From a virus: a stretch of 53,943 nucleotides of DNA. The notes under the pieces were generated by a model, which saw only the letters and a list, made by a program, of their open reading frames with translations, ran no database searches and was not told the DNA's origin. The position numbers were made by a program, and so were the translations under genes. Of this stretch, positions 1 through 53,943 are shown piece after piece; positions within the stretch are counted from its first letter, which is position 1; each line of letters begins with the position of its first letter. The stretch is from the IMG/VR virus record IMGVR_UViG_3300035670_000275, positions 1-53,943 of that record, one strand, 5' to 3'.

Positions 1-503
1 ATGATACCACGGACATAAGCGTCAGGAGCAGATGGGTCAGCAACGATGTCAGCGGCAGTAGATAACATGAAGTCATCTTGAACTACGTTAACACCTTCAT
101 TGTTCATTTTTAATGAACCAAGTGCTCGGGATGAAACACCAAGGTTTGCACCACCGTCTAAAAGACCGCGAGCAATATTACCCATTGGGGTTTCCATAAT
201 CTTTGCGCGACCAATGTAGTTAGTACCTTCTTTACGAAGGTCAACAATCATGTGGGATACACGATCTAGATTAATGCTTGGAGTATCTGGGTGCCCTAGT
301 TCACCATATGCACGATTCATCTTTACAGACTCTTTCATATAGCGAGCAACTTCTCTATCCATAACATGCTCTGGGTACATACGCTTGTTACGGTTTTGAA
401 GGGCTGATTGAAGGAAGATACCTTCAATAAAATATTCTTTTTTACCTTTCTTATCTTCAACGATAAGATTAGTTGTATCGAAAACTTCTTTAATTAACTT
501 CAT
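1..503 (-). CDS. 21: Prohead core protease gp21 (partial, C-terminus outside window)
   Basis: This gene starts at the ATG read from 503 and runs off the left edge, leaving 167 codons. The translation has the pattern of the T4 gp21 prohead protease family. A GELGHPDTP segment puts the likely catalytic His at residue 71, and an LGVSSRALGS segment supplies the likely nucleophile Ser at 124 or 125. In T4 this serine protease sits in the scaffold core and cleaves the capsid and core proteins during head maturation. It follows gp20, gp67 and gp68 as in T4, so the scaffold (gp22) and major capsid protein (gp23) are expected just left of the window. Family recognition is strong; the C-terminal part cannot be assessed. 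Confidence 0.93.
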   Translation of the reverse strand, partial: MKLIKEVFDTTNLIVEDKKGKKEYFIEGIFLQSALQNRNKRMYPEHVMDREVARYMKESVKMNRAYGELGHPDTPSINLDRVSHMIVDLRKEGTNYIGRAKIMETPMGNIARGLLDGGANLGVSSRALGSLKMNNEGVNVVQDDFMLSTAADIVADPSAPDAYVRGI

Positions 504-505
504 GG

Positions 506-967
506 TTATGCCTCATCAGGTGAACCGTCTAGTGTAGTGCTAGCACCAACACGAGAAGTATCATCATATGCGCCATAAGTGGCAGTTTCAACTTTAGTAG
601 ACCAACCAGCAACTTTGCGTAATACCAAGAAACCAGAAACGTCTTTTGCTGAACCGTTAGTAATAACGATATCATACGTTGGATCTAGATTAATTGGGAT
701 ACCCCAAGAGTTAGCTTCCATATATGGTGCGTTCTCTGGAGCACAAGCAATAACGATTTTGCTATTGCGGTTGATAGTTACTTTGGAATCAAGTTCACCA
801 GAAATGCTCCACTTAACGATAGTCACGTTAGGTGTATCAGAATTGCGAACTTGAGATCCAGCTGCGAGGTCAGCGATGGTAATAGTACCAGACTCAGCAG
901 CTGAAGACGTGAAGTGAATCACAGTCTCTAGGTTAGTGTTTTTGACAGTAGTAAATGTCATTGCCAT
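506..967 (-). CDS. Hypothetical virion/head-region protein between gp68 and gp21
   Basis: This 153-residue protein is rich in Thr, Ser, Val and Asn, with alternating patterns that suggest beta structure and no membrane segment. Its stop lies 2 bases before the gp21 start, and its start lies 3 bases after the end of the gp68-like gene, so it belongs to the head-assembly transcription unit. In T4, gene 68 is followed directly by gene 21, so this is an extra gene. The composition and position would fit a small head or decoration protein. I do not recognise the family, and that role is only a positional guess. Confidence 0.7.
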   Translation of the reverse strand: MAMTFTTVKNTNLETVIHFTSSAAESGTITIADLAAGSQVRNSDTPNVTIVKWSISGELDSKVTINRNSKIVIACAPENAPYMEANSWGIPINLDPTYDIVITNGSAKDVSGFLVLRKVAGWSTKVETATYGAYDDTSRVGASTTLDGSPDEA

Positions 968-970
968 TTG

Positions 971-1396
971 TTATTCTCCGATTCTTTCGAGTACATATAA
1001 AAAGTTCTGTTTTGACTCTCTCATATACTCAATTATTTCGTTTTGATTACATAATAAGTTATTTAGGTAATCTTGCGTTGACTCGTTAATTGCAATAACA
1101 CTTCCGTCATTCAACGTATAATTCAACTTACCTTCGACCAAGCGGTCTAATTTGTTGTACTTGCGCAATTCACAGATAACTGGGTCTACTGAGAATATGT
1201 TAGAAGAAGCCAATTCTAAGTATGACTCAATAAGAGTATCAGTAACTTTAACGTCATGATGTTCTTTAATGATTTCAGCTACTTTAGTGTTTGGAATTTC
1301 TTCGTAAATTTCTTTGGTGACTTCTTCTACAAGAGAAAAATTTTGTTCCTCTTGTTCTTTAATCTTGATTCTCTGTAAGAATTGCTTAAAGTGCAT
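971..1396 (-). CDS. 68: Prohead core protein, gp68-like
   Basis: The 141-residue protein starting MHFKQFLQRI is charged and helical, rich in Glu, Lys and Asn. I chose the ATG at 1396 because it lies one base after the stop of the gp67-like gene. A longer reading from 1438 would overlap that gene by 41 bases and add a Lys/Asn-rich extension with no support. In T4, gene 68 lies between 67 and 21 and encodes a scaffold-core protein of about the same length. I see no diagnostic motif, so the name rests on position, length and composition. Confidence 0.6.
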   Translation of the reverse strand: MHFKQFLQRIKIKEQEEQNFSLVEEVTKEIYEEIPNTKVAEIIKEHHDVKVTDTLIESYLELASSNIFSVDPVICELRKYNKLDRLVEGKLNYTLNDGSVIAINESTQDYLNNLLCNQNEIIEYMRESKQNFLYVLERIGE

Positions 1397-1397
1397 A

Positions 1398-1586
1398 TTA
1401 CTCTTGTTCTTCTGCCGATGGTTCTTCTTGTGGCGCAACAGCGTTAAACATATTATGTGCTACAGTAACTCTAAGGTCATCTAGCTTTGCAGAAATTTTC
1501 TCTGCCATTGCAGTGTTAAAAGCGTCTTCGGTTGCGACTGCATTACCAGTCGCAATTGCGTTAATTAATTCTAATGTTGTAGTCAT
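1398..1586 (-). CDS. 67: Prohead core protein, gp67-like
   Basis: This is a 62-residue acidic protein. Its N-terminal half (a leucine/isoleucine helix, then an AFNTAMAEKI segment and an R-V-A-hydrophobic stretch) matches the layout of T4 gp67, the small internal core peptide precursor encoded just after the portal gene. It ends in a Glu-rich tail (EEPSAEEQE). In T4 gp67 is an essential scaffold-core component cut by gp21. A good ribosome binding site, AAGGAG on the minus strand, precedes the ATG. It lies 9 bases after the portal gene. T4 gp67 has a longer acidic tail; this one is short. Confidence 0.75.
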   Translation of the reverse strand: MTTTLELINAIATGNAVATEDAFNTAMAEKISAKLDDLRVTVAHNMFNAVAPQEEPSAEEQE

Positions 1587-1595
1587 AGTAACTCC

Positions 1596-3332
1596 TTAAT
1601 TCCAATCAAATGAATCTTTTTGTTCACCAGTAGGTTTCTTTTTACCTTCTGATTTTTTAGCGTCTTTATCAGCAGCTTGTTGAGCGCTTGCTTCAGAAGC
1701 TGCAGTTTGTTGAGCGCTTGCTGTTTTTTGCGCAGCTGGAGCACCTTGCCCTTGTTGCATAGCAGCTTGTTGCTGCATTTGGGTTTGTTGCTGTTGAGCT
1801 TGGAACTCCATAGTTGGTTGTTGTTGAGCCAACTGTTGATCGCCCTTATTTTGAGCGAACGTGATATTAGTTTGTAGACTTGCTTTAATTTGCTTATCCA
1901 TCAACTCGATTTGATCGTCAGTCATGCGTAATAGGTTGCGTTTGATCCACTCATCAGAGTAGAAACGACCAATAAATGGTTCCATTTGAGTCAACAAAGT
2001 AACACGTTGTGTTAGCAACTCAGCGTCTTTTAATTCAGCGTAGTGGTTATCTTCAAGATAATCGAAACGAATACCGTGACGGATATCTTCCCAATCTCTG
2101 ATATTGATAATGTTCTTAGCTACCAATTGAACCTTCAAAGACTCCAAGAATAGTATAGCGAACTTCTTACGAAGTCTAACGATGAACTTGTTGAACTTAA
2201 CTTCATCACGAGTAATCTCGTTAGAACGACCAATACTGAAACCTTCAGACTGTTGCATACGGCTAACAGGAACGTTTAATGAGTGGTATAGTTTGTTCTG
2301 GAAGTATTCAATATCTTCGATGGCGCCAAGGTTTTGTCCGCCAGGAAGTGTAGAGATTTCTGTACCCTTACCACCTTCACGACGAGGCATCCAGAAGTCT
2401 TCCATCATTGATAGGTGACGACGGTCATCGCGTGTTTCTCCAGTAGTTGCATCATAAACAATCTTGTTACGGAACTTGTTCATGATATCGTTAACATACT
2501 GTTCAGCTTTTAGCTTAGGTAAGTTACCAACGTCAACGTAGAAAATTCTACGTTCTGGTGCGCGAGAGATACGATAGATGACTAAAGAGTCTTCAATCAT
2601 CTTTAATTGGTTAGTTGGTTTGATCGCTTTATGTAAGTGAGAAAGCGTCATACCAGAGTTCATGTCCATAACACCTGATGGGCAGTGAACCACAGAATCA
2701 ATTGGAAGTTTTACACCTTGTGTAGATTGTTCGCTCATACCCTTATCATTGTAAAGGTAGAACTCTTCCATTGTCTTAACAATTTCAACACCTTGAGGAG
2801 TTTTCTCCTTCTTGATGTTTTTAATTTTACGGATCTTACGGGGATCAATAAAACGTAATTCTTGAATACCAGCCTTGACGTTATTTTCGTCTAAAAGAAC
2901 TTGGTAATATAAGCGTCCATCAACATACCATTGACGGAAAATCTCATGCCCTCTATCATTAAACTTCAATAGTCTAAGAACTTCAGAGAACTCATCTGCG
3001 ATTTTATTTTTAATACCTGCTGAAACTTTTAAGTCATCGAGGATAATTTCGATTGGTTGTTTAGTTTCATCAGAGATAAGTGCCTCGTTTATGATGTCTT
3101 CAATAGCGGCATCACAATCAGTATATTGGGCAATCTCGCGATAACGACGAATAAGGTCGTTTTCGTTTTTAAGTGATGCATCTAAATCGACAACCATGCC
3201 GTAGTAACCACCAGCATTAACGCCAGTGTTTACTACGGTGGAGCCGTCTTGGTTTGATGGAGGAACTACCGAAGGAATCGGTAGAACCTGTTCATCTTTC
3301 GCGCGTTTGATTTCAAAGCCAAAAAGCTGCAT
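1596..3332 (-). CDS. 20: Portal vertex protein gp20
   Basis: A 578-residue protein with the conserved features of T4-like portals: an MQLFGFEIKRAK start, the segment ending YTDCDAAIEDIINEA, and the VSRMQQSEGFSIGRS and ITRDEVKFNKFI stretches used widely as marker sequences for marine T4-like phages. Twelve copies form the ring at one capsid corner through which DNA enters; it initiates prohead assembly and binds the neck and terminase. The last 100 residues are a low-complexity Gln/Ala-rich tail ending in a Lys-rich segment, longer than I would expect and probably disordered. A clear AAGGA ribosome binding site precedes the start. The neighbours gp19 and gp67 are as in T4. Confidence 0.96.
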   Translation of the reverse strand: MQLFGFEIKRAKDEQVLPIPSVVPPSNQDGSTVVNTGVNAGGYYGMVVDLDASLKNENDLIRRYREIAQYTDCDAAIEDIINEALISDETKQPIEIILDDLKVSAGIKNKIADEFSEVLRLLKFNDRGHEIFRQWYVDGRLYYQVLLDENNVKAGIQELRFIDPRKIRKIKNIKKEKTPQGVEIVKTMEEFYLYNDKGMSEQSTQGVKLPIDSVVHCPSGVMDMNSGMTLSHLHKAIKPTNQLKMIEDSLVIYRISRAPERRIFYVDVGNLPKLKAEQYVNDIMNKFRNKIVYDATTGETRDDRRHLSMMEDFWMPRREGGKGTEISTLPGGQNLGAIEDIEYFQNKLYHSLNVPVSRMQQSEGFSIGRSNEITRDEVKFNKFIVRLRKKFAILFLESLKVQLVAKNIINIRDWEDIRHGIRFDYLEDNHYAELKDAELLTQRVTLLTQMEPFIGRFYSDEWIKRNLLRMTDDQIELMDKQIKASLQTNITFAQNKGDQQLAQQQPTMEFQAQQQQTQMQQQAAMQQGQGAPAAQKTASAQQTAASEASAQQAADKDAKKSEGKKKPTGEQKDSFDWN

Positions 3333-3356
3333 TATAAAAGTTCCTTCTTTAAAAGA

Positions 3357-3944
3357 TTAAACTGGGAAGCTGCCAATTGGCGTATTGATAGTAGTATTAA
3401 TACCGAAGCTAGCACCAGCACCTTCATTAGAAGTGAAGAAGTTGTAAACGAATTCAACGTCGAACTGTTCAATCGCGTTTTGTTGTTCGTAGTCTAGAGT
3501 AATCGCACCAATGTTAGTTGGGAATGCGTCAGTGAACTTATAAGACTTAATAGTTGCACCGTTACGGTCTAGCTGGTGAACAGACAAGTCAACTTGGTAG
3601 TCAGTAGGATTAGTACGACCGTTAGTTGTATTGTATTGTTGAATACCAGATTGCCATTGCTCAAGAGCATTACGGATGTTGAAAGTAGTATCGTTGTAAA
3701 TCGAAACAGTCCAAGGTTGGAATGAACGCTCGCCAGCGAAGTTCACTGGACGACCACGATACGGAATAGAAATTGTTTCAATAGTTGATGCGGGTAAAGA
3801 AGCAGCACGGCATAGGAACTGTGCTCTCTGACCAGCAATAACACCTAGTGTAACGAATGATGGGAAAGTCAACTCAACTCTGAATTGGTTAGGACGTGCA
3901 CCACCACCGATCATCTGGGCTTTAAAGTCAGCAATATTTGCCAT
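3357..3944 (-). CDS. 19: Tail tube protein gp19
   Basis: A 195-residue protein of the T4 gp19 family, which stacks as hexameric rings to make the inner tail tube. The N-terminus (MANIADFKAQ, then an ARPNQFRVELTFPSF segment), the ASLPASTI loop and the YDFEV-like C-terminal strands are typical. The length is close to the usual 163-200. It follows the sheath gene after a 69-base gap that holds a strong hairpin and a late-promoter-like sequence. That gap would let the abundant tube protein be transcribed separately from the sheath. The ribosome binding site is AAGGAG. Confidence 0.95.
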   Translation of the reverse strand: MANIADFKAQMIGGGARPNQFRVELTFPSFVTLGVIAGQRAQFLCRAASLPASTIETISIPYRGRPVNFAGERSFQPWTVSIYNDTTFNIRNALEQWQSGIQQYNTTNGRTNPTDYQVDLSVHQLDRNGATIKSYKFTDAFPTNIGAITLDYEQQNAIEQFDVEFVYNFFTSNEGAGASFGINTTINTPIGSFPV

Positions 3945-3967
3945 TTAAATCTCCTTGTTATTACTTT

Positions 3968-3975
3968 TATTTATT
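3968..3975 (-). promoter_or_regulatory. Candidate T4-type late promoter for gp19
   Basis: On the minus strand the sequence reads AATAAATA, seven of eight bases of the T4 late promoter TATAAATA. It ends 24 bases before the gp19 start and lies in the only sizeable gap between sheath and tube genes, downstream of a GC-rich hairpin. No transcript data are available. Confidence 0.5.
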
Positions 3976-3985
3976 CGTTCTAAAC

Positions 3986-4005
3986 GAGGGGAGTTTCCTC
4001 CCCTC
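3986..4005 (-). terminator. GC-rich hairpin between gp18 and gp19
   Basis: A perfect 8-base stem (GAGGGGAG pairing with CTCCCCTC) with a 4-base loop lies 8 bases after the gp18 stop. There is no long U run after it on the minus strand (CGTTTAG follows), so it may be an RNA-stabilising or processing hairpin rather than a strong terminator. Confidence 0.5.
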
Positions 4006-4013
4006 ATCTATTA

Positions 4014-6704
4014 TTAACCACCGATTTCGCTGAAAGCAATGCTTGAACGAGCGGCAACGAAGTTAAGAGTAATAAAGTTGATAGAACGAGTTGGTTTAAC
4101 GAAGATATCGGCAACGAATTCGTTACGATCAATAACCTCACCAGTGTTGTTAGACTCATCACACTTAACTAGGAAGTCAGTAATACCACGACGACCTTGT
4201 ACGTCACGTAGGAACGGTTCAATTAGGTTCTTGAACTGACCACGAGTAAACGCATCGTTAAATTCGAACAACTGATACTTAGCAGCAGTTGCAATAGACT
4301 TCTCAAGAACGATAAACAAGCGACGAACGTTGATACGGTCGAAAGCAGATGGTTTAGATAGAAGCGTCTTATCACCGAATAGAACAGTACCTTGACCTGG
4401 GAAAGTAACAACTGGGTTAATAGCGTTACGGTACAGAGTATCACGGTTAGTCTGATTTGGGTTAGTTGATAGACGAACAACGTTCTTAATTTGACCACGG
4501 TTTAGACCACCTGGAGACCACCATGGGTCGTTAGTATAGTCAGTACGAGCACAAACGCCAGCAACGTCACCGTTTAGAGGAACCCAACGATACACGTCAT
4601 TGTAACGGTCATATTGGTACTTATAACCAGAATCCATTACAGTGTAAGAGTTTGAACCAAGCTCATCGCGATAAGCAATAATCTTATTGACTGAAGAGCT
4701 ATCATCACCGATAATAACTTCACCAGTATCCATATCTTCTGGAGAAACGAATAGAACAGCGTCTAATCTCTCTAGTGCTATGTTGTCAATAATATGTTTT
4801 GCTACAACTGAATTAGCTTTACCTGCCATGATTAGGTTTACATCATACAATGTAGAGTTGGCAAATAGAGAATATGCTGTCATACGCTGACCATCGGTTG
4901 ATGTCGCATCATCATATCCACCAGATAAAGATTGAGTTAATGGGCTAGACATAGAATGGAAAGTAGTACCTGCCATTGTAGAACCCCAATTGGAATCAGC
5001 CTGTGAAATATTATCTGTGTGATCAGTCCACCACAACCATTCAGAACGACCATTAATAACGTCTTTGTAGTAGTTGTTTTGACCGTCAGTTTTCTTGTTG
5101 TCAGATGCTTTAGAAACGAAAGCGAACTTTTCAAGAACAGCATTTTCAACGCCAGTAATATAACCTTTTTCGTCGATAATAATAATGTGTAATTCATCAT
5201 TAGAACCACCGATGCGCGCTGCACCTTCAGAAGTTCCTGGAGGGGCATCAAACTCATCTTTGTAAGTCCATGATGAGTATGTGGCAGCGTCTGCCATAGA
5301 TACTTTTAGGGTGTTTCCTAATTTTCCTGGATACTTGGCAGCCCACTCGCCAGTAACACCGCCACCATTGATATAGTTAGCAGAGTAATATTGAGCGTTA
5401 AGAATTGTAACACCAGCAGTGCTTACTGTAACGGAAACTTCAGCTGTATTGCCATTATTTGGAGCAGTACCAATAATAATTAAAGGTGAAGAGCTTAGAC
5501 CAGTACCTCTGTCGTTTCCTGTAGAATCAAAATCAATACCAGTAATGCTTGACGCGGATACAGAAACAGTACCAATAGAAGCACCAGAGCCACCGCCACC
5601 AGAAAGAGTAACTTGAGGGATCTTCTTATATCCACTACCTTGGTTAGCAACAGTGATAGAATATACACCAGAAGTACCAACAGTAGTTGTTGCAGTAGCG
5701 CCAGAGCCAGTTGCATCATTAATTACAACTGTTGGAGCAACTGTCCAACCAGAACCTGGATCATCAATAATAATATCAGTGATAACTCCACTAGTTATAA
5801 CGGCATGAACAGCTGGGTCAGTACCATTTTCTCTACGCGCACCACCTTCAAAAGAGAAAGCTGGGTCAACATAACCAGTACCACCAGCAGTTACTGTAAT
5901 TGTTTCAATACCAGTACCAACTAGTTTAGCTTCTGCAGAAGCACCAGAACCGTTATCGCCAACTGCAGTAATAATGTTCACGGATGGGGCAGTAGTATAA
6001 CCGCTACCAGCATCAGCAACAGTAATAGTAGTAATGCCACCGCCAGATAGAATAGCAGTACCAACAACTAAGTCGCCACCTTCTTCTTGTACAGTTTTAG
6101 TGATTACAGCTTGAGCAGTTGCACCAAAACCATCTCCACCTGTTAATGTAACAGTTGGGTTAGTATAGTTTGCGCCACGGTGTGTAACGCTAATAGAAAC
6201 AACTTTTCCACCAGAGATATTTGCAACAGCAGTAGCATATAGACCAGTTGGGTCAGTAATAGAAACAGTTGGAGCAACAGTGTAATTAGAACCACCATTG
6301 GTTACTGTGATAGCCTCTAGAAGATTGTGTACATAAACTGTAACTGATGGTGGCGGATCGATGGAAATATAACCATCACCTTCATCTACCATAGTTACTG
6401 TGTTAATAGCACCTGTTGGAGTAACAACAGCGTTCTTCATGTTGGTAGTTTGTTGACGAACTAATAATAGATTATTAGAATAAGATAGGAAGTTAGCAGC
6501 TGTAAAGAAAGACGGGAAGTTAGCATTGTTTGGTGTACCAAAACGACGAACTAGTTCATCTTCTGAAGTAATTGTGATTGGTTCCAAAACTGGACCCCAG
6601 TCGAACTGACCCGCAAACGCACCAATAGAGGTCGCTACGGCAGGAACGATAGAAGTAAAGTCTTTTTCTACGACTGCAACGCCTGGAGATAATTGAAACG
6701 GCAT
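4014..6704 (-). CDS. 18: Tail sheath protein gp18 with large repeat insertion
   Basis: The 896-residue product has the T4 gp18 N-terminus (SPGVAVVEKDFT, residues 6-17). The C-terminal half also matches gp18 well, with GYKYQYDRYNDVYRWVPL, GLNRGQIKNV, FDRINVRRLF and VIDRNEFVADIFVKP segments. T4 gp18 has 659 residues. The extra length lies at about residues 97-435. That stretch consists of roughly seven or eight modules with the signature G-x-G-Y-T-x-x-P-x-V-x-I followed by a glycine/alanine-rich linker. It falls in the surface-exposed protrusion region of the T4 sheath, so the modules should face outward. The sheath contracts during infection and is present in over a hundred copies per virion. 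A ribosome binding site, AAGGAG, precedes the ATG. Confidence 0.95.
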   Translation of the reverse strand: MPFQLSPGVAVVEKDFTSIVPAVATSIGAFAGQFDWGPVLEPITITSEDELVRRFGTPNNANFPSFFTAANFLSYSNNLLLVRQQTTNMKNAVVTPTGAINTVTMVDEGDGYISIDPPPSVTVYVHNLLEAITVTNGGSNYTVAPTVSITDPTGLYATAVANISGGKVVSISVTHRGANYTNPTVTLTGGDGFGATAQAVITKTVQEEGGDLVVGTAILSGGGITTITVADAGSGYTTAPSVNIITAVGDNGSGASAEAKLVGTGIETITVTAGGTGYVDPAFSFEGGARRENGTDPAVHAVITSGVITDIIIDDPGSGWTVAPTVVINDATGSGATATTTVGTSGVYSITVANQGSGYKKIPQVTLSGGGGSGASIGTVSVSASSITGIDFDSTGNDRGTGLSSSPLIIIGTAPNNGNTAEVSVTVSTAGVTILNAQYYSANYINGGGVTGEWAAKYPGKLGNTLKVSMADAATYSSWTYKDEFDAPPGTSEGAARIGGSNDELHIIIIDEKGYITGVENAVLEKFAFVSKASDNKKTDGQNNYYKDVINGRSEWLWWTDHTDNISQADSNWGSTMAGTTFHSMSSPLTQSLSGGYDDATSTDGQRMTAYSLFANSTLYDVNLIMAGKANSVVAKHIIDNIALERLDAVLFVSPEDMDTGEVIIGDDSSSVNKIIAYRDELGSNSYTVMDSGYKYQYDRYNDVYRWVPLNGDVAGVCARTDYTNDPWWSPGGLNRGQIKNVVRLSTNPNQTNRDTLYRNAINPVVTFPGQGTVLFGDKTLLSKPSAFDRINVRRLFIVLEKSIATAAKYQLFEFNDAFTRGQFKNLIEPFLRDVQGRRGITDFLVKCDESNNTGEVIDRNEFVADIFVKPTRSINFITLNFVAARSSIAFSEIGG

Positions 6705-6733
6705 TGTTGTTCTCCTTGTTTATAATGATTGCC

Positions 6734-6750
6734 TAGACAAAAACTGTCTA
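6734..6750 (-). other. Intergenic hairpin between gp17 and gp18
   Basis: In the 76-base gap 6705-6780, TAGACA pairs with TGTCTA around a 5-base loop. There is no following U tract on the minus strand, so I read it as a possible RNA processing or stabilising element rather than a terminator. Confidence 0.3.
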
Positions 6751-6756
6751 CGATTT

Positions 6757-6764
6757 TATTTAGT
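6757..6764 (-). promoter_or_regulatory. Weak late-promoter-like site upstream of gp18
   Basis: The minus strand reads ACTAAATA, six of eight bases of the T4 late consensus, about 53 bases before the sheath start in the gap after gp17. A strongly expressed sheath gene would be expected to have its own late promoter. The match is modest. Confidence 0.3.
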
Positions 6765-6780
6765 TTTTAGTTGTTTTCAC

Positions 6781-8358
6781 TCAAAAATTCAAAGGATCGG
6801 CTTCAGGTTTACCGTCATCATAGAATCCAAACGGAGTCAAATCTTCTTCGATAGCCTTAATTTGCTTTTCATACATAATCTTGCGCATATTGATATTATT
6901 TAGTTCTTTAAAATAACTCTGAGTTGTTAACCAACCAAATAGAACTAAAGGCATAACCAAGTCATCGTGATATCCTTCGTCGGCTTCATAAGAGCCACGT
7001 TTTTCAATAAATGTAGAGATTTCAGATATAGTATCAGGGTCGTTGATTAAGAGTTTATCTTCTTCAACCATAGCCTTAAAGTTATGACAACCAATACGCT
7101 TTACACGTTTATCAGTAGTAACACCTAACTGGGATTTCTGTCCACCAAAGCCACCACCGATAGACTGCACACCGTTTGCCCTTGAGACCATTAGGATGTT
7201 CTCGTATTCTAGTTCTTGGTGCATAATCTGAGCGACTTGGTCAGATACGTTTGTTTCAATTAAGATAAATGCGTTATTGTACTCCGTCGCAACTTTGAAA
7301 ATCACTGAAGGGAATAGCAGTGGAGTTATATCATTTCGTTTGTATTTGGCTACAATACGATATGGAGTCTCAGTAATATCAATCATCTGAATTGTAGAAG
7401 AGTCGCCCTCTACGCCAGCTGCAATATCAATAATACCGCAGTAAGTATGATTCTTCTGCGGTCTTTGGAAAACATCTAAACCATCTTTGCTTAGAATAGG
7501 TTGATCCACTGACATCTTAGCAATAACGTCTGCACGGATTAGCGTTAAGCTGGAACCTAAGAAGTTACATAAAACCTCTTGGTTAAACTTGAGCTCGCCA
7601 AGCATACGCTTCTGTTCTTCAGCCCAAGCTGCGTCACGTCCTGGGATTTCCCAGTAAGGGATAAACAATGGAACGAAACCGTTACGGTCATTCTCAGCAT
7701 CATTCCAGAAACGCCAGAAGTGGTTATAACCTAGTGGAGTGGAAGATAGTAGAATCTTAGTTGTCTGACCCGCAGAAATAGTTGGGTAAACCGCAGTGAA
7801 GAATTCCTCGGCAACGTTGTTTGGAATAATCGCAGCTTCGTCAACGTATAGCATGTTAACAGACTTGCCACGAATACCAGACTTACCAGTTGCAGCGGTG
7901 AAAACCTTTGAACCGTTTTCTAATTCGATGTCACCCTTGTTCCAACCAGTAACACCCTGTTGCATCCACTTAGGTAAGTTTTCGTACATCGTTTGATAAC
8001 GGTCAAGAACTTCACGGGCAGCTGCAGCTTTGTTGGCTAGAATAGCTACTTGCTTGTTTGATTGGAAAAGAGTGTACCAAAGAATGTATGCGGCAGAAGA
8101 TGTTGTCTTACCTTGCTGACGACCCTCCATAAGGATAACACGACGGTTATTATGAATTACGTCTATCTTCTTCTTCTGACAATCGTACAACTTAAATAGT
8201 TTTAAACCATAGTCAAGTGTAACAATGTAACAGTAGTTCTCGATAAAGTATATCGGGTCTTGCGCGCATTTGATGTACTCCTGAACTTGGTCAGGAGTAA
8301 ACTCAAAGGAAATACCAGCAGCTTTTAAGTTGGCATTACTATTATAAATTTCAGCCAT
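6781..8358 (-). CDS. 17: Terminase large subunit gp17
   Basis: A 525-residue DNA-packaging motor protein. The ATPase domain has a Walker A motif GRQQGKTT at residues 79-86 and a Walker B MLYVDEAA at 169-176, followed by the SSTPLG coupling motif. The C-terminal RNase H-like nuclease domain has IDIAAGVEGDSS and a late HDDLVMPL segment carrying acidic metal ligands. T4 gp17 has 610 residues; this one has a shorter N-terminus, typical of marine relatives. It docks on the gp20 portal to pump DNA and cut the concatemer. The small subunit gp16, which neighbours gp17 in T4, is not here but at 50,061-50,471 on the other strand. There is no obvious ribosome binding site. Confidence 0.97.
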   Translation of the reverse strand: MAEIYNSNANLKAAGISFEFTPDQVQEYIKCAQDPIYFIENYCYIVTLDYGLKLFKLYDCQKKKIDVIHNNRRVILMEGRQQGKTTSSAAYILWYTLFQSNKQVAILANKAAAAREVLDRYQTMYENLPKWMQQGVTGWNKGDIELENGSKVFTAATGKSGIRGKSVNMLYVDEAAIIPNNVAEEFFTAVYPTISAGQTTKILLSSTPLGYNHFWRFWNDAENDRNGFVPLFIPYWEIPGRDAAWAEEQKRMLGELKFNQEVLCNFLGSSLTLIRADVIAKMSVDQPILSKDGLDVFQRPQKNHTYCGIIDIAAGVEGDSSTIQMIDITETPYRIVAKYKRNDITPLLFPSVIFKVATEYNNAFILIETNVSDQVAQIMHQELEYENILMVSRANGVQSIGGGFGGQKSQLGVTTDKRVKRIGCHNFKAMVEEDKLLINDPDTISEISTFIEKRGSYEADEGYHDDLVMPLVLFGWLTTQSYFKELNNINMRKIMYEKQIKAIEEDLTPFGFYDDGKPEADPLNF

Positions 8359-8366
8359 ATTTTAAA

Positions 8367-9122
8367 TTACAGTTCGTCAATCCACGCTTCATTTATTATA
8401 GTTTTAGTGGCTGGGTCGCCAGTAACACTGTATTGTGTGCTTGGGTTTTGTGCATTAATAGAGTCAGACAAATTGACATTGGCGGTAGCAATAACACCTT
8501 GTTGTTCCATCGGACCAAATAAAGATACTTTCATCTGGAAGTTAATAGTGTGTATAACAAATCTTCTAGTTTGAAAGTCGCCTTCGAATTCGTCAGAAAC
8601 AATAACAGAGTTGAGAACGACTGGGACGTCTAACTTAACACCCATGTCATTAACTGCATTAATTGCCATGGTATATTCTGGTGTAAACCATGGCAAAATT
8701 TGTTCCATAATTTGTAAAGCATCTTCTTGAGTCTTTGTAATAATATACAGCGACATGTCGATGTTATATGGGACTGGGGTTCTTATGCTTGTAGATTGAG
8801 AAGGATCCTCTGAAATGCAGTTGTTTTTTAATTGTTGCATACGGTTGATCTTACGCAAAGAGTCGTATGTATATGCAATAATTTCAAAAGACATTCTTGG
8901 AAGAGAAGTCAGCGTATGATTCTCTAAGGTTGGGTCTTCATCAATCCTGACTAACCATTTTTCTTTGGGAGCGTAAGAAAGCGGAACGTGAATGCGTTGA
9001 GCCTGTTCACCATTTACTGGATCACTAATCTTACGGTCAATGTAGATGTTAGAAAACAAACGACCGAAGCCGATAATACATTTTCTAACAATGCCGTGAT
9101 AAAATACGCTATCGTTTAACAT
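8367..9122 (-). CDS. 15: Tail sheath stabilizer / tail completion protein gp15
   Basis: The 251-residue protein begins MLNDSVFYHGIVRKCIIGFG and continues RLFSNIYIDRK. This is the pattern of T4 gp15 (272 residues), in which a short hydrophobic start is followed by an F-S-N-I-x-I-x-R strand. gp15 forms a hexameric ring that closes the tail and contacts the neck proteins gp13 and gp14. The position between gp14 and gp17 agrees with T4. It overlaps the stop of the upstream fibre-like gene by one base (TAATG), suggesting translational coupling. Confidence 0.85.
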   Translation of the reverse strand: MLNDSVFYHGIVRKCIIGFGRLFSNIYIDRKISDPVNGEQAQRIHVPLSYAPKEKWLVRIDEDPTLENHTLTSLPRMSFEIIAYTYDSLRKINRMQQLKNNCISEDPSQSTSIRTPVPYNIDMSLYIITKTQEDALQIMEQILPWFTPEYTMAINAVNDMGVKLDVPVVLNSVIVSDEFEGDFQTRRFVIHTINFQMKVSLFGPMEQQGVIATANVNLSDSINAQNPSTQYSVTGDPATKTIINEAWIDEL

Positions 9123-10681
9123 TAAATCTTCTCGTTTGTAATGATGTAATCGCCGCCACCAAGAGAAATAAACTCAATAATCATATCTGGTATTAACGAA
9201 AAAACCATTCCGTTGCCAAAATTTAGAGTAACAGGGCATAGGGTTGATCTATTAACCATAGTTGTTTTTAAACCAGGAAGTTCACGACCAAGCACAAAAC
9301 CTATATTATGCATATCCTGTCCGAAATAACCAACAGCTGGATCCAACACAATTATATCGGCTGGTTCCAACCCAGTAATTTCAGTAACTTCGTTCAACTC
9401 AATGTAAGTAATAGTTGGAGCTTTGTATGCAGTTTCTTGTGTAGTATTATCTGGGAATAGGATATATGGATTTCCAATTTGTTTCTCGAAAACAACTGGT
9501 CCACCGCCAGCAAAGTTATCTGTTAGAGTTACTTCCCACGAATCAGTATCTGAACTCCATTCTTGAATACTTAGGATGTTATACATGTCACCGCCAACGC
9601 GAAGTAACCATGCGCTATCAACTATATTAGAGAAATCTGCTGGGACTCTAGATTTCTGAAAATGGATATTATTTTGGTAGTAGTGGCTGACTTCATAAAC
9701 GCCACTTCCTGGCATTGCCTCACCCAATGCTACAGAAGCAGTACCAGTTCCAACAAAATTCCAACCATTAATATTTAAACCACTAGCACCAGGAGTCAGA
9801 TTAGGGATAGTTGGTTTGTCTGTTAGATCGTTATAGCTTGAAACTCCACCTAATAAACCTTGGTTATCTGTCAAATCAGATACGTCTTGTGGAATATTTG
9901 GCATGTCTTGCAAGTCATAAAAATTAACTTGAGGTACGCTTGCTTCAAAGTCGCTAATGATGCCTGCTTTTAGAACTTGTGCACCAGACTCTGGGTCTTC
10001 AAAAATTGTCATCATTAATTCTGTATTTGCTGGGTCAACTTCATTCCCATTATATACAGAAGGAATAACCCACATGTTATCAGAATTTAATGCAGCGAAA
10101 TCAATTTGTTCTAACGAAGCCTCTGGATAATCATACCCATCAACATAAATGTCTGTGATAAAACCATCTTCTGTCACATCATATCTGTAAGGGGTCAAGT
10201 AGTCGCCTCTAGCAATACCCCAATCATTGGCGTTATAAACCAATTGATAGAAAACTTGGTCAACGATAAAAAATGAATTAGAGTCTAATGGATTTTCAAC
10301 TGTCCACAATGCAGTATCATTAAAATAAACATCTTCTTCTGTTCTTTGGTCATCAAGCATAGAAGCCCAAACGAGTTTTCTATTTACACCTGGGATAACA
10401 ACCTTACCATATTGATCAGCAGAAATTTTAGTTCCACCAAGATTAATAGTATTTCCACTTAGATATAAATCTCTGAAGCGATTTGTTGGTGAACCAAGGT
10501 CGTATGTTTCACTTGATGTTGGAATAATATCAGTAGAAACTGCAGTTAGGTCAACGTCACCCCCACCATTTGCTGCATATAACTCATCAAAGTTTTCGTT
10601 AATCTTTTCAAACGCTGTGCGTAATGGATCACCAGACTTATTGTCTGCCATTGTTCCAAGGTTGACTGTTTGTTTAGCCAT
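9122..10681 (-). CDS. Fibre- or whisker-like virion structural protein
   Basis: A 519-residue protein inserted between gp14 and gp15. The start has a segment of the type DPLRTAFEKINENFDELYA (residues 19-37), the N-terminal attachment motif seen in many phage fibre-like proteins (an x-N-x-N-F-x-E-L helix). A TYDLGSPTNRFRDLYLSGN segment, common in fibre shafts, follows. The rest is Asn/Asp/Gly-rich beta sequence, with SYNDLTDKPTIP repeats typical of trimeric fibres around residues 255-295. I infer a neck- or tail-attached appendage, possibly whisker-like because it lies among the neck genes. It is coupled to both neighbours by TAATG overlaps. Confidence 0.7.
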   Translation of the reverse strand: MAKQTVNLGTMADNKSGDPLRTAFEKINENFDELYAANGGGDVDLTAVSTDIIPTSSETYDLGSPTNRFRDLYLSGNTINLGGTKISADQYGKVVIPGVNRKLVWASMLDDQRTEEDVYFNDTALWTVENPLDSNSFFIVDQVFYQLVYNANDWGIARGDYLTPYRYDVTEDGFITDIYVDGYDYPEASLEQIDFAALNSDNMWVIPSVYNGNEVDPANTELMMTIFEDPESGAQVLKAGIISDFEASVPQVNFYDLQDMPNIPQDVSDLTDNQGLLGGVSSYNDLTDKPTIPNLTPGASGLNINGWNFVGTGTASVALGEAMPGSGVYEVSHYYQNNIHFQKSRVPADFSNIVDSAWLLRVGGDMYNILSIQEWSSDTDSWEVTLTDNFAGGGPVVFEKQIGNPYILFPDNTTQETAYKAPTITYIELNEVTEITGLEPADIIVLDPAVGYFGQDMHNIGFVLGRELPGLKTTMVNRSTLCPVTLNFGNGMVFSLIPDMIIEFISLGGGDYIITNEKI

Positions 10682-11430
10682 TATACTGTCCTATCTGTTT
10701 TAATTGTTGTCTGATCAGCAGTTAATGTAGAAGTATCGGCTGCTCTAGAATATCCTGGGGCATTAGTTGAGCCAACTTCACCAAATGGGTTAGACTCATC
10801 AAATATTGCATTTTCTGATACAGCTTTATCTTTGAATGTTTGGTTATCAGCAAAACCAGTAGCATCTTCAACTTCTGGATTAACAGTGACGTCAAACGAT
10901 TTTAGATTTTCAAACACGTCAATTTCTGGTATGCCAGTATCAATCTTCTCGCTACTGTATTGGAATAGTTCAATATCAAGTTTGTATGTGTATAACTTAC
11001 CAAGTTGGTAGAAAGGTTCTTGATGTTTAACAAACTTAATTTCAAATAAACCCTTAGTTAAAGGATAGTAAATTAAATCACCTTCGTTTGGTCTGTTTGG
11101 TAGATATGTTGTACCGTGAATACCAATCAGATCATTCCAGCGTTTACGAGCAACTGTTAGAGTTGCAGACTGATCCATCAATAAACCGAACTTCTGGATA
11201 ATCGCACCTTGTCCAGCGAAACTATTGATATTGTCAAAATACATTTCAATTGGATATGCATGTTCAAATTTACTTAAACGATCTTCTCCAAAAATTTTAT
11301 CTACTGATACTTGTTTTCTTGGAATATACAAGAAATCTTTACCGTAGATCTTAAGAGACTCAATAATGATTTCTTCTATAAGATCTTGTTCACCAGTAGT
11401 ACCTTGGGTGAAATATGGATTTGTCGCCAT
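10681..11430 (-). CDS. 14: Neck protein gp14
   Basis: The 249-residue protein has the N-terminal pattern of T4 gp14 (256 residues): NPYFTQGTTGEQDLIEEII, then ESLKIYGKDFLYIPRK. The middle section has a region of the form LIGIHGTTYLPNRPNEGDLIYYP. gp14 and gp13 build the neck that closes the filled head and receives the tail. The order 13-14-15 is conserved, with one fibre-like gene inserted after gp14. It lies 3 bases after the gp13 stop. Confidence 0.9.
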   Translation of the reverse strand: MATNPYFTQGTTGEQDLIEEIIIESLKIYGKDFLYIPRKQVSVDKIFGEDRLSKFEHAYPIEMYFDNINSFAGQGAIIQKFGLLMDQSATLTVARKRWNDLIGIHGTTYLPNRPNEGDLIYYPLTKGLFEIKFVKHQEPFYQLGKLYTYKLDIELFQYSSEKIDTGIPEIDVFENLKSFDVTVNPEVEDATGFADNQTFKDKAVSENAIFDESNPFGEVGSTNAPGYSRAADTSTLTADQTTIKTDRTV

Positions 11431-11433
11431 GGA

Positions 11434-12399
11434 TTACCCCAAGAAGAAATCTAGTGGAGCTGACTTAGTTCTTAATTCATCTTCTAGATCTTCAATCTCT
11501 TTCATAGCTTCCGAATACAATTTATCGCCATCTAAAGTTACGCCACCTGGCAATTGAATACCAGAGAACTTCTTAATGTTAATAGCCCACTGCTTTTTAA
11601 ATAATGCAGTTACATAATGTTTCAACCAAGGTTCATTGAACACTTTAGCAAAATCTGCAGGGTTGATGGCACGGTATCCTTGTAGTAAAACATAGTCGCC
11701 AATAATAATATCAGTTTCCCAGTTTACATCAAGGTATAAACGATTTTGCATACGGTTAAAACGATACAATGGGTGACCGTTTAATTCAAGGTCAAGCATC
11801 GCTAAGTGTGACATTACTGTTTTGTAATAAACGATAGATGTAGAAGTAAGGTCGTATAAGTCGTTTAAGCGAAGTTGATATTGTAGATCGAAAATATTTT
11901 TAGATGACGATGCTTGACCAATATTTAAAACCTTAGTAACACCATAAACGTAGTCTGGTGTTGTGATGTATTTTAGATCGTACTCTCCAAGGGTTACTGG
12001 ATTAGATGCTGCAAGAACAGCAGTATTACCAGAAGAACCGTTGATTGTTTCTCCAGCAACGAATGTGCCAGTTACGTTTCTGACATAGATGCTACCATTA
12101 ACTGGTTGGCTGCCAGACTCCTGACAAACTTGTGCTTTTGCTCCAGAAGTTGCGCCAGTAATATTTTCTGCAATAACAAAAGACGTACCATTATTAGATT
12201 GCAAGTTTAAAGTGGTTGCACGAATACGATGTTTCAGGTACATCTGCTCTACACCCTCGTAGTGGTATAGATTCCAATATTCCAGCGCTTCATCTAAACG
12301 ATCCTCTAATTGAGTATCGTCAACGTTAATTTCCAAAACAGGTGCACCCAGCGCTCGTAGTGCGTATTGTTTTAATTGATCTCTAGATGCAGTTGCCAT
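11434..12399 (-). CDS. 13: Neck protein gp13
   Basis: The 321-residue product matches T4 gp13 (309 residues) at both ends. The N-terminus has LKQYALRALGAPVLEINV, then a DRLDEALEYWNLYHYEGV segment. The C-terminus has IQLPGGVTLDGDKLYSEA and ends near FFLG. Residues about 63-135 carry a Gly/Thr/Ser-rich insertion (GATSGAKA, GTFVAGETINGSSGNTA) of the type often inserted in marine phage virion proteins. It forms the head-proximal neck ring. A late-promoter-like GATAAATA lies 26 bases upstream inside the end of the preceding gene. Confidence 0.9.
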   Translation of the reverse strand: MATASRDQLKQYALRALGAPVLEINVDDTQLEDRLDEALEYWNLYHYEGVEQMYLKHRIRATTLNLQSNNGTSFVIAENITGATSGAKAQVCQESGSQPVNGSIYVRNVTGTFVAGETINGSSGNTAVLAASNPVTLGEYDLKYITTPDYVYGVTKVLNIGQASSSKNIFDLQYQLRLNDLYDLTSTSIVYYKTVMSHLAMLDLELNGHPLYRFNRMQNRLYLDVNWETDIIIGDYVLLQGYRAINPADFAKVFNEPWLKHYVTALFKKQWAINIKKFSGIQLPGGVTLDGDKLYSEAMKEIEDLEDELRTKSAPLDFFLG

Positions 12400-12411
12400 T
12401 TTTGGTTAACC

Positions 12412-12720
12412 TTACTGTTTTGGATATTTATCTTTTACTGCTTGTACTGCTTCAAGATATGCTTGCATTGGGGCATCATTACCGTTTGCTTGGTGAAATA
12501 ATGCATCAGCCAATACTGATAACTTTGGGTATTCTTTGACACGTTTAAGTTGGTATTCTTTTTCTTTGTCAAGCTGTACTAAACGTTCTGCTTCTTTACG
12601 AATCTCTTCATCGGATGGTCTTGGTGTATCATCTTGAAAAACTAAATTGCCGTCAGCATCTTCATACGCTGGACCAGTAAATCCAAGATTGATAAGAGCC
12701 TCAATTTGTCGTTTGCTCAT
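12412..12720 (-). CDS. Small tail/fibre accessory protein, tail-assembly-chaperone-like
   Basis: A 102-residue charged, helical protein. Its C-terminal half (EYPKLSVLADALFHQANGND, then AYLEAVQAVKDKYPK) follows the YP-x-L-x-x-x-x-DAL-x-H ... I-x-x-VK-x-KYPK pattern of small phage tail-assembly chaperone or XkdW-like proteins, usually encoded beside fibre genes. It sits directly after the fibre triplet and before the neck genes, consistent with helping assemble or attach those fibres. That job is inferred. The ribosome binding site is AAGGA. Confidence 0.6.
   Translation of the reverse strand: MSKRQIEALINLGFTGPAYEDADGNLVFQDDTPRPSDEEIRKEAERLVQLDKEKEYQLKRVKEYPKLSVLADALFHQANGNDAPMQAYLEAVQAVKDKYPKQ
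12425..12432 (-). promoter_or_regulatory. Candidate late promoter for gp13, inside upstream gene
   Basis: The minus strand reads GATAAATA, seven of eight bases of the T4 late consensus, ending 26 bases before the gp13 start. This is the same spacing as the candidate site for gp19. It overlaps the last codons of the 102-residue gene, so chance cannot be excluded. Confidence 0.35.
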
Positions 12721-12729
12721 TTTTATTCC

Positions 12730-13308
12730 TTAAACTTGATATTCTGTTATAATTAAAGTTGAAACACCAGCTTCATACGAATCTGCACCAGCGCTAGTTA
12801 CAGTTCTGTTAACATAAAAAGTTCTGGCAGTACCGTTAGATGATCTAATATGTAGTCTATATGTAGAAGCTGTTGATAAACTAGATTTATCAACAAACCT
12901 AAACGCTATATTATCTGGCGTTGATGATGTATCTGGATCGTAAAACTGCGCATAAACACCAGACCATCTATTACCAGTTGCTCCACTTGAATTAGTTGAA
13001 TCTGGTAATGGTACGTTATTTCTGGTTACAACAAAAACTACATCGTGGGAGTTACACTCACCATTAACCATATAATCTAATACAATTATGTTGCCTGCTT
13101 TCTTTGGCGTGTGAGTCAGAGTCAACAAAGCCATTTCAGTACCGTTACCAGAAACTGGCGCTGTGTATGTTGTTATGGTTCTACTAACTATTGTTGAAAC
13201 GCCAACTGGCGTTCCTGGATACCCCATATTTCCAGCAGTTATAATTCCATCTGGTAAACCACTAGCAGCTAACCCTGTAATTGTTCCGTTTCCTAATACT
13301 ATTGGCAT
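12730..13308 (-). CDS. Fibre-tip-like paralog 3 of 3
   Basis: A 192-residue protein, third in transcription order of a tandem triplet. All members begin with an M-x-I-V-x-G-x-x-T-ITG segment, have a GYPG motif near residue 30, SAPVSGNGT- or TAPVSGNGT-like and TPKKAGN motifs, a central GATGNRWSG, and a C-terminal AGADSYEAGVS stretch. The length, beta-rich composition and position after an S74 fibre suggest a trimeric fibre-tip or head-domain protein that could bind the host surface. The family is not one I can name. The stop is 9 bases before the next gene. Confidence 0.65.
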   Translation of the reverse strand: MPIVLGNGTITGLAASGLPDGIITAGNMGYPGTPVGVSTIVSRTITTYTAPVSGNGTEMALLTLTHTPKKAGNIIVLDYMVNGECNSHDVVFVVTRNNVPLPDSTNSSGATGNRWSGVYAQFYDPDTSSTPDNIAFRFVDKSSLSTASTYRLHIRSSNGTARTFYVNRTVTSAGADSYEAGVSTLIITEYQV

Positions 13309-13883
13309 TATACATATACCTCATGAGCTACGCCAGTTGAAACGCCAGCTTCGTAATTATCAGCTCCAGCGCTGGAGTATGGTCTATTTAAATAGTAAGT
13401 GTTTGCAGTACCATTGGATGATCTGATACAAATAGAATACGTTGTCGCTGTTGCTAACGAACTATTATCTACGAAATATATTGTGTCAACAACTGGCGTT
13501 GATGATGTGTTATTATCGTAGTTGTTAGTGACAATACCAGACCATCTATTGCCAGTTGCACCACTAACATTAGTTGCGCCAGCAAGCGGTGTGCCATTTC
13601 TAGTTATCGTATACACCGAGTTGTATCCAGCTTCATTATGAAGCATCCACTTAAGAATAATCTTGTTTCCAGCTTTCTTTGGCGTGATTGTTAAATTAAC
13701 TAAAGCGATAGCAGTACCGTTACCAGAAACTGGTGCACTATAACTGGCTTGTGTTCGTGTTTGAACATATACTGTATTGACAATGTTTCCAGGATAACCA
13801 ATTTCAGTCGCTGTAATTGTCCTGTCTGGCAAACCACCAGCAACTAAGCCTGTAATTGTTCCATTTCCTATTTCTAAAGCCAT
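13308..13883 (-). CDS. Fibre-tip-like paralog 2 of 3
   Basis: A 191-residue middle member of the triplet. It shares the ITG start, the GYPG motif, the TQASYSAPVSGNGT segment with the first copy, and the GATGNRWSG centre. It differs in the segment facing the first motif (MLHNEAGYNSVYTITRNG instead of the DTVLVLTRNN type) and has Tyr-rich ends. The differences lie between conserved blocks, as expected if variable loops contact a receptor. It overlaps both neighbours by one base (TAATG), so the three are translated in series. Confidence 0.65.
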   Translation of the reverse strand: MALEIGNGTITGLVAGGLPDRTITATEIGYPGNIVNTVYVQTRTQASYSAPVSGNGTAIALVNLTITPKKAGNKIILKWMLHNEAGYNSVYTITRNGTPLAGATNVSGATGNRWSGIVTNNYDNNTSSTPVVDTIYFVDNSSLATATTYSICIRSSNGTANTYYLNRPYSSAGADNYEAGVSTGVAHEVYV

Positions 13884-14464
13884 TATCTATGTATCTCCGT
13901 TAAAACACAACTTGAAACACCAGCTTCATACGAATCTGCACCAGCGCTAGTTACAGTTCTGTTGAGATATGCTGTACGAGCAGTTGCACCAGAAGCCCTG
14001 ACGTGTATCCTATATGTAGAAGCTGTTGAAAGGCTTGACTTATCAACAAATACAATTGTTACAGTGGTTGGCGTACTTGATTGATCACCATTTGATTCAT
14101 ATTGGTTTGTACCAATACCAGACCATCTATTGCCAGTTGCTCCACTTGAATTGGTTGAATCTGGTAATGGTACGTTATTTCTTGTTAGAACTAAAACAGT
14201 ATCCCAGTGCCATTCACCAGAAACTGTGAACTCACATATAACTACGTTTCCAGCTTTCTTTGGTGTAATCGTTGTTGTCAATAAAGCCATTTCAGTACCG
14301 TTACCAGAAACTGGTGCACTATAACTAGCTTGAGTTCGCGTTTGTTTTTGTACTACTTGTACAACTGCGCCAGGATAACCAATTTCAGGTTCAGTAATGA
14401 TACCTAATGGTAAACCACCTGCTGTAATACCAGTGATTGTTGTATCTCCGATTACAATCGCCAT
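13883..14464 (-). CDS. Fibre-tip-like paralog 1 of 3
   Basis: A 193-residue first member of the triplet, starting 2 bases after the stop of the S74 fibre gene. It has the common blocks: an IGDTTITG start, a GYPG motif, SAPVSGNGTEMALL, TPKKAGNVV, NNVPLPDSTNSSGATGNRWS in the middle and TSAGADSYEAGVS at the end. It is closest to paralog 3 in the middle and to paralog 2 near the N-terminus. The probable role is as an exchangeable distal fibre component; this is inferred from location and duplication only. Confidence 0.65.
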   Translation of the reverse strand: MAIVIGDTTITGITAGGLPLGIITEPEIGYPGAVVQVVQKQTRTQASYSAPVSGNGTEMALLTTTITPKKAGNVVICEFTVSGEWHWDTVLVLTRNNVPLPDSTNSSGATGNRWSGIGTNQYESNGDQSSTPTTVTIVFVDKSSLSTASTYRIHVRASGATARTAYLNRTVTSAGADSYEAGVSSCVLTEIHR

Positions 14465-14466
14465 GA

Positions 14467-15441
14467 TTAATTAACCTTCTTTTTAATTTCTTCTACTTGT
14501 ACAGATAGTTCTTTAATCGCTTCAACTAGTAGAGGTACAAGACGCTCATATTGAATTGTTAGATAATTCTCACCGCTTTTGCTATTTCCATCTTCGTCAA
14601 TATCAAATGGAGCTGGTTTGACTGCTTGTGGTTGTACGGCTTTAACATCTTGAGCATATAAACCAATTTGCTCTTCATAGTTGTTATAACCAAAATCTTC
14701 TGCAAGTTTATTTTGAGTATAGATAACACCAACTAAAGAATTAACTTTTTCTAGAGCATTTTCAATCTGAGAGACTTCATCTTTTAGTCGCTTGTCAGAA
14801 TAGTATGCTGTAATTGTATTTGTTGCTCTTATTTGTCCTGCAGTGCCAGATGCAGCTGTACCAACGCCAATAGAACCAAACTGGTAGTTTCCAGCAGTGT
14901 CTAAACGAGCGATCGGTAAAGTACCAGAACCGATATATCCTGCATTAACATCTGTAATTGGAATAGTGATGTTTGAGGTGCCGTCAAAAGAAGTAGCAGT
15001 ACCTGTTGCCCCAGTACCGATAGCAATAGTTCTAGCAGTTTGTAATTTAGTTGCGTTGCCAGCAATAACAGAAGATTGATCTAGCCATGTTGGTGCGCCA
15101 GTACCACTAGATCTAAGAAGTTGACCTACAGATCCTGCGGCTGAATGCCCTGTTGTATTTACCGCTGTTTGATATGGTACACTACCAGCAACTCCACCAT
15201 TAATATTATTTGCTTGGGTAGCAGTTCCTGATAAAGAAGCACTAATAGTACCTGCGATAAAGTTACCAGATGCATCTCGGCGAACGGCTTTATTCGCAGT
15301 GTTTGTACTAACTGCATCTGCAGTTTCTAGCTTATCTGTATTCAGGTTAATAAAATTGGTATCAATCTCAGTGTTGGAGAGTGGACTATTCTTTACTGTC
15401 GCTCCACCACCTGATGTCACCCTTGTTGTTATTGCCGCCAT
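14467..15441 (-). CDS. Tail fibre with C-terminal S74 intramolecular chaperone
   Basis: A 324-residue fibre. The N-terminal part has an x-NTEIDTNF-x-NLN attachment-type segment (residues 23-34) and a repetitive Gly/Thr/Ala-rich shaft. From about residue 213 it carries a peptidase S74 domain, the endosialidase-type intramolecular chaperone that helps the fibre trimerise and then cuts itself off. The key motif SDKRLK is at 215-220, with nucleophile Ser215 and the dyad Lys220 five residues later, so cleavage is expected before Ser215. The domain ends in a heptad-like coiled coil (VEEIKKKVN). It follows the modification cassette and precedes the fibre-tip triplet. Confidence 0.88.
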   Translation of the reverse strand: MAAITTRVTSGGGATVKNSPLSNTEIDTNFINLNTDKLETADAVSTNTANKAVRRDASGNFIAGTISASLSGTATQANNINGGVAGSVPYQTAVNTTGHSAAGSVGQLLRSSGTGAPTWLDQSSVIAGNATKLQTARTIAIGTGATGTATSFDGTSNITIPITDVNAGYIGSGTLPIARLDTAGNYQFGSIGVGTAASGTAGQIRATNTITAYYSDKRLKDEVSQIENALEKVNSLVGVIYTQNKLAEDFGYNNYEEQIGLYAQDVKAVQPQAVKPAPFDIDEDGNSKSGENYLTIQYERLVPLLVEAIKELSVQVEEIKKKVN

Positions 15442-15473
15442 GTTTTGGTTCCTAAGTTATCTCTTGGATTATA

Positions 15474-16193
15474 TTATTTAGCTAAAAAAGATTCCATGTA
15501 TTCGTCATATGTTGGAATAAAACCACCCTCATATGATTTTAACTGTTTTTGTAGGAATTCTTTAACTTGTTTTTCTCTGATATCCACATAAAACCTTATC
15601 ATATACATTGGTTTATCGCTGTAATTAAAGGCATTATGGTAGTGGTAACTATTAAAAACGTATAGTCTACCGTTCTCGTATTGTGAATCGTATTGTGAAA
15701 TTGGTGTTGTATGGTCAGCTAGACGATACTCCATAAAATTTATTACACTATATTTTGAGCCTTCTGGTATAGATAAAGGTAACTGGAATACAGAAATCCA
15801 GTCAGGCTGACCAGCTTCGGACATATGGCCATGCCATCCAACAGAGCATCCTGGTTTAATATTCTCAAACCTAGCTAACAATTTCCCACCACCCATAGAT
15901 TCTATAATGCTTCTAAGATATGGGCACTTCTCAATAGCTGGAGATGGTTTAAAATCTCCAGTCCATGGTTCTTCTGGGTTAGAAACAGCCGACCCGTCTA
16001 TACTATAAAGAGCCACGCTATCCCAATTATTATCAACGTCATGTATCGGCATGAACTCGCCAAACCTAAATCCGCTTTTGAATGGAGATAGATCGTATGG
16101 TAAATTCAATAGTTCATTTAACACCCTATCGGCATCAAAATATACATCAGTTGGTAAATGGGCGATATCGTTTAACTTATTTAATGTATTCAC
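15474..16193 (-). CDS. Aspartyl/asparaginyl beta-hydroxylase-like 2-oxoglutarate oxygenase A
   Basis: A 239-residue protein. It has a WHGH motif (His121, His123), a strand of the form FQLPLSIPEGSKYSVI, and a distal HYHN (His184, His186) followed by Arg200 in MIRF. This is the arrangement of the cupin-fold aspartyl/asparaginyl beta-hydroxylase family, which binds Fe(II) through histidines and 2-oxoglutarate through the distal Arg. Such enzymes hydroxylate amino-acid side chains or small molecules. It is paralogous to the gene directly upstream, overlaps it by 17 bases, and is the last gene of the modification cassette. The substrate is unknown; candidates are the Cys/His/Ser-tailed protein or fibre residues. 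Confidence 0.75.
   Translation of the reverse strand: MNTLNKLNDIAHLPTDVYFDADRVLNELLNLPYDLSPFKSGFRFGEFMPIHDVDNNWDSVALYSIDGSAVSNPEEPWTGDFKPSPAIEKCPYLRSIIESMGGGKLLARFENIKPGCSVGWHGHMSEAGQPDWISVFQLPLSIPEGSKYSVINFMEYRLADHTTPISQYDSQYENGRLYVFNSYHYHNAFNYSDKPMYMIRFYVDIREKQVKEFLQKQLKSYEGGFIPTYDEYMESFLAK
15475..15482 (-). promoter_or_regulatory. Weak late-promoter-like site before the S74 fibre
   Basis: The minus strand reads GCTAAATA, six of eight bases of the late consensus, 34 bases before the fibre start. It coincides with the last codons of the preceding oxygenase gene, so the evidence is weak. Confidence 0.2.
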
Positions 16194-16890
16194 CTGTATA
16201 TTCCTTCACTGCTCGTTCAACCATATCATACACATTATCATCTCTTAAGTCTGCAAAAAATCTTATGGTTAACCTTGGTGTTGTTACATTGTGATTGAAA
16301 ACATTATGGTAATGATATGCGTTAAAAATAACTGGTGTTCCTGGTTCATATGAAGATTCATATACACGTGGCGCACCATTTGAAAAATCGTTTGTTCTAT
16401 AATCTTTATTTGATATTACAGAGTATTTAAAACCTTCAGGGATGGTTATCGGGACTTGTACAATCATATGGGTTTCTGGGTGATATAACTCAAAAACATG
16501 ATTATGCCAGCCCATAACAGACATCGGCATAAGTTCTTCAACTCTACACAACGCTTTGCCTGCCCCAAGGGAATCAATAACCTCATAGGTATAGGGCATA
16601 AATTCTCTCAAACCAGTCTCTTGAAATTTACCCCATATTCTTTCTAGCTCTCCTGGTCCAGCACCTTCCATCCTATCACACATCATCTCGCCATTATAAC
16701 TATACAGCGATATGTTATTCCACTGACTCTTATCGTGTCCATGGTTGGATTGCATAGTAGCTTCGTATGGAAAAAGAGGGAATGGACAATTTCTAACCTC
16801 TTCTTCAATACGTTTAGGGTCATACTGAAACAAGAGAGGTAGGTGGGGGATATCCCTAACTAGTTCAGCCAATTTCAATGGATTTCGCAT
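16177..16890 (-). CDS. Aspartyl/asparaginyl beta-hydroxylase-like 2-oxoglutarate oxygenase B
   Basis: A 237-residue paralog of the downstream gene. The matching elements are GWHNH (His129, His131), VPITIPEGFKYSVIS, and FNAYHYHN (His193, His195) followed by Arg210 in TIRFFADLR. Both paralogs keep the Fe(II) and 2-oxoglutarate residues, so both should be active and may act on different positions or substrates. The start overlaps the end of the B12-type radical SAM gene by 26 bases. The longer PYEATMQSNHGHDKSQWNN region is similar in layout to paralog A, which supports one duplication event. Confidence 0.75.
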   Translation of the reverse strand: MRNPLKLAELVRDIPHLPLLFQYDPKRIEEEVRNCPFPLFPYEATMQSNHGHDKSQWNNISLYSYNGEMMCDRMEGAGPGELERIWGKFQETGLREFMPYTYEVIDSLGAGKALCRVEELMPMSVMGWHNHVFELYHPETHMIVQVPITIPEGFKYSVISNKDYRTNDFSNGAPRVYESSYEPGTPVIFNAYHYHNVFNHNVTTPRLTIRFFADLRDDNVYDMVERAVKEYTGEYIK

Positions 16891-18799
16891 TTCTCTGCCT
16901 TATAAAATTTTCATAAAAATTAAGTATCCTATACCCTGTATCAAAGTTCTTAGATTTTGATGTTTCTATATCTGAAATATTTAGTAAGTAAGAATCTACA
17001 TAATCTTTGGAAACAACCATCCCCAAATCATCACACGTTTTTAATAAAAGATCAATATAATGGTCGTGAAATGTGAAAATGCAAGTTCTTAAAAGATATG
17101 TTACTTCTACAACCTCATCCGTGTATGGTAGTTTATAATATTTAAACTCCGATATATGTTTTTGTCTTCCGTGAACAATGTCACTTATCTCAGCTACTAA
17201 TTCGCGCATGGCATATACATATTCGTTATTTTCAACTTCCAATATATTTTTATAAAGTTGTTTAAAAAAACAGGATGGCTTTTCTATATTACCGAGTTTA
17301 ATATTCTCGTCAATAAGTTGTGGTAATTTAAAAATATATTCACCGTCTCGATCAGTTGCTTCTTTTTTAGTTTTTATCCAACTTTGTATTACCCAATGAT
17401 TCATAAACATAAACTCAACATAATCATCTTTCGTGTAACCATCAGCTTTAACCACAATTTCAACATCTGATTTATATAATGGGTCTTCTGTTATATGATA
17501 TCTTTTAGTTCTGTCATAATCGTCAAACTGTTGGCTGCCTAAAGATCTAGATTTACTAACAGATAATCTAATAGTTTCTATGTTAAATTTTTTCTTGTAT
17601 TCTGGATCGTATGCTGGAGAGTCTGGGAGTAGCATCCACATGTATCGTTCTAATGTATAACCGTGATCGTATTGAACGTCAACTTCATCATAAAATAGTT
17701 CTCTGGTGTGTCCAGGCAATCCCATAATAAATTCTAAGTCTGCTCTAACCTGATATTGTTTGTAAAGATATTTTGCATATTCAATATCAGAGTCCATTGG
17801 GACATTTTTACGTTTGATGTTAGCTAATACAGTTTCGTCTAAGGATTGCAAACTTATTTTGTATCTCTCAGTTAAGCCAGATCTCGCTAGAGGTTCAAAC
17901 GTCTTCCATTTCTTTTCTGGCGATGATTTAGTCATTCCATATATTTCAACGTATGTTGGTAAATCAAAAATATTTTTCATGTTTTCCAAATACTCTGTTA
18001 CCTCAGCATCTTCTTTATAGATGCCAAGATTAGCGTCTAATATTTGAACATAGTTGATACCAAACAATGGAATTTGATCTAAATCTTCATATACTAGCTC
18101 TTGAGGTTTACGGATAACTTTTCCACCGATGCCTCCACCCCATTCACAGAACACACATTCATATGGGCAACCTCTAGTGAGTTCTAATGGTAGGGTTAAT
18201 CCTAAGTTGTTTTTATCCGCTATTTCTTTACATTTAAAAACAATATCTTCGTTACCTTTAATAATACCACCTGGAAATTTAAACTCGCGTTTGTTTGGAG
18301 TTTTACCGCGACCTGTTCTATATACAGAAAACGATACTTCTTTCCAGTTGATCTTATCACCCTCAACCATCTGGTCAAGCATATCATTTATAAACATTTC
18401 CCCATAACTTGTTGGGTCGCAAATAGCGTCTACGAATCTATGTTTAAAAAACCAATCAATATTATTATGCGTGACGTTTAAATGTGGACCACCAAGAATA
18501 ATAATTCTATTTGGGTTACTTTTCTTTAAATCTTCCGCCAAGGACATGACAGCTATATGATTCCATAAGAAACAAGAAAACGCATAAACATCAGCGTTTT
18601 GATTTTCATAATATTCTAAAATATCATTATAACGCATGTTATCTATATCAAGTAACGGTTCCATCCAAGTTACATTATTTGGATATTTACCATTCTTTGT
18701 ATAATAATTTTTAAAACCAAGCCAATGCACTGGAATGCGCACAACTTCAGTTTTTAAATCTATATTAAGATATGATATTTTGACTTGCTTTGTTGCCAT
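16865..18799 (-). CDS. B12-binding-type radical SAM enzyme
   Basis: A 644-residue protein. The N-terminal 150 residues look like a B12-binding Rossmann domain (VYAFSCFLWNH at 71-81, IILGGPHLN at 100-108). The radical SAM barrel has CPYECVFC with Cys211, Cys215 and Cys218 (C-x3-C-x2-C) binding the 4Fe-4S cluster, followed by a WGGGIGGK segment typical of B12-class enzymes. The last 250 residues are a helical extension I cannot assign. Enzymes of this class methylate or otherwise rearrange unreactive carbons in peptides and natural products. The classic D-x-H-x-x-G cobalamin ligand motif is not apparent, so B12 binding is likely but not certain. It overlaps the upstream SPASM gene by 35 bases. 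Confidence 0.8.
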   Translation of the reverse strand: MATKQVKISYLNIDLKTEVVRIPVHWLGFKNYYTKNGKYPNNVTWMEPLLDIDNMRYNDILEYYENQNADVYAFSCFLWNHIAVMSLAEDLKKSNPNRIIILGGPHLNVTHNNIDWFFKHRFVDAICDPTSYGEMFINDMLDQMVEGDKINWKEVSFSVYRTGRGKTPNKREFKFPGGIIKGNEDIVFKCKEIADKNNLGLTLPLELTRGCPYECVFCEWGGGIGGKVIRKPQELVYEDLDQIPLFGINYVQILDANLGIYKEDAEVTEYLENMKNIFDLPTYVEIYGMTKSSPEKKWKTFEPLARSGLTERYKISLQSLDETVLANIKRKNVPMDSDIEYAKYLYKQYQVRADLEFIMGLPGHTRELFYDEVDVQYDHGYTLERYMWMLLPDSPAYDPEYKKKFNIETIRLSVSKSRSLGSQQFDDYDRTKRYHITEDPLYKSDVEIVVKADGYTKDDYVEFMFMNHWVIQSWIKTKKEATDRDGEYIFKLPQLIDENIKLGNIEKPSCFFKQLYKNILEVENNEYVYAMRELVAEISDIVHGRQKHISEFKYYKLPYTDEVVEVTYLLRTCIFTFHDHYIDLLLKTCDDLGMVVSKDYVDSYLLNISDIETSKSKNFDTGYRILNFYENFIRQRNAKSIEIG

Positions 18800-19817
18800 T
18801 AATAGCCTCGATATAATCTACTTCACTGTTTATTTTCATAATTTGCGAAGAAAGTTTTTTCATTCTAACGCAATGTTCTTCAACCATGTTATTGGTTTTT
18901 AAGTCTTTTATAGTTTTCTTACACCCATTGCATATATTAAACATTTCACACCCAATACATTCTTCTTTCATTGAGTAGAGTTCAACTGCGTTTTGTAATG
19001 GAGTTTCGAACCCACCCTGTTTTACTTCTTTTACAAAGTTGATTGGGTATTCTTTATCATCTCCCATTGCACCGCATGAATAATAATCACCTTCTGGGTT
19101 TAATGCACGGATATGGTCATCACAATCTCTTGCTTGTGGGCAAATATTAGAAATATTTTTTAACCGAGTCATCATCTGCTTGGTATTAAACTCCCAAGGA
19201 TACAACCCTCTATTATATATCTCCACATATGTCTCGTATATTTTACTTAACAGATATGGTTTATCTAACTCACCAGAAGCCATAGCATAGTTCAATTTAC
19301 ACTGAACGTCCATTTTCTTTGCCAGTTCAACGTGTTTAATTGCATGCCTCTCGTTTTCCTCGGATATAACAGCAATAAACCCTGGTCGGTAACCAACACG
19401 TTCTAGGAATAAATCACTAACTGCCCAAAAATCTTTTTCGGTGTAAACCCTTCCGTTTGTTATTAATCTACCAAGCCCATACTGAAAACTTGTAGTCACA
19501 CCAACTCTTGGGTGTTTAAATAATGGAGTCCATAGGTCTGGCTTTTTGTAGAATGCCCAAAGATTTGTTGTAAAACCTATTGTTGTCTTTAGATTATGTT
19601 CATCTAGATAATCAATAATCTTCCAGTAATAATCTGGCTTCATCATCAATGGGTCACCACCATTGACAATAATAGTATTTGTGTTTGGGAATCTTGTGAG
19701 AAAGTCGAAGATATATTGGTGGTCTAATGTAGACGCTTTATCTTCGACTAACTTAGTTGATGAACAGAACGTGCATTTAAAATTACACAGTTCCGTCGGT
19801 TTGATTATCAGTTCCAT
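18765..19817 (-). CDS. Radical SAM/SPASM maturase-like enzyme 2
   Basis: A 350-residue radical SAM protein with CNFKCTFC at Cys11, Cys15 and Cys18, and the GGDP SAM-binding motif at 53-56. It has a Cys-rich C-terminal SPASM-type domain (CPQARDCDDH, then YYSCG, then CIGCEMFNICNGC, then a final Cys) that would hold auxiliary iron-sulfur clusters. SPASM enzymes commonly modify ribosomal peptides, for example with thioether or carbon-carbon crosslinks. It overlaps the unknown gene upstream by 35 bases and the B12-type enzyme downstream by 35 bases, so it is translated within the cassette. The precursor lies 2.5 kb upstream in the same operon. Confidence 0.85.
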   Translation of the reverse strand: MELIIKPTELCNFKCTFCSSTKLVEDKASTLDHQYIFDFLTRFPNTNTIIVNGGDPLMMKPDYYWKIIDYLDEHNLKTTIGFTTNLWAFYKKPDLWTPLFKHPRVGVTTSFQYGLGRLITNGRVYTEKDFWAVSDLFLERVGYRPGFIAVISEENERHAIKHVELAKKMDVQCKLNYAMASGELDKPYLLSKIYETYVEIYNRGLYPWEFNTKQMMTRLKNISNICPQARDCDDHIRALNPEGDYYSCGAMGDDKEYPINFVKEVKQGGFETPLQNAVELYSMKEECIGCEMFNICNGCKKTIKDLKTNNMVEEHCVRMKKLSSQIMKINSEVDYIEAINGNKASQNIIS

Positions 19818-20751
19818 AATTTATCTTAAAAGTTTCCAACCAAGTGGAGTTGTCAATATTAATATACAAATCTCTAATTAAAAGAGGGTTAATGGAATCA
19901 TAGTTTTTTGGTGTTGGAAAACCTTGAGATATTTGTTTGGCTATTTTCTTTGAAGTATCTTTATTCAAAAGAAAATTCTTCAAAGACTCTCTACTAGTAT
20001 TATCTGGAATTGTAATGACGTTGGTTATTTCATCATTTTTACGAGATATAAATGTCAAAGAAGAAACCTGATTTATTTCTGAAAAAGGATTATCTGAATC
20101 TAATATATTATTTACATTATCTTTCAAATACTGTTCATCCTGAAACTTATCAGTTATATCACCATCAATAAACAATGGTAACAGATTCCATGCTTCCACT
20201 TCAGATAAATGATTTTTCTTAGTTGGTTTAAAAAACTTAGTAAAGCGATCTAAACAATAATCTAAGAAACTATCATCGCCTAAGAAATAATTAACAATAG
20301 CAAGTTCAATTCTAACTTCGCATGTTTTAGCAAATTCAGAAAAAGTTGTTGTTAGTTTTAATTTCTCTGGTAACTTATATTCTTTAAAAAGAAAAATGCT
20401 GTTATCTAAAACTGGAGTAATTCTAAAATTATGTTTATCTCTGTCGTAATCATATAACTTTTGCAAACCTTCTTTGCTTAGCAAAGCACCAAAGAAATAT
20501 GAATATATCTTTTGAAAACTCACATCATCCGCATAAATTATAACTTTCTGACCAGCAAGGTTCTCGTGAATATCAATAAACAGTTGTTCAATTTTTGCAG
20601 GGGTGATTGAAGAGAAGTTTTTGTACACATCAAAAGAAAATTGGAAAAAAGATTCCTCAGAGTAATCAAAATCTCCAACCCATACATGTTTAGAAACTTC
20701 ATCAATAGTTTCAGGAATAGCTAAAAAACAATTATCGAAAAGATAAATCAT
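19783..20751 (-). CDS. Unknown cassette protein, paralog of the upstream gene
   Basis: A 322-residue protein I do not recognise. It begins MIYLFDNCFLAIP and later has KVIIYADDVSFQKIYSYFF (residues about 70-88). Both segments match the upstream protein (MFHLFNSCYLSP and KFVIYADPEHMVNIYSRF), so the two share an N-terminal domain of about 100 residues; the remainders have diverged. The N-terminal Cys8 is conserved between them. It has no signal peptide or membrane segment and is rich in Phe, Asp, Lys and Asn. The position between maturase genes suggests a role in substrate recognition or as a partner of the radical SAM enzymes, but nothing in the sequence proves this. Confidence 0.65.
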   Translation of the reverse strand: MIYLFDNCFLAIPETIDEVSKHVWVGDFDYSEESFFQFSFDVYKNFSSITPAKIEQLFIDIHENLAGQKVIIYADDVSFQKIYSYFFGALLSKEGLQKLYDYDRDKHNFRITPVLDNSIFLFKEYKLPEKLKLTTTFSEFAKTCEVRIELAIVNYFLGDDSFLDYCLDRFTKFFKPTKKNHLSEVEAWNLLPLFIDGDITDKFQDEQYLKDNVNNILDSDNPFSEINQVSSLTFISRKNDEITNVITIPDNTSRESLKNFLLNKDTSKKIAKQISQGFPTPKNYDSINPLLIRDLYINIDNSTWLETFKINYGTDNQTDGTV

Positions 20752-21620
20752 GCTAATATCTCCAAATAATCGACAACCGTTTTATCTAAACCCATCCCCC
20801 ATTTTATGATTAATGGGTCATATTTGTCTTTATATGTTAGCGGTGTAAACAATAATAAGAAACCAGGATTGTCAATTAGTATGTTTACGTTTTTAGTTTT
20901 ATAATAATTGTATATCATTGGGTCTGCTGGGATATAAACATCTTTTCTTAAATGTAGATACAACTCAGCCATATTTTCTATTGTATTTTTATTATAGAAT
21001 TTATTATCTGTCACCCATCCAGTATAACCTTCAGCTACAATATGTTTCATTCTACCGAAATTAAAATACTCATATACATAAGAATCAACAACTGATCTAA
21101 TTTGAGAATAATCTTTTTTGACTATTCTCCATTCAATACCAGAATGTTTTTTAACCCACTGTTTGTCAATGTCAAAACCTTTTAAATCCGATGGCATGGT
21201 TTTAACTTGCTGAAAAGCATTAATAAAACCTCTGATGATTTCTTTGACACCTTCGTGTTTTAGAGTGTTGTATTTTATGATTAATTTAGCTGCAGCAAGC
21301 CTCATTAGCTGAATATAATATTTTTCATTAATATTACTGACTTGAGTTTTAATAAACCTAGAATAGATATTTACCATGTGTTCTGGGTCAGCGTATATCA
21401 CAAACTTCTCTTTATTATTTAGAGAAGGGAAGAATAAATCATCGTTGATAAACTTTTCAGAAGTCTCATATCTGCCGATTAACTCAGCATGTTCTTTATT
21501 TGAATTATAAAAACATGTACCACCATAAGAATGGTAATTTGAACCAACTACTACAAAATTTGAAGAAGGTTCAAATAAAACATCAGGTGATAGGTAGCAT
21601 GAATTAAACAGATGAAACAT
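20748..21620 (-). CDS. Unknown cassette protein, paralog of the downstream gene
   Basis: A 290-residue protein of unknown family. Its N-terminal MFHLFNSCYLSP and KFVIYADPEHMVNIYSRF blocks are shared with the next gene, including the N-terminal Cys8. The C-terminal half contains YIPADPMIYNYYKTKNVNI and LLFTPLTYKDKYDP segments without a family I can name. It overlaps the next gene by 4 bases (ATGA) and the previous one by 17. It may form a heterodimer with its paralog. Low GC and high Lys/Asn/Tyr content set it apart from the structural genes outside the cassette. Confidence 0.65.
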   Translation of the reverse strand: MFHLFNSCYLSPDVLFEPSSNFVVVGSNYHSYGGTCFYNSNKEHAELIGRYETSEKFINDDLFFPSLNNKEKFVIYADPEHMVNIYSRFIKTQVSNINEKYYIQLMRLAAAKLIIKYNTLKHEGVKEIIRGFINAFQQVKTMPSDLKGFDIDKQWVKKHSGIEWRIVKKDYSQIRSVVDSYVYEYFNFGRMKHIVAEGYTGWVTDNKFYNKNTIENMAELYLHLRKDVYIPADPMIYNYYKTKNVNILIDNPGFLLLFTPLTYKDKYDPLIIKWGMGLDKTVVDYLEILA

Positions 21621-22362
21621 TAGATGCCTCTTTTTCTAAATCTGACAGTTGGTATGGAGTCAAAAACTCATCCAATATAAGATCTAAGATTGGGAAAATT
21701 AAACAATCATTATTTAAGTAGTTTAACAAAATGTTACCAGAATAAATTGGTTTATCATAGTAGTATTCATAATATAATAAATCATCAAAATTTGGAATTG
21801 ATGCTAAGTAATTCTCGTTAAACACTGGGTCTTGAAATAGATTAACCCAAGTCTTACCAACTGCAGTTGATTCTTTAACAATATTCGGAGTTATGTAATC
21901 ACCCAATTCTTGCTTATAACGGTTAATGTTCTTAATGGCATATAGAATAACCCCATCAATAATACCTTCAAGATCTTTAAAAAGCTGAACATCTTTTTGA
22001 ATCAATAGATCAATTTCATTATCTTTGATAATCTGATCGGAGAAGAATACACCTTCAGTTTCGTTCACTAACTCTAAATCATACATTTTGATTCTGAAAA
22101 GAATCTTGATAATGCTTCTTCTAAACTGAACGAGATCTAATGTTGTCTGACTCTTAATATACTCAATTAAAAGTTCACACCTTTCTTCAAATGAAACACC
22201 TTCTAGATTAATTTGAAAATCTAATTTTTTCAAATTACTCAAATACAGTAAAAAGTGCTTCCCTTTTAGTTTACTATTTTTATAATCTATTTCAATGATA
22301 TAATGATTTTCATCCGTGATGAATCTCTTTAATGTATCAACGTCAAATGGTATAGCGTGCAT
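21604..22362 (-). CDS. Unknown cassette protein directly after the precursor
   Basis: A 252-residue protein starting MHAIPFDVDTLKRF. I chose the ATG at 22362 because it shares one base with the precursor stop (TAATG). A reading from 22404 would be the out-of-frame shadow of the repeat-coding DNA. The protein is mainly helical by composition, rich in Leu, Ile, Asp and Tyr, with a DDLLYYEYYYDKPIYSGN segment near residues 205-222. I recognise no domain. The tight coupling to the precursor gene suggests a job in the same pathway, such as binding or protecting the precursor. That is inference. Confidence 0.65.
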   Translation of the reverse strand: MHAIPFDVDTLKRFITDENHYIIEIDYKNSKLKGKHFLLYLSNLKKLDFQINLEGVSFEERCELLIEYIKSQTTLDLVQFRRSIIKILFRIKMYDLELVNETEGVFFSDQIIKDNEIDLLIQKDVQLFKDLEGIIDGVILYAIKNINRYKQELGDYITPNIVKESTAVGKTWVNLFQDPVFNENYLASIPNFDDLLYYEYYYDKPIYSGNILLNYLNNDCLIFPILDLILDEFLTPYQLSDLEKEASNVSSV

Positions 22363-22946
22363 TAAATGCTCCCATGGCAAGAAGAATGACAAGAAGAATG
22401 GCAATAACGCTCTTGAAAATCCAAAGTAGCATTTCTATTGGTGGAGATTGCTGTGGATAAAGCTGCAACGAAAGCATCTAGGTCTGCAGCAGATATGGTA
22501 TTATTACCTGAAATTGTTGGAGCGGTCACAGCATTCATAGATACTGAATATGTCGCTTGTTTTAGATTTGTCACGTTTGTTGTATCATAGAATGGCGTTG
22601 TAGCAATAGTTCCGTTTGTATTAAAAAACTTTCTTAGCCTAGCTTTTCTGACCTTTGACAGAGTGACAGCATATGCTCTGAATTGAGTTATAATGGTAGA
22701 AGCTGTGACGTTTGTGTCAGTAATAGCAGCTGCAAAATCTGTTGTTAAACCAGTGGCAGTACCTTCTACTGGGAATGTTCCTGTGACATTCCCATAGTTG
22801 TTCCAATAATAAGTCCTACCAGTTTGTGCGTTTTGGAATGGGTGAGTTGTTGTTGACCATACAATTCCAGCATTGTATGTGTCCCTAATACTGTCCATCT
22901 GAGCAGTAATAGATGCCTTTGTAATATCACTTCCAGCTGTTGTCAT
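22362..22946 (-). CDS. Putative modified-peptide precursor with Cys-His-Ser C-terminal repeats
   Basis: A 194-residue protein. Residues 1-178 are Thr/Ala/Asn-rich without an obvious family, similar in composition to virion fibre proteins. Residues 182-193 form three tandem four-residue units, C-H-S-S, C-H-S-S and C-H-G-S, ending with Ile194. Each unit contains a His-x-Ser triplet after a Cys. A short repetitive Cys/His/Ser tail, with a radical SAM/SPASM gene overlapping directly upstream (ATGA), is the signature of a RiPP precursor with a C-terminal core. It resembles in idea the His-Xaa-Ser repeat systems. It differs from short leader peptides in having a long N-terminal domain, which may be structural. 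Modification is inferred, not shown. Confidence 0.7.
   Translation of the reverse strand: MTTAGSDITKASITAQMDSIRDTYNAGIVWSTTTHPFQNAQTGRTYYWNNYGNVTGTFPVEGTATGLTTDFAAAITDTNVTASTIITQFRAYAVTLSKVRKARLRKFFNTNGTIATTPFYDTTNVTNLKQATYSVSMNAVTAPTISGNNTISAADLDAFVAALSTAISTNRNATLDFQERYCHSSCHSSCHGSI
22368..22403 (-). repeat. Three 12-base tandem units coding C-H-x-S
   Basis: The last codons of the precursor read TGCCATTCTTCT, TGTCATTCTTCT and TGCCATGGGAGC on the minus strand. The first two differ at one base and the third diverges in its second half. The arrangement suggests growth by unit duplication. Confidence 0.85.
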
Positions 22947-24007
22947 TTGTTAACCTTTATATACCTTAGTAATTTTTTAGGAGACGGGCAAATATCACCT
23001 TGCCATTCTAGTTGATGGCAATCGCTATTACAATTCTCAAAAACATCACATTCAAAACACCTATGATCCCTTGCTATCTCGCAACTTATATTATTTAGTC
23101 TTTTCGGTGAAGTTAATAATTTACTAATATCCATTGAGATATCGCCGAAGGAGTTATCTACTGCAGAGTTGGGGCAACCAGAGATGCTACCATCCGCATT
23201 AATTGTAAAGATCTTCTGTTCGCAATCCCTACATCTTATGCCACCATGAACCCCATACAGGCTTGCTTCTTTGATATTATTTATTAAAACGTCGTTATAT
23301 TCTGGTTTAATAGTCTCATACAACTTATATAAGTTGAAGAGCCATTCAGAAACTTCAGCGTTTGTTGGAAATATCTCTGTATTTTTTATAGCATTCCCAC
23401 CAGCAGTTAGACGTTCAAATTGTACATGATTAACCCCTAGAGTATTCAACCACTCCACTAGTTCTAGTTGGTTCATTTCTATGATATTTCTATTTAAAGA
23501 TATATTCAATGTTATATTACAACCTTCTCCAACTAACGTGGCCAGATTTTTCCTCCACAACGATTCTTGTTTTTGATTTTCAAATCTAATATCTTTGTCC
23601 CAACTTGTACAGAAACCATTCTTTAGGACTGTTTTGAAGAAACTAATGTGTTCATCAGTTAGAGTATAAACGAGGTTAGTTGAACACGACCACGATATAT
23701 TTTTCCAAAGCGGGGATACTCTTTCCCAAACATATATCATATCTTCAATTGGAGCAAGGAATGGTTCTCCACCGTGAAATATTATTGAACCACCCTGAAA
23801 AGATGGAAAATCCTCATAAAGTCTGTGAAACCACTCCACAGTTTTATGAGGATCGAAATATATCTTCTTACCGTTAATTCCGTTTGTAAAGCAGTGCTTA
23901 CAATTTAACTGACATGTTTCAGTTGTTTTAAGATAAACTACTAATTCTTTTGGTGCAAAACTGGAAGATAATTTATTTTTGTAAAAAAATACTGGTGATT
24001 CTTTCAT
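22943..24007 (-). CDS. Radical SAM/SPASM maturase-like enzyme 1
   Basis: A 354-residue enzyme. CQLNCKHC supplies Cys32, Cys36 and Cys39 for the SAM-binding cluster, and FHGGEP (77-82) is the SAM-contacting motif. The C-terminal half has CRDCEQKIF, then a GCPNSA segment, and finally CFECDVFENCNSDC with a late Cys. This is a SPASM/twitch-like set of cysteines for auxiliary clusters. Such enzymes usually modify a peptide encoded next door. Here the stop overlaps the start of the Cys/His/Ser-tailed gene (ATGA), the best possible partner. It is the first gene of the cassette, 21 bases after the G2-like fibre gene. No clear ribosome binding site is seen. Confidence 0.88.
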   Translation of the reverse strand: MKESPVFFYKNKLSSSFAPKELVVYLKTTETCQLNCKHCFTNGINGKKIYFDPHKTVEWFHRLYEDFPSFQGGSIIFHGGEPFLAPIEDMIYVWERVSPLWKNISWSCSTNLVYTLTDEHISFFKTVLKNGFCTSWDKDIRFENQKQESLWRKNLATLVGEGCNITLNISLNRNIIEMNQLELVEWLNTLGVNHVQFERLTAGGNAIKNTEIFPTNAEVSEWLFNLYKLYETIKPEYNDVLINNIKEASLYGVHGGIRCRDCEQKIFTINADGSISGCPNSAVDNSFGDISMDISKLLTSPKRLNNISCEIARDHRCFECDVFENCNSDCHQLEWQGDICPSPKKLLRYIKVNK

Positions 24008-24028
24008 AATATAGTTTTTTCATAACAA

Positions 24029-25246
24029 TTAAAGAATAACGCACTCTACAAGTTTTAAACCTTCTTTCAAGTTTGTCTCAAGAGCAATACCAAAAGAGTT
24101 AGTTGTATCTCCAGCGATACCATGACCGCCATCATCGCAAATTAATGGTTGACCCTTTCTAATTGGTCCAACAACTTTAACTGGCACACGACCACGCAAT
24201 GCGATAGCTTGACCATCAGCTTCATCGTTCATAATGAATGCTGGGTTTGTAGAAACAACACCTAGGACACGTTGGTTCGTTGTGTGGCTGAGAGTAGCTT
24301 CTGCTGCAGTATCATCAGTTGATACCACAACTACTGTTCCAGGAGAATACTCATTATCTGTTGTATATTTTTCTGCCAAGTCAGCGTATCTAGCAGAAGT
24401 TGAAGTACCATATATTACAGCAAATCTATTAGTTGATTGACCAATATCGCCAGTACCATTAGTTCCAGATTTTTGAATAGATGAAACAGTTGGGTTTGTA
24501 ACAAGAGCAATTGTTGGGTTTCCAGCAGTACCATCAGCGTTTGTTATTGTGATGGAGTTGCCAGCTGCAACCGAGCGAACTGCTACTGTGTTATCAGTTT
24601 TTCTAACAACAATACCGTTGCCAGAAGAACCAGAAACGTTGGCTAGAATAGCGGAATATGCTTGGATGTCTGTACCAATTCTTAGACCTAATTTATCCCT
24701 AGCATCAAACGCTGTTGAAGCACCAGTACCACCATCAGCAATTGCTAAATCAGTAATACCCGTGATTGAACCGCCAGTAATATCAACTAAATCTGATTGC
24801 TGTGTTGAAATAGTACCAAGACCAAGGTTTGTTCTTGCGTTAGACGCTGTTACCGCACCAGTGCCACCGTGTTCAATTTGAACAACACCGTTAACGTTAG
24901 AAGCGTTACCAGTAACAGTTCCTGTTAAGTTACCAACAACGTTACCTAGAACATCACCAATGTGTTGTCCGTAAAATCTAACTGAATATAAATCGCCGAG
25001 ACCATCTCTAACAGCTACTGTGTCTGGCAAAGAATTGATACTTGGGTAATTGCCATGAACTTTATCTGCATCTAATGTAGAACCGCTGCCTCCGTGACCA
25101 TCTAATAGTTGAAGAATATTGGTGAAGTTGAATGCGACTGAATCTAGTTTTGTTCCAACTTCTCTATTGATATTATCGAAGTTTTGATCAACTTCTTCAA
25201 TTGTTAGTGGGCGTTCTTTATCAAGTCTTAAGTTAATAGCTGCCAT
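24029..25246 (-). CDS. Tail fibre with G2-like autoprocessing C-terminal domain
   Basis: A 405-residue fibre protein. It begins with an [16 protein letters not shown] attachment-type helix (12-27) and continues with GG-T-G-A-x-T-A-x-x-A-R-x-x-L-G-L repeats common in fibre shafts. The C-terminal region from about residue 285 ([20 protein letters not shown], then [11 protein letters not shown]-type strands) resembles the G2-type intramolecular chaperone/autoprotease domains of phage fibres. This assignment is moderate. The gene overlaps the small protein upstream by 14 bases. It lies directly before the modification cassette, as the S74 fibre lies directly after it. Confidence 0.75.
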
Positions 25247-25496
25247 TGCTTGCCTTTTCCAATATTTGTTTTAGCATTGATTTAATACTATGTACATCAT
25301 CTTTGATACTATTTATTTCATTTTGTATAGAGGTAATAGCATCTGAATTACTTCTATTAATTTCAGCACCACGTCTAATCATCTGTTTACTTTTTAGATA
25401 GGATTTATACGTGGTGCTGTCAGTGTTAACGACACCACCGTTGGCGGTGTCCTTCATAAGGTTTGAATATCCTTCAACTTTTGTCAAATTCATCAT
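25233..25496 (-). CDS. Small coiled-coil virion-locus protein
   Basis: An 87-residue protein. The first half has a V-E-G-Y-S-N-L-x-K-D motif with a G-V-V-N-T-D turn, and the last 40 residues form a predicted coiled coil ([20 protein letters not shown]). The start overlaps the stop of the giant DUF4815 gene by 4 bases, and the end overlaps the fibre start by 14. Small proteins of this pattern occur among virion genes of marine T4-like phages, by my recollection. The function is unknown; it may link fibres to the baseplate. Confidence 0.6.
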
Positions 25497-28400
25497 GATA
25501 GGGCTAATAGTCTCAGGTTTTTAATTTTTGGTACAAACGCTGGGTTAGAAGATTTCAAAACAATTTTAATAGAGATATTGTTAAAAGGATCTAAACCAGT
25601 TAAATCAGTTGATCTTTCAACGAAAGTTCCCTCTGGGTCTTTGTTGATAGAAACGTAACCAGTATCAATATATGGTAATTTTCTTAAATCAACTGCGCCA
25701 GACCAAGTTCTGTAATATACCTTAACTGAAGTGTTATTTGGGATATTAGCATCGAACATAACCTTTAATGTATCAGCTGCCTCAGTAAGAGTTAAAGTTC
25801 TTGTAATATAGTTAGCTTCATTGCTGCAACCAAATGGAGCAACGTCATCAACATACTTATCTAACACGCTGATGCTAAAGTCAAGATCAGTAGTAGCATC
25901 AACGGTGGCAGAACCAGCGAATGAACGATCTAGATATACACGAGTTAGATCTAATTCTTCATTACCAGCATATGTTGTTTTGTCTTCTTCGCTAACAACT
26001 TTCTGCACAACATATGTACCATTAACGTTAGCGTTGCAGTTTTCAATTATAATGGTTTTACCAATACCAACAGATGCCAAGATGTTATCAATGGTATCAA
26101 TATTAGAACGAATAACGCCAACCCCACCAATATTCTCAAACACTAAGTTTGGTGCAGAGCGAATATAGAATGGTGTAGAAGAAGAAATTGCAGTAGTTGC
26201 TGTTCCTGTTAATGTAATGCTAGTGTTACTATTAACAGTGCTAACAGTACCGATTAATGCATTATCGCTAGTTCTATAAAGTTTATTACTTACACTTCCC
26301 GTAACTTGAGTTGTGAAAGTTGTCCCAGAACCAGTTACAGAAGTACCACTAGCAGAAGTAATAGTACCTGTACCAGTTAGAACCAAATCAGCATTAATAA
26401 TATCACCAGCTGAAATAATAGCACGTTTATCAATTTCTGTAACGTTGATGTTTGCTGCAGTTACATTATTGATTTTGTTAGCGATTGCAAACGCAGAGGT
26501 TTGTACGATATCAACAACTGGAGAAATATTATGATTAGTTGAATACAACACTGATTTCACAAGCAGAGATGATTGTTTAACTAATGGAGATTCTGTAATA
26601 ATATCTTGGTTTTCAAAAGAACAAATATGACCACGTGTTGTCAGGTTATAGTTGTTATTTGGTACTAGAGGAGTCCAAGCAGTAAATGAACCATCTTCTA
26701 GTTGCATTTTGAAATAATACTCAATCTTTGTATCTTGTAAGATTACATCTGAATTCTTCAAGAAAAGTGTATCAACTGGGAGGCAACGGTTACAAGTAAC
26801 AGTGTTTCCGCCATATTCACCCTTTGTGAAGTCAGCAGTTGTTCCAGATAATAGATTATTTCCGTATACATCAGTTGTCACCAAGTTAATAACAAAAGAA
26901 TCTGTCTCTAAACCTTCAGAAAGAACAGTGTGTTCTCTATTCAGTAATGTATGTGGGATACCTTTTGTTGTGTCGGAAGAACCATAATAGCCTTCTGGTA
27001 CATCACTTATATAAGCTATTTCACCTGCAATCATTCCGTGATTTCTAGCCCAAACACGAATCTTTGTTGTGTTTGGTGTGATCTCAAACGGATTAACATC
27101 CAACAAATATCTTTCTGGTGGTATTGTTCTAAAGATAACCTCAGACGCTGTTCCAATGTCAAACTTAGACTTATTCAAGTAGAACTTAACATCCAACAGT
27201 GGGTGGATTTCCCATTCTCTTGAGTTCTGAGAAGCATACAACGAGCCAGTCAATGGTTGACCTGCAATTGTATTGTTTGTCAAAATATCATCTTGACCCA
27301 TTTCAGAAACATAAATTCTAGCTCCTGGTTCATCAGTCATGATAACAAGGGCATAGGTTTCTGAGTCTTGTAAGTATATTGGGGCTTTAAATTTAAATGT
27401 AGTTGCAATAGAACTATCATCAGAAACATTAATTTCTTGTATAGTCTTAGTCACAGTTGAGAATGGGACAACCTTAGATGAAGGAACACCATTATCAGTA
27501 TTTCTAATCTCAACAGTAATTGGTCTGTTTCCAGAAACCTCAAAGTACAAATCAACAGAAGAAACAAACACACCGCCAACAGAGTTAATAGTGAATGTTT
27601 GTGCTAGGGGGTCAACTGTATGTTGGTAAATAACTTTAGAGTTTGTTGTGGTTCTTCTAATAGTTGGTTTACTTGTTGAACCATTTTGGTCAAATACTTC
27701 TTCTGATGTGAATCCAGCAACTCGGCTAGAAACAATAGTTCTTTCTTTAGTTAAAGAAATACCTTGAGCGAAGTAAGTTGCTCTACCAGTAGAGTCATAT
27801 TGGTTATCGCTATTAGAAACGTTATCTGTTAACTCAAAAGATTTTTCACCGCAACGGAAACTTAAAGTTTCATTTTCTGGCAATACAAACACACCACAAG
27901 CGTTACCTTCTCTATCAGTTATTAACTTATCTCCGTAAGAGCTTAGAGTAGGTGCAGTTGAAGTGCTTGTTGAACCATTGATTTCTGTTAATGTTACAGC
28001 GTTGAAGTTAGAAGTATTTTTAAGATTTACTGAACCACCTAATGTTTCACCAACAGCAAAACCATGTTTAACGTTGATTACAAATAGCTCTTGATTCTTA
28101 ATTCCATACGCATCATAATCGTCAGTTGGGTGCGCATAACCACCCAAAGCAACAACACATGATGCTCTGTAACGGTATAATTTACCTTTATTTCCATTGC
28201 TGTATGAAGCAGTGGAGTAAGTATCAAACGGTGAAATTAGAGAACCATCGAGAGTTTCTAAGATAAGCGCATTTCCGCTAATAGAACGAACTCTAAATGT
28301 TTTCAAATTCAACTGTTTTGCAGTTGCAGCGTTTGTTGTAATATCAACGCTTGATGGAATACTCTGGTTTTCTTTTAGATCAAGAAGGTTAACCTGAGCT

Positions 28401-31400
28401 GTTGCTTTATAATGGTCAAGGTTGTACATAACAACGTGATGGCCAGGTTTAATATTAACAGCATCAGCTACAGTAACTGTAATTGTCTCACTATCCGTAA
28501 TAATAGGAGCAATAGCGTTGATGGAAGTTGCAGTATGAGGGGTGTTCATTAACACATCACCGTATGCAAATGCCTGTTCTATCTTACCTTTAAATGCTCT
28601 AGAATTAGTGTCAGAGATAACATTATTGATCAGATCATCCCAAGCAAATGTCATAAGGGATTGGCCAATACGCGAAACTTTAAATTTATCCGCTGGGACA
28701 ACATATTCTTGCACAGAGACGTTATCAAAGAAAGGATAGAAACGTGTTAGAGGCTTTAAGTTCTGAGCAATAAAAGAAATAGGTCTAGATCTCATGTATG
28801 GGATATATGACATATCCACCACGCGATCACCATATGATTGAGTATTTACAGAAGATGTTACATTGTATTCAGTTCCAGTTCTAGTTTGGTAACCATACTG
28901 ATCAATAATAGTTGTTTGATATCCTGTAATCGTATTACCAGATCTAGATTCAGACGTGAAACTGGATACGTTTTTACCAACCCAGTGATCAACCCAATCA
29001 TCCCACTGTGTACCAATAACTTCTTCTACGATATACTTAATAGCATCATAGTTATTGTCGTCTACTGCAACTAAATCTGGATTTCTAGTAGTTGACTTCC
29101 AACTATCAGATGGTGGGTATAAATCAACGACACCGTTAAATGTACCAAACGCAAGAGTTTGGATGTCCATAGAACGAGTTGCATGTGGGTTAAAGATAAA
29201 TGGTTCTTCTGTAAATGGTAATGTGATAATATCACCAGTTTTAGAATAATTTTTATTTGAACGGTCTGTTGAAGAAGAAACATCTTCAACCATTTCAAGA
29301 GCAACAGAATTGTACTTTGGACGAAGGATTCTATTCTTTGAATCAATAGATATTTTATAATCTTCGTTCTTAACATCACCGATATTGTGACCAGTAAATT
29401 GATCAACAATAAAACCGTTCTTGAATCTATCAAGACCAGTAGTTTCGTCGATAACTGTCATAGTTTCAGTTTGTTTCTCAAGCAAACTTAGAGTCACATA
29501 ATATTCTAAATTAGAAATTCTACGCTCAAGTTTACCGATATCCTGCATAGTATATCTTCTATTTTCTCTCTGTTTGATGATAACATCTTTAACATCTTTA
29601 GTGTATGGAGGAATAGAGATAGAAGCTAATACCAAACCTTCTTGTGGGTCAATTGGTTCCTTCGGTGTAGGTGATGGAACGCCACTTAGAATATTGAAGT
29701 TACCAACAGAATCCAATACTAATTTATCAATTCTACCAAGATAGTTTGCAACTGGTGATGTTAAATCAGAACCAATTTTTGGCAATTCTGGGTAGAAATA
29801 GTTTGCGTTTGTCAGGATTGGTCTAAAGTCAATTACATCAGACAAACAGATTTCTGTTTTAGTGCCAGTGGCATCAGTTGTTGTGTAATATGGAATTTCA
29901 TCATATTGAAGATCTGACGAAGAATACACATATGAATCAACTGAGAAATAGTTACCATTTGTTCCAGCCACGGAGAAGTAGTCGTACACTGCACGAATTG
30001 CTCCGTTTGGAACTTGATATCCTGGTTTAACTATTAGTTTAGCGTTTGTATAGTATGTTGGTCTTTGACCGTTGTCTAGCGTAAATCTATCAGTAATATC
30101 AATTTCAGAATTTTCATCATAAGTGTCATAATCTCCTGGCGTCATATAAACAGCAACTAACTTTAATACATCACCATGAGGTAATTGGATTGTATTTAAG
30201 TTTAGGTTTGTTTTGCCAGTAATTTCTTCGACGTGTTCTCTGTTGATAACTTTAATCTTTTCAACAGCTGCAGTTTTAACCAATTGAACAGATGCAATTA
30301 GGTAGTAGTTACCGTTAGGTACGTTGTTAAATTCAACGTACTTTCTGTTAGTATCATTGTCGAACACAATCTGAGACTCGGTAATAGGCATTGGCTCATT
30401 GGAGTCAGCATTAATTAACAAGAAGTTTGACATGTCAGTTTCTGACAAGAAAGTTTCATCTGTTAATGGTGTTTCAAACCAAGCCTTGTTAGACTGGGTG
30501 TTCATAATTGGCCACTGACGGCGAACAACAATTGTGGAGTTTTTCTTAGTGTCCGCAGAGTTCTCTAGACCTCTAAGTGTCTTAACGAAAGATTTACCAA
30601 CAGGGAAAATTAATGATTCAAACGCTGGTTCTACGATATTTGCTCTAAATACCTGAATTACACCATCTGCAACAGTAGCCAGACCATTTGCAGATAAGGT
30701 GATGCTATTGTTAGTGAATGTGCTAACAACGCCGATTCTAACACCGTTTAGATAAATAACATCATTCGCCTTTAGAGTGTCTGCGAAATAAGTTCCTGAA
30801 CCAGTTATTGATGTAGAAGATGTAGAAGATGTGCCATAACCATCAATTGTCATTAATGATGGGTCAATGTTACATGTGAAATTGCCACCACCACCTGTTC
30901 CAGAAATACTCTTAACCGTACCTTCAAAAGAAGCATTGTTGTACATGTTGATGTCAAAAAGACCCAACTTGTAAACAGAAGAAGTTCTATTAGTATAATT
31001 ACCAGAAGATAGCTGAATGGATTTTACTCTAGCAGTACCAACAATATTTGCTGCAGATACTGAAGCGCCAACAGGGATGTTTGATGTTGTTCTAATTAAT
31101 GGTGCTACTGCGTAACCAGAACCACCGCTAACAATTGTATAACCAGTAACAGATCCGTTAGTTATGGTACATGTAATATTTGCACCGCTGCCAGCGCCAG
31201 TTAGTGGTTGAATTGAAAGAGTTGGAGCCGAAGTATAACCTTCACCACCATCAACAATAGTTATACCAGTAATAACACCAGAACCATTAATTGTGGCAGT
31301 TAAATTGGCAAGTCTTGGTTGTAAAGTTTTTAATAGATAAACTTTTTCAAAAGTTGAAATTGATGGGGCTTTGTATAAATTTGTTACATTTACATAGCTA

Positions 31401-32671
31401 CCAACATTAATACCAACAGAACGAAGGTCAACACGCTCGACGTGGTTATTTTCTAGACCATTAATTGGTCTAGCTTTGTTAAATTCAATAAACTGAGAAG
31501 CCTGATTTTCTACTTCATAACCTTGAACATATGCTTTGCCTGGGTCAACAACAGTTACAAATTTGTCGTCAGAACCATAAGTTGCTCCAGCGATAGGTGT
31601 TCCAATTAATGGTGGATATACACCAAAATTATTACCATCATTTAAATGTTCTCTAACTGATATTTTAAATTTATTAACTTCATAGTTACCAGATTCATCT
31701 AAGGTTCTTCTTGCAAGAGTTTTCTCAAGTTCTGAATATGATGCTTTATCAATTAGTTGTTGTACTCTACCTTCAGAAACTCTTACAAGTTCGATGAATT
31801 TAAAATTATCTGTTGTATCTAGATCAAGTTTAACTAATGAAAGAGAGATTTTATATCTGTGGGCACCAGGCGCAGCGAAGTTATAAGAACCAGTTGCGTT
31901 GTCTAGGATTTGATCATCGTCTTCTGGAGTGACAGTTTCTTCAGTAACTTTAAAACCAACTCTTGCAGTTGGAGTGTTAGTGAAACGACCAACGTATAAT
32001 TTTAAATCGTCGTTTCTTACAAAAATGCCATCTATGTAGTAGATACCAGCTCTAACATCAACGCTAAATGCATACCCAAGAACGTCAGAAGAAGGGTCGC
32101 CAGAATACACAGTGGCAGTTTCACCAACGTTACCATTAAGTTTAACTACGCATGTAATATCTGTAAGTTGGTCTTCTTTCAAACGGAAGTTAGTTGAAAT
32201 TTGGTTATCTTCTACTTTTGCAACTATGTTTTCGCCTGGGATTAAACGGTTGGTTTCATAATCACTAGCAGTACCCTCAATTTTACAATAAAGAGTTGGG
32301 ATATCAGTATTTTCAACAATATAACCACTACCAGAAGTGTCAAGAACTCTCATCTTGACACCAGAAGATTCACCAGTTATGATTTTATTTTTAAGAGTCT
32401 CAATATACGTTGTTACATCAACAGTACCTGTGAATTGTTCTAGTTTAATAAAATGAACTTTACTATCAACGTTCACAGAGCCAGGAATAACTTGGGAACC
32501 ATTTTTAAAGATATGACCACCAAAACGCGAAACTTGGTTTTGAAGGATAGTTTGAAGTTGTGTTAATTCTCTAGCTTGAACAGCATAACTAGGTCTGAAG
32601 AGGATTCGATAGAAATCCTTCTTCTCATCATAGTCGTCAAAATACGGTTCTGTATTAAAATCAATTGCCAT
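25493..32671 (-). CDS. Giant DUF4815-type virion protein (2,392 residues)
   Basis: The largest gene here. The N-terminus (NTEPYFDDYDEKKDFYRILF, then a VQARELTQLQTILQNQVSRFG segment) is the hallmark of the DUF4815 family found in T4-like marine phages, where it is a large baseplate/fibre-associated virion protein. Around residues 490-560 there are two GxGYT modules like those in the sheath. The rest is long beta-rich sequence with many Asp/Asn/Thr. Its place after gp8 corresponds to where T4 has genes 9-12, so it may replace the short-tail-fibre and pin functions, including host binding. A strong late promoter precedes it. I have not resolved the domains beyond the N-terminus. Confidence 0.85.
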   Translation of the reverse strand: MAIDFNTEPYFDDYDEKKDFYRILFRPSYAVQARELTQLQTILQNQVSRFGGHIFKNGSQVIPGSVNVDSKVHFIKLEQFTGTVDVTTYIETLKNKIITGESSGVKMRVLDTSGSGYIVENTDIPTLYCKIEGTASDYETNRLIPGENIVAKVEDNQISTNFRLKEDQLTDITCVVKLNGNVGETATVYSGDPSSDVLGYAFSVDVRAGIYYIDGIFVRNDDLKLYVGRFTNTPTARVGFKVTEETVTPEDDDQILDNATGSYNFAAPGAHRYKISLSLVKLDLDTTDNFKFIELVRVSEGRVQQLIDKASYSELEKTLARRTLDESGNYEVNKFKISVREHLNDGNNFGVYPPLIGTPIAGATYGSDDKFVTVVDPGKAYVQGYEVENQASQFIEFNKARPINGLENNHVERVDLRSVGINVGSYVNVTNLYKAPSISTFEKVYLLKTLQPRLANLTATINGSGVITGITIVDGGEGYTSAPTLSIQPLTGAGSGANITCTITNGSVTGYTIVSGGSGYAVAPLIRTTSNIPVGASVSAANIVGTARVKSIQLSSGNYTNRTSSVYKLGLFDINMYNNASFEGTVKSISGTGGGGNFTCNIDPSLMTIDGYGTSSTSSTSITGSGTYFADTLKANDVIYLNGVRIGVVSTFTNNSITLSANGLATVADGVIQVFRANIVEPAFESLIFPVGKSFVKTLRGLENSADTKKNSTIVVRRQWPIMNTQSNKAWFETPLTDETFLSETDMSNFLLINADSNEPMPITESQIVFDNDTNRKYVEFNNVPNGNYYLIASVQLVKTAAVEKIKVINREHVEEITGKTNLNLNTIQLPHGDVLKLVAVYMTPGDYDTYDENSEIDITDRFTLDNGQRPTYYTNAKLIVKPGYQVPNGAIRAVYDYFSVAGTNGNYFSVDSYVYSSSDLQYDEIPYYTTTDATGTKTEICLSDVIDFRPILTNANYFYPELPKIGSDLTSPVANYLGRIDKLVLDSVGNFNILSGVPSPTPKEPIDPQEGLVLASISIPPYTKDVKDVIIKQRENRRYTMQDIGKLERRISNLEYYVTLSLLEKQTETMTVIDETTGLDRFKNGFIVDQFTGHNIGDVKNEDYKISIDSKNRILRPKYNSVALEMVEDVSSSTDRSNKNYSKTGDIITLPFTEEPFIFNPHATRSMDIQTLAFGTFNGVVDLYPPSDSWKSTTRNPDLVAVDDNNYDAIKYIVEEVIGTQWDDWVDHWVGKNVSSFTSESRSGNTITGYQTTIIDQYGYQTRTGTEYNVTSSVNTQSYGDRVVDMSYIPYMRSRPISFIAQNLKPLTRFYPFFDNVSVQEYVVPADKFKVSRIGQSLMTFAWDDLINNVISDTNSRAFKGKIEQAFAYGDVLMNTPHTATSINAIAPIITDSETITVTVADAVNIKPGHHVVMYNLDHYKATAQVNLLDLKENQSIPSSVDITTNAATAKQLNLKTFRVRSISGNALILETLDGSLISPFDTYSTASYSNGNKGKLYRYRASCVVALGGYAHPTDDYDAYGIKNQELFVINVKHGFAVGETLGGSVNLKNTSNFNAVTLTEINGSTSTSTAPTLSSYGDKLITDREGNACGVFVLPENETLSFRCGEKSFELTDNVSNSDNQYDSTGRATYFAQGISLTKERTIVSSRVAGFTSEEVFDQNGSTSKPTIRRTTTNSKVIYQHTVDPLAQTFTINSVGGVFVSSVDLYFEVSGNRPITVEIRNTDNGVPSSKVVPFSTVTKTIQEINVSDDSSIATTFKFKAPIYLQDSETYALVIMTDEPGARIYVSEMGQDDILTNNTIAGQPLTGSLYASQNSREWEIHPLLDVKFYLNKSKFDIGTASEVIFRTIPPERYLLDVNPFEITPNTTKIRVWARNHGMIAGEIAYISDVPEGYYGSSDTTKGIPHTLLNREHTVLSEGLETDSFVINLVTTDVYGNNLLSGTTADFTKGEYGGNTVTCNRCLPVDTLFLKNSDVILQDTKIEYYFKMQLEDGSFTAWTPLVPNNNYNLTTRGHICSFENQDIITESPLVKQSSLLVKSVLYSTNHNISPVVDIVQTSAFAIANKINNVTAANINVTEIDKRAIISAGDIINADLVLTGTGTITSASGTSVTGSGTTFTTQVTGSVSNKLYRTSDNALIGTVSTVNSNTSITLTGTATTAISSSTPFYIRSAPNLVFENIGGVGVIRSNIDTIDNILASVGIGKTIIIENCNANVNGTYVVQKVVSEEDKTTYAGNEELDLTRVYLDRSFAGSATVDATTDLDFSISVLDKYVDDVAPFGCSNEANYITRTLTLTEAADTLKVMFDANIPNNTSVKVYYRTWSGAVDLRKLPYIDTGYVSINKDPEGTFVERSTDLTGLDPFNNISIKIVLKSSNPAFVPKIKNLRLLALS

Positions 32672-32703
32672 TGTTTTGTCTCTTAAAAGTTAAACTGTAC
32701 AAA

Positions 32704-32711
32704 TATTTATA
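32704..32711 (-). promoter_or_regulatory. T4-type late promoter for the giant virion gene
   Basis: The minus strand reads TATAAATA, a perfect match to the T4 late promoter, 33 bases before the start at 32671 and within the 46-base gap after gp8. It is the only perfect match I found by eye in an intergenic position. Confidence 0.7.
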
Positions 32712-32717
32712 CGTTTA

Positions 32718-35700
32718 TTAGAAATTAATAATCGTTCTTAAAGTAATTGTTTCATCAGCCGAAGGGGTGAAACCTTGTTTATTGTCAATATACATCAATT
32801 GACCTGAATATTTATCGAACGTTGGATCGCCGATAGATGTTGCTGTGAAGTTATCAGTGATGTTTGATGTTTTAATAAACACATCATTAGATTCTGGTGC
32901 ATCATTATCCAAAGATTGAACGAGCGCACTTGTTTCTGTAACAGAAACAATTCTATATTGTTTCTTAGTTTTTGTAGATCCAACATATGTAACTACTGCA
33001 AAACCGTTTGTTTCAGAACCAGAAGTTGTAGTTGGTGGTTCTGAACCACCGATACCAGAAACAACAACTGTATAAATTCTGTCCTCAACATAGATAAAGT
33101 CGCCAAGAACTAGATTCAAAGATGGTTGCCATTCAATATCTGGAAGGCTAACACGTTCAATGTACAAGTCATCATCTTTTTTGAACTTGGTAATGTTAAT
33201 TGGCGCTTGCACGATATAACACGCTGAACCAATAGAACCTTGGAATCTTTCATAGCCGTTAAATACTCTAGGATTCTTAATAATACCAACTTGTCGATAG
33301 TCGTTACCAACAGTAACACCTTGGTTCAAATCTGTAGAAATATTTGAATAGAACATCAAAGATTTCGCAAATAATTCATCTGGAGAATTCTTTCCGTGGC
33401 CACCGTATGGTGAAATAATTGCTCTTAGTAATGCGCCATTACCATTTCCAATAATTTTAACATTAGCATAAGTGTAATCTTGACCACGTTTTAAAATATT
33501 AATTTTAGTGATAGCGTTAGTTACTGGGTCAATAACAGCTTCTGCTTGAGCGCCAGTACCATCACCTTCGATTGTGATGTTAGCTACACCATATGAATAA
33601 CCACCAGAAACAACGGCAATAGAATCAATAGTACCAGCTGGTGTCAAAATTTCGTTGTTTGCTTGTTGTGAAGAAATAGAACCAAGGCTTAAATCTGCAG
33701 TGAGTGCAGCACCAACCCCGTTACCAGAAACTGTCAAAGCAGCTTTCGTATAACCAACACCTGGGTCTTCAACAACAAGGTAAACGATTTGGCCATTATC
33801 AGTAATTGCGGAAATCTTAGCTTCTGATTTTGAAGTTAAGAAACTAGCCTCAGCGCCAGCGCCAGTGACATCAACAAAAGTTGCAGTTGGCGTTGTGTTA
33901 TAACCAGCACCATAACGAAGAACAGCAAATCCCTGAGCCACTGTACCTGCACGAACTAACGATGCTGGAATACCAAGATAACGCAAGACAACATCACCAT
34001 TGATTACATCACCGTCAGTATGTGTTGGCGCATCATTGCCAGTTGTACCATCATTCATAATTTGATACAATCTGTCTTCATAATATAAAGTTTTCGGTCT
34101 GTCTGGTTCATTAATATCTTCATCCGAACCAACTACTGAGTATACGCTAGTGTTTGCAATCCATTCATCCGAAGTTATGTAAGTTTCACCATCAGTATGA
34201 GTTGGTTTAGTTGAACCAAAAACACCAGCTGTTACAACTGTATACAAGTTAGTGTACAAGGAGTATTGCTCGTTGGTGTATACTTCCATACCCTGTTCCC
34301 ATAGATCACCAAATGTAACAGATGGTACAGATGTATAATTTTCACCAGCATTTGTAATATACGTTGAAATTACTTTATCCGCATAGATTTTAGATTTAGC
34401 AACTGCATACAAACCACCGCCACCAGAGAAATTAACATTAGGTGGGTAAAGATAACCAGAACCAGAGTTAACAACAACTACTTCACGGACTGAACCGTTC
34501 ATTGTTATGGAATCAATAACGCCAGTTTCAACCTCAGCTGTTGCAGCTGCAGCAGCGCCACCACCGCCAGAGAAAGAAACAGAAGGAGAAGTATAACCAG
34601 TACCACCTGAAATAATCTCAACTGAGTTGACAGGTGAACCGCTTAAAACCGCAGTAAATTGAGCTCCTGTTCCTGATGGGTCTGAGATAGCAATTTGAGG
34701 TGCGGTTGTATAACCAGAACCGTGATTAGTTATGTATAGGGTTGTAATGCTTCCATTAACATCAACTGCAGCTGTTGCTGCAGCGCCAGTACCACCACCT
34801 CCAATAAATTCAACAATAGGGGAAACATAGTTAGCGCCACCAGATTGTTTTGTAATACTTTGTATGGTTGAAGTTCCAATAACCGCTTGTAATACAGCAT
34901 CTTGTCCAGTTGGGTCAGAAACTGTTACGGTTGGTGGAGAAGTATAAGCGCTGCCTCCAGAAGTAACAGTGACACTAATAATATTCTGAGGGTTAGTTGA
35001 TGTTACTGAACCAGTTATTCTAGTGCCGATATATTTTAATGCCGTTGTACCATTCAACACTGTGCCAAATCTATGTGTTGGCGGAATAGTAGATGTTTGA
35101 CCTGGCGTAACAACCTCATAATAATCCCAACTATCGAAATTGTAAATTATCTGACCAAGGTTTAAATTGTTGTTTGCAACAAACGAAGACGCAGCACCAA
35201 ATGGTGGGCTAAATTCTACAGTTGGAGAAGAACCATAACGGCTTCCACCAGAAGCTAGACTTATACCATTAATATAAATCGGATCAGCTTCTCTATATCC
35301 ATCGCCAGTGACTGAAACAACAGCTGATGTATAACCAGAACCTTTATTGGAAATGAAGATATTATCCACAGTTCCGTTAGAATAAAAGTGATTAGTTAGA
35401 GCAGAAACAACTGGGATATAATCATCAGTGAAAAACTTATTACGAAGGTTGATTGGAACGTTATACATAAACTTCCAAACATATCCATCTAACGTAGTAA
35501 ATGGTTCTAGTTGTGTGCCGCTCGGCTTGACCGTAGAACGAGCGTTATTATTATTGTCTAGACATTTATATACATTATAATCGTCAGTAACAACGTAGAA
35601 ATTTGCATCTTCAAGTTTTTGCGCACCAGAAGGTGCAATCCCCATAGTTGCTTTTAGAGTAGCACCAGAACCAGAAGGTGATGTGATTGTAACTGTCGGC

Positions 35701-36173
35701 TCTGATGTATAACCATCACCTCTATTGGTTAGAACTACCCCAGCAACTGCGCCAGCAACGACTTCAGAAACAACCGCAGTTGCGCCAGAGCCACCGCCAC
35801 CTTCAATAGTAATAGTTGTATCATATAAATCAATATATCCAGAACCACCAGAAATAATATTAATACCTATTACTTGTTCAGAATATTCATCATCATACTG
35901 ATCATAGATTACATCAGATACCCAATTCTTTCTTTTAATAACGAAGGCAACATCAGAAGGTTTGATCTCTTTGATAGTGATCATCTCATTTCTACATTGA
36001 CGCTCATATTCATAACTATCCACAGGTTGAGGAGGTGCAGTATCATCCTCCCACGTGATGGTCTTGCCAAGGTAATAATAGAAAGAGGAAGTTCTTGCGA
36101 CAACCTCTTTGTACACGCCTTCTGCTAAAGACTTGTATAGAATTGTTTTTACTAGAGCCGTATTATTTGCCAT
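32718..36173 (-). CDS. 8: Baseplate wedge protein gp8-like with many GxGYT repeats
   Basis: A 1,151-residue protein whose ends resemble T4 gp8 (334 residues). The N-terminus has SFYYYLGKTITWEDDTAPP and SDVAFVIKRKNW. Later comes a DGYVWKFMYNVPINLRNKF segment, and the C-terminus is YSGQLMYIDNKQG followed by a DETITLRTIINF strand, as in gp8. Between them, from about residue 100 onwards, are about 14 modules with the G-x-x-Y-T-x-x-P-x-V-x-x signature and glycine/alanine linkers. gp8 is a wedge component that connects the hub with peripheral fibres. The order 6-7-8 is as in T4. The greatly enlarged middle would stick out from the baseplate rim. Confidence 0.8.
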   Translation of the reverse strand: MANNTALVKTILYKSLAEGVYKEVVARTSSFYYYLGKTITWEDDTAPPQPVDSYEYERQCRNEMITIKEIKPSDVAFVIKRKNWVSDVIYDQYDDEYSEQVIGINIISGGSGYIDLYDTTITIEGGGGSGATAVVSEVVAGAVAGVVLTNRGDGYTSEPTVTITSPSGSGATLKATMGIAPSGAQKLEDANFYVVTDDYNVYKCLDNNNNARSTVKPSGTQLEPFTTLDGYVWKFMYNVPINLRNKFFTDDYIPVVSALTNHFYSNGTVDNIFISNKGSGYTSAVVSVTGDGYREADPIYINGISLASGGSRYGSSPTVEFSPPFGAASSFVANNNLNLGQIIYNFDSWDYYEVVTPGQTSTIPPTHRFGTVLNGTTALKYIGTRITGSVTSTNPQNIISVTVTSGGSAYTSPPTVTVSDPTGQDAVLQAVIGTSTIQSITKQSGGANYVSPIVEFIGGGGTGAAATAAVDVNGSITTLYITNHGSGYTTAPQIAISDPSGTGAQFTAVLSGSPVNSVEIISGGTGYTSPSVSFSGGGGAAAAATAEVETGVIDSITMNGSVREVVVVNSGSGYLYPPNVNFSGGGGLYAVAKSKIYADKVISTYITNAGENYTSVPSVTFGDLWEQGMEVYTNEQYSLYTNLYTVVTAGVFGSTKPTHTDGETYITSDEWIANTSVYSVVGSDEDINEPDRPKTLYYEDRLYQIMNDGTTGNDAPTHTDGDVINGDVVLRYLGIPASLVRAGTVAQGFAVLRYGAGYNTTPTATFVDVTGAGAEASFLTSKSEAKISAITDNGQIVYLVVEDPGVGYTKAALTVSGNGVGAALTADLSLGSISSQQANNEILTPAGTIDSIAVVSGGYSYGVANITIEGDGTGAQAEAVIDPVTNAITKINILKRGQDYTYANVKIIGNGNGALLRAIISPYGGHGKNSPDELFAKSLMFYSNISTDLNQGVTVGNDYRQVGIIKNPRVFNGYERFQGSIGSACYIVQAPINITKFKKDDDLYIERVSLPDIEWQPSLNLVLGDFIYVEDRIYTVVVSGIGGSEPPTTTSGSETNGFAVVTYVGSTKTKKQYRIVSVTETSALVQSLDNDAPESNDVFIKTSNITDNFTATSIGDPTFDKYSGQLMYIDNKQGFTPSADETITLRTIINF

Positions 36174-36223
36174 CTGTTATATGCCTCGTTATTATTTCAT
36201 GTTCATAATATAAAAATAAAATA

Positions 36224-36685
36224 TCAGCTTACAGTAACTTTCCATGTAATAGCAATAGTGTCACCAGCTTGTTTGTTAACAACTGGGAATACAGTACGGC
36301 ATAGCATAGTACCACCAGAACCAGCAGCGTTGAAAATACCAGCTTCAGTGATAGCGCCAGTACCAGTACCTGCTGGGAAAGTTGCAGTGTAAGTAATAGA
36401 GTTGTTTTCTTGTAAAGAACCACTCAAAGTAACACGACCAGTTTGTGTTCCTAAAGTAGTATCTTCAACTGCTGGGGATGCTGTTCCAGTACCAATACCC
36501 ATGTGCGACATGTGAACTGGAACGTCAGAACCCTGAGCAATCATTTTACCAGCAATATAAACTTTACCAGTAGTAACAACTAGGTTTGGTACTTCAAATT
36601 CTTGAATCACTTGACCAAGTTCGTTGGTCTTTGTAATTTTTACCATACCTTTTGCTTTTACTTCACTTAGATTAAATTGTTCCAT
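36224..36685 (-). CDS. Virion-associated protein with fibre-type conserved block
   Basis: A 153-residue protein. The central part HMGIGTGTASPAVEDTTLGT, with the later ITEAGIFNAAGSGGTMLCRT block, occurs in small tail-fibre-like or capsid-fibre proteins of many phages. It lies between the gp7-like and gp8-like wedge genes, where T4 has no extra gene. It is preceded by a strong AAGGAGA ribosome binding site and followed by a 50-base AT-rich gap in which I see no promoter. I infer a small surface protein of the baseplate; an exact family is not assigned. Confidence 0.65.
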   Translation of the reverse strand: MEQFNLSEVKAKGMVKITKTNELGQVIQEFEVPNLVVTTGKVYIAGKMIAQGSDVPVHMSHMGIGTGTASPAVEDTTLGTQTGRVTLSGSLQENNSITYTATFPAGTGTGAITEAGIFNAAGSGGTMLCRTVFPVVNKQAGDTIAITWKVTVS

Positions 36686-36694
36686 ATTATCTCC

Positions 36695-38899
36695 TTAATT
36701 AAATGTTGATGCCCAACCATTGGCATATTCTTCTAATGCGTATCCACCCTGTGCATACGGGTCAACGATTACATATCCATCTTCGGATATCGTATCTATT
36801 GTAGAATCTGTATTATTTATAACCTTATCAAATAATAGTGGCGGATACTGATCATCCGCCATAGTGGCTATTGAATCGCTGTCCAATATAGCTTTACTAA
36901 AATCGTGGGTAAGAACTTCATCAAACGCTGTTGTTTTTAGAGTCACCGCCAAGTTACCAACATCATCCTCAGCCGACAAAGTGGTATCTAGAGTTTGTTC
37001 ATCTGCTAAAAATATGCTCTGTACGTCATCAAATGTGGTCTCACCAACGTAGCCAAGACCAAGGCTCTTAAACACAGTAGAAACAGTTTCTTGACTTTGA
37101 ACCGTCATTGTAACTGAATCATCATCTGGTTTTTTAATTATATCAAAAAACGGAATCTTATACTGAGCCCATAATACGTTATCAACAAACGGATATTGGT
37201 TACCATCCGTTTGGTCCTGCGAATCGCTTAAATCTTTTGTAAATTCTTTAATTGACTCTTCATCGGTTACAAATTGAGTATCATATAAAGTAACGCCAAG
37301 AGATTTAATAAGAGCTTCAAGAGCAACAGATAAACCAAAATCATTTTGGATACTATATTCACCAAACATCATCATACCAGATGGGTGTAGCATCGAACGA
37401 ACGACTGATGCATAAGTATCTAACTGTTTGTCAATACGAATAACGTATGAAAACGCTTGATAGTAATATGAGTCTTGGATGAACATTGAATCATCCAAAA
37501 ATCCATCGTTAGTTTTATAATAACCTGGATATTTAGCAATTGCACCAAGAGATACATTCAATAGCGCTGGGTTTCCAGTTAAAGTGTCTTTAGCATCAAC
37601 GAAGAACTGTCGAGCAATTGTACCAACATATGCACCATCGGAATACTCTGAAGACCAATAATCACCATAGTTAAGATAACCACCTTCTGTGAAACCATTC
37701 AAACCATCAGAAAATTCATAGCTGTAATCAATACCCAGTATTGCTTCTGCATCTGCACCAGAGCCAGTATCGCCAACTTGAGGGATAATGTTAACGAATG
37801 CAGTTGTATATCCAGTACCATGAGTGTCCACCACAATATCTGTAATAACACCGCCACTTACAACTGCGTGAGCAGTTGCTCCAGTTCCATTACCACCAAT
37901 TAATACTGTTGGCGTTTGAGTATAACCGCTACCGCCAGAAAGTATATTAACAGAGCCGACAACATCTGGAACTAAAGAATATGTGATAGATGCTGATGAT
38001 TTATTTGTTTTTGTTTTTCGTGTACTTACCGCTGATGATGGCAGAACAGTAACAGAAAAATCTGTGTCATATCCGATAGCAAAACGAATAATGTCAAGGT
38101 TTACTAAACCACCAACATCATCTGTTTTTGTAACCTTGAACCAGAAAGCAGTACCATCACCAGAAGAAACTTCAAAAACTTGACCTGGTTTGAAACCAAT
38201 ACCATGTTCTTGAACTCTAATTCTAGCAGTACATGGCAAAATTTGCCCTTGGAATTCACTCTTGTATTTTAGGGTGTCTCCTGGGATAATAGAACCATAG
38301 AAATTTCTATCCAAGAAAAACTCATATACGTTTTCGCTAAACTGAACGACTTTTTCTACGTTTGCTGTAATTTTATTTAATGGCGCAGTAGAATTAGTTA
38401 AAGAAGTTCTAACAATTTTCTTTGATGTTTGAATATCAATACTTTTACCGACTAACGAAGATGGATCCCCAATATCAACTCTAACAAAAAGAGAAACGTC
38501 TTGTTGCCAACGTCCATCGGATACTCGTAGCATTTGCTTACCTGGATAATCCATGTAAACATCTCTACCATATAAAAGTCTAAACAATAGTTTATATGAA
38601 GCCTCAGAACCTTTTGATAGATATTGATCTTTAATGTTCTTTAGAAGATACTTCTCAGTTTCTACGCTATCACTTAATGGATAATTATGAGCCAGTTCAG
38701 CTTTAAAATATTTAACAAATTCATCTAAAGTTTCGTCAATATCTCTAATCTTAGATAAATCAACATTCGATTTATCTAAGAAGTCATAGTACGCTTCAAC
38801 GAAAGCTACGAATGTTGGGTATTCGGCTCTAATAAACTCTGGCAGCTGACTCGCCACCAGAGTTTTTAATTTAGCACGAACGTTAGTTTCAATACGCAT
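36695..38899 (-). CDS. 7: Baseplate wedge protein, short gp7-like
   Basis: A 734-residue protein. The N-terminal FVAFVEAYYDFLDKS, then YLSKGSEASYKLLFRLLYGR, aligns by eye with the late part of T4 gp7 (1,032 residues: an F-E-A-F-C-E-A-Y motif followed by STKGIEASYKFLFKVLYN). The T4 N-terminal half seems missing. Two GxGYT modules occur near residues 318-380. The remainder contains an Asp-rich C-terminal region. In T4 gp7 is the wedge scaffold that binds gp10 and gp8. Position between gp6 and gp8 supports the call. It overlaps the gp6 stop by one base (TAATG). Confidence 0.75.
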   Translation of the reverse strand: MRIETNVRAKLKTLVASQLPEFIRAEYPTFVAFVEAYYDFLDKSNVDLSKIRDIDETLDEFVKYFKAELAHNYPLSDSVETEKYLLKNIKDQYLSKGSEASYKLLFRLLYGRDVYMDYPGKQMLRVSDGRWQQDVSLFVRVDIGDPSSLVGKSIDIQTSKKIVRTSLTNSTAPLNKITANVEKVVQFSENVYEFFLDRNFYGSIIPGDTLKYKSEFQGQILPCTARIRVQEHGIGFKPGQVFEVSSGDGTAFWFKVTKTDDVGGLVNLDIIRFAIGYDTDFSVTVLPSSAVSTRKTKTNKSSASITYSLVPDVVGSVNILSGGSGYTQTPTVLIGGNGTGATAHAVVSGGVITDIVVDTHGTGYTTAFVNIIPQVGDTGSGADAEAILGIDYSYEFSDGLNGFTEGGYLNYGDYWSSEYSDGAYVGTIARQFFVDAKDTLTGNPALLNVSLGAIAKYPGYYKTNDGFLDDSMFIQDSYYYQAFSYVIRIDKQLDTYASVVRSMLHPSGMMMFGEYSIQNDFGLSVALEALIKSLGVTLYDTQFVTDEESIKEFTKDLSDSQDQTDGNQYPFVDNVLWAQYKIPFFDIIKKPDDDSVTMTVQSQETVSTVFKSLGLGYVGETTFDDVQSIFLADEQTLDTTLSAEDDVGNLAVTLKTTAFDEVLTHDFSKAILDSDSIATMADDQYPPLLFDKVINNTDSTIDTISEDGYVIVDPYAQGGYALEEYANGWASTFN

Positions 38900-40731
38900 T
38901 AAACGTTCCTGATAGAAGTAAAGATATAATTCTTACCAGCCTGATTAGAACCAGCAGAAGTCATGTCATTGACAACATTAACAGTTAGATAATCTCTTGC
39001 AACTTGCACAATCTGATTGTATGCAGTAACAACGTCATATGATTCTGGTTTTAGGATTAATTCAAAGCTGGCATCAGCCATTGAAGTAATTGTTAAGTTT
39101 CTAATAATCAAAGAACCAGTTTCATAGTTGACTGAACCAATAGTTGGGTCAACGATAAATTTGTTCTGGTTGGCATCAAAATAGAATAAACGTAAATTAC
39201 CTATACCATCGTCATCAATATAATGCACATTAGCAGAGTTTGGAATATAAAAACCAGTAGATAAAACGGATTCAGCTGGAATAGTTGAACGATAGATTGG
39301 GTTAATCATATTCAACTTATATTCAGAACTGATATTATATCGTGGTGTAAACTCTCTACGAACTAGAATTTTAGTTGTGTTGTTTACAAGAGCTTGGTCA
39401 GATTCATCGATAAGTCTAACCAATTGAGAATAGCGTAAGACACCATCAAACTTTTTAAGGTTAGTATCATCATATTCATAAATTGAATCGCGAATAATTG
39501 TTTCTAACTGAGCTGGTGTTTTATCTGAGATCTTAGAGTTATAGTAAGCAGTGACGTCAATTTGTACATTGAAATACTCTGGATCAACGAATTCTGGTGT
39601 AATAGAAACAATAGATTTCGGCGCAATAATGTTGTACCTAATATAATCCTTTTGAGCTTGAGTTAGTTTTGTTGTGTCTGATGGTTTAATACATATAAAC
39701 GTTTTTCCATAAACTGGAGGGTCGTTGTCTTCACCACCCCACACTACAATAGATTGTGCTTGAGGGAAGTTCTTGTAAATAAGAGACTTATAATCTTCAG
39801 TTGTAACTGCACGGTTTTGAGCAGCATATAATCTCGGTGCGTTGTATTTGATAGAATCAATAGTTTCAGAAGATGAACCACCCGATGCGGCACCAGAGGC
39901 AACAACTGTCAAACCAGAACCTAAAATAGATGAACCAGCATATGAAAAAGTATTTGCGCCATTCGGTGCTTCTAAGCTAGAAACGTAATATTCTAGAGAC
40001 AAATAATTACCATTTTGAGGTTTATAACCAACCGTGCCATCGCCAAAATAAATCTCGTATAAACCATCATCAAGTTCTTTAATGAAATATGCTTTTGTGC
40101 CAGAATCTAAAGAAGTCATAGATTCAGCTGGAGTGAAAACGATAAATGAATCTTCTGTTGCAGTTTCTCTTAGCTTAACTTTTAAAGTTGACATATCAAC
40201 GTTTGCGTTTGGGATAATATATCTCTGTCCCTGAGAGATGTAATAGTTGTATATGAGAGGAGTACCCTCAATTAATTCAACGTCATTAAAAGTATAATAA
40301 CCACCAGCAGCAACTGTTGTAACGTCGGATGTGTTATAGAATGTGTATGAGACGCCATCAATTGATGTTAAGAACGGTTGACCAGAAGGTAAAGTAACAA
40401 CGTCTGGATTATAAGTTGGAGCAGTAACTGTGGCATTAACTTTAACCTTGGCACATGCTGCCGAGTTTGGGACATAACCCAACATCTTAGCGAGAGAAAC
40501 GACTGATGCACGTTTAGTGGCAGAATCCAAGAACATCTCATTAACTGCAAGGTTAGTATATAATGCATTGTAATGAGTGTTGTATGCTAGGATATCAAGT
40601 AGTATGGAAAAAGAAGACCCATCGAAATCATAATCTTGGAATTGTTCTTGTCCAGCTAAAAATGATTTAAGATTAGATTTGATTGCATCAAAGTCTAGGT
40701 CACCGACTTTAATTCTTTTTGAATTTGCCAT
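38899..40731 (-). CDS. 6: Baseplate wedge protein gp6
   Basis: A 610-residue protein with the gp6/J-like pattern: VGDLDFDAIKSNLKSFL, then a YDFDGSSFSILLDILAYNTH segment, LYTNLAVNEMFLDSATKRAS, and YNAPRLYAAQNRAVTTEDYK in the middle. T4 gp6 has 660 residues. It forms the iris-like ring around the baseplate hub, as a dimer with gp53 and gp25 attached. Start overlaps the gp25 stop and end overlaps the gp7 start (TAATG both), giving a tightly coupled wedge operon. Confidence 0.95.
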   Translation of the reverse strand: MANSKRIKVGDLDFDAIKSNLKSFLAGQEQFQDYDFDGSSFSILLDILAYNTHYNALYTNLAVNEMFLDSATKRASVVSLAKMLGYVPNSAACAKVKVNATVTAPTYNPDVVTLPSGQPFLTSIDGVSYTFYNTSDVTTVAAGGYYTFNDVELIEGTPLIYNYYISQGQRYIIPNANVDMSTLKVKLRETATEDSFIVFTPAESMTSLDSGTKAYFIKELDDGLYEIYFGDGTVGYKPQNGNYLSLEYYVSSLEAPNGANTFSYAGSSILGSGLTVVASGAASGGSSSETIDSIKYNAPRLYAAQNRAVTTEDYKSLIYKNFPQAQSIVVWGGEDNDPPVYGKTFICIKPSDTTKLTQAQKDYIRYNIIAPKSIVSITPEFVDPEYFNVQIDVTAYYNSKISDKTPAQLETIIRDSIYEYDDTNLKKFDGVLRYSQLVRLIDESDQALVNNTTKILVRREFTPRYNISSEYKLNMINPIYRSTIPAESVLSTGFYIPNSANVHYIDDDGIGNLRLFYFDANQNKFIVDPTIGSVNYETGSLIIRNLTITSMADASFELILKPESYDVVTAYNQIVQVARDYLTVNVVNDMTSAGSNQAGKNYIFTSIRNV

Positions 40732-41120
40732 TATCGTGTTCTCTCTAAGATTAGTTCAAGAGTTATTGGTCGTTCTGTATTAACTATTTTAAACTCAATT
40801 GATACATACAGAGCATTGTTTTCTGGAGATGCAATAACAGATACATCTGTCAAATTAACTCTAGGTTCGAAATTAGATATAAGGTCAATGATTGCTCTTC
40901 TGACCATATGAGCTGTCATAGGGGTCATCGGATCAAACAATAAACTTTTTACAGGTGAACCAATTTCGCTATGAAACGGTCTCTCGAAGTTCCTTGTTAA
41001 GATTAAATTCTTAACAGACTGTTTTATAGCATTGTCGTCAAACCTGCGTGAAATATCCCCCGTCACTGGGTGAGGAGTAAAATTCAGGTCTAGATCAGAA
41101 AAAATTCTTGTTTTGCTCAT
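40731..41120 (-). CDS. 25: Baseplate wedge protein gp25
   Basis: A 129-residue protein of the gp25/GPW lysozyme-like fold family. The patterns FSDLDLNFTPHPVTGDI, SVKNLILTRNFERPFHSEIG and FDPMTPMTAHMVRRAI are typical. Usual length is about 130. gp25 joins the wedge to the sheath initiator end and starts sheath polymerisation; the family is shared with contractile injection systems. It is followed by gp6 with a one-base overlap and preceded by the PAAR tip gene. Confidence 0.95.
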   Translation of the reverse strand: MSKTRIFSDLDLNFTPHPVTGDISRRFDDNAIKQSVKNLILTRNFERPFHSEIGSPVKSLLFDPMTPMTAHMVRRAIIDLISNFEPRVNLTDVSVIASPENNALYVSIEFKIVNTERPITLELILERTR

Positions 41121-41132
41121 TTGTATATTTAG

Positions 41133-41426
41133 TTATTCTATGAATGTGTTATTGGAACCTTCTGCACAAACATCACCGCATGCAATATTATCACCAATTC
41201 TTAGAGGCAATTTACCCTCTATTTTCGTTTTACTTGCACCGCTTATACCATTTCTAACAGATGATTCATGGACTGTTGTGCCGCAACTATGTGGTGCGTA
41301 CAGATCCCCATGTAAAGCAACATTCTTACTGTTAACCTGAGTTTTTGATGAAGAAGCTGATATACTGGTTGGAGGGAAACATGCGTGCCCAGTTGATAAT
41401 TGGTTGTCTAAAACTATTGCTGGCAT
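41133..41426 (-). CDS. PAAR-domain spike tip (gp5.4-like)
   Basis: A 97-residue PAAR-type protein with small conserved repeats: STGHACFPPT near residue 15, a VALHGDLYAPHSC segment, a TKIEGKLPLRIGD segment and an IACGDVCAEGS tail. PAAR proteins form a sharp metal-bound cone at the end of the gp5 spike. The His and Cys residues at His14, Cys16, His39, His46, Cys48 and the late Cys pair could be metal ligands. In T4 the equivalent (gp5.4) also lies near gene 5. Here one unknown gene separates it from gp5. Confidence 0.85.
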   Translation of the reverse strand: MPAIVLDNQLSTGHACFPPTSISASSSKTQVNSKNVALHGDLYAPHSCGTTVHESSVRNGISGASKTKIEGKLPLRIGDNIACGDVCAEGSNNTFIE

Positions 41427-41902
41427 TATCTCTCGCTTATGCTGTTATTAACCACAGTTTTTAACTGGTTTTTACCAACATCCCAATCATTGGTAACTAT
41501 AATTGAAAATTGAGTATTCACAATTATATTGGATGGGGTGCTAGTTGCTGTTGCGTTGTAGTAAAATGTTTTATATTGCACCATTGGAGGGTGAAATGAC
41601 ACCAATTCTCTGACATTAGAAACACCATTCCAGTCATCCACTGTAATATAATTACCAGATTTGGATAAAAATGTTATATTGTATCCATCAAACGAAGAAG
41701 AATAATACCCACTAATGCTAGCAGAAGCCCCTGAAGAAAGAATAATATTGGTTTTTGGTTCAACTGCAGTTAACACAACATCCCATGTATCTGTTGGGTA
41801 ACTAACAGTATCACTATATGATATTGAAACGTTAAAGGAAACCAGTTCCTTCAACGCTCCTTGACCATATATTGGGGTGCCAGGATCAATTGACCAAGCC
41901 AT
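41426..41902 (-). CDS. Unknown baseplate-locus protein between gp5 and PAAR
   Basis: A 158-residue protein with no recognised family. It is rich in Ser, Thr, Val and Asn with alternating hydrophobics, suggesting beta-sandwich structure (ISYSDTVSYPTDTWDVVLTA; YKTFYYNATATSTPSNIIVN). No signal or membrane segment. It overlaps gp5 and PAAR by one base each, so it is probably made with them. Plausible roles are a spike accessory or a small baseplate component; the sequence does not decide. Confidence 0.65.
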   Translation of the reverse strand: MAWSIDPGTPIYGQGALKELVSFNVSISYSDTVSYPTDTWDVVLTAVEPKTNIILSSGASASISGYYSSSFDGYNITFLSKSGNYITVDDWNGVSNVRELVSFHPPMVQYKTFYYNATATSTPSNIIVNTQFSIIVTNDWDVGKNQLKTVVNNSISER

Positions 41903-44900
41903 TACTTACCTTTTGGTGGAATTGAGTCAATCAAATAGAAACCATAAGGAATACCTTTTTCGTTTCTCTTATACGTTGAGTCATTAACCATAGTGAACGC
42001 CATTCTTCTGTTGTTATCTTTTCGATAGCTAATATGCATCCAAACAGAAGATGGATATCTATATTCTAAAATCATTTGATCATATGGTACTAGTCTTTCT
42101 AAAACCTGTATCAGAGCATATGTTTTATTATTTTTGTCTGGGTCAATAAGGGCTATATCAATGCAATGACCCTTACAGTGGTCCGATGTTGCCGATTCAT
42201 TAGGAACAACACCTTTCAGGCGATATCCTGATGTTATAGTCCACTGCTTATTAAACCCAGAAATTCCACCTGGCAAAGACTCTAAACAAGGCTCAAGAAC
42301 GTTATTTGCAGTTTCTGCTAGGTTACTTACAATTTCTTGTACAGTATACAAACGCTCTGGGGAGTTTTTGTTAATCTTTAACATCTGCGGGGTTAATCTA
42401 TGTTTACCACCGACGCCACCAGAAATCATCATACCAAGACTAATATTTTTAGATAAACGATAGTCGTTTGTAAAGTCTTTAGTTGTTAAGATTAGAGAAG
42501 TATCCACAGCAACAGAGGTCTTAGAACCGCCAGAAAGGACTGCAGAAGAATCAGTAGCTACTGGCGCAGGTGCTCCGTCAATTCCTTCTTCCTTCGCAAC
42601 CTTAGCTGCGGTCGATCTACCTTCTGGCGTATCCCAGTCATCTGGCGTTTCAATAACAGCTCTCTCTTCAAACTGTCTTTCTGGTGGGATGCTGTATTTA
42701 ATAGAAGAATTTAGTGGTGAACCCGCTGCAGGCACTGTTAGTTCTGGACCAACCTGAAGATCTTCTAGATCTTTAGAACCGCTTGCACCCATACCAAAAT
42801 TACCTTGGCCATAATCCATATTTGTAGTTCCACCAGATAGATAATTAGAATCTCCAGTAGCTTCAACGTTGGTTGTATCACCCTTAACAAAAACACCAGC
42901 AGTAGCTTGTACGTTCAAGTCAGCCTGTGATTTTATATTAACCTCACCTGCTTCCAAATTAAACTTCCCAGAAACCTTCATGTTAACGTTGTCGCCAGAA
43001 ACTAAATTGATGTCATTAGCTGCACCAATATTCATATTGTTTCCAACAACAACGTTTGCATTAGCTGCAACTTCAATATTAGCGTCTGATCTAGCAAAAA
43101 TATTTGTATTACCATCCACAGTAATGTTACACTCACCAGCAACGTGGATACATCCATTCTGTTCCATTAAGATGAAGTTATCACCAACAATATAATTTAC
43201 TTGTGTTCCGTTGGCATCAACTTCAGTAAATGTACCAGAGCGATGATATGTGTGAACACGCTCTTGACCTGGTGTATCATCAAACTCTTGGACGTGTCCA
43301 GATTCAGTTTCAAAAACTTTGTTGTACGGATATTTGGCACCATATGGTGCTGGAGGTTGATCCCAAACCCCACCAACAACACCCTTCGGTATTGATGTTA
43401 TTCTAGTCGAGTCCTTCAGCTTAACAACAGTGCCTTCAATAACACCACGTGCTAGACGGTTAACATCAGACTCCCCAATATATTCTTTTAAAGGATACTT
43501 GTTATTTGGATCTCTGAATCCAATACCAAACGAACCAGAAGTAATTGATTTGTTCGATGGTCCTGGTTTTGTACTAATACCCTCAAGAGGTTCTCCTGGC
43601 GAAGCTGCACCTGCGTCTTTAATAAATCCACCAGAACTTTGAACACCATAAAAGTATTCATAGTACGATAATTTTCTTGCAGCAATATCTGGTGTATTTA
43701 CACCAACAGCTTTTTTAGCTGCATAAAAGTAATCTGGGTGTGCGTTTGGGTTAATAGAAGATGAAACTCTATCTTTAATGTAGAGTGCTGAAATAATAGC
43801 ACTAACCTCAATATCGCTAACCAGTAAATCTGGATTATTAAGAATATCAGCATCTAAACCAAGGGCTTTGGCTTTATCTGCATATCTTTTATAATTACTC
43901 TTACCAGTTAATTGGATAAACCCTCTGCCGTAATAATTACCAGCTTCTTCATCTGTTAAATGACCAAAGAAACCTTTACCACGTTTTGTTGGTCCATAAC
44001 ACCAAGAAAAGAATTCTTTCCTAGAAACACCTTTCTTCGTTGCATTAGAATATTTGTCTATATCTTCAGGCGTGGCGAACGAGAAAACTTGTTTTAATCT
44101 AGACTCAGTATAGTTGTATGCTTCTTCTTGTGGAACCCACCCAGATTCACCACCAGCAATACCCAATAATGCGCACTTCTGTTCTTTTGTAGTTAACCCA
44201 ACTTTATCGCATGCTGCAATGATAGCTTTAATACCTTCAGTCGCTTTAGTTGTCGTTGTTTTAAAATTTGGCGGTGGTATTGTTGGAATATCGTTATTTG
44301 TCGGAGAAGACTTAACAGATACATTACGTTCAGTGGCGGAAACAACAGCAGTTTTAGATTCAGCAACAAATTTTGTATTTGACAATGGTGGCAAAAATTC
44401 TATAATGTTTTCACCGAAATCTCTAACAACGCTGGATATAGTTATTTCAGTACCACTATCAATAGAAATAATAGTTGTACCTTCTTGAATACCATAACCA
44501 ACAACACGCATGTTAGCCTGCAATTTGTTAGTAATATCAGTTCTACCAGCAATCGGGTCATAGACAGTTATTTTATTTCCATTATTTTTACCTGGTATGG
44601 ATCTAAGAGTAATTTTATCTAATGCGTCTGATTGAATAATTGGACCAGAATCATCAAAGTCAATTGGTACAGGTTCAGTGGCAATACCACCAACAGCACC
44701 AAGGATAAGACCCTGTTGCATAGAATCGTCTAAGTATGTTACAACTACTGATGTTCCCTCAACTGGACCAACATAACTAAAACCAATACCATTCATAGCT
44801 GCAGAATTTGATGGTTGCATAATAGCGCACCATGGCAAATCTGATGTGGGCAATAAGTTTTTATCGTGAGTGTGTAAACCAACAACTCGGACTTGACAGC

Positions 44901-44955
44901 GACCCAACTCTAGAGGGTCGCTTCTATTTTCAACAATACCAAAATAAATATTCAT
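41902..44955 (-). CDS. 5: Baseplate hub spike gp5 with GH19 and M15 enzymatic domains
   Basis: A 1,017-residue modular hub protein. Residues 1-95 form the OB-fold domain (NIYFGIVENRSDPLELGRCQ). About 240-437 is a glycoside hydrolase 19-type muramidase/chitinase domain, with GGESGW (Glu270 a likely catalytic acid) and YYGRGFIQLTG at 341-351. About 550-725 is a repetitive N-x-x-V/I beta-helix needle like the T4 gp5 C-terminus. About 900-990 is a peptidase M15-type domain: SDHCKGHCID (Ser924, His926, Asp933) and WMHIS (His974) as zinc ligands. T4 gp5 (575 residues) has one lysozyme domain only. The enzyme would cut peptidoglycan during tail penetration, both glycan and peptide. It follows gp27 after 8 bases. 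Confidence 0.9.
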   Translation of the reverse strand: MNIYFGIVENRSDPLELGRCQVRVVGLHTHDKNLLPTSDLPWCAIMQPSNSAAMNGIGFSYVGPVEGTSVVVTYLDDSMQQGLILGAVGGIATEPVPIDFDDSGPIIQSDALDKITLRSIPGKNNGNKITVYDPIAGRTDITNKLQANMRVVGYGIQEGTTIISIDSGTEITISSVVRDFGENIIEFLPPLSNTKFVAESKTAVVSATERNVSVKSSPTNNDIPTIPPPNFKTTTTKATEGIKAIIAACDKVGLTTKEQKCALLGIAGGESGWVPQEEAYNYTESRLKQVFSFATPEDIDKYSNATKKGVSRKEFFSWCYGPTKRGKGFFGHLTDEEAGNYYGRGFIQLTGKSNYKRYADKAKALGLDADILNNPDLLVSDIEVSAIISALYIKDRVSSSINPNAHPDYFYAAKKAVGVNTPDIAARKLSYYEYFYGVQSSGGFIKDAGAASPGEPLEGISTKPGPSNKSITSGSFGIGFRDPNNKYPLKEYIGESDVNRLARGVIEGTVVKLKDSTRITSIPKGVVGGVWDQPPAPYGAKYPYNKVFETESGHVQEFDDTPGQERVHTYHRSGTFTEVDANGTQVNYIVGDNFILMEQNGCIHVAGECNITVDGNTNIFARSDANIEVAANANVVVGNNMNIGAANDINLVSGDNVNMKVSGKFNLEAGEVNIKSQADLNVQATAGVFVKGDTTNVEATGDSNYLSGGTTNMDYGQGNFGMGASGSKDLEDLQVGPELTVPAAGSPLNSSIKYSIPPERQFEERAVIETPDDWDTPEGRSTAAKVAKEEGIDGAPAPVATDSSAVLSGGSKTSVAVDTSLILTTKDFTNDYRLSKNISLGMMISGGVGGKHRLTPQMLKINKNSPERLYTVQEIVSNLAETANNVLEPCLESLPGGISGFNKQWTITSGYRLKGVVPNESATSDHCKGHCIDIALIDPDKNNKTYALIQVLERLVPYDQMILEYRYPSSVWMHISYRKDNNRRMAFTMVNDSTYKRNEKGIPYGFYLIDSIPPKGK

Positions 44956-44963
44956 CTTTTACC

Positions 44964-46238
44964 TTAAACTTTTCTAATTAAAGAATCTTTGATCAATTCC
45001 ATAGTGCAATCATGCCCCTGTACAGTTATAGTATGATTTATTGCGCTTATTAGATACTTGCCAGATAAAGTTTTATCAATTATATCATCGGTTGTATCAG
45101 ACTTTTGAATTGGTCTATTTCTATGTATTGTTACTTCTGCAGTCATACCAACGGTGTAGTCAGTTCTACCAGGGACTGTGATAGTCATCTTGTTGGATTC
45201 TGCCATCTTTAAAAAAGAAATTCTTTCTTGAACTATTTTTGCGTTTGTTGTATCACCGAAACTAGTAAATGTTTCAAACGCACGAGGGTAAATTATATGC
45301 TTTGAATCAACCCTGATCGGAGCTTTTTCTGTAAACATTGGATATTTGTTTAAGTGAGTTTGAGACTCAAATCTTTTTAAAGCGACGTAATTCCTAACTG
45401 TATATGTTTTTTTAGTCGAATCATACGATATTAATTTTGAAGACAACATACCTGATCTTAGCCTGTCAATAAAATCGTAAGAAACTGGAACATCATATTC
45501 TGCGATACGTTTATAATCTTCTAAGATATTAAGAGCGTTACCACCAAGAGGGACAGTGTCGCGAGTGTACTTATCTTTAATAAACTGCTGTATTGGCGCT
45601 TTTTTATATAAGTTTTCCAGAGATACAAAATTAAACCCATCTCTGTTTTCAAAGAATAAAAACGAAGCAGACTGGGATTCTGAAATGGCGTTGTCTGCCA
45701 AAAAAGTTAAATTCTTAACTGGCGACCAGAAATTTGAAATATACTTTATAGAGTTACGTGTATTCTCCACCACAAAGTTTTTCTGTGACTCTATACCATC
45801 CTGTTTATCTAAAACAAATGGTGGGACAATGTCTGAAATTTTACCAGAAAAAACTTTACTTATTTTTTTATTGGTATCTGCTATTGATTCAACAGAGATA
45901 AAAAATAATTCATAAACCACTGACCTGTCACCAGTATTAACTCTGTCTGACATTCTATAGACGTGGAATGTGCCTTCAATGACACCCCCAGGGATCGATG
46001 GCGTTGACACTCTTAGTTGTAAATATTCTTCCCCAATTAACGGGAACACGTTAGTTAAATCGTGTGCGTCTTTTAAAACAATGGAACCAGTAATAAATGG
46101 CGAAAATATATCCTCAAAAATTTGTATTTGAAGTAATTGTCCAAGAACGTCTTGAAACACACCACGGCTGGTTGTGATTACAAGTTTGTCAATACTTACA
46201 TCACCAGCAAATCTTAGATATTTTTTTGTATTAGCCAT
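44964..46238 (-). CDS. 27: Baseplate hub protein gp27
   Basis: A 424-residue protein of the T4 gp27 family (391 residues). Segments include SRGVFQDVLGQLLQIQIFED, FITGSIVLKDAHDLTNVFP, FLADNAISESQSASFLFFEN and the C-terminal LSGKYLISAINHTITVQGHD. gp27 makes the trimeric cup that holds gp5 and matches the tube diameter. In T4 gene 27 is in the 26-51-27-28-29 cluster, but here it is directly upstream of gp5, a natural pairing since the two proteins form one complex. The start overlaps the gp53 stop by one base. Confidence 0.92.
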   Translation of the reverse strand: MANTKKYLRFAGDVSIDKLVITTSRGVFQDVLGQLLQIQIFEDIFSPFITGSIVLKDAHDLTNVFPLIGEEYLQLRVSTPSIPGGVIEGTFHVYRMSDRVNTGDRSVVYELFFISVESIADTNKKISKVFSGKISDIVPPFVLDKQDGIESQKNFVVENTRNSIKYISNFWSPVKNLTFLADNAISESQSASFLFFENRDGFNFVSLENLYKKAPIQQFIKDKYTRDTVPLGGNALNILEDYKRIAEYDVPVSYDFIDRLRSGMLSSKLISYDSTKKTYTVRNYVALKRFESQTHLNKYPMFTEKAPIRVDSKHIIYPRAFETFTSFGDTTNAKIVQERISFLKMAESNKMTITVPGRTDYTVGMTAEVTIHRNRPIQKSDTTDDIIDKTLSGKYLISAINHTITVQGHDCTMELIKDSLIRKV

Positions 46239-47053
46239 TACAGAAGTTCTTCATAATTCTTTAAAATAACCTCAAGAAGTTGCGGTGAAATTATTTTAAT
46301 TTTACGCTTTTGATCATTCTCATAACGGTGCACTTGAGCTCCAGTAACTGGTATTGCACCCTCGTCTGTTGGGTTTACTCTGAGACCTTTAGAATTTATA
46401 AAATAAATTGGATTGTTTTCTCGCCCAGTAGTATTAATAATAATTGGAATAGAACCAACACCGCTAGTTTCATCACCTTCACCGAATTGAGTTATTGGAC
46501 CAAATTCTTCTTCCATACCATATCTGAACACAAAGTATTGTGTGTTTTCATCAAGACCCAAATAATCTTCTGGGAAATTAATATATTTTACAAATTTTCT
46601 AGTTTCATCAGATAGTTTAATTGTTACTGGTGCTGTTAAATATTCAGCCTGAAACGGTAATGGTTCACCTGTAGTTATTCGTAGGTGAATATAAACGTGG
46701 CCATCTTCGTGCACGTCCCAATACCAATCATTTGATCTCAATTCTGGGTTGTACACCTCAGTTATATGTCTTTGCAAAACAGTTTCTTGCATAGGGAAGT
46801 CTGTTGCGTAATCAAGTTTTTCATTTGCCAACATAATAACCCAATGATATTCAGGAGAACCATAAAATTTTTCAGCAATTATTTCTGGGGTTTCGCCATC
46901 GATGATATCATACTCGTCATATAAAGAAACATTAGCTAATACTTCTTTTTTTATTCTAATGTTTCTTGTAATATCTTTTACAACGCTGGTTTTAGTTACA
47001 CCATTACCATAATTGAAATCATACAAAAATACTGGAAAATCCTTGAAGTACAT
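46238..47053 (-). CDS. 53: Baseplate wedge protein gp53
   Basis: A 271-residue protein whose middle has GETPEIIAEKFYGSPEYHWV, then IMLANEKLDYATDFP. This is the LysM-like P-E-x-x-A-x-x-x-Y-G-x-P-x-x-x-W-V core of T4 gp53 (196 residues). A C-terminal YENDQKRKIKIISPQLLEVI segment also agrees. gp53 clamps adjacent wedges and is the last wedge protein to be added. The longer C-terminus is a common marine variation. It overlaps gp48 and gp27 genes by one base each. Confidence 0.9.
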   Translation of the reverse strand: MYFKDFPVFLYDFNYGNGVTKTSVVKDITRNIRIKKEVLANVSLYDEYDIIDGETPEIIAEKFYGSPEYHWVIMLANEKLDYATDFPMQETVLQRHITEVYNPELRSNDWYWDVHEDGHVYIHLRITTGEPLPFQAEYLTAPVTIKLSDETRKFVKYINFPEDYLGLDENTQYFVFRYGMEEEFGPITQFGEGDETSGVGSIPIIINTTGRENNPIYFINSKGLRVNPTDEGAIPVTGAQVHRYENDQKRKIKIISPQLLEVILKNYEELL

Positions 47054-48210
47054 TATAGACCTCCCATAGCAGTTTCTCTAGATAGAAGTTGTAGTTCTCT
47101 AAACCCTAAAGATATATTGATCTGAGTTGGCATACCATTGGGGAATGTTGCAAAATTACCATTCGGCGTGTAGTTTATACTCATCTCTTCCAGAACACAA
47201 GAAGTGTGTCTATGTAAATTTGGGTTTTCTATTCCATTTGTATAATAGATTATATCAAATTCGGAAGGGTATATGTAAACATAATTCAGATCACTCTTAA
47301 ATTCTGGATGCATGTGAATCTTAAATTCTCTAATAATGTTCATAATATATGCGGCTTCGTCTGCTGATCTAGGGTAGAATTGATAATCAAAAGTGAATTT
47401 TCTAAAATCAACACCCTTGAATGTTTGTTCTTTCTTTGGGTTTGCTGCAATACCAAGCGCAGCGCTGACTGCTCCAGAGTTAGGTGCTTTTTGTAAGGCA
47501 ATTGCTGATGCAGCTTCTACACCCTGAGAACCCATGTCGGTTAATTTGTTGACAGCACCTTGACGATTTAGGGCTGCCTTAACTGCATCACCAGCCATTT
47601 GTAAATTAGCGGTATCTTCCTCAGACCATTGCATACCATAACGAACTGAGAGTTGGTTTGGTATGTGTAACGCGATAGCTGTTTTTAAACGTCTCTGTGA
47701 ACGAGAAGCGTCTGGAGCCATAACACCAGCGACGCCAGTAATAGCTGCCCCAGTGACAGTAGCTCCAGTTTTAGAACTAGATCCTGTAGCACCACCGTTA
47801 GCTGCAGCGAATATCTGTGTACCTGCATTTGCAGTTGCCAGCTGGCCGACTGACATACCTTTACCAACAAGCGCTCCTCGAAATCTTGGTTCTGTAGTTG
47901 GATCTAATTCAACCGTAGCTTCTTTAATATTTAATCTAGAATCAACAGCGACGTTAATATAAAATATAGCATAATTACCACCATAAACTTCAGACATAAG
48001 ATCTGATGGATACATGTGTTGATTGACTGAGTATTTCTGCGCGTCAAATCCCCCGCCATATGCAGGAACATTTTCTTTATTGGTGTGGGCTTTGTGAAAG
48101 TCGGAAGCTGTGTTTGCCGCAGCTTTATATCCAGCGCCAAGAAAGTCGCTAGTTTTATCAACAGCGCTTCCGATAAAACTATCAATACCTTTACCAAGTT
48201 TTTCTAACAT
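47053..48210 (-). CDS. 48: Baseplate tail tube cap gp48
   Basis: A 385-residue protein. The C-terminal half, with FRKFTFDYQFYPRSADEAAY, IREFKIHMHPEF, and a YIYPSEFDIIYYTNG segment, is the typical core of the gp48 tube-cap family (T4 gp48 has 364 residues). The N-terminal half has a low-complexity Ala/Gly/Thr-rich part around residues 128-165. gp48 sits on the hub and primes tube polymerisation together with gp54. It is the first gene of the long leftward block, with a late-promoter-like CATAAATA 38 bases upstream. Confidence 0.82.
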   Translation of the reverse strand: MLEKLGKGIDSFIGSAVDKTSDFLGAGYKAAANTASDFHKAHTNKENVPAYGGGFDAQKYSVNQHMYPSDLMSEVYGGNYAIFYINVAVDSRLNIKEATVELDPTTEPRFRGALVGKGMSVGQLATANAGTQIFAAANGGATGSSSKTGATVTGAAITGVAGVMAPDASRSQRRLKTAIALHIPNQLSVRYGMQWSEEDTANLQMAGDAVKAALNRQGAVNKLTDMGSQGVEAASAIALQKAPNSGAVSAALGIAANPKKEQTFKGVDFRKFTFDYQFYPRSADEAAYIMNIIREFKIHMHPEFKSDLNYVYIYPSEFDIIYYTNGIENPNLHRHTSCVLEEMSINYTPNGNFATFPNGMPTQINISLGFRELQLLSRETAMGGL

Positions 48211-48218
48211 AGGGTTTC

Positions 48219-48226
48219 CCTAAATA
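48219..48226 (+). promoter_or_regulatory. Weak late-promoter-like site for the rightward block
   Basis: CCTAAATA on the plus strand matches six of eight late-promoter bases, 27 bases before the gp4 start in the 42-base divergent gap 48211-48252. The gap must hold signals for both directions, but this match is modest. Confidence 0.3.
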
Positions 48227-48247
48227 CGTTTATTTACAGACTATTAT

Positions 48248-48255
48248 TATTTATG
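48248..48255 (-). promoter_or_regulatory. Candidate late promoter for gp48 and the leftward block
   Basis: CATAAATA on the minus strand matches seven of eight bases of TATAAATA, ending 38 bases before the gp48 start. It overlaps the start codon of gp4 on the other strand. Confidence 0.5.
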
Positions 48256-48693
48256 TTCCATAAAAGAAAGTACATTCCCAAAAACCCAGAAAAATACTCT
48301 GGTGATCCAAATAACATAATTATGAGATCTAGCTGGGAAACTAAATTCGCCAATTGGTGTGATTCAAATTCTTCTGTTTTACGCTGGAGTTCGGAAGAGA
48401 CCGTTATACCATATGTCTGCCCAACTGACAATAAACTACACAGATACTTTATTGATTTTAAGGTAAAAATACAACAGAAAGATGGTTCCACTCAAACATA
48501 TCTTATAGAAATAAAACCATTAAAACAGACATTCCCCCCAGATTACCCTGGGAGGAGAACTAAGAAATACCTCATAGAATCAGCAAGTTTTATAAAAAAT
48601 CAAGCGAAGTGGAAGGCTGCTTACGAATACTGTAAAGACAGAAACTGGGTCTTTAAGATTATCACGGAGAAAGAACTCGGCATTTCCAACTAA
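48253..48693 (+). CDS. 4: Head completion protein gp4
   Basis: A 146-residue protein matching T4 gp4 (150 residues, also called gp50/gp65). Its MRSSWETKFANWCDSNSSVL and LRWSSEETVIPYVCPTDNK segments, with HRYFIDF and YLIEIKPLKQT, show a PD-(D/E)xK/TnsA-like nuclease layout (acid in FIDF, E-I-K core). T4 gp4 is needed to complete heads after packaging. It starts the rightward block opposite gp48. No ribosome binding site is obvious, but an ATG with a fitting N-terminus (MFHKRKY) is used. Confidence 0.9.
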   Translation: MFHKRKYIPKNPEKYSGDPNNIIMRSSWETKFANWCDSNSSVLRWSSEETVIPYVCPTDNKLHRYFIDFKVKIQQKDGSTQTYLIEIKPLKQTFPPDYPGRRTKKYLIESASFIKNQAKWKAAYEYCKDRNWVFKIITEKELGISN

Positions 48694-48701
48694 ATATATA
48701 T

Positions 48702-49334
48702 ATGCCGACGCAAATAAAACAAGCTAAAACCGCTGCACAGTTAGCGATGATGGACGTATTTGAAAAGAACAAATACGACCTATATGTCGCATTCAGAAAA
48801 TCAAAGGCTTGGTATGAACAGCAGATGGTTTTACTTATGAAACAAGGTATTATGCCTTGGACAGTAATGAAAGGAAACCCATCCCAACTTACTGTTAAGA
48901 TTATGCCAGGTAAAATGTACATGTTCGTGTACGACCCAGTTTCAAAAGGAAATCTTCCATATTTTGATAGATTCCCGTGTGTTGTTCTATACCAGAGAAC
49001 TATTTATGGGTTCAGTGGTTTAAATCTACATTATCTTCCTTATCAAATGCGTATAAAATTGCTATACCATATGATGCGTTTTAGAACAAACGCTAAAATG
49101 GATGAGAATACTAGATTGAAGTTTCAATGGCAATCTATTAAGGGTGTGTCCAAATTCGCAGCCGCTGTGCCAGCTTTCCATAATTATAACTTTGCTGGAT
49201 TAAGATCTCAATTCAGAGAAATACGTGCGTATGATTGGACTACTGCTGCATTGCTCCCAGTAGAACAATTCGTTAAATTATCAGATGATAGAATTTGGGA
49301 TAAGTCAAGACAAATAGTTAATAGGATAAGTTAA
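48702..49334 (+). CDS. Conserved virion-assembly protein of unknown function
   Basis: A 210-residue basic protein. The middle has KIMPGKMYMFVYDPVSKGN, then PYFDRFPCVV and GFSGLNLHYLPYQMR, a striking set of conserved-looking aromatic motifs that I recall from marine T4-like phages without a firm function. In T4, genes 3 and 2 lie next to gene 4, so a role in head completion or DNA-end protection (gp2) is a positional possibility only. The N-terminus is helical and rich in Lys and Gln. The stop abuts the next gene start. No ribosome binding site is apparent. Confidence 0.7.
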   Translation: MPTQIKQAKTAAQLAMMDVFEKNKYDLYVAFRKSKAWYEQQMVLLMKQGIMPWTVMKGNPSQLTVKIMPGKMYMFVYDPVSKGNLPYFDRFPCVVLYQRTIYGFSGLNLHYLPYQMRIKLLYHMMRFRTNAKMDENTRLKFQWQSIKGVSKFAAAVPAFHNYNFAGLRSQFREIRAYDWTTAALLPVEQFVKLSDDRIWDKSRQIVNRIS

Positions 49335-50045
49335 ATGGCAAATACTAGAAACAGAGATTTTATCTCAGAAATAAAAACGATTGGTTTAGCGAGAACTAAC
49401 AGATTCACTGTCAGTCTAACGCCACCAGGATCAAACCCTGCTACTATTCGACGAGTTATGTTATTCTGCGAAGTGGCGTCTCTGCCAGGGTTGAATTATG
49501 CTACAACTCAAAATAGAGCATTCGGTGAATTAAGAGAAGTCCCATACGATAAGCTCTTTGATAATATCACGCTAACATTCCACGTTGATAAAAACATGGA
49601 AGTTAAAAAGATATTTGATAATTGGATGCATATGATCCAGAATCCATTAACCAGAACTTTTAATTACTACAACCAATATACAACAGATATGGTAATTGAA
49701 GTTCAAGACTTGATGGATAAAACAACATATCAGATGCAGATGTATGAGGTTTATCCAAAATCTATCTCAGCAATTAACTTGGATGCTGAAGCTAAAGATA
49801 CCATGAGACTCCAAGTAACATTCCAATACAAGTATTGGATGTCTAATGGTATCGAAGAGACCCGCACTGGCCAGAAATTATCCACGGATATGGTTGATAA
49901 ATACTATACAGATTTTACTGGGTTCCAAGAAAGGCTTAAAAAGGGTCTCGGCGAAGCTGGGAATTTTGTTACTGGCGCTGTTGGACAAACTGCTATGAGA
50001 ACTTTCTCCCAAGTAACTTCTAGAATTCCTTCTATTAAATTTTAA
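49335..50045 (+). CDS. 54: Baseplate tail tube initiator gp54-like
   Basis: A 236-residue protein related to the tube family. FTVSLTPPGSNPATI, FCEVASLPGLNYAT, and LTFHVDKNMEVKKIFDNWMH correspond to the T4 gp54 (320 residues) core, which has the same F-x-x-D-x-x-x-x-x-x-x-x-x-W sequence layout. The later part, INLDAEAKDTMRLQVTFQYK, also fits. gp54 is the adaptor on which gp19 polymerises. It could alternatively be a second gp19-like tube protein, but the 195-residue gp19 at 3357-3944 already fills that role. The start is preceded by AGGAT. Confidence 0.75.
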   Translation: MANTRNRDFISEIKTIGLARTNRFTVSLTPPGSNPATIRRVMLFCEVASLPGLNYATTQNRAFGELREVPYDKLFDNITLTFHVDKNMEVKKIFDNWMHMIQNPLTRTFNYYNQYTTDMVIEVQDLMDKTTYQMQMYEVYPKSISAINLDAEAKDTMRLQVTFQYKYWMSNGIEETRTGQKLSTDMVDKYYTDFTGFQERLKKGLGEAGNFVTGAVGQTAMRTFSQVTSRIPSIKF

Positions 50046-50060
50046 TTTTGGATTTTGTTT

Positions 50061-50471
50061 ATGAATATTGATAAGTCGTTATCTCAAGTATTTGATATAG
50101 AAGAAACAACGAAACAAGAAATTGTTGAGTATGTACCTTCAGAAATAGTTGAATTTGATAATAAAGTTGAGTCTGATTACAATACAAGTAGAGATAATTT
50201 ACACGAGCTTTTATCTAAAGGTAAAGAAGCATTAGAAACTGCCTTAACTGTCGCAAAACAATCAGAACACCCAAGAGCATTTGAAGTTGTTGGTAACTTA
50301 ATGAAGCAACTTGCTGATATTAACCAACAATTACTGGACGTTCATCAACAGAAGAAGAAATTAGAAGAACCCTCAAAAATAAACAACAAATCAAACGTAA
50401 CCAACAATTCAATTTTTGTTGGCAGCACAGCTGAATTGAGTAATATGATTAAAAAACTTACAGGAGAATAA
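50061..50471 (+). CDS. 16: Terminase small subunit gp16
   Basis: A 136-residue protein. The N-terminal half has short acidic segments like T4 gp16 (164 residues). The central DYNTSRDNLHELLSKGKEAL, then the segment with SEHPRAFEVVGNLMKQLADI, aligns by eye with the T4 gp16 coiled-coil core (A-x-x-x-x-x-S-P-R-x-x-E-V-x-x-x-L-M-x-Q). The C-terminus has NNSIFVGSTAELSNMI as in T4 (N-A-T-V-F-M-G-S-P-T-E-L). gp16 recognises DNA and regulates the gp17 motor. I use the ATG at 50061; a TTG at 50055 is less likely. It lies between gp54 and gp26 on the plus strand, far from gp17. Confidence 0.88.
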   Translation: MNIDKSLSQVFDIEETTKQEIVEYVPSEIVEFDNKVESDYNTSRDNLHELLSKGKEALETALTVAKQSEHPRAFEVVGNLMKQLADINQQLLDVHQQKKKLEEPSKINNKSNVTNNSIFVGSTAELSNMIKKLTGE

Positions 50472-50472
50472 T

Positions 50473-51198
50473 ATGGCTTTACCATTAAATGCAGCACCAA
50501 CATTCACATTAAAAATCCCATCAACTGACAAACAGGTTCGTTATAGACCATTTTTAGTCAAAGATGAAAAAGCGTTAATGATTGCGCAACAATCAGAAGA
50601 CACAACAGTCATGGTTGAAACCCTAAAGAGCGTAATCAAATCATGCGTTGTTGATGATATTAATGTTGATGATTTGGCAACCTTTGATATTGAATATATC
50701 TTTACACAAATCAGAGGTAAATCTGTTGGCGAGACTATTGAGTTATTGTTTGATTGTGATGAAGATCACGGTGAAGAGCTTAACAAAAAGGCAAAATCAA
50801 AAGTCACAATAGATTTGTCTCAGATTAAAGTTAATAGACCAGAAGGTCACACTAATAAGATTGAACTTTTCGGTGATGTTGGTGTTATTATGAAATACCC
50901 AACAGTTAATACCACTAAAGAATTAGAAAAAGATGCAAATGATGTTGATAGCATCTTCAACGTGATAGTAGAATCCATTGAACTAATTTATCAGGGTGAA
51001 GAATTATACTATGCTAAAGAACAGTCGAAAGAAGAACTATTACAGTTCTTAAATAACCTCTCCGCAGAACAATTTGGAAGAATTCAAAAGTTCTTTGAAA
51101 CTATGCCTAAAGTTTCAATTGATATTCAATATACTTGCCCTGTTTGCGGTAAACACCACACTAGACTTCTGGAGGGTCTAACAAATTTTTTCTCTTAA
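50473..51198 (+). CDS. 26: Tail-assembly/baseplate hub protein gp26
   Basis: A 241-residue protein of the gp26 type. Motifs include IPSTDKQVRYRPFLVKDEK near the start and the C-terminal YTCPVCGKHHTRLLEGLTNF, a small zinc-knuckle-like motif (C-x2-C and HH). In T4, gp26 (208 residues) and gp51 act in hub assembly, in genes next to the tape measure. Here the last codons hold a slippery sequence that allows about 62 more residues in the -1 frame. The same layout (chaperone, frameshift extension, tape measure) is known for lambda G/GT. A strong AGGAG ribosome binding site lies before the start. Confidence 0.85.
   Translation: MALPLNAAPTFTLKIPSTDKQVRYRPFLVKDEKALMIAQQSEDTTVMVETLKSVIKSCVVDDINVDDLATFDIEYIFTQIRGKSVGETIELLFDCDEDHGEELNKKAKSKVTIDLSQIKVNRPEGHTNKIELFGDVGVIMKYPTVNTTKELEKDANDVDSIFNVIVESIELIYQGEELYYAKEQSKEELLQFLNNLSAEQFGRIQKFFETMPKVSIDIQYTCPVCGKHHTRLLEGLTNFFS
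51183..51192 (+). promoter_or_regulatory. Programmed -1 frameshift slippery site
   Basis: The gp26 reading frame here is ACA AAT TTT TTC TCT TAA. The heptamers A AAT TTT (51183-51189) and T TTT TTC (51186-51192) both fit the X XXY YYZ slip rule. A slip at either gives the same product. The -1 frame is open from 51165 to 51377. Confidence 0.75.
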
Positions 51199-51380
51199 AT
51201 CTTTGTCATGATACACTAGCCAACTATTATAAAATGAACTTTTCTTTAATGCAATATCATAAATATTCGTTGGCTGAGTTGGAAAACATGTTACCATTTG
51301 AGAGAGAAATTTATGTACACATGTTAATCCAGTATCTAGATGAAGAAAAACAACGAATCGAATCACAAAAGAGGATGTAA
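51192..51380 (+). CDS. 51: gp26 frameshift extension, gp51-like
   Basis: In the -1 frame after the slip, the reading continues for 62 residues: LNLCHDTLANYYKMNFSLMQ, then YHKYSLAELENMLPFEREIY, a VHMLIQYLDEEK helix, and a stop at 51378. The LPFEREIY motif is typical of the extension half of tail-assembly chaperones in T4-like phages. The gp26 fusion would be 302 residues. An internal ATG at 51234 could make a 48-residue product alone, but the open frame before it favours fusion. The tape measure begins 5 bases after the stop, as expected for a chaperone that coats it. Confidence 0.72.
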   Translation, partial: LLNLCHDTLANYYKMNFSLMQYHKYSLAELENMLPFEREIYVHMLIQYLDEEKQRIESQKRM

Positions 51381-51384
51381 TTAA

Positions 51385-53256
51385 ATGGCTTTAGTTACCA
51401 CACAATCTAAACCGTTTATACAGCTAGTAGAACTTCAACAGAAGTCTGTAGATGCATTAAACAAAATTAAAGAAAGCGTTGAGCAAACAGCTGAACGTAA
51501 GAAAGCAGACTCACAGACTTTAATGTTGGAACAAACTAGGAAGCTAGTTCTAATCCAACAGGAATCTCTAAAACTAACTAGAAAAACAGTTCTTGATCAA
51601 GCCAAGCAGATGACTGACTTGACTAAACAGATGAAGAACTGGAAAACTGTTGGTGATAGACTAGGTGATATTAAACGTGGATTGGTGGAAGCAGCCGACC
51701 CAACGAACATCAAACGTAAGCTAATGAGCGCAATGAACGTTGGCGGTATGTTTGATAAGAAAATAGCTGACGCTGATTATATAAAAAATCAAAAGGTTAG
51801 AGGCAGCACAAGATCTACAAAAGAGTTAAAACAAGACGCTAAAGATATGAGAGCGTCTGGTCGCCAAGCACTTAAAGTCAATGAAGAAATTGACAGAATG
51901 CGTAAGACTGGTATGTCTGATGAGGACATCAAGAAGACAGTAAAAGGTAAAGAACTCTTCAAACAAAGAGATTATAACTTAGATAAGTGGAATCAATTAA
52001 ATATTGGCACTGGCGTCCTTGGTAGTAAAAAAGGTGCAACAGAAAAAACTGCACAACCTTTGATTCAATTAGCTTCTGATAAAGGTAAAATAACACAATC
52101 TACGACCGACGTTCTGGCTGACCAACAACAAGCCAGAGAAAATCAACTAGAATCATTAAAAATTGCAGAAAAGCAATCAGACTTATTACAGCAAATTGCA
52201 GCCAACACTGCTACCATGGCTGGTAAGAAGTCTTCTTCTGCAGGTGGCGCCGAGGACTCTGGAACTTCTGGCGCATCGGCAGGTGTTGGTGATTTTTCAA
52301 AATCACTCAAAGGGATAGGAAACGCACTAGGTGGTTTAGGTAAGGGTGTTGGTAAGGCAGTTGGTGGTGCTATTGGTGGGATTTTCCAAGGTATTATGGA
52401 AGGTATTGCTACTGGTATTAAAGCATTCGCCAATATCAAAGTTTTGGCTGGCGTTGCGGTTCTCGGTTTATTGACTGGAGTTATTTGGGGGTTAAGTAAA
52501 GCCCTTGATAATTTCTCAAAAATAGAGTGGCCAACAATTGGTAAAGCTGCGCTTGTTATTGGTGGTTTAATTGCAGCTGCGTATGCAGCTGGTGCTGGAG
52601 GTTTAGTAATAGGTATTGGCGTAGCAGCGTTACTTGGTCTTGCTGGAGCAGTTTGGGCTATCGGCGAAGCTGTTGGTATAATGGGTGATGGTTTAGAGAG
52701 GTTCGTCACTGCGCTTGAACGTCTGCAACAAATAGATGGAGATAAACTGTCGTCAGTCGGCGAAGGTCTAAAAAATCTAGCTGGTGCGTTTGTTTCTTTT
52801 GGTTTAGGGCAAGCCGCAGAAGGTCTTGGTAACCTAGTAAGTAGATTCTTAACAATAGGTACAGATTCTCCAGTTGAACGTCTATTAAAAATCGGAGAAG
52901 CTGGTCCTGGCGTGCAACAAGCAGCAACTGGTTTATCTGGTCTATCAACAGCAATGAAAAACTTTGCTAAAGTAGATTCAGATTCAATGAAGGCTGTTAG
53001 GGAGTTCCCATGGGAACAAGCAACTAAGTTTGTTGCAGCTGGCGGTGCTATGACTATTAAAGGCACTCAAGTTTATGCCGCATCAAAAGGCAATGCTGAT
53101 GAACAAGCAAAGGTTGATGCAAGTGGTAAACAATCTGGTGGAAAAACTAGCGTTAATACTGCAATCAGCAACAATACAACTCAACAGAATATTGTAAAAC
53201 CAAAATCCAGAAATGATGAATCTAGTTATTCTAGATACATAATGTCTAGATTCTAA
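51385..53256 (+). CDS. 29: Tape measure / baseplate hub tail-length protein gp29
   Basis: A 623-residue protein, similar in size to T4 gp29 (590), which sets tail length. The first 90 residues are coiled coil rich in Lys, Gln and Leu (QTRKLVLIQQESLKLTRKTV). There follow a KQMKNWKTVGDRLGDIKRG segment and long helices. Strongly hydrophobic, glycine-rich stretches lie at about 352-370 and 390-435 (VAVLGLLTGVIWGLSKAL type), which are common in tape measures and may enter the host membrane. It directly follows the tail-assembly chaperone frames. A good ribosome binding site lies before the ATG. Confidence 0.88.
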   Translation: MALVTTQSKPFIQLVELQQKSVDALNKIKESVEQTAERKKADSQTLMLEQTRKLVLIQQESLKLTRKTVLDQAKQMTDLTKQMKNWKTVGDRLGDIKRGLVEAADPTNIKRKLMSAMNVGGMFDKKIADADYIKNQKVRGSTRSTKELKQDAKDMRASGRQALKVNEEIDRMRKTGMSDEDIKKTVKGKELFKQRDYNLDKWNQLNIGTGVLGSKKGATEKTAQPLIQLASDKGKITQSTTDVLADQQQARENQLESLKIAEKQSDLLQQIAANTATMAGKKSSSAGGAEDSGTSGASAGVGDFSKSLKGIGNALGGLGKGVGKAVGGAIGGIFQGIMEGIATGIKAFANIKVLAGVAVLGLLTGVIWGLSKALDNFSKIEWPTIGKAALVIGGLIAAAYAAGAGGLVIGIGVAALLGLAGAVWAIGEAVGIMGDGLERFVTALERLQQIDGDKLSSVGEGLKNLAGAFVSFGLGQAAEGLGNLVSRFLTIGTDSPVERLLKIGEAGPGVQQAATGLSGLSTAMKNFAKVDSDSMKAVREFPWEQATKFVAAGGAMTIKGTQVYAASKGNADEQAKVDASGKQSGGKTSVNTAISNNTTQQNIVKPKSRNDESSYSRYIMSRF

Positions 53257-53264
53257 AATGATGA

Positions 53265-53293
53265 AAAGGGAGCTAAAAGCTCCCTTTCTTTTT
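53265..53293. terminator. Bidirectional hairpin terminator between gp29 and gp32
   Basis: A 9-base perfect stem, AAAGGGAGC with GCTCCCTTT, has a 5-base loop and is followed by TCTTTTT. The minus-strand flank has A-rich/T-rich bases as well. It lies between the ends of the convergent gp29 and gp32 genes. Confidence 0.85.
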
Positions 53294-53305
53294 GCCTAAG
53301 ACTTA

Positions 53306-53943
53306 TTAGTCTTCTGCGGCGATCTTCTCAAAGTAAGACATAACGTCTTCATCGTCATCCATTGCTGGTTTAGCCGATGCCTTTGGAGTAAACGCTGGTG
53401 CAGCTTTCGCTGGCTCAGGTGCTTCCATAGAAGCTGGTTCATCTTTGGCCAATTCTGCAGCAGACTTAGCATTGAACCCATCACCAGAAAGAACTTCATC
53501 CAACTTCTTCTTCAGATCAGCGTAAGACTTGAAGTTCTTACGATCTAAGAACTCAGCCAACTTATATTGAGCTTGAGCAACTTCAACAATCTTGTCGTCG
53601 TCACCTAGAGCAACTGGGTCAGAGAATACTGACTCATCATAGTTAGTGAAGCCGTCCTTCTTACGCATACGCAGTTTGAAGTTAGCACCTTCCCAGAAGT
53701 CAAACACGTTGACTGGTTTCTCATCTTCAAAAGTTGGGCGAGCCTTATCCATGATTTTATCAAAGATCTTCTTACCAAACTTGAACAAGAATACCTTACC
53801 CTCATTCTCTGGGTGTTTCGGATCAGAAACAACTAGAATGTTGGCGATGTAAGACAGACGACGCTTTTGGTTTTGCGCAATCTTCTTGTTAGCTTCAACG
53901 CCAGAGTTCCAGAGTTGAGTGTTTAGTTCGCTAACAGGGTCTT
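53306..53943 (-). CDS. 32: Single-strand DNA-binding protein gp32 (partial, N-terminus outside)
   Basis: The window holds the C-terminal 211 residues. SYIANILVVSDPKHPENEGK, then KFGKKIFDKIMDK and FWEGANFKLRMRKKDGFTNY, match T4 gp32 closely. The protein ends in an acidic, Ala/Pro-rich tail (MDDDEDVMSYFEKIAAED), the usual protein-interaction tail. At the position of the T4 zinc motif C-P-V-C, this protein has D-P-V-S, so two of the zinc ligands are replaced. gp32 coats ssDNA in replication, recombination and repair. It is the only non-virion gene here and is transcribed toward gp29. Confidence 0.95.
   Translation of the reverse strand, partial: DPVSELNTQLWNSGVEANKKIAQNQKRRLSYIANILVVSDPKHPENEGKVFLFKFGKKIFDKIMDKARPTFEDEKPVNVFDFWEGANFKLRMRKKDGFTNYDESVFSDPVALGDDDKIVEVAQAQYKLAEFLDRKNFKSYADLKKKLDEVLSGDGFNAKSAAELAKDEPASMEAPEPAKAAPAFTPKASAKPAMDDDEDVMSYFEKIAAED

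What the first reader, a model, noticed from the sequence alone, without database searches (positions are those of the whole stretch)
22362..24007. Phage protein with a Cys-His-x-Ser repeat tail beside a radical SAM/SPASM maturase
The 194-residue product ends in three tandem units C-H-S-S, C-H-S-S, C-H-G-S. A radical SAM/SPASM gene overlaps it directly upstream by ATGA. This combination is the usual architecture of a RiPP precursor and its maturase. It has not, to my knowledge, been described as part of a phage fibre locus. His-Xaa-Ser (Hxs) systems of bacteria also pair HxS-repeat proteins with radical SAM enzymes, but here each HxS follows a Cys. The long N-terminal part looks structural, so this could be a modified virion protein.
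Basis: partly seen in the sequence, partly recalled or inferred. Interest (0 to 1): 0.93.

Follow-up and report, generated by a model that had tools for sequence, protein, structure and literature searches.

The report
Cys-His-tailed phage protein with radical-SAM cassette
Hundreds of environmental and cultured phages, and some predatory bacteria, encode a fibre-associated protein that ends in a strictly conserved Cys-His-rich tail next to a battery of radical-SAM enzymes that probably modify that tail; such a chemically modified adhesin would be a new kind of phage or predator surface part.

Summary
The 194-aa product ends CHSSCHSSCHGSI and overlaps a radical SAM/SPASM gene by ATGA. It heads a tightly overlapping operon behind a tail-fibre gene: CHxS protein, adaptor "c2", two unknowns, a second radical SAM, a B12-radical SAM and two hydroxylase-like proteins. 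In IMG/VR, 361 stretches encode relatives of the maturase; all 69 examined loci long enough to show it carry a protein ending in (CHxS)2-5, although the N-terminal domains diverge to about 20% identity. Tail codons show pN/pS 0.08 against 0.46 for the body. Cultured jumbo phages (Atu_ph07, Phosso, FLC6, SURPRISE13, pPa_SNUABM_DT01) have the same cassette. Atu_ph07's version is gp170, the edge of an MS-defined virion-protein cluster. Chromosomal copies exist in Bdellovibrionota predators beside prepilin-like fibres with the phage S74 chaperone. No paper found describes the tail.

Best explanation: a folded, fibre-associated structural protein whose C-terminal Cys/His tail is modified in place by a multi-radical-SAM cassette and displayed for host or prey contact. 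Shown: pairing, conservation, context. Inferred: the modification itself, its chemistry, virion display, receptor role. It is RiPP-like, but not an Hxs member.

The parts
22362..22946 (-). CHxS-tail protein (194 aa): folded N-terminal domain plus C-terminal Cys-His tail; presumed substrate
   Evidence: ORF; AlphaFold pLDDT 84, pTM 0.80, with the tail at pLDDT 51-64; C182, H183, C186, H187 and H191 invariant in 46-47 homologues
22365..22403 (-). Tail codons CHSSCHSSCHGSI (13 residues)
   Evidence: Sequence; strong purifying selection, pN/pS 0.078 against 0.46 in the body
22943..24007 (-). rSAM1: radical SAM/SPASM enzyme, presumed tail maturase
   Evidence: phrog_1802 9e-53; Pfam Radical_SAM 3.4e-5, below its cut-off; nearest curated models DarE, PapB and DynA, all far below cut-off; invariant CxxxCxxC and SPASM cysteines; 361 relatives in IMG/VR
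21604..22362 (-). c2 (phrog_20767-like), conserved partner, possibly an adaptor; likely start ATG at 22362, overlapping the stop codon of the CHxS gene (TAATG)
   Evidence: phrog_20767 7e-24; present in 45 of 45 cassettes with 7.5 kb or more downstream; model pLDDT 88 without a PDB relative
20748..21620 (-). c18, unknown cassette protein (M-x-L-F family)
   Evidence: Conserved in 9 of 9 I/L-ended cassettes; weak similarity to cluster 7 of the R-x-R-R cassettes
19783..20751 (-). c19, unknown cassette protein (M-x-L-F family)
   Evidence: Conserved in 9 of 9 I/L-ended cassettes
18765..19817 (-). rSAM3: second radical SAM/SPASM-like enzyme (CNFKCTFCSST)
   Evidence: phrog_1802 6.6e-54; Radical_SAM 2.2e-8; in 44 of 45 complete cassettes
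16865..18799 (-). Cobalamin-binding radical SAM enzyme (KedN5-like region), possible C-methyltransferase
   Evidence: Radical_SAM 1.9e-8, B12-binding 3.3e-7 (below its cut-off), KedN5 family 3.9e-39 but below its cut-off; in 21 of 45 cassettes
16177..16890 (-). Asp/Asn beta-hydroxylase-like cassette protein (first of two paralogues)
   Evidence: Cluster 16; a relative hits Asp_Arg_Hydrox at 4e-4, below its cut-off; HMM 391 or 331 bits for the two paralogues
15474..16193 (-). Asp/Asn beta-hydroxylase-like cassette protein (second paralogue)
   Evidence: As above
24029..25246 (-). Tail-fibre gene directly upstream (C-terminal domain with RYADLAEKY)
   Evidence: Fibre PHROGs (phrog_19602 1.4e-11 and others); such a domain lies within 4 kb upstream of 98 of 135 CHxS genes, against 26% of all ORFs in the same loci

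Best explanation
The 22362-22946 product is a folded, fibre-associated structural protein. Its C-terminal Cys-His tail is post-translationally modified in place by the adjacent cassette: the core enzymes rSAM1 and rSAM3 with partner c2, plus accessory enzymes that differ between lineages. The tail is not released as a small peptide; it stays on the protein and is displayed on the tail fibre or baseplate, where it makes chemical or metal-mediated contact with the host cell surface. The chromosomal versions in Bdellovibrionota would do the same on a pilin-anchored, S74-chaperoned fibre that touches prey. Shown: motif, selection, near-obligate pairing, cassette content, fibre context, chromosomal copies. 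Inferred, with my probabilities: tail modified by rSAM1/rSAM3 (0.8); protein in the virion (0.7); tail used in surface contact (0.45). The exact chemistry (thioether cross-links at Cys, His modification, or a metal site) is unknown.
For: (1) Pairing: all 69 IMG/VR loci whose contig runs past rSAM1 encode the tail. The motif-only DNA scan returned tails at the extreme C-terminus. Of 39 records with no rSAM1 near the tail, or too little sequence to tell, 30 have it elsewhere on the contig, and the nine without are all under 39 kb. (2) N-terminal domains diverge to about 20% identity while C182, H183, C186, H187 and H191 stay invariant; tail pN/pS 0.078. (3) Core set rSAM1 + c2 + rSAM3 is nearly universal; cassettes add cobalamin radical SAM, 2OG-Fe(II) oxygenases and cupins, a protein- or peptide-tailoring set. 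(4) The clade that lost the R-x-R-R end lacks rSAM9, rSAM4, cupin and c14 (0 of 9, against 35, 30, 29 and 23 of 36). (5) rSAM1 is closest to RiPP maturases (DarE, PapB; CteB 5wgg). (6) Fibre genes lie upstream (window fibre); Atu_ph07 gp170 sits at the edge of the MS virion cluster CDS 170-215 (PMC6102473). (7) Predator chromosomes carry the cassette beside fibres with both N_methyl and S74 domains, in one case next to an rRNA operon of a 4.15-Mb contig.
Against: No mass-spectrometric evidence of modification; the gp170 virion detection is inferred from a cluster boundary, since the supplementary table could not be read. The CHxS protein has no structural match to a known fibre tip. Several enzymes, e.g. 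glycosyltransferase- and dihydrofolate-reductase-like neighbours in some loci, could serve another pathway. The BALO fibre-adjacent protein '...GRHWVKIK' is only marginally similar to the phage fibre domain.
Confidence: 0.6

Rival explanations
1. A diffusible RiPP: the large N-terminal domain acts as a leader or carrier, the modified tail is cut off and acts as a toxin, signal or superinfection-exclusion molecule.
For: Precursor-plus-SPASM-enzyme architecture with several tailoring enzymes.
Against: No dedicated leader peptidase or exporter turned up among the recurrent cassette families. The 'leader' is a folded domain of 125-300 aa, larger than usual RiPP leaders (general knowledge). Fibre context and tandem copies directly after fibre genes.
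Confidence: 0.12
2. The Cys/His tail is an unmodified metal site (iron, copper or zinc) on the virion, as in metal-binding phage tips; the radical SAM enzymes modify something else, e.g. host envelope or another virion protein.
For: Cys and His are the invariant residues. Predator variants keep Cys/His but not the spacing (YCHSNHCSHSNHGSRGRR, YCHGNFPPPCHGSRGRR, NYCHTNVPTPPPCHASRGRR).
Against: Near-obligate genomic coupling of tail and rSAM1. Loss of the R-x-R-R end coincides with loss of specific enzymes (few independent events).
Confidence: 0.2
3. The tail is a scaffold on which a small molecule or cofactor is built and then released (carrier-peptide logic), with the protein recycled.
For: Large and variable enzyme complement: up to six radical SAMs plus oxygenases in one cassette; conserved R-x-R-R end.
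Against: Tandem CHxS copies behind fibre genes and the inferred virion location of gp170.
Confidence: 0.08

Closest known systems
RiPPs matured by radical SAM/SPASM enzymes (ranthipeptides such as PapB and CteB; darobactin DarE)
   Same: Adjacent precursor and SPASM enzyme; Cys-rich C-terminal core; rSAM1 falls nearest these maturases.
   Different: Folded 125-300 aa 'leader', no recurrent peptidase or exporter seen, up to six radical SAM enzymes, located in phage fibre loci; scores far below the curated cut-offs.
His-Xaa-Ser (Hxs) systems
   Same: H-x-S units and more than one radical SAM protein; L039/L040 tails end CHSSCHSSHSS-RNRR with true HxS spacing.
   Different: Each H-x-S normally follows Cys with period 4. 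In the NCBIfam scan of the window proteins no HxsA or HxsD hit was listed and no HxsB among those shown; HxsC matched rSAM3 only weakly (29.6 bits against a cut-off of 267.9).
Radical SAM cassettes noted in phage host-recognition islands (pelagimyophages, PMC7029224; a T4-like TARA genome with 12 radical SAM genes, PMC5332604)
   Same: Same genomic setting: radical SAM cassettes in the fibre/host-recognition region.
   Different: The passages read name no substrate and no CHxS protein; one paper treats them as Fe-S or auxiliary genes.
Bdellovibrio MAT fibres (PMC10769870)
   Same: Predator surface fibres built from phage-like parts with the S74 chaperone.
   Different: The CHxS-linked fibres begin with a type IV prepilin motif and sit beside a radical SAM cassette; the terms 'radical SAM' and 'Bacteriovorax' do not occur in that paper.
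PHROGs phrog_35144, phrog_1802, phrog_20767, phrog_20737
   Same: They contain members of this precursor, the radical SAMs, c2 and c14.
   Different: Annotated 'unknown function' or only 'radical SAM domain'; not linked into a system.

Membership tests
RiPP (ribosomally made, post-translationally modified peptide) | Ribosomal precursor encoded with its modifying enzyme | tested here: met
   ATGA overlap in the window; same pairing in 69 of 69 testable loci
RiPP (ribosomally made, post-translationally modified peptide) | Precursor is chemically modified | not testable with these tools
   Needs mass spectrometry
RiPP (ribosomally made, post-translationally modified peptide) | Short leader removed by a protease, product exported | tested here: not met
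   Folded N-terminal domain; no recurrent peptidase or exporter family in the Pfam scans of cassette clusters
Radical SAM/SPASM enzymes | CxxxCxxC and the SPASM cysteine pattern | tested here: met
   C32/C36/C39 and C262, C278, C317, C320, C326, C330, C340 invariant; TIGR04085 24.3 bits against a cut-off of 27, slightly below
Ranthipeptides (PapB/CteB type) | Maturase reaches the family cut-off | tested here: not met
   PapB 40.1 bits against a cut-off of 340
Ranthipeptides (PapB/CteB type) | Thioether to a beta or gamma carbon | not testable with these tools
   Chemistry unknown
Hxs system | HxsA/HxsB/HxsC/HxsD proteins at family cut-offs | tested here: not met
   No HxsA or HxsD hit, no HxsB among hits shown; HxsC 29.6 bits against 267.9
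Phage virion/fibre protein | Encoded in a fibre/baseplate module | tested here: met
   Window: fibre, baseplate, hub and sheath genes around it; fibre domain upstream of 98 of 135 CHxS genes
Phage virion/fibre protein | Protein detected in virions | tested here: inconclusive
   Atu_ph07 MS cluster CDS 170-215 begins at the CHxS gene gp170 (PMC6102473); protein list not readable
MAT fibres of Bdellovibrio | S74 chaperone on a trimeric fibre, signal peptide followed by a conserved beta domain | tested here: inconclusive
   S74 present in neighbouring predator fibres, but with an N_methyl prepilin start; the beta domain was not tested

The most novel reading that the evidence does not exclude
Phages and predatory bacteria share a chemically modified adhesin module: a fibre-tip protein whose Cys-His tail is turned by a multi-radical-SAM cassette into a non-proteinogenic, perhaps metal-binding or cross-linked structure for gripping target cells. 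It would be the first RiPP-like modification of a phage structural protein, exchanged more than once between phages and Bdellovibrionota.
Probability: 0.45. Interest if true: 0.96.

Novelty: new variant of a known kind. Interest (0 to 1): 0.9.

Why it matters
Radical SAM chemistry is known for secreted peptides and cofactors, not for virion parts. A conserved tail with its own enzyme battery in several hundred marine, freshwater and soil phage contigs, and in cultivable jumbo phages, makes it directly testable whether phages build chemically modified receptor-binding surfaces. It would also offer a function for the long-noted radical SAM cassettes in phage host-recognition islands, connect phage fibres with predator prey-contact fibres, and open a large unexplored set of peptide-modifying enzymes.

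Tried and rejected
Chance or DNA-level tandem repeat: rejected (synonymous codon variation). Hxs membership: rejected. Known phage fibre tip by fold: no PDB match for the CHxS domain or c2; sequence profiles also gave nothing useful. Named-phage tblastn with the CHxS protein, a 24-aa consensus tail or a type-B protein returned nothing; the link to named phages came only through rSAM1 and c2. Ralstonia phage RP31/RSF1 records are not in the collection, although an IMG/VR contig of 222,888 bp (L111) matches phrog_35144 at 5e-129 and is probably RSF1. Literature: searches on jumbo phages, cyanophages, RiPPs, SPASM, fibres and HxsA and a string search for the tail found no description. Promoter/terminator scan uninformative.

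Full report
Observation. The two genes are as described. 22362-22946 (-) gives a 194-residue protein ending RYCHSSCHSSCHGSI; 22943-24007 (-) gives a radical SAM protein overlapping it by ATGA. The next gene, c2, probably starts with ATG at 22362, overlapping the stop codon of the CHxS gene, and the genes down to 15474 overlap in the same way, which suggests one operon behind the tail-fibre gene at 24029-25246. The window is a 53,943-base virus record with T4-like baseplate, hub, sheath and fibre genes.

The family. Named jumbo phages carry the same cassette: Agrobacterium phage Atu_ph07, Sinorhizobium phage Phosso, Burkholderia phages FLC6 and SURPRISE13, Pseudomonas phage pPa_SNUABM_DT01. Tails read DFCHSSCHASCHNSRSRR, DYCHTSCHASCHSSRSRR, TVCHSSCHTSCHGSRGRR (both Burkholderia phages) and TICHTSCHTSCHSARGRR, while the whole proteins are only 21-27% identical to the window protein. 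An IMG/VR scan with the rSAM1 alignment found 361 encoding stretches; of the 80 loci kept, 69 show the tail and the other 11 are cut by the contig end before it. Two arrangements occur: type A, one protein of about 140-310 aa usually next to rSAM1; and type B, two tandem proteins of about 130 aa, directly after a fibre gene in the loci read in detail, with rSAM1, rSAM3 and rSAM4 several kilobases away. Of 39 records in which rSAM1 was not near the tail or the fragment was too short to tell, 30 carry it elsewhere on the contig; the nine without are 5.6-38.7 kb long.

Selection. In 24 close relatives the 13 tail codons have pN/pS 0.078, against 0.46 for the body and 0.44 for the 20 columns just before the tail. 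Over 46-47 diverse homologues, three His and the first two Cys are invariant. Unit number varies: mostly three, five in L046, two Cys with three His in L039 and L040.

Cassette. rSAM1 has intact radical SAM and SPASM cysteines. rSAM1, c2 and rSAM3 are in 45, 45 and 44 of 45 cassettes with at least 7.5 kb downstream. Cassettes ending R-x-R-R usually have rSAM9 (35 of 36), rSAM4 (30), a cupin (29), c14 (23) and 2OG-Fe(II) oxygenases; the I/L-ended clade that includes the window has none of the first four, but has c18, c19, a cobalamin radical SAM and Asp-hydroxylase-like proteins in 9 of 9. This is one clade and therefore perhaps one evolutionary event, but it hints that the missing enzymes act on, or depend on, the R-x-R-R end.

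Structure. The CHxS protein is predicted as a folded alpha/beta domain (pLDDT 84, pTM 0.80) with a low-confidence tail. Foldseek finds no PDB match but matches the Atu_ph07 (1.3e-6) and probable pPa_SNUABM_DT01 (178 aa, 3e-8) counterparts, which supports one domain family despite low sequence identity. c2 is confidently folded without a PDB relative.

Virion location. In the Atu_ph07 study virion proteins were identified by ESI-MS/MS and said to lie mainly in CDS 31-76, 170-215 and 284-329 (PMC6102473). gp215 is the major head protein in both paper and record, so the numbering holds, and gp170 is the CHxS protein. That gp170 itself was detected is an inference from its place at the cluster edge.

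Predatory bacteria. A genome scan found related cassettes in MAGs of Bacteriovoracaceae, Halobacteriovoraceae and Bdellovibrionaceae, and 18 of 369 genomes of the phylum match rSAM1 at E <= 1e-50; not every such match was checked for a CHxS gene. One lies at about 504 kb of a 4.15-Mb contig, next to tRNA, 16S and 23S genes, so it is chromosomal. Tails include SCHSSCHSSCHGSRGRR, ACHASCHSSCHGARGRR, VCHSACHDNCHSSRGRR and altered forms YCHGNFPPPCHGSRGRR, NYCHTNVPTPPPCHASRGRR and YCHSNHCSHSNHGSRGRR. Neighbours include a fibre with Peptidase_S74 and, in L253, L254 and L257, a prepilin methylation motif above its cut-off. The rSAM1 tree puts predator sequences in at least two places: a separate clade of eight, and others among phage sequences (quick method, some long branches). 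So exchange probably happened more than once; direction is not resolved.

Interpretation. The evidence fits a structural protein whose tail is the substrate of the cassette and is presented on a fibre. What the enzymes do is not known. SPASM enzymes of the nearest families make thioether or C-C cross-links (general knowledge), and the cobalamin radical SAM could methylate. The Cys/His content would also suit a metal site, and the predator variants keep Cys/His but not spacing. I therefore keep modification, metal binding and receptor contact as separate claims with separate probabilities.

Novelty. Radical SAM cassettes in phage host-recognition islands have been noticed (PMC7029224, PMC5332604), but no paper I could search links them to a substrate or mentions the tail. 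The library lacks preprints and most subscription journals, so prior description elsewhere cannot be excluded. I rate it a new variant of a known kind (radical-SAM-matured ribosomal product) because the modification is still unproven; if shown on virions, it would be a new kind of phage part.

Noticed in passing
L211, L213, L217, L218, L221, L253-L257: Chromosomal radical SAM + Cys-His-tail cassettes in Bdellovibrionota; in most, a pilin-like or S74-chaperoned fibre gene and a conserved protein ending GRHWVKIK lie beside them; a candidate prey-contact module.
   Followed up: partly
L138, L151 (one 151-kb record, G384): One phage contig carries both type A and type B CHxS genes and two rSAM1 copies (29125 and 58769).
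   Followed up: no
L039, L040 (about 11700-11775): Tails CHSACHSSHSSRNRR and CHSSCHSSHSSRNRR, in which the third Cys is lost and HxS spacing appears; a possible bridge to Hxs-type repeats.
   Followed up: no
L004 8986-17968: pPa_SNUABM_DT01 has six radical SAM-annotated genes within about 9 kb plus 2OG-Fe(II) oxygenase genes in the cassette.
   Followed up: no
window 12730-14464: Three tandem paralogues of about 192 aa, just downstream of the fibre gene at 14467-15441.
   Followed up: no
window 4014-6704: Tail sheath protein of 896 aa matches the sheath profile at both ends, with a large central insertion that matches domains of other virion proteins.
   Followed up: no
BFVD A0A8S5USJ7, A0A8S5USJ8, A0A8S5USV2 (Myoviridae sp. 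ctijX18): Three larger proteins (504-660 aa) of one phage match the CHxS domain by fold (E 1e-4 to 2e-3); the domain may also occur fused in bigger virion proteins.
   Followed up: no
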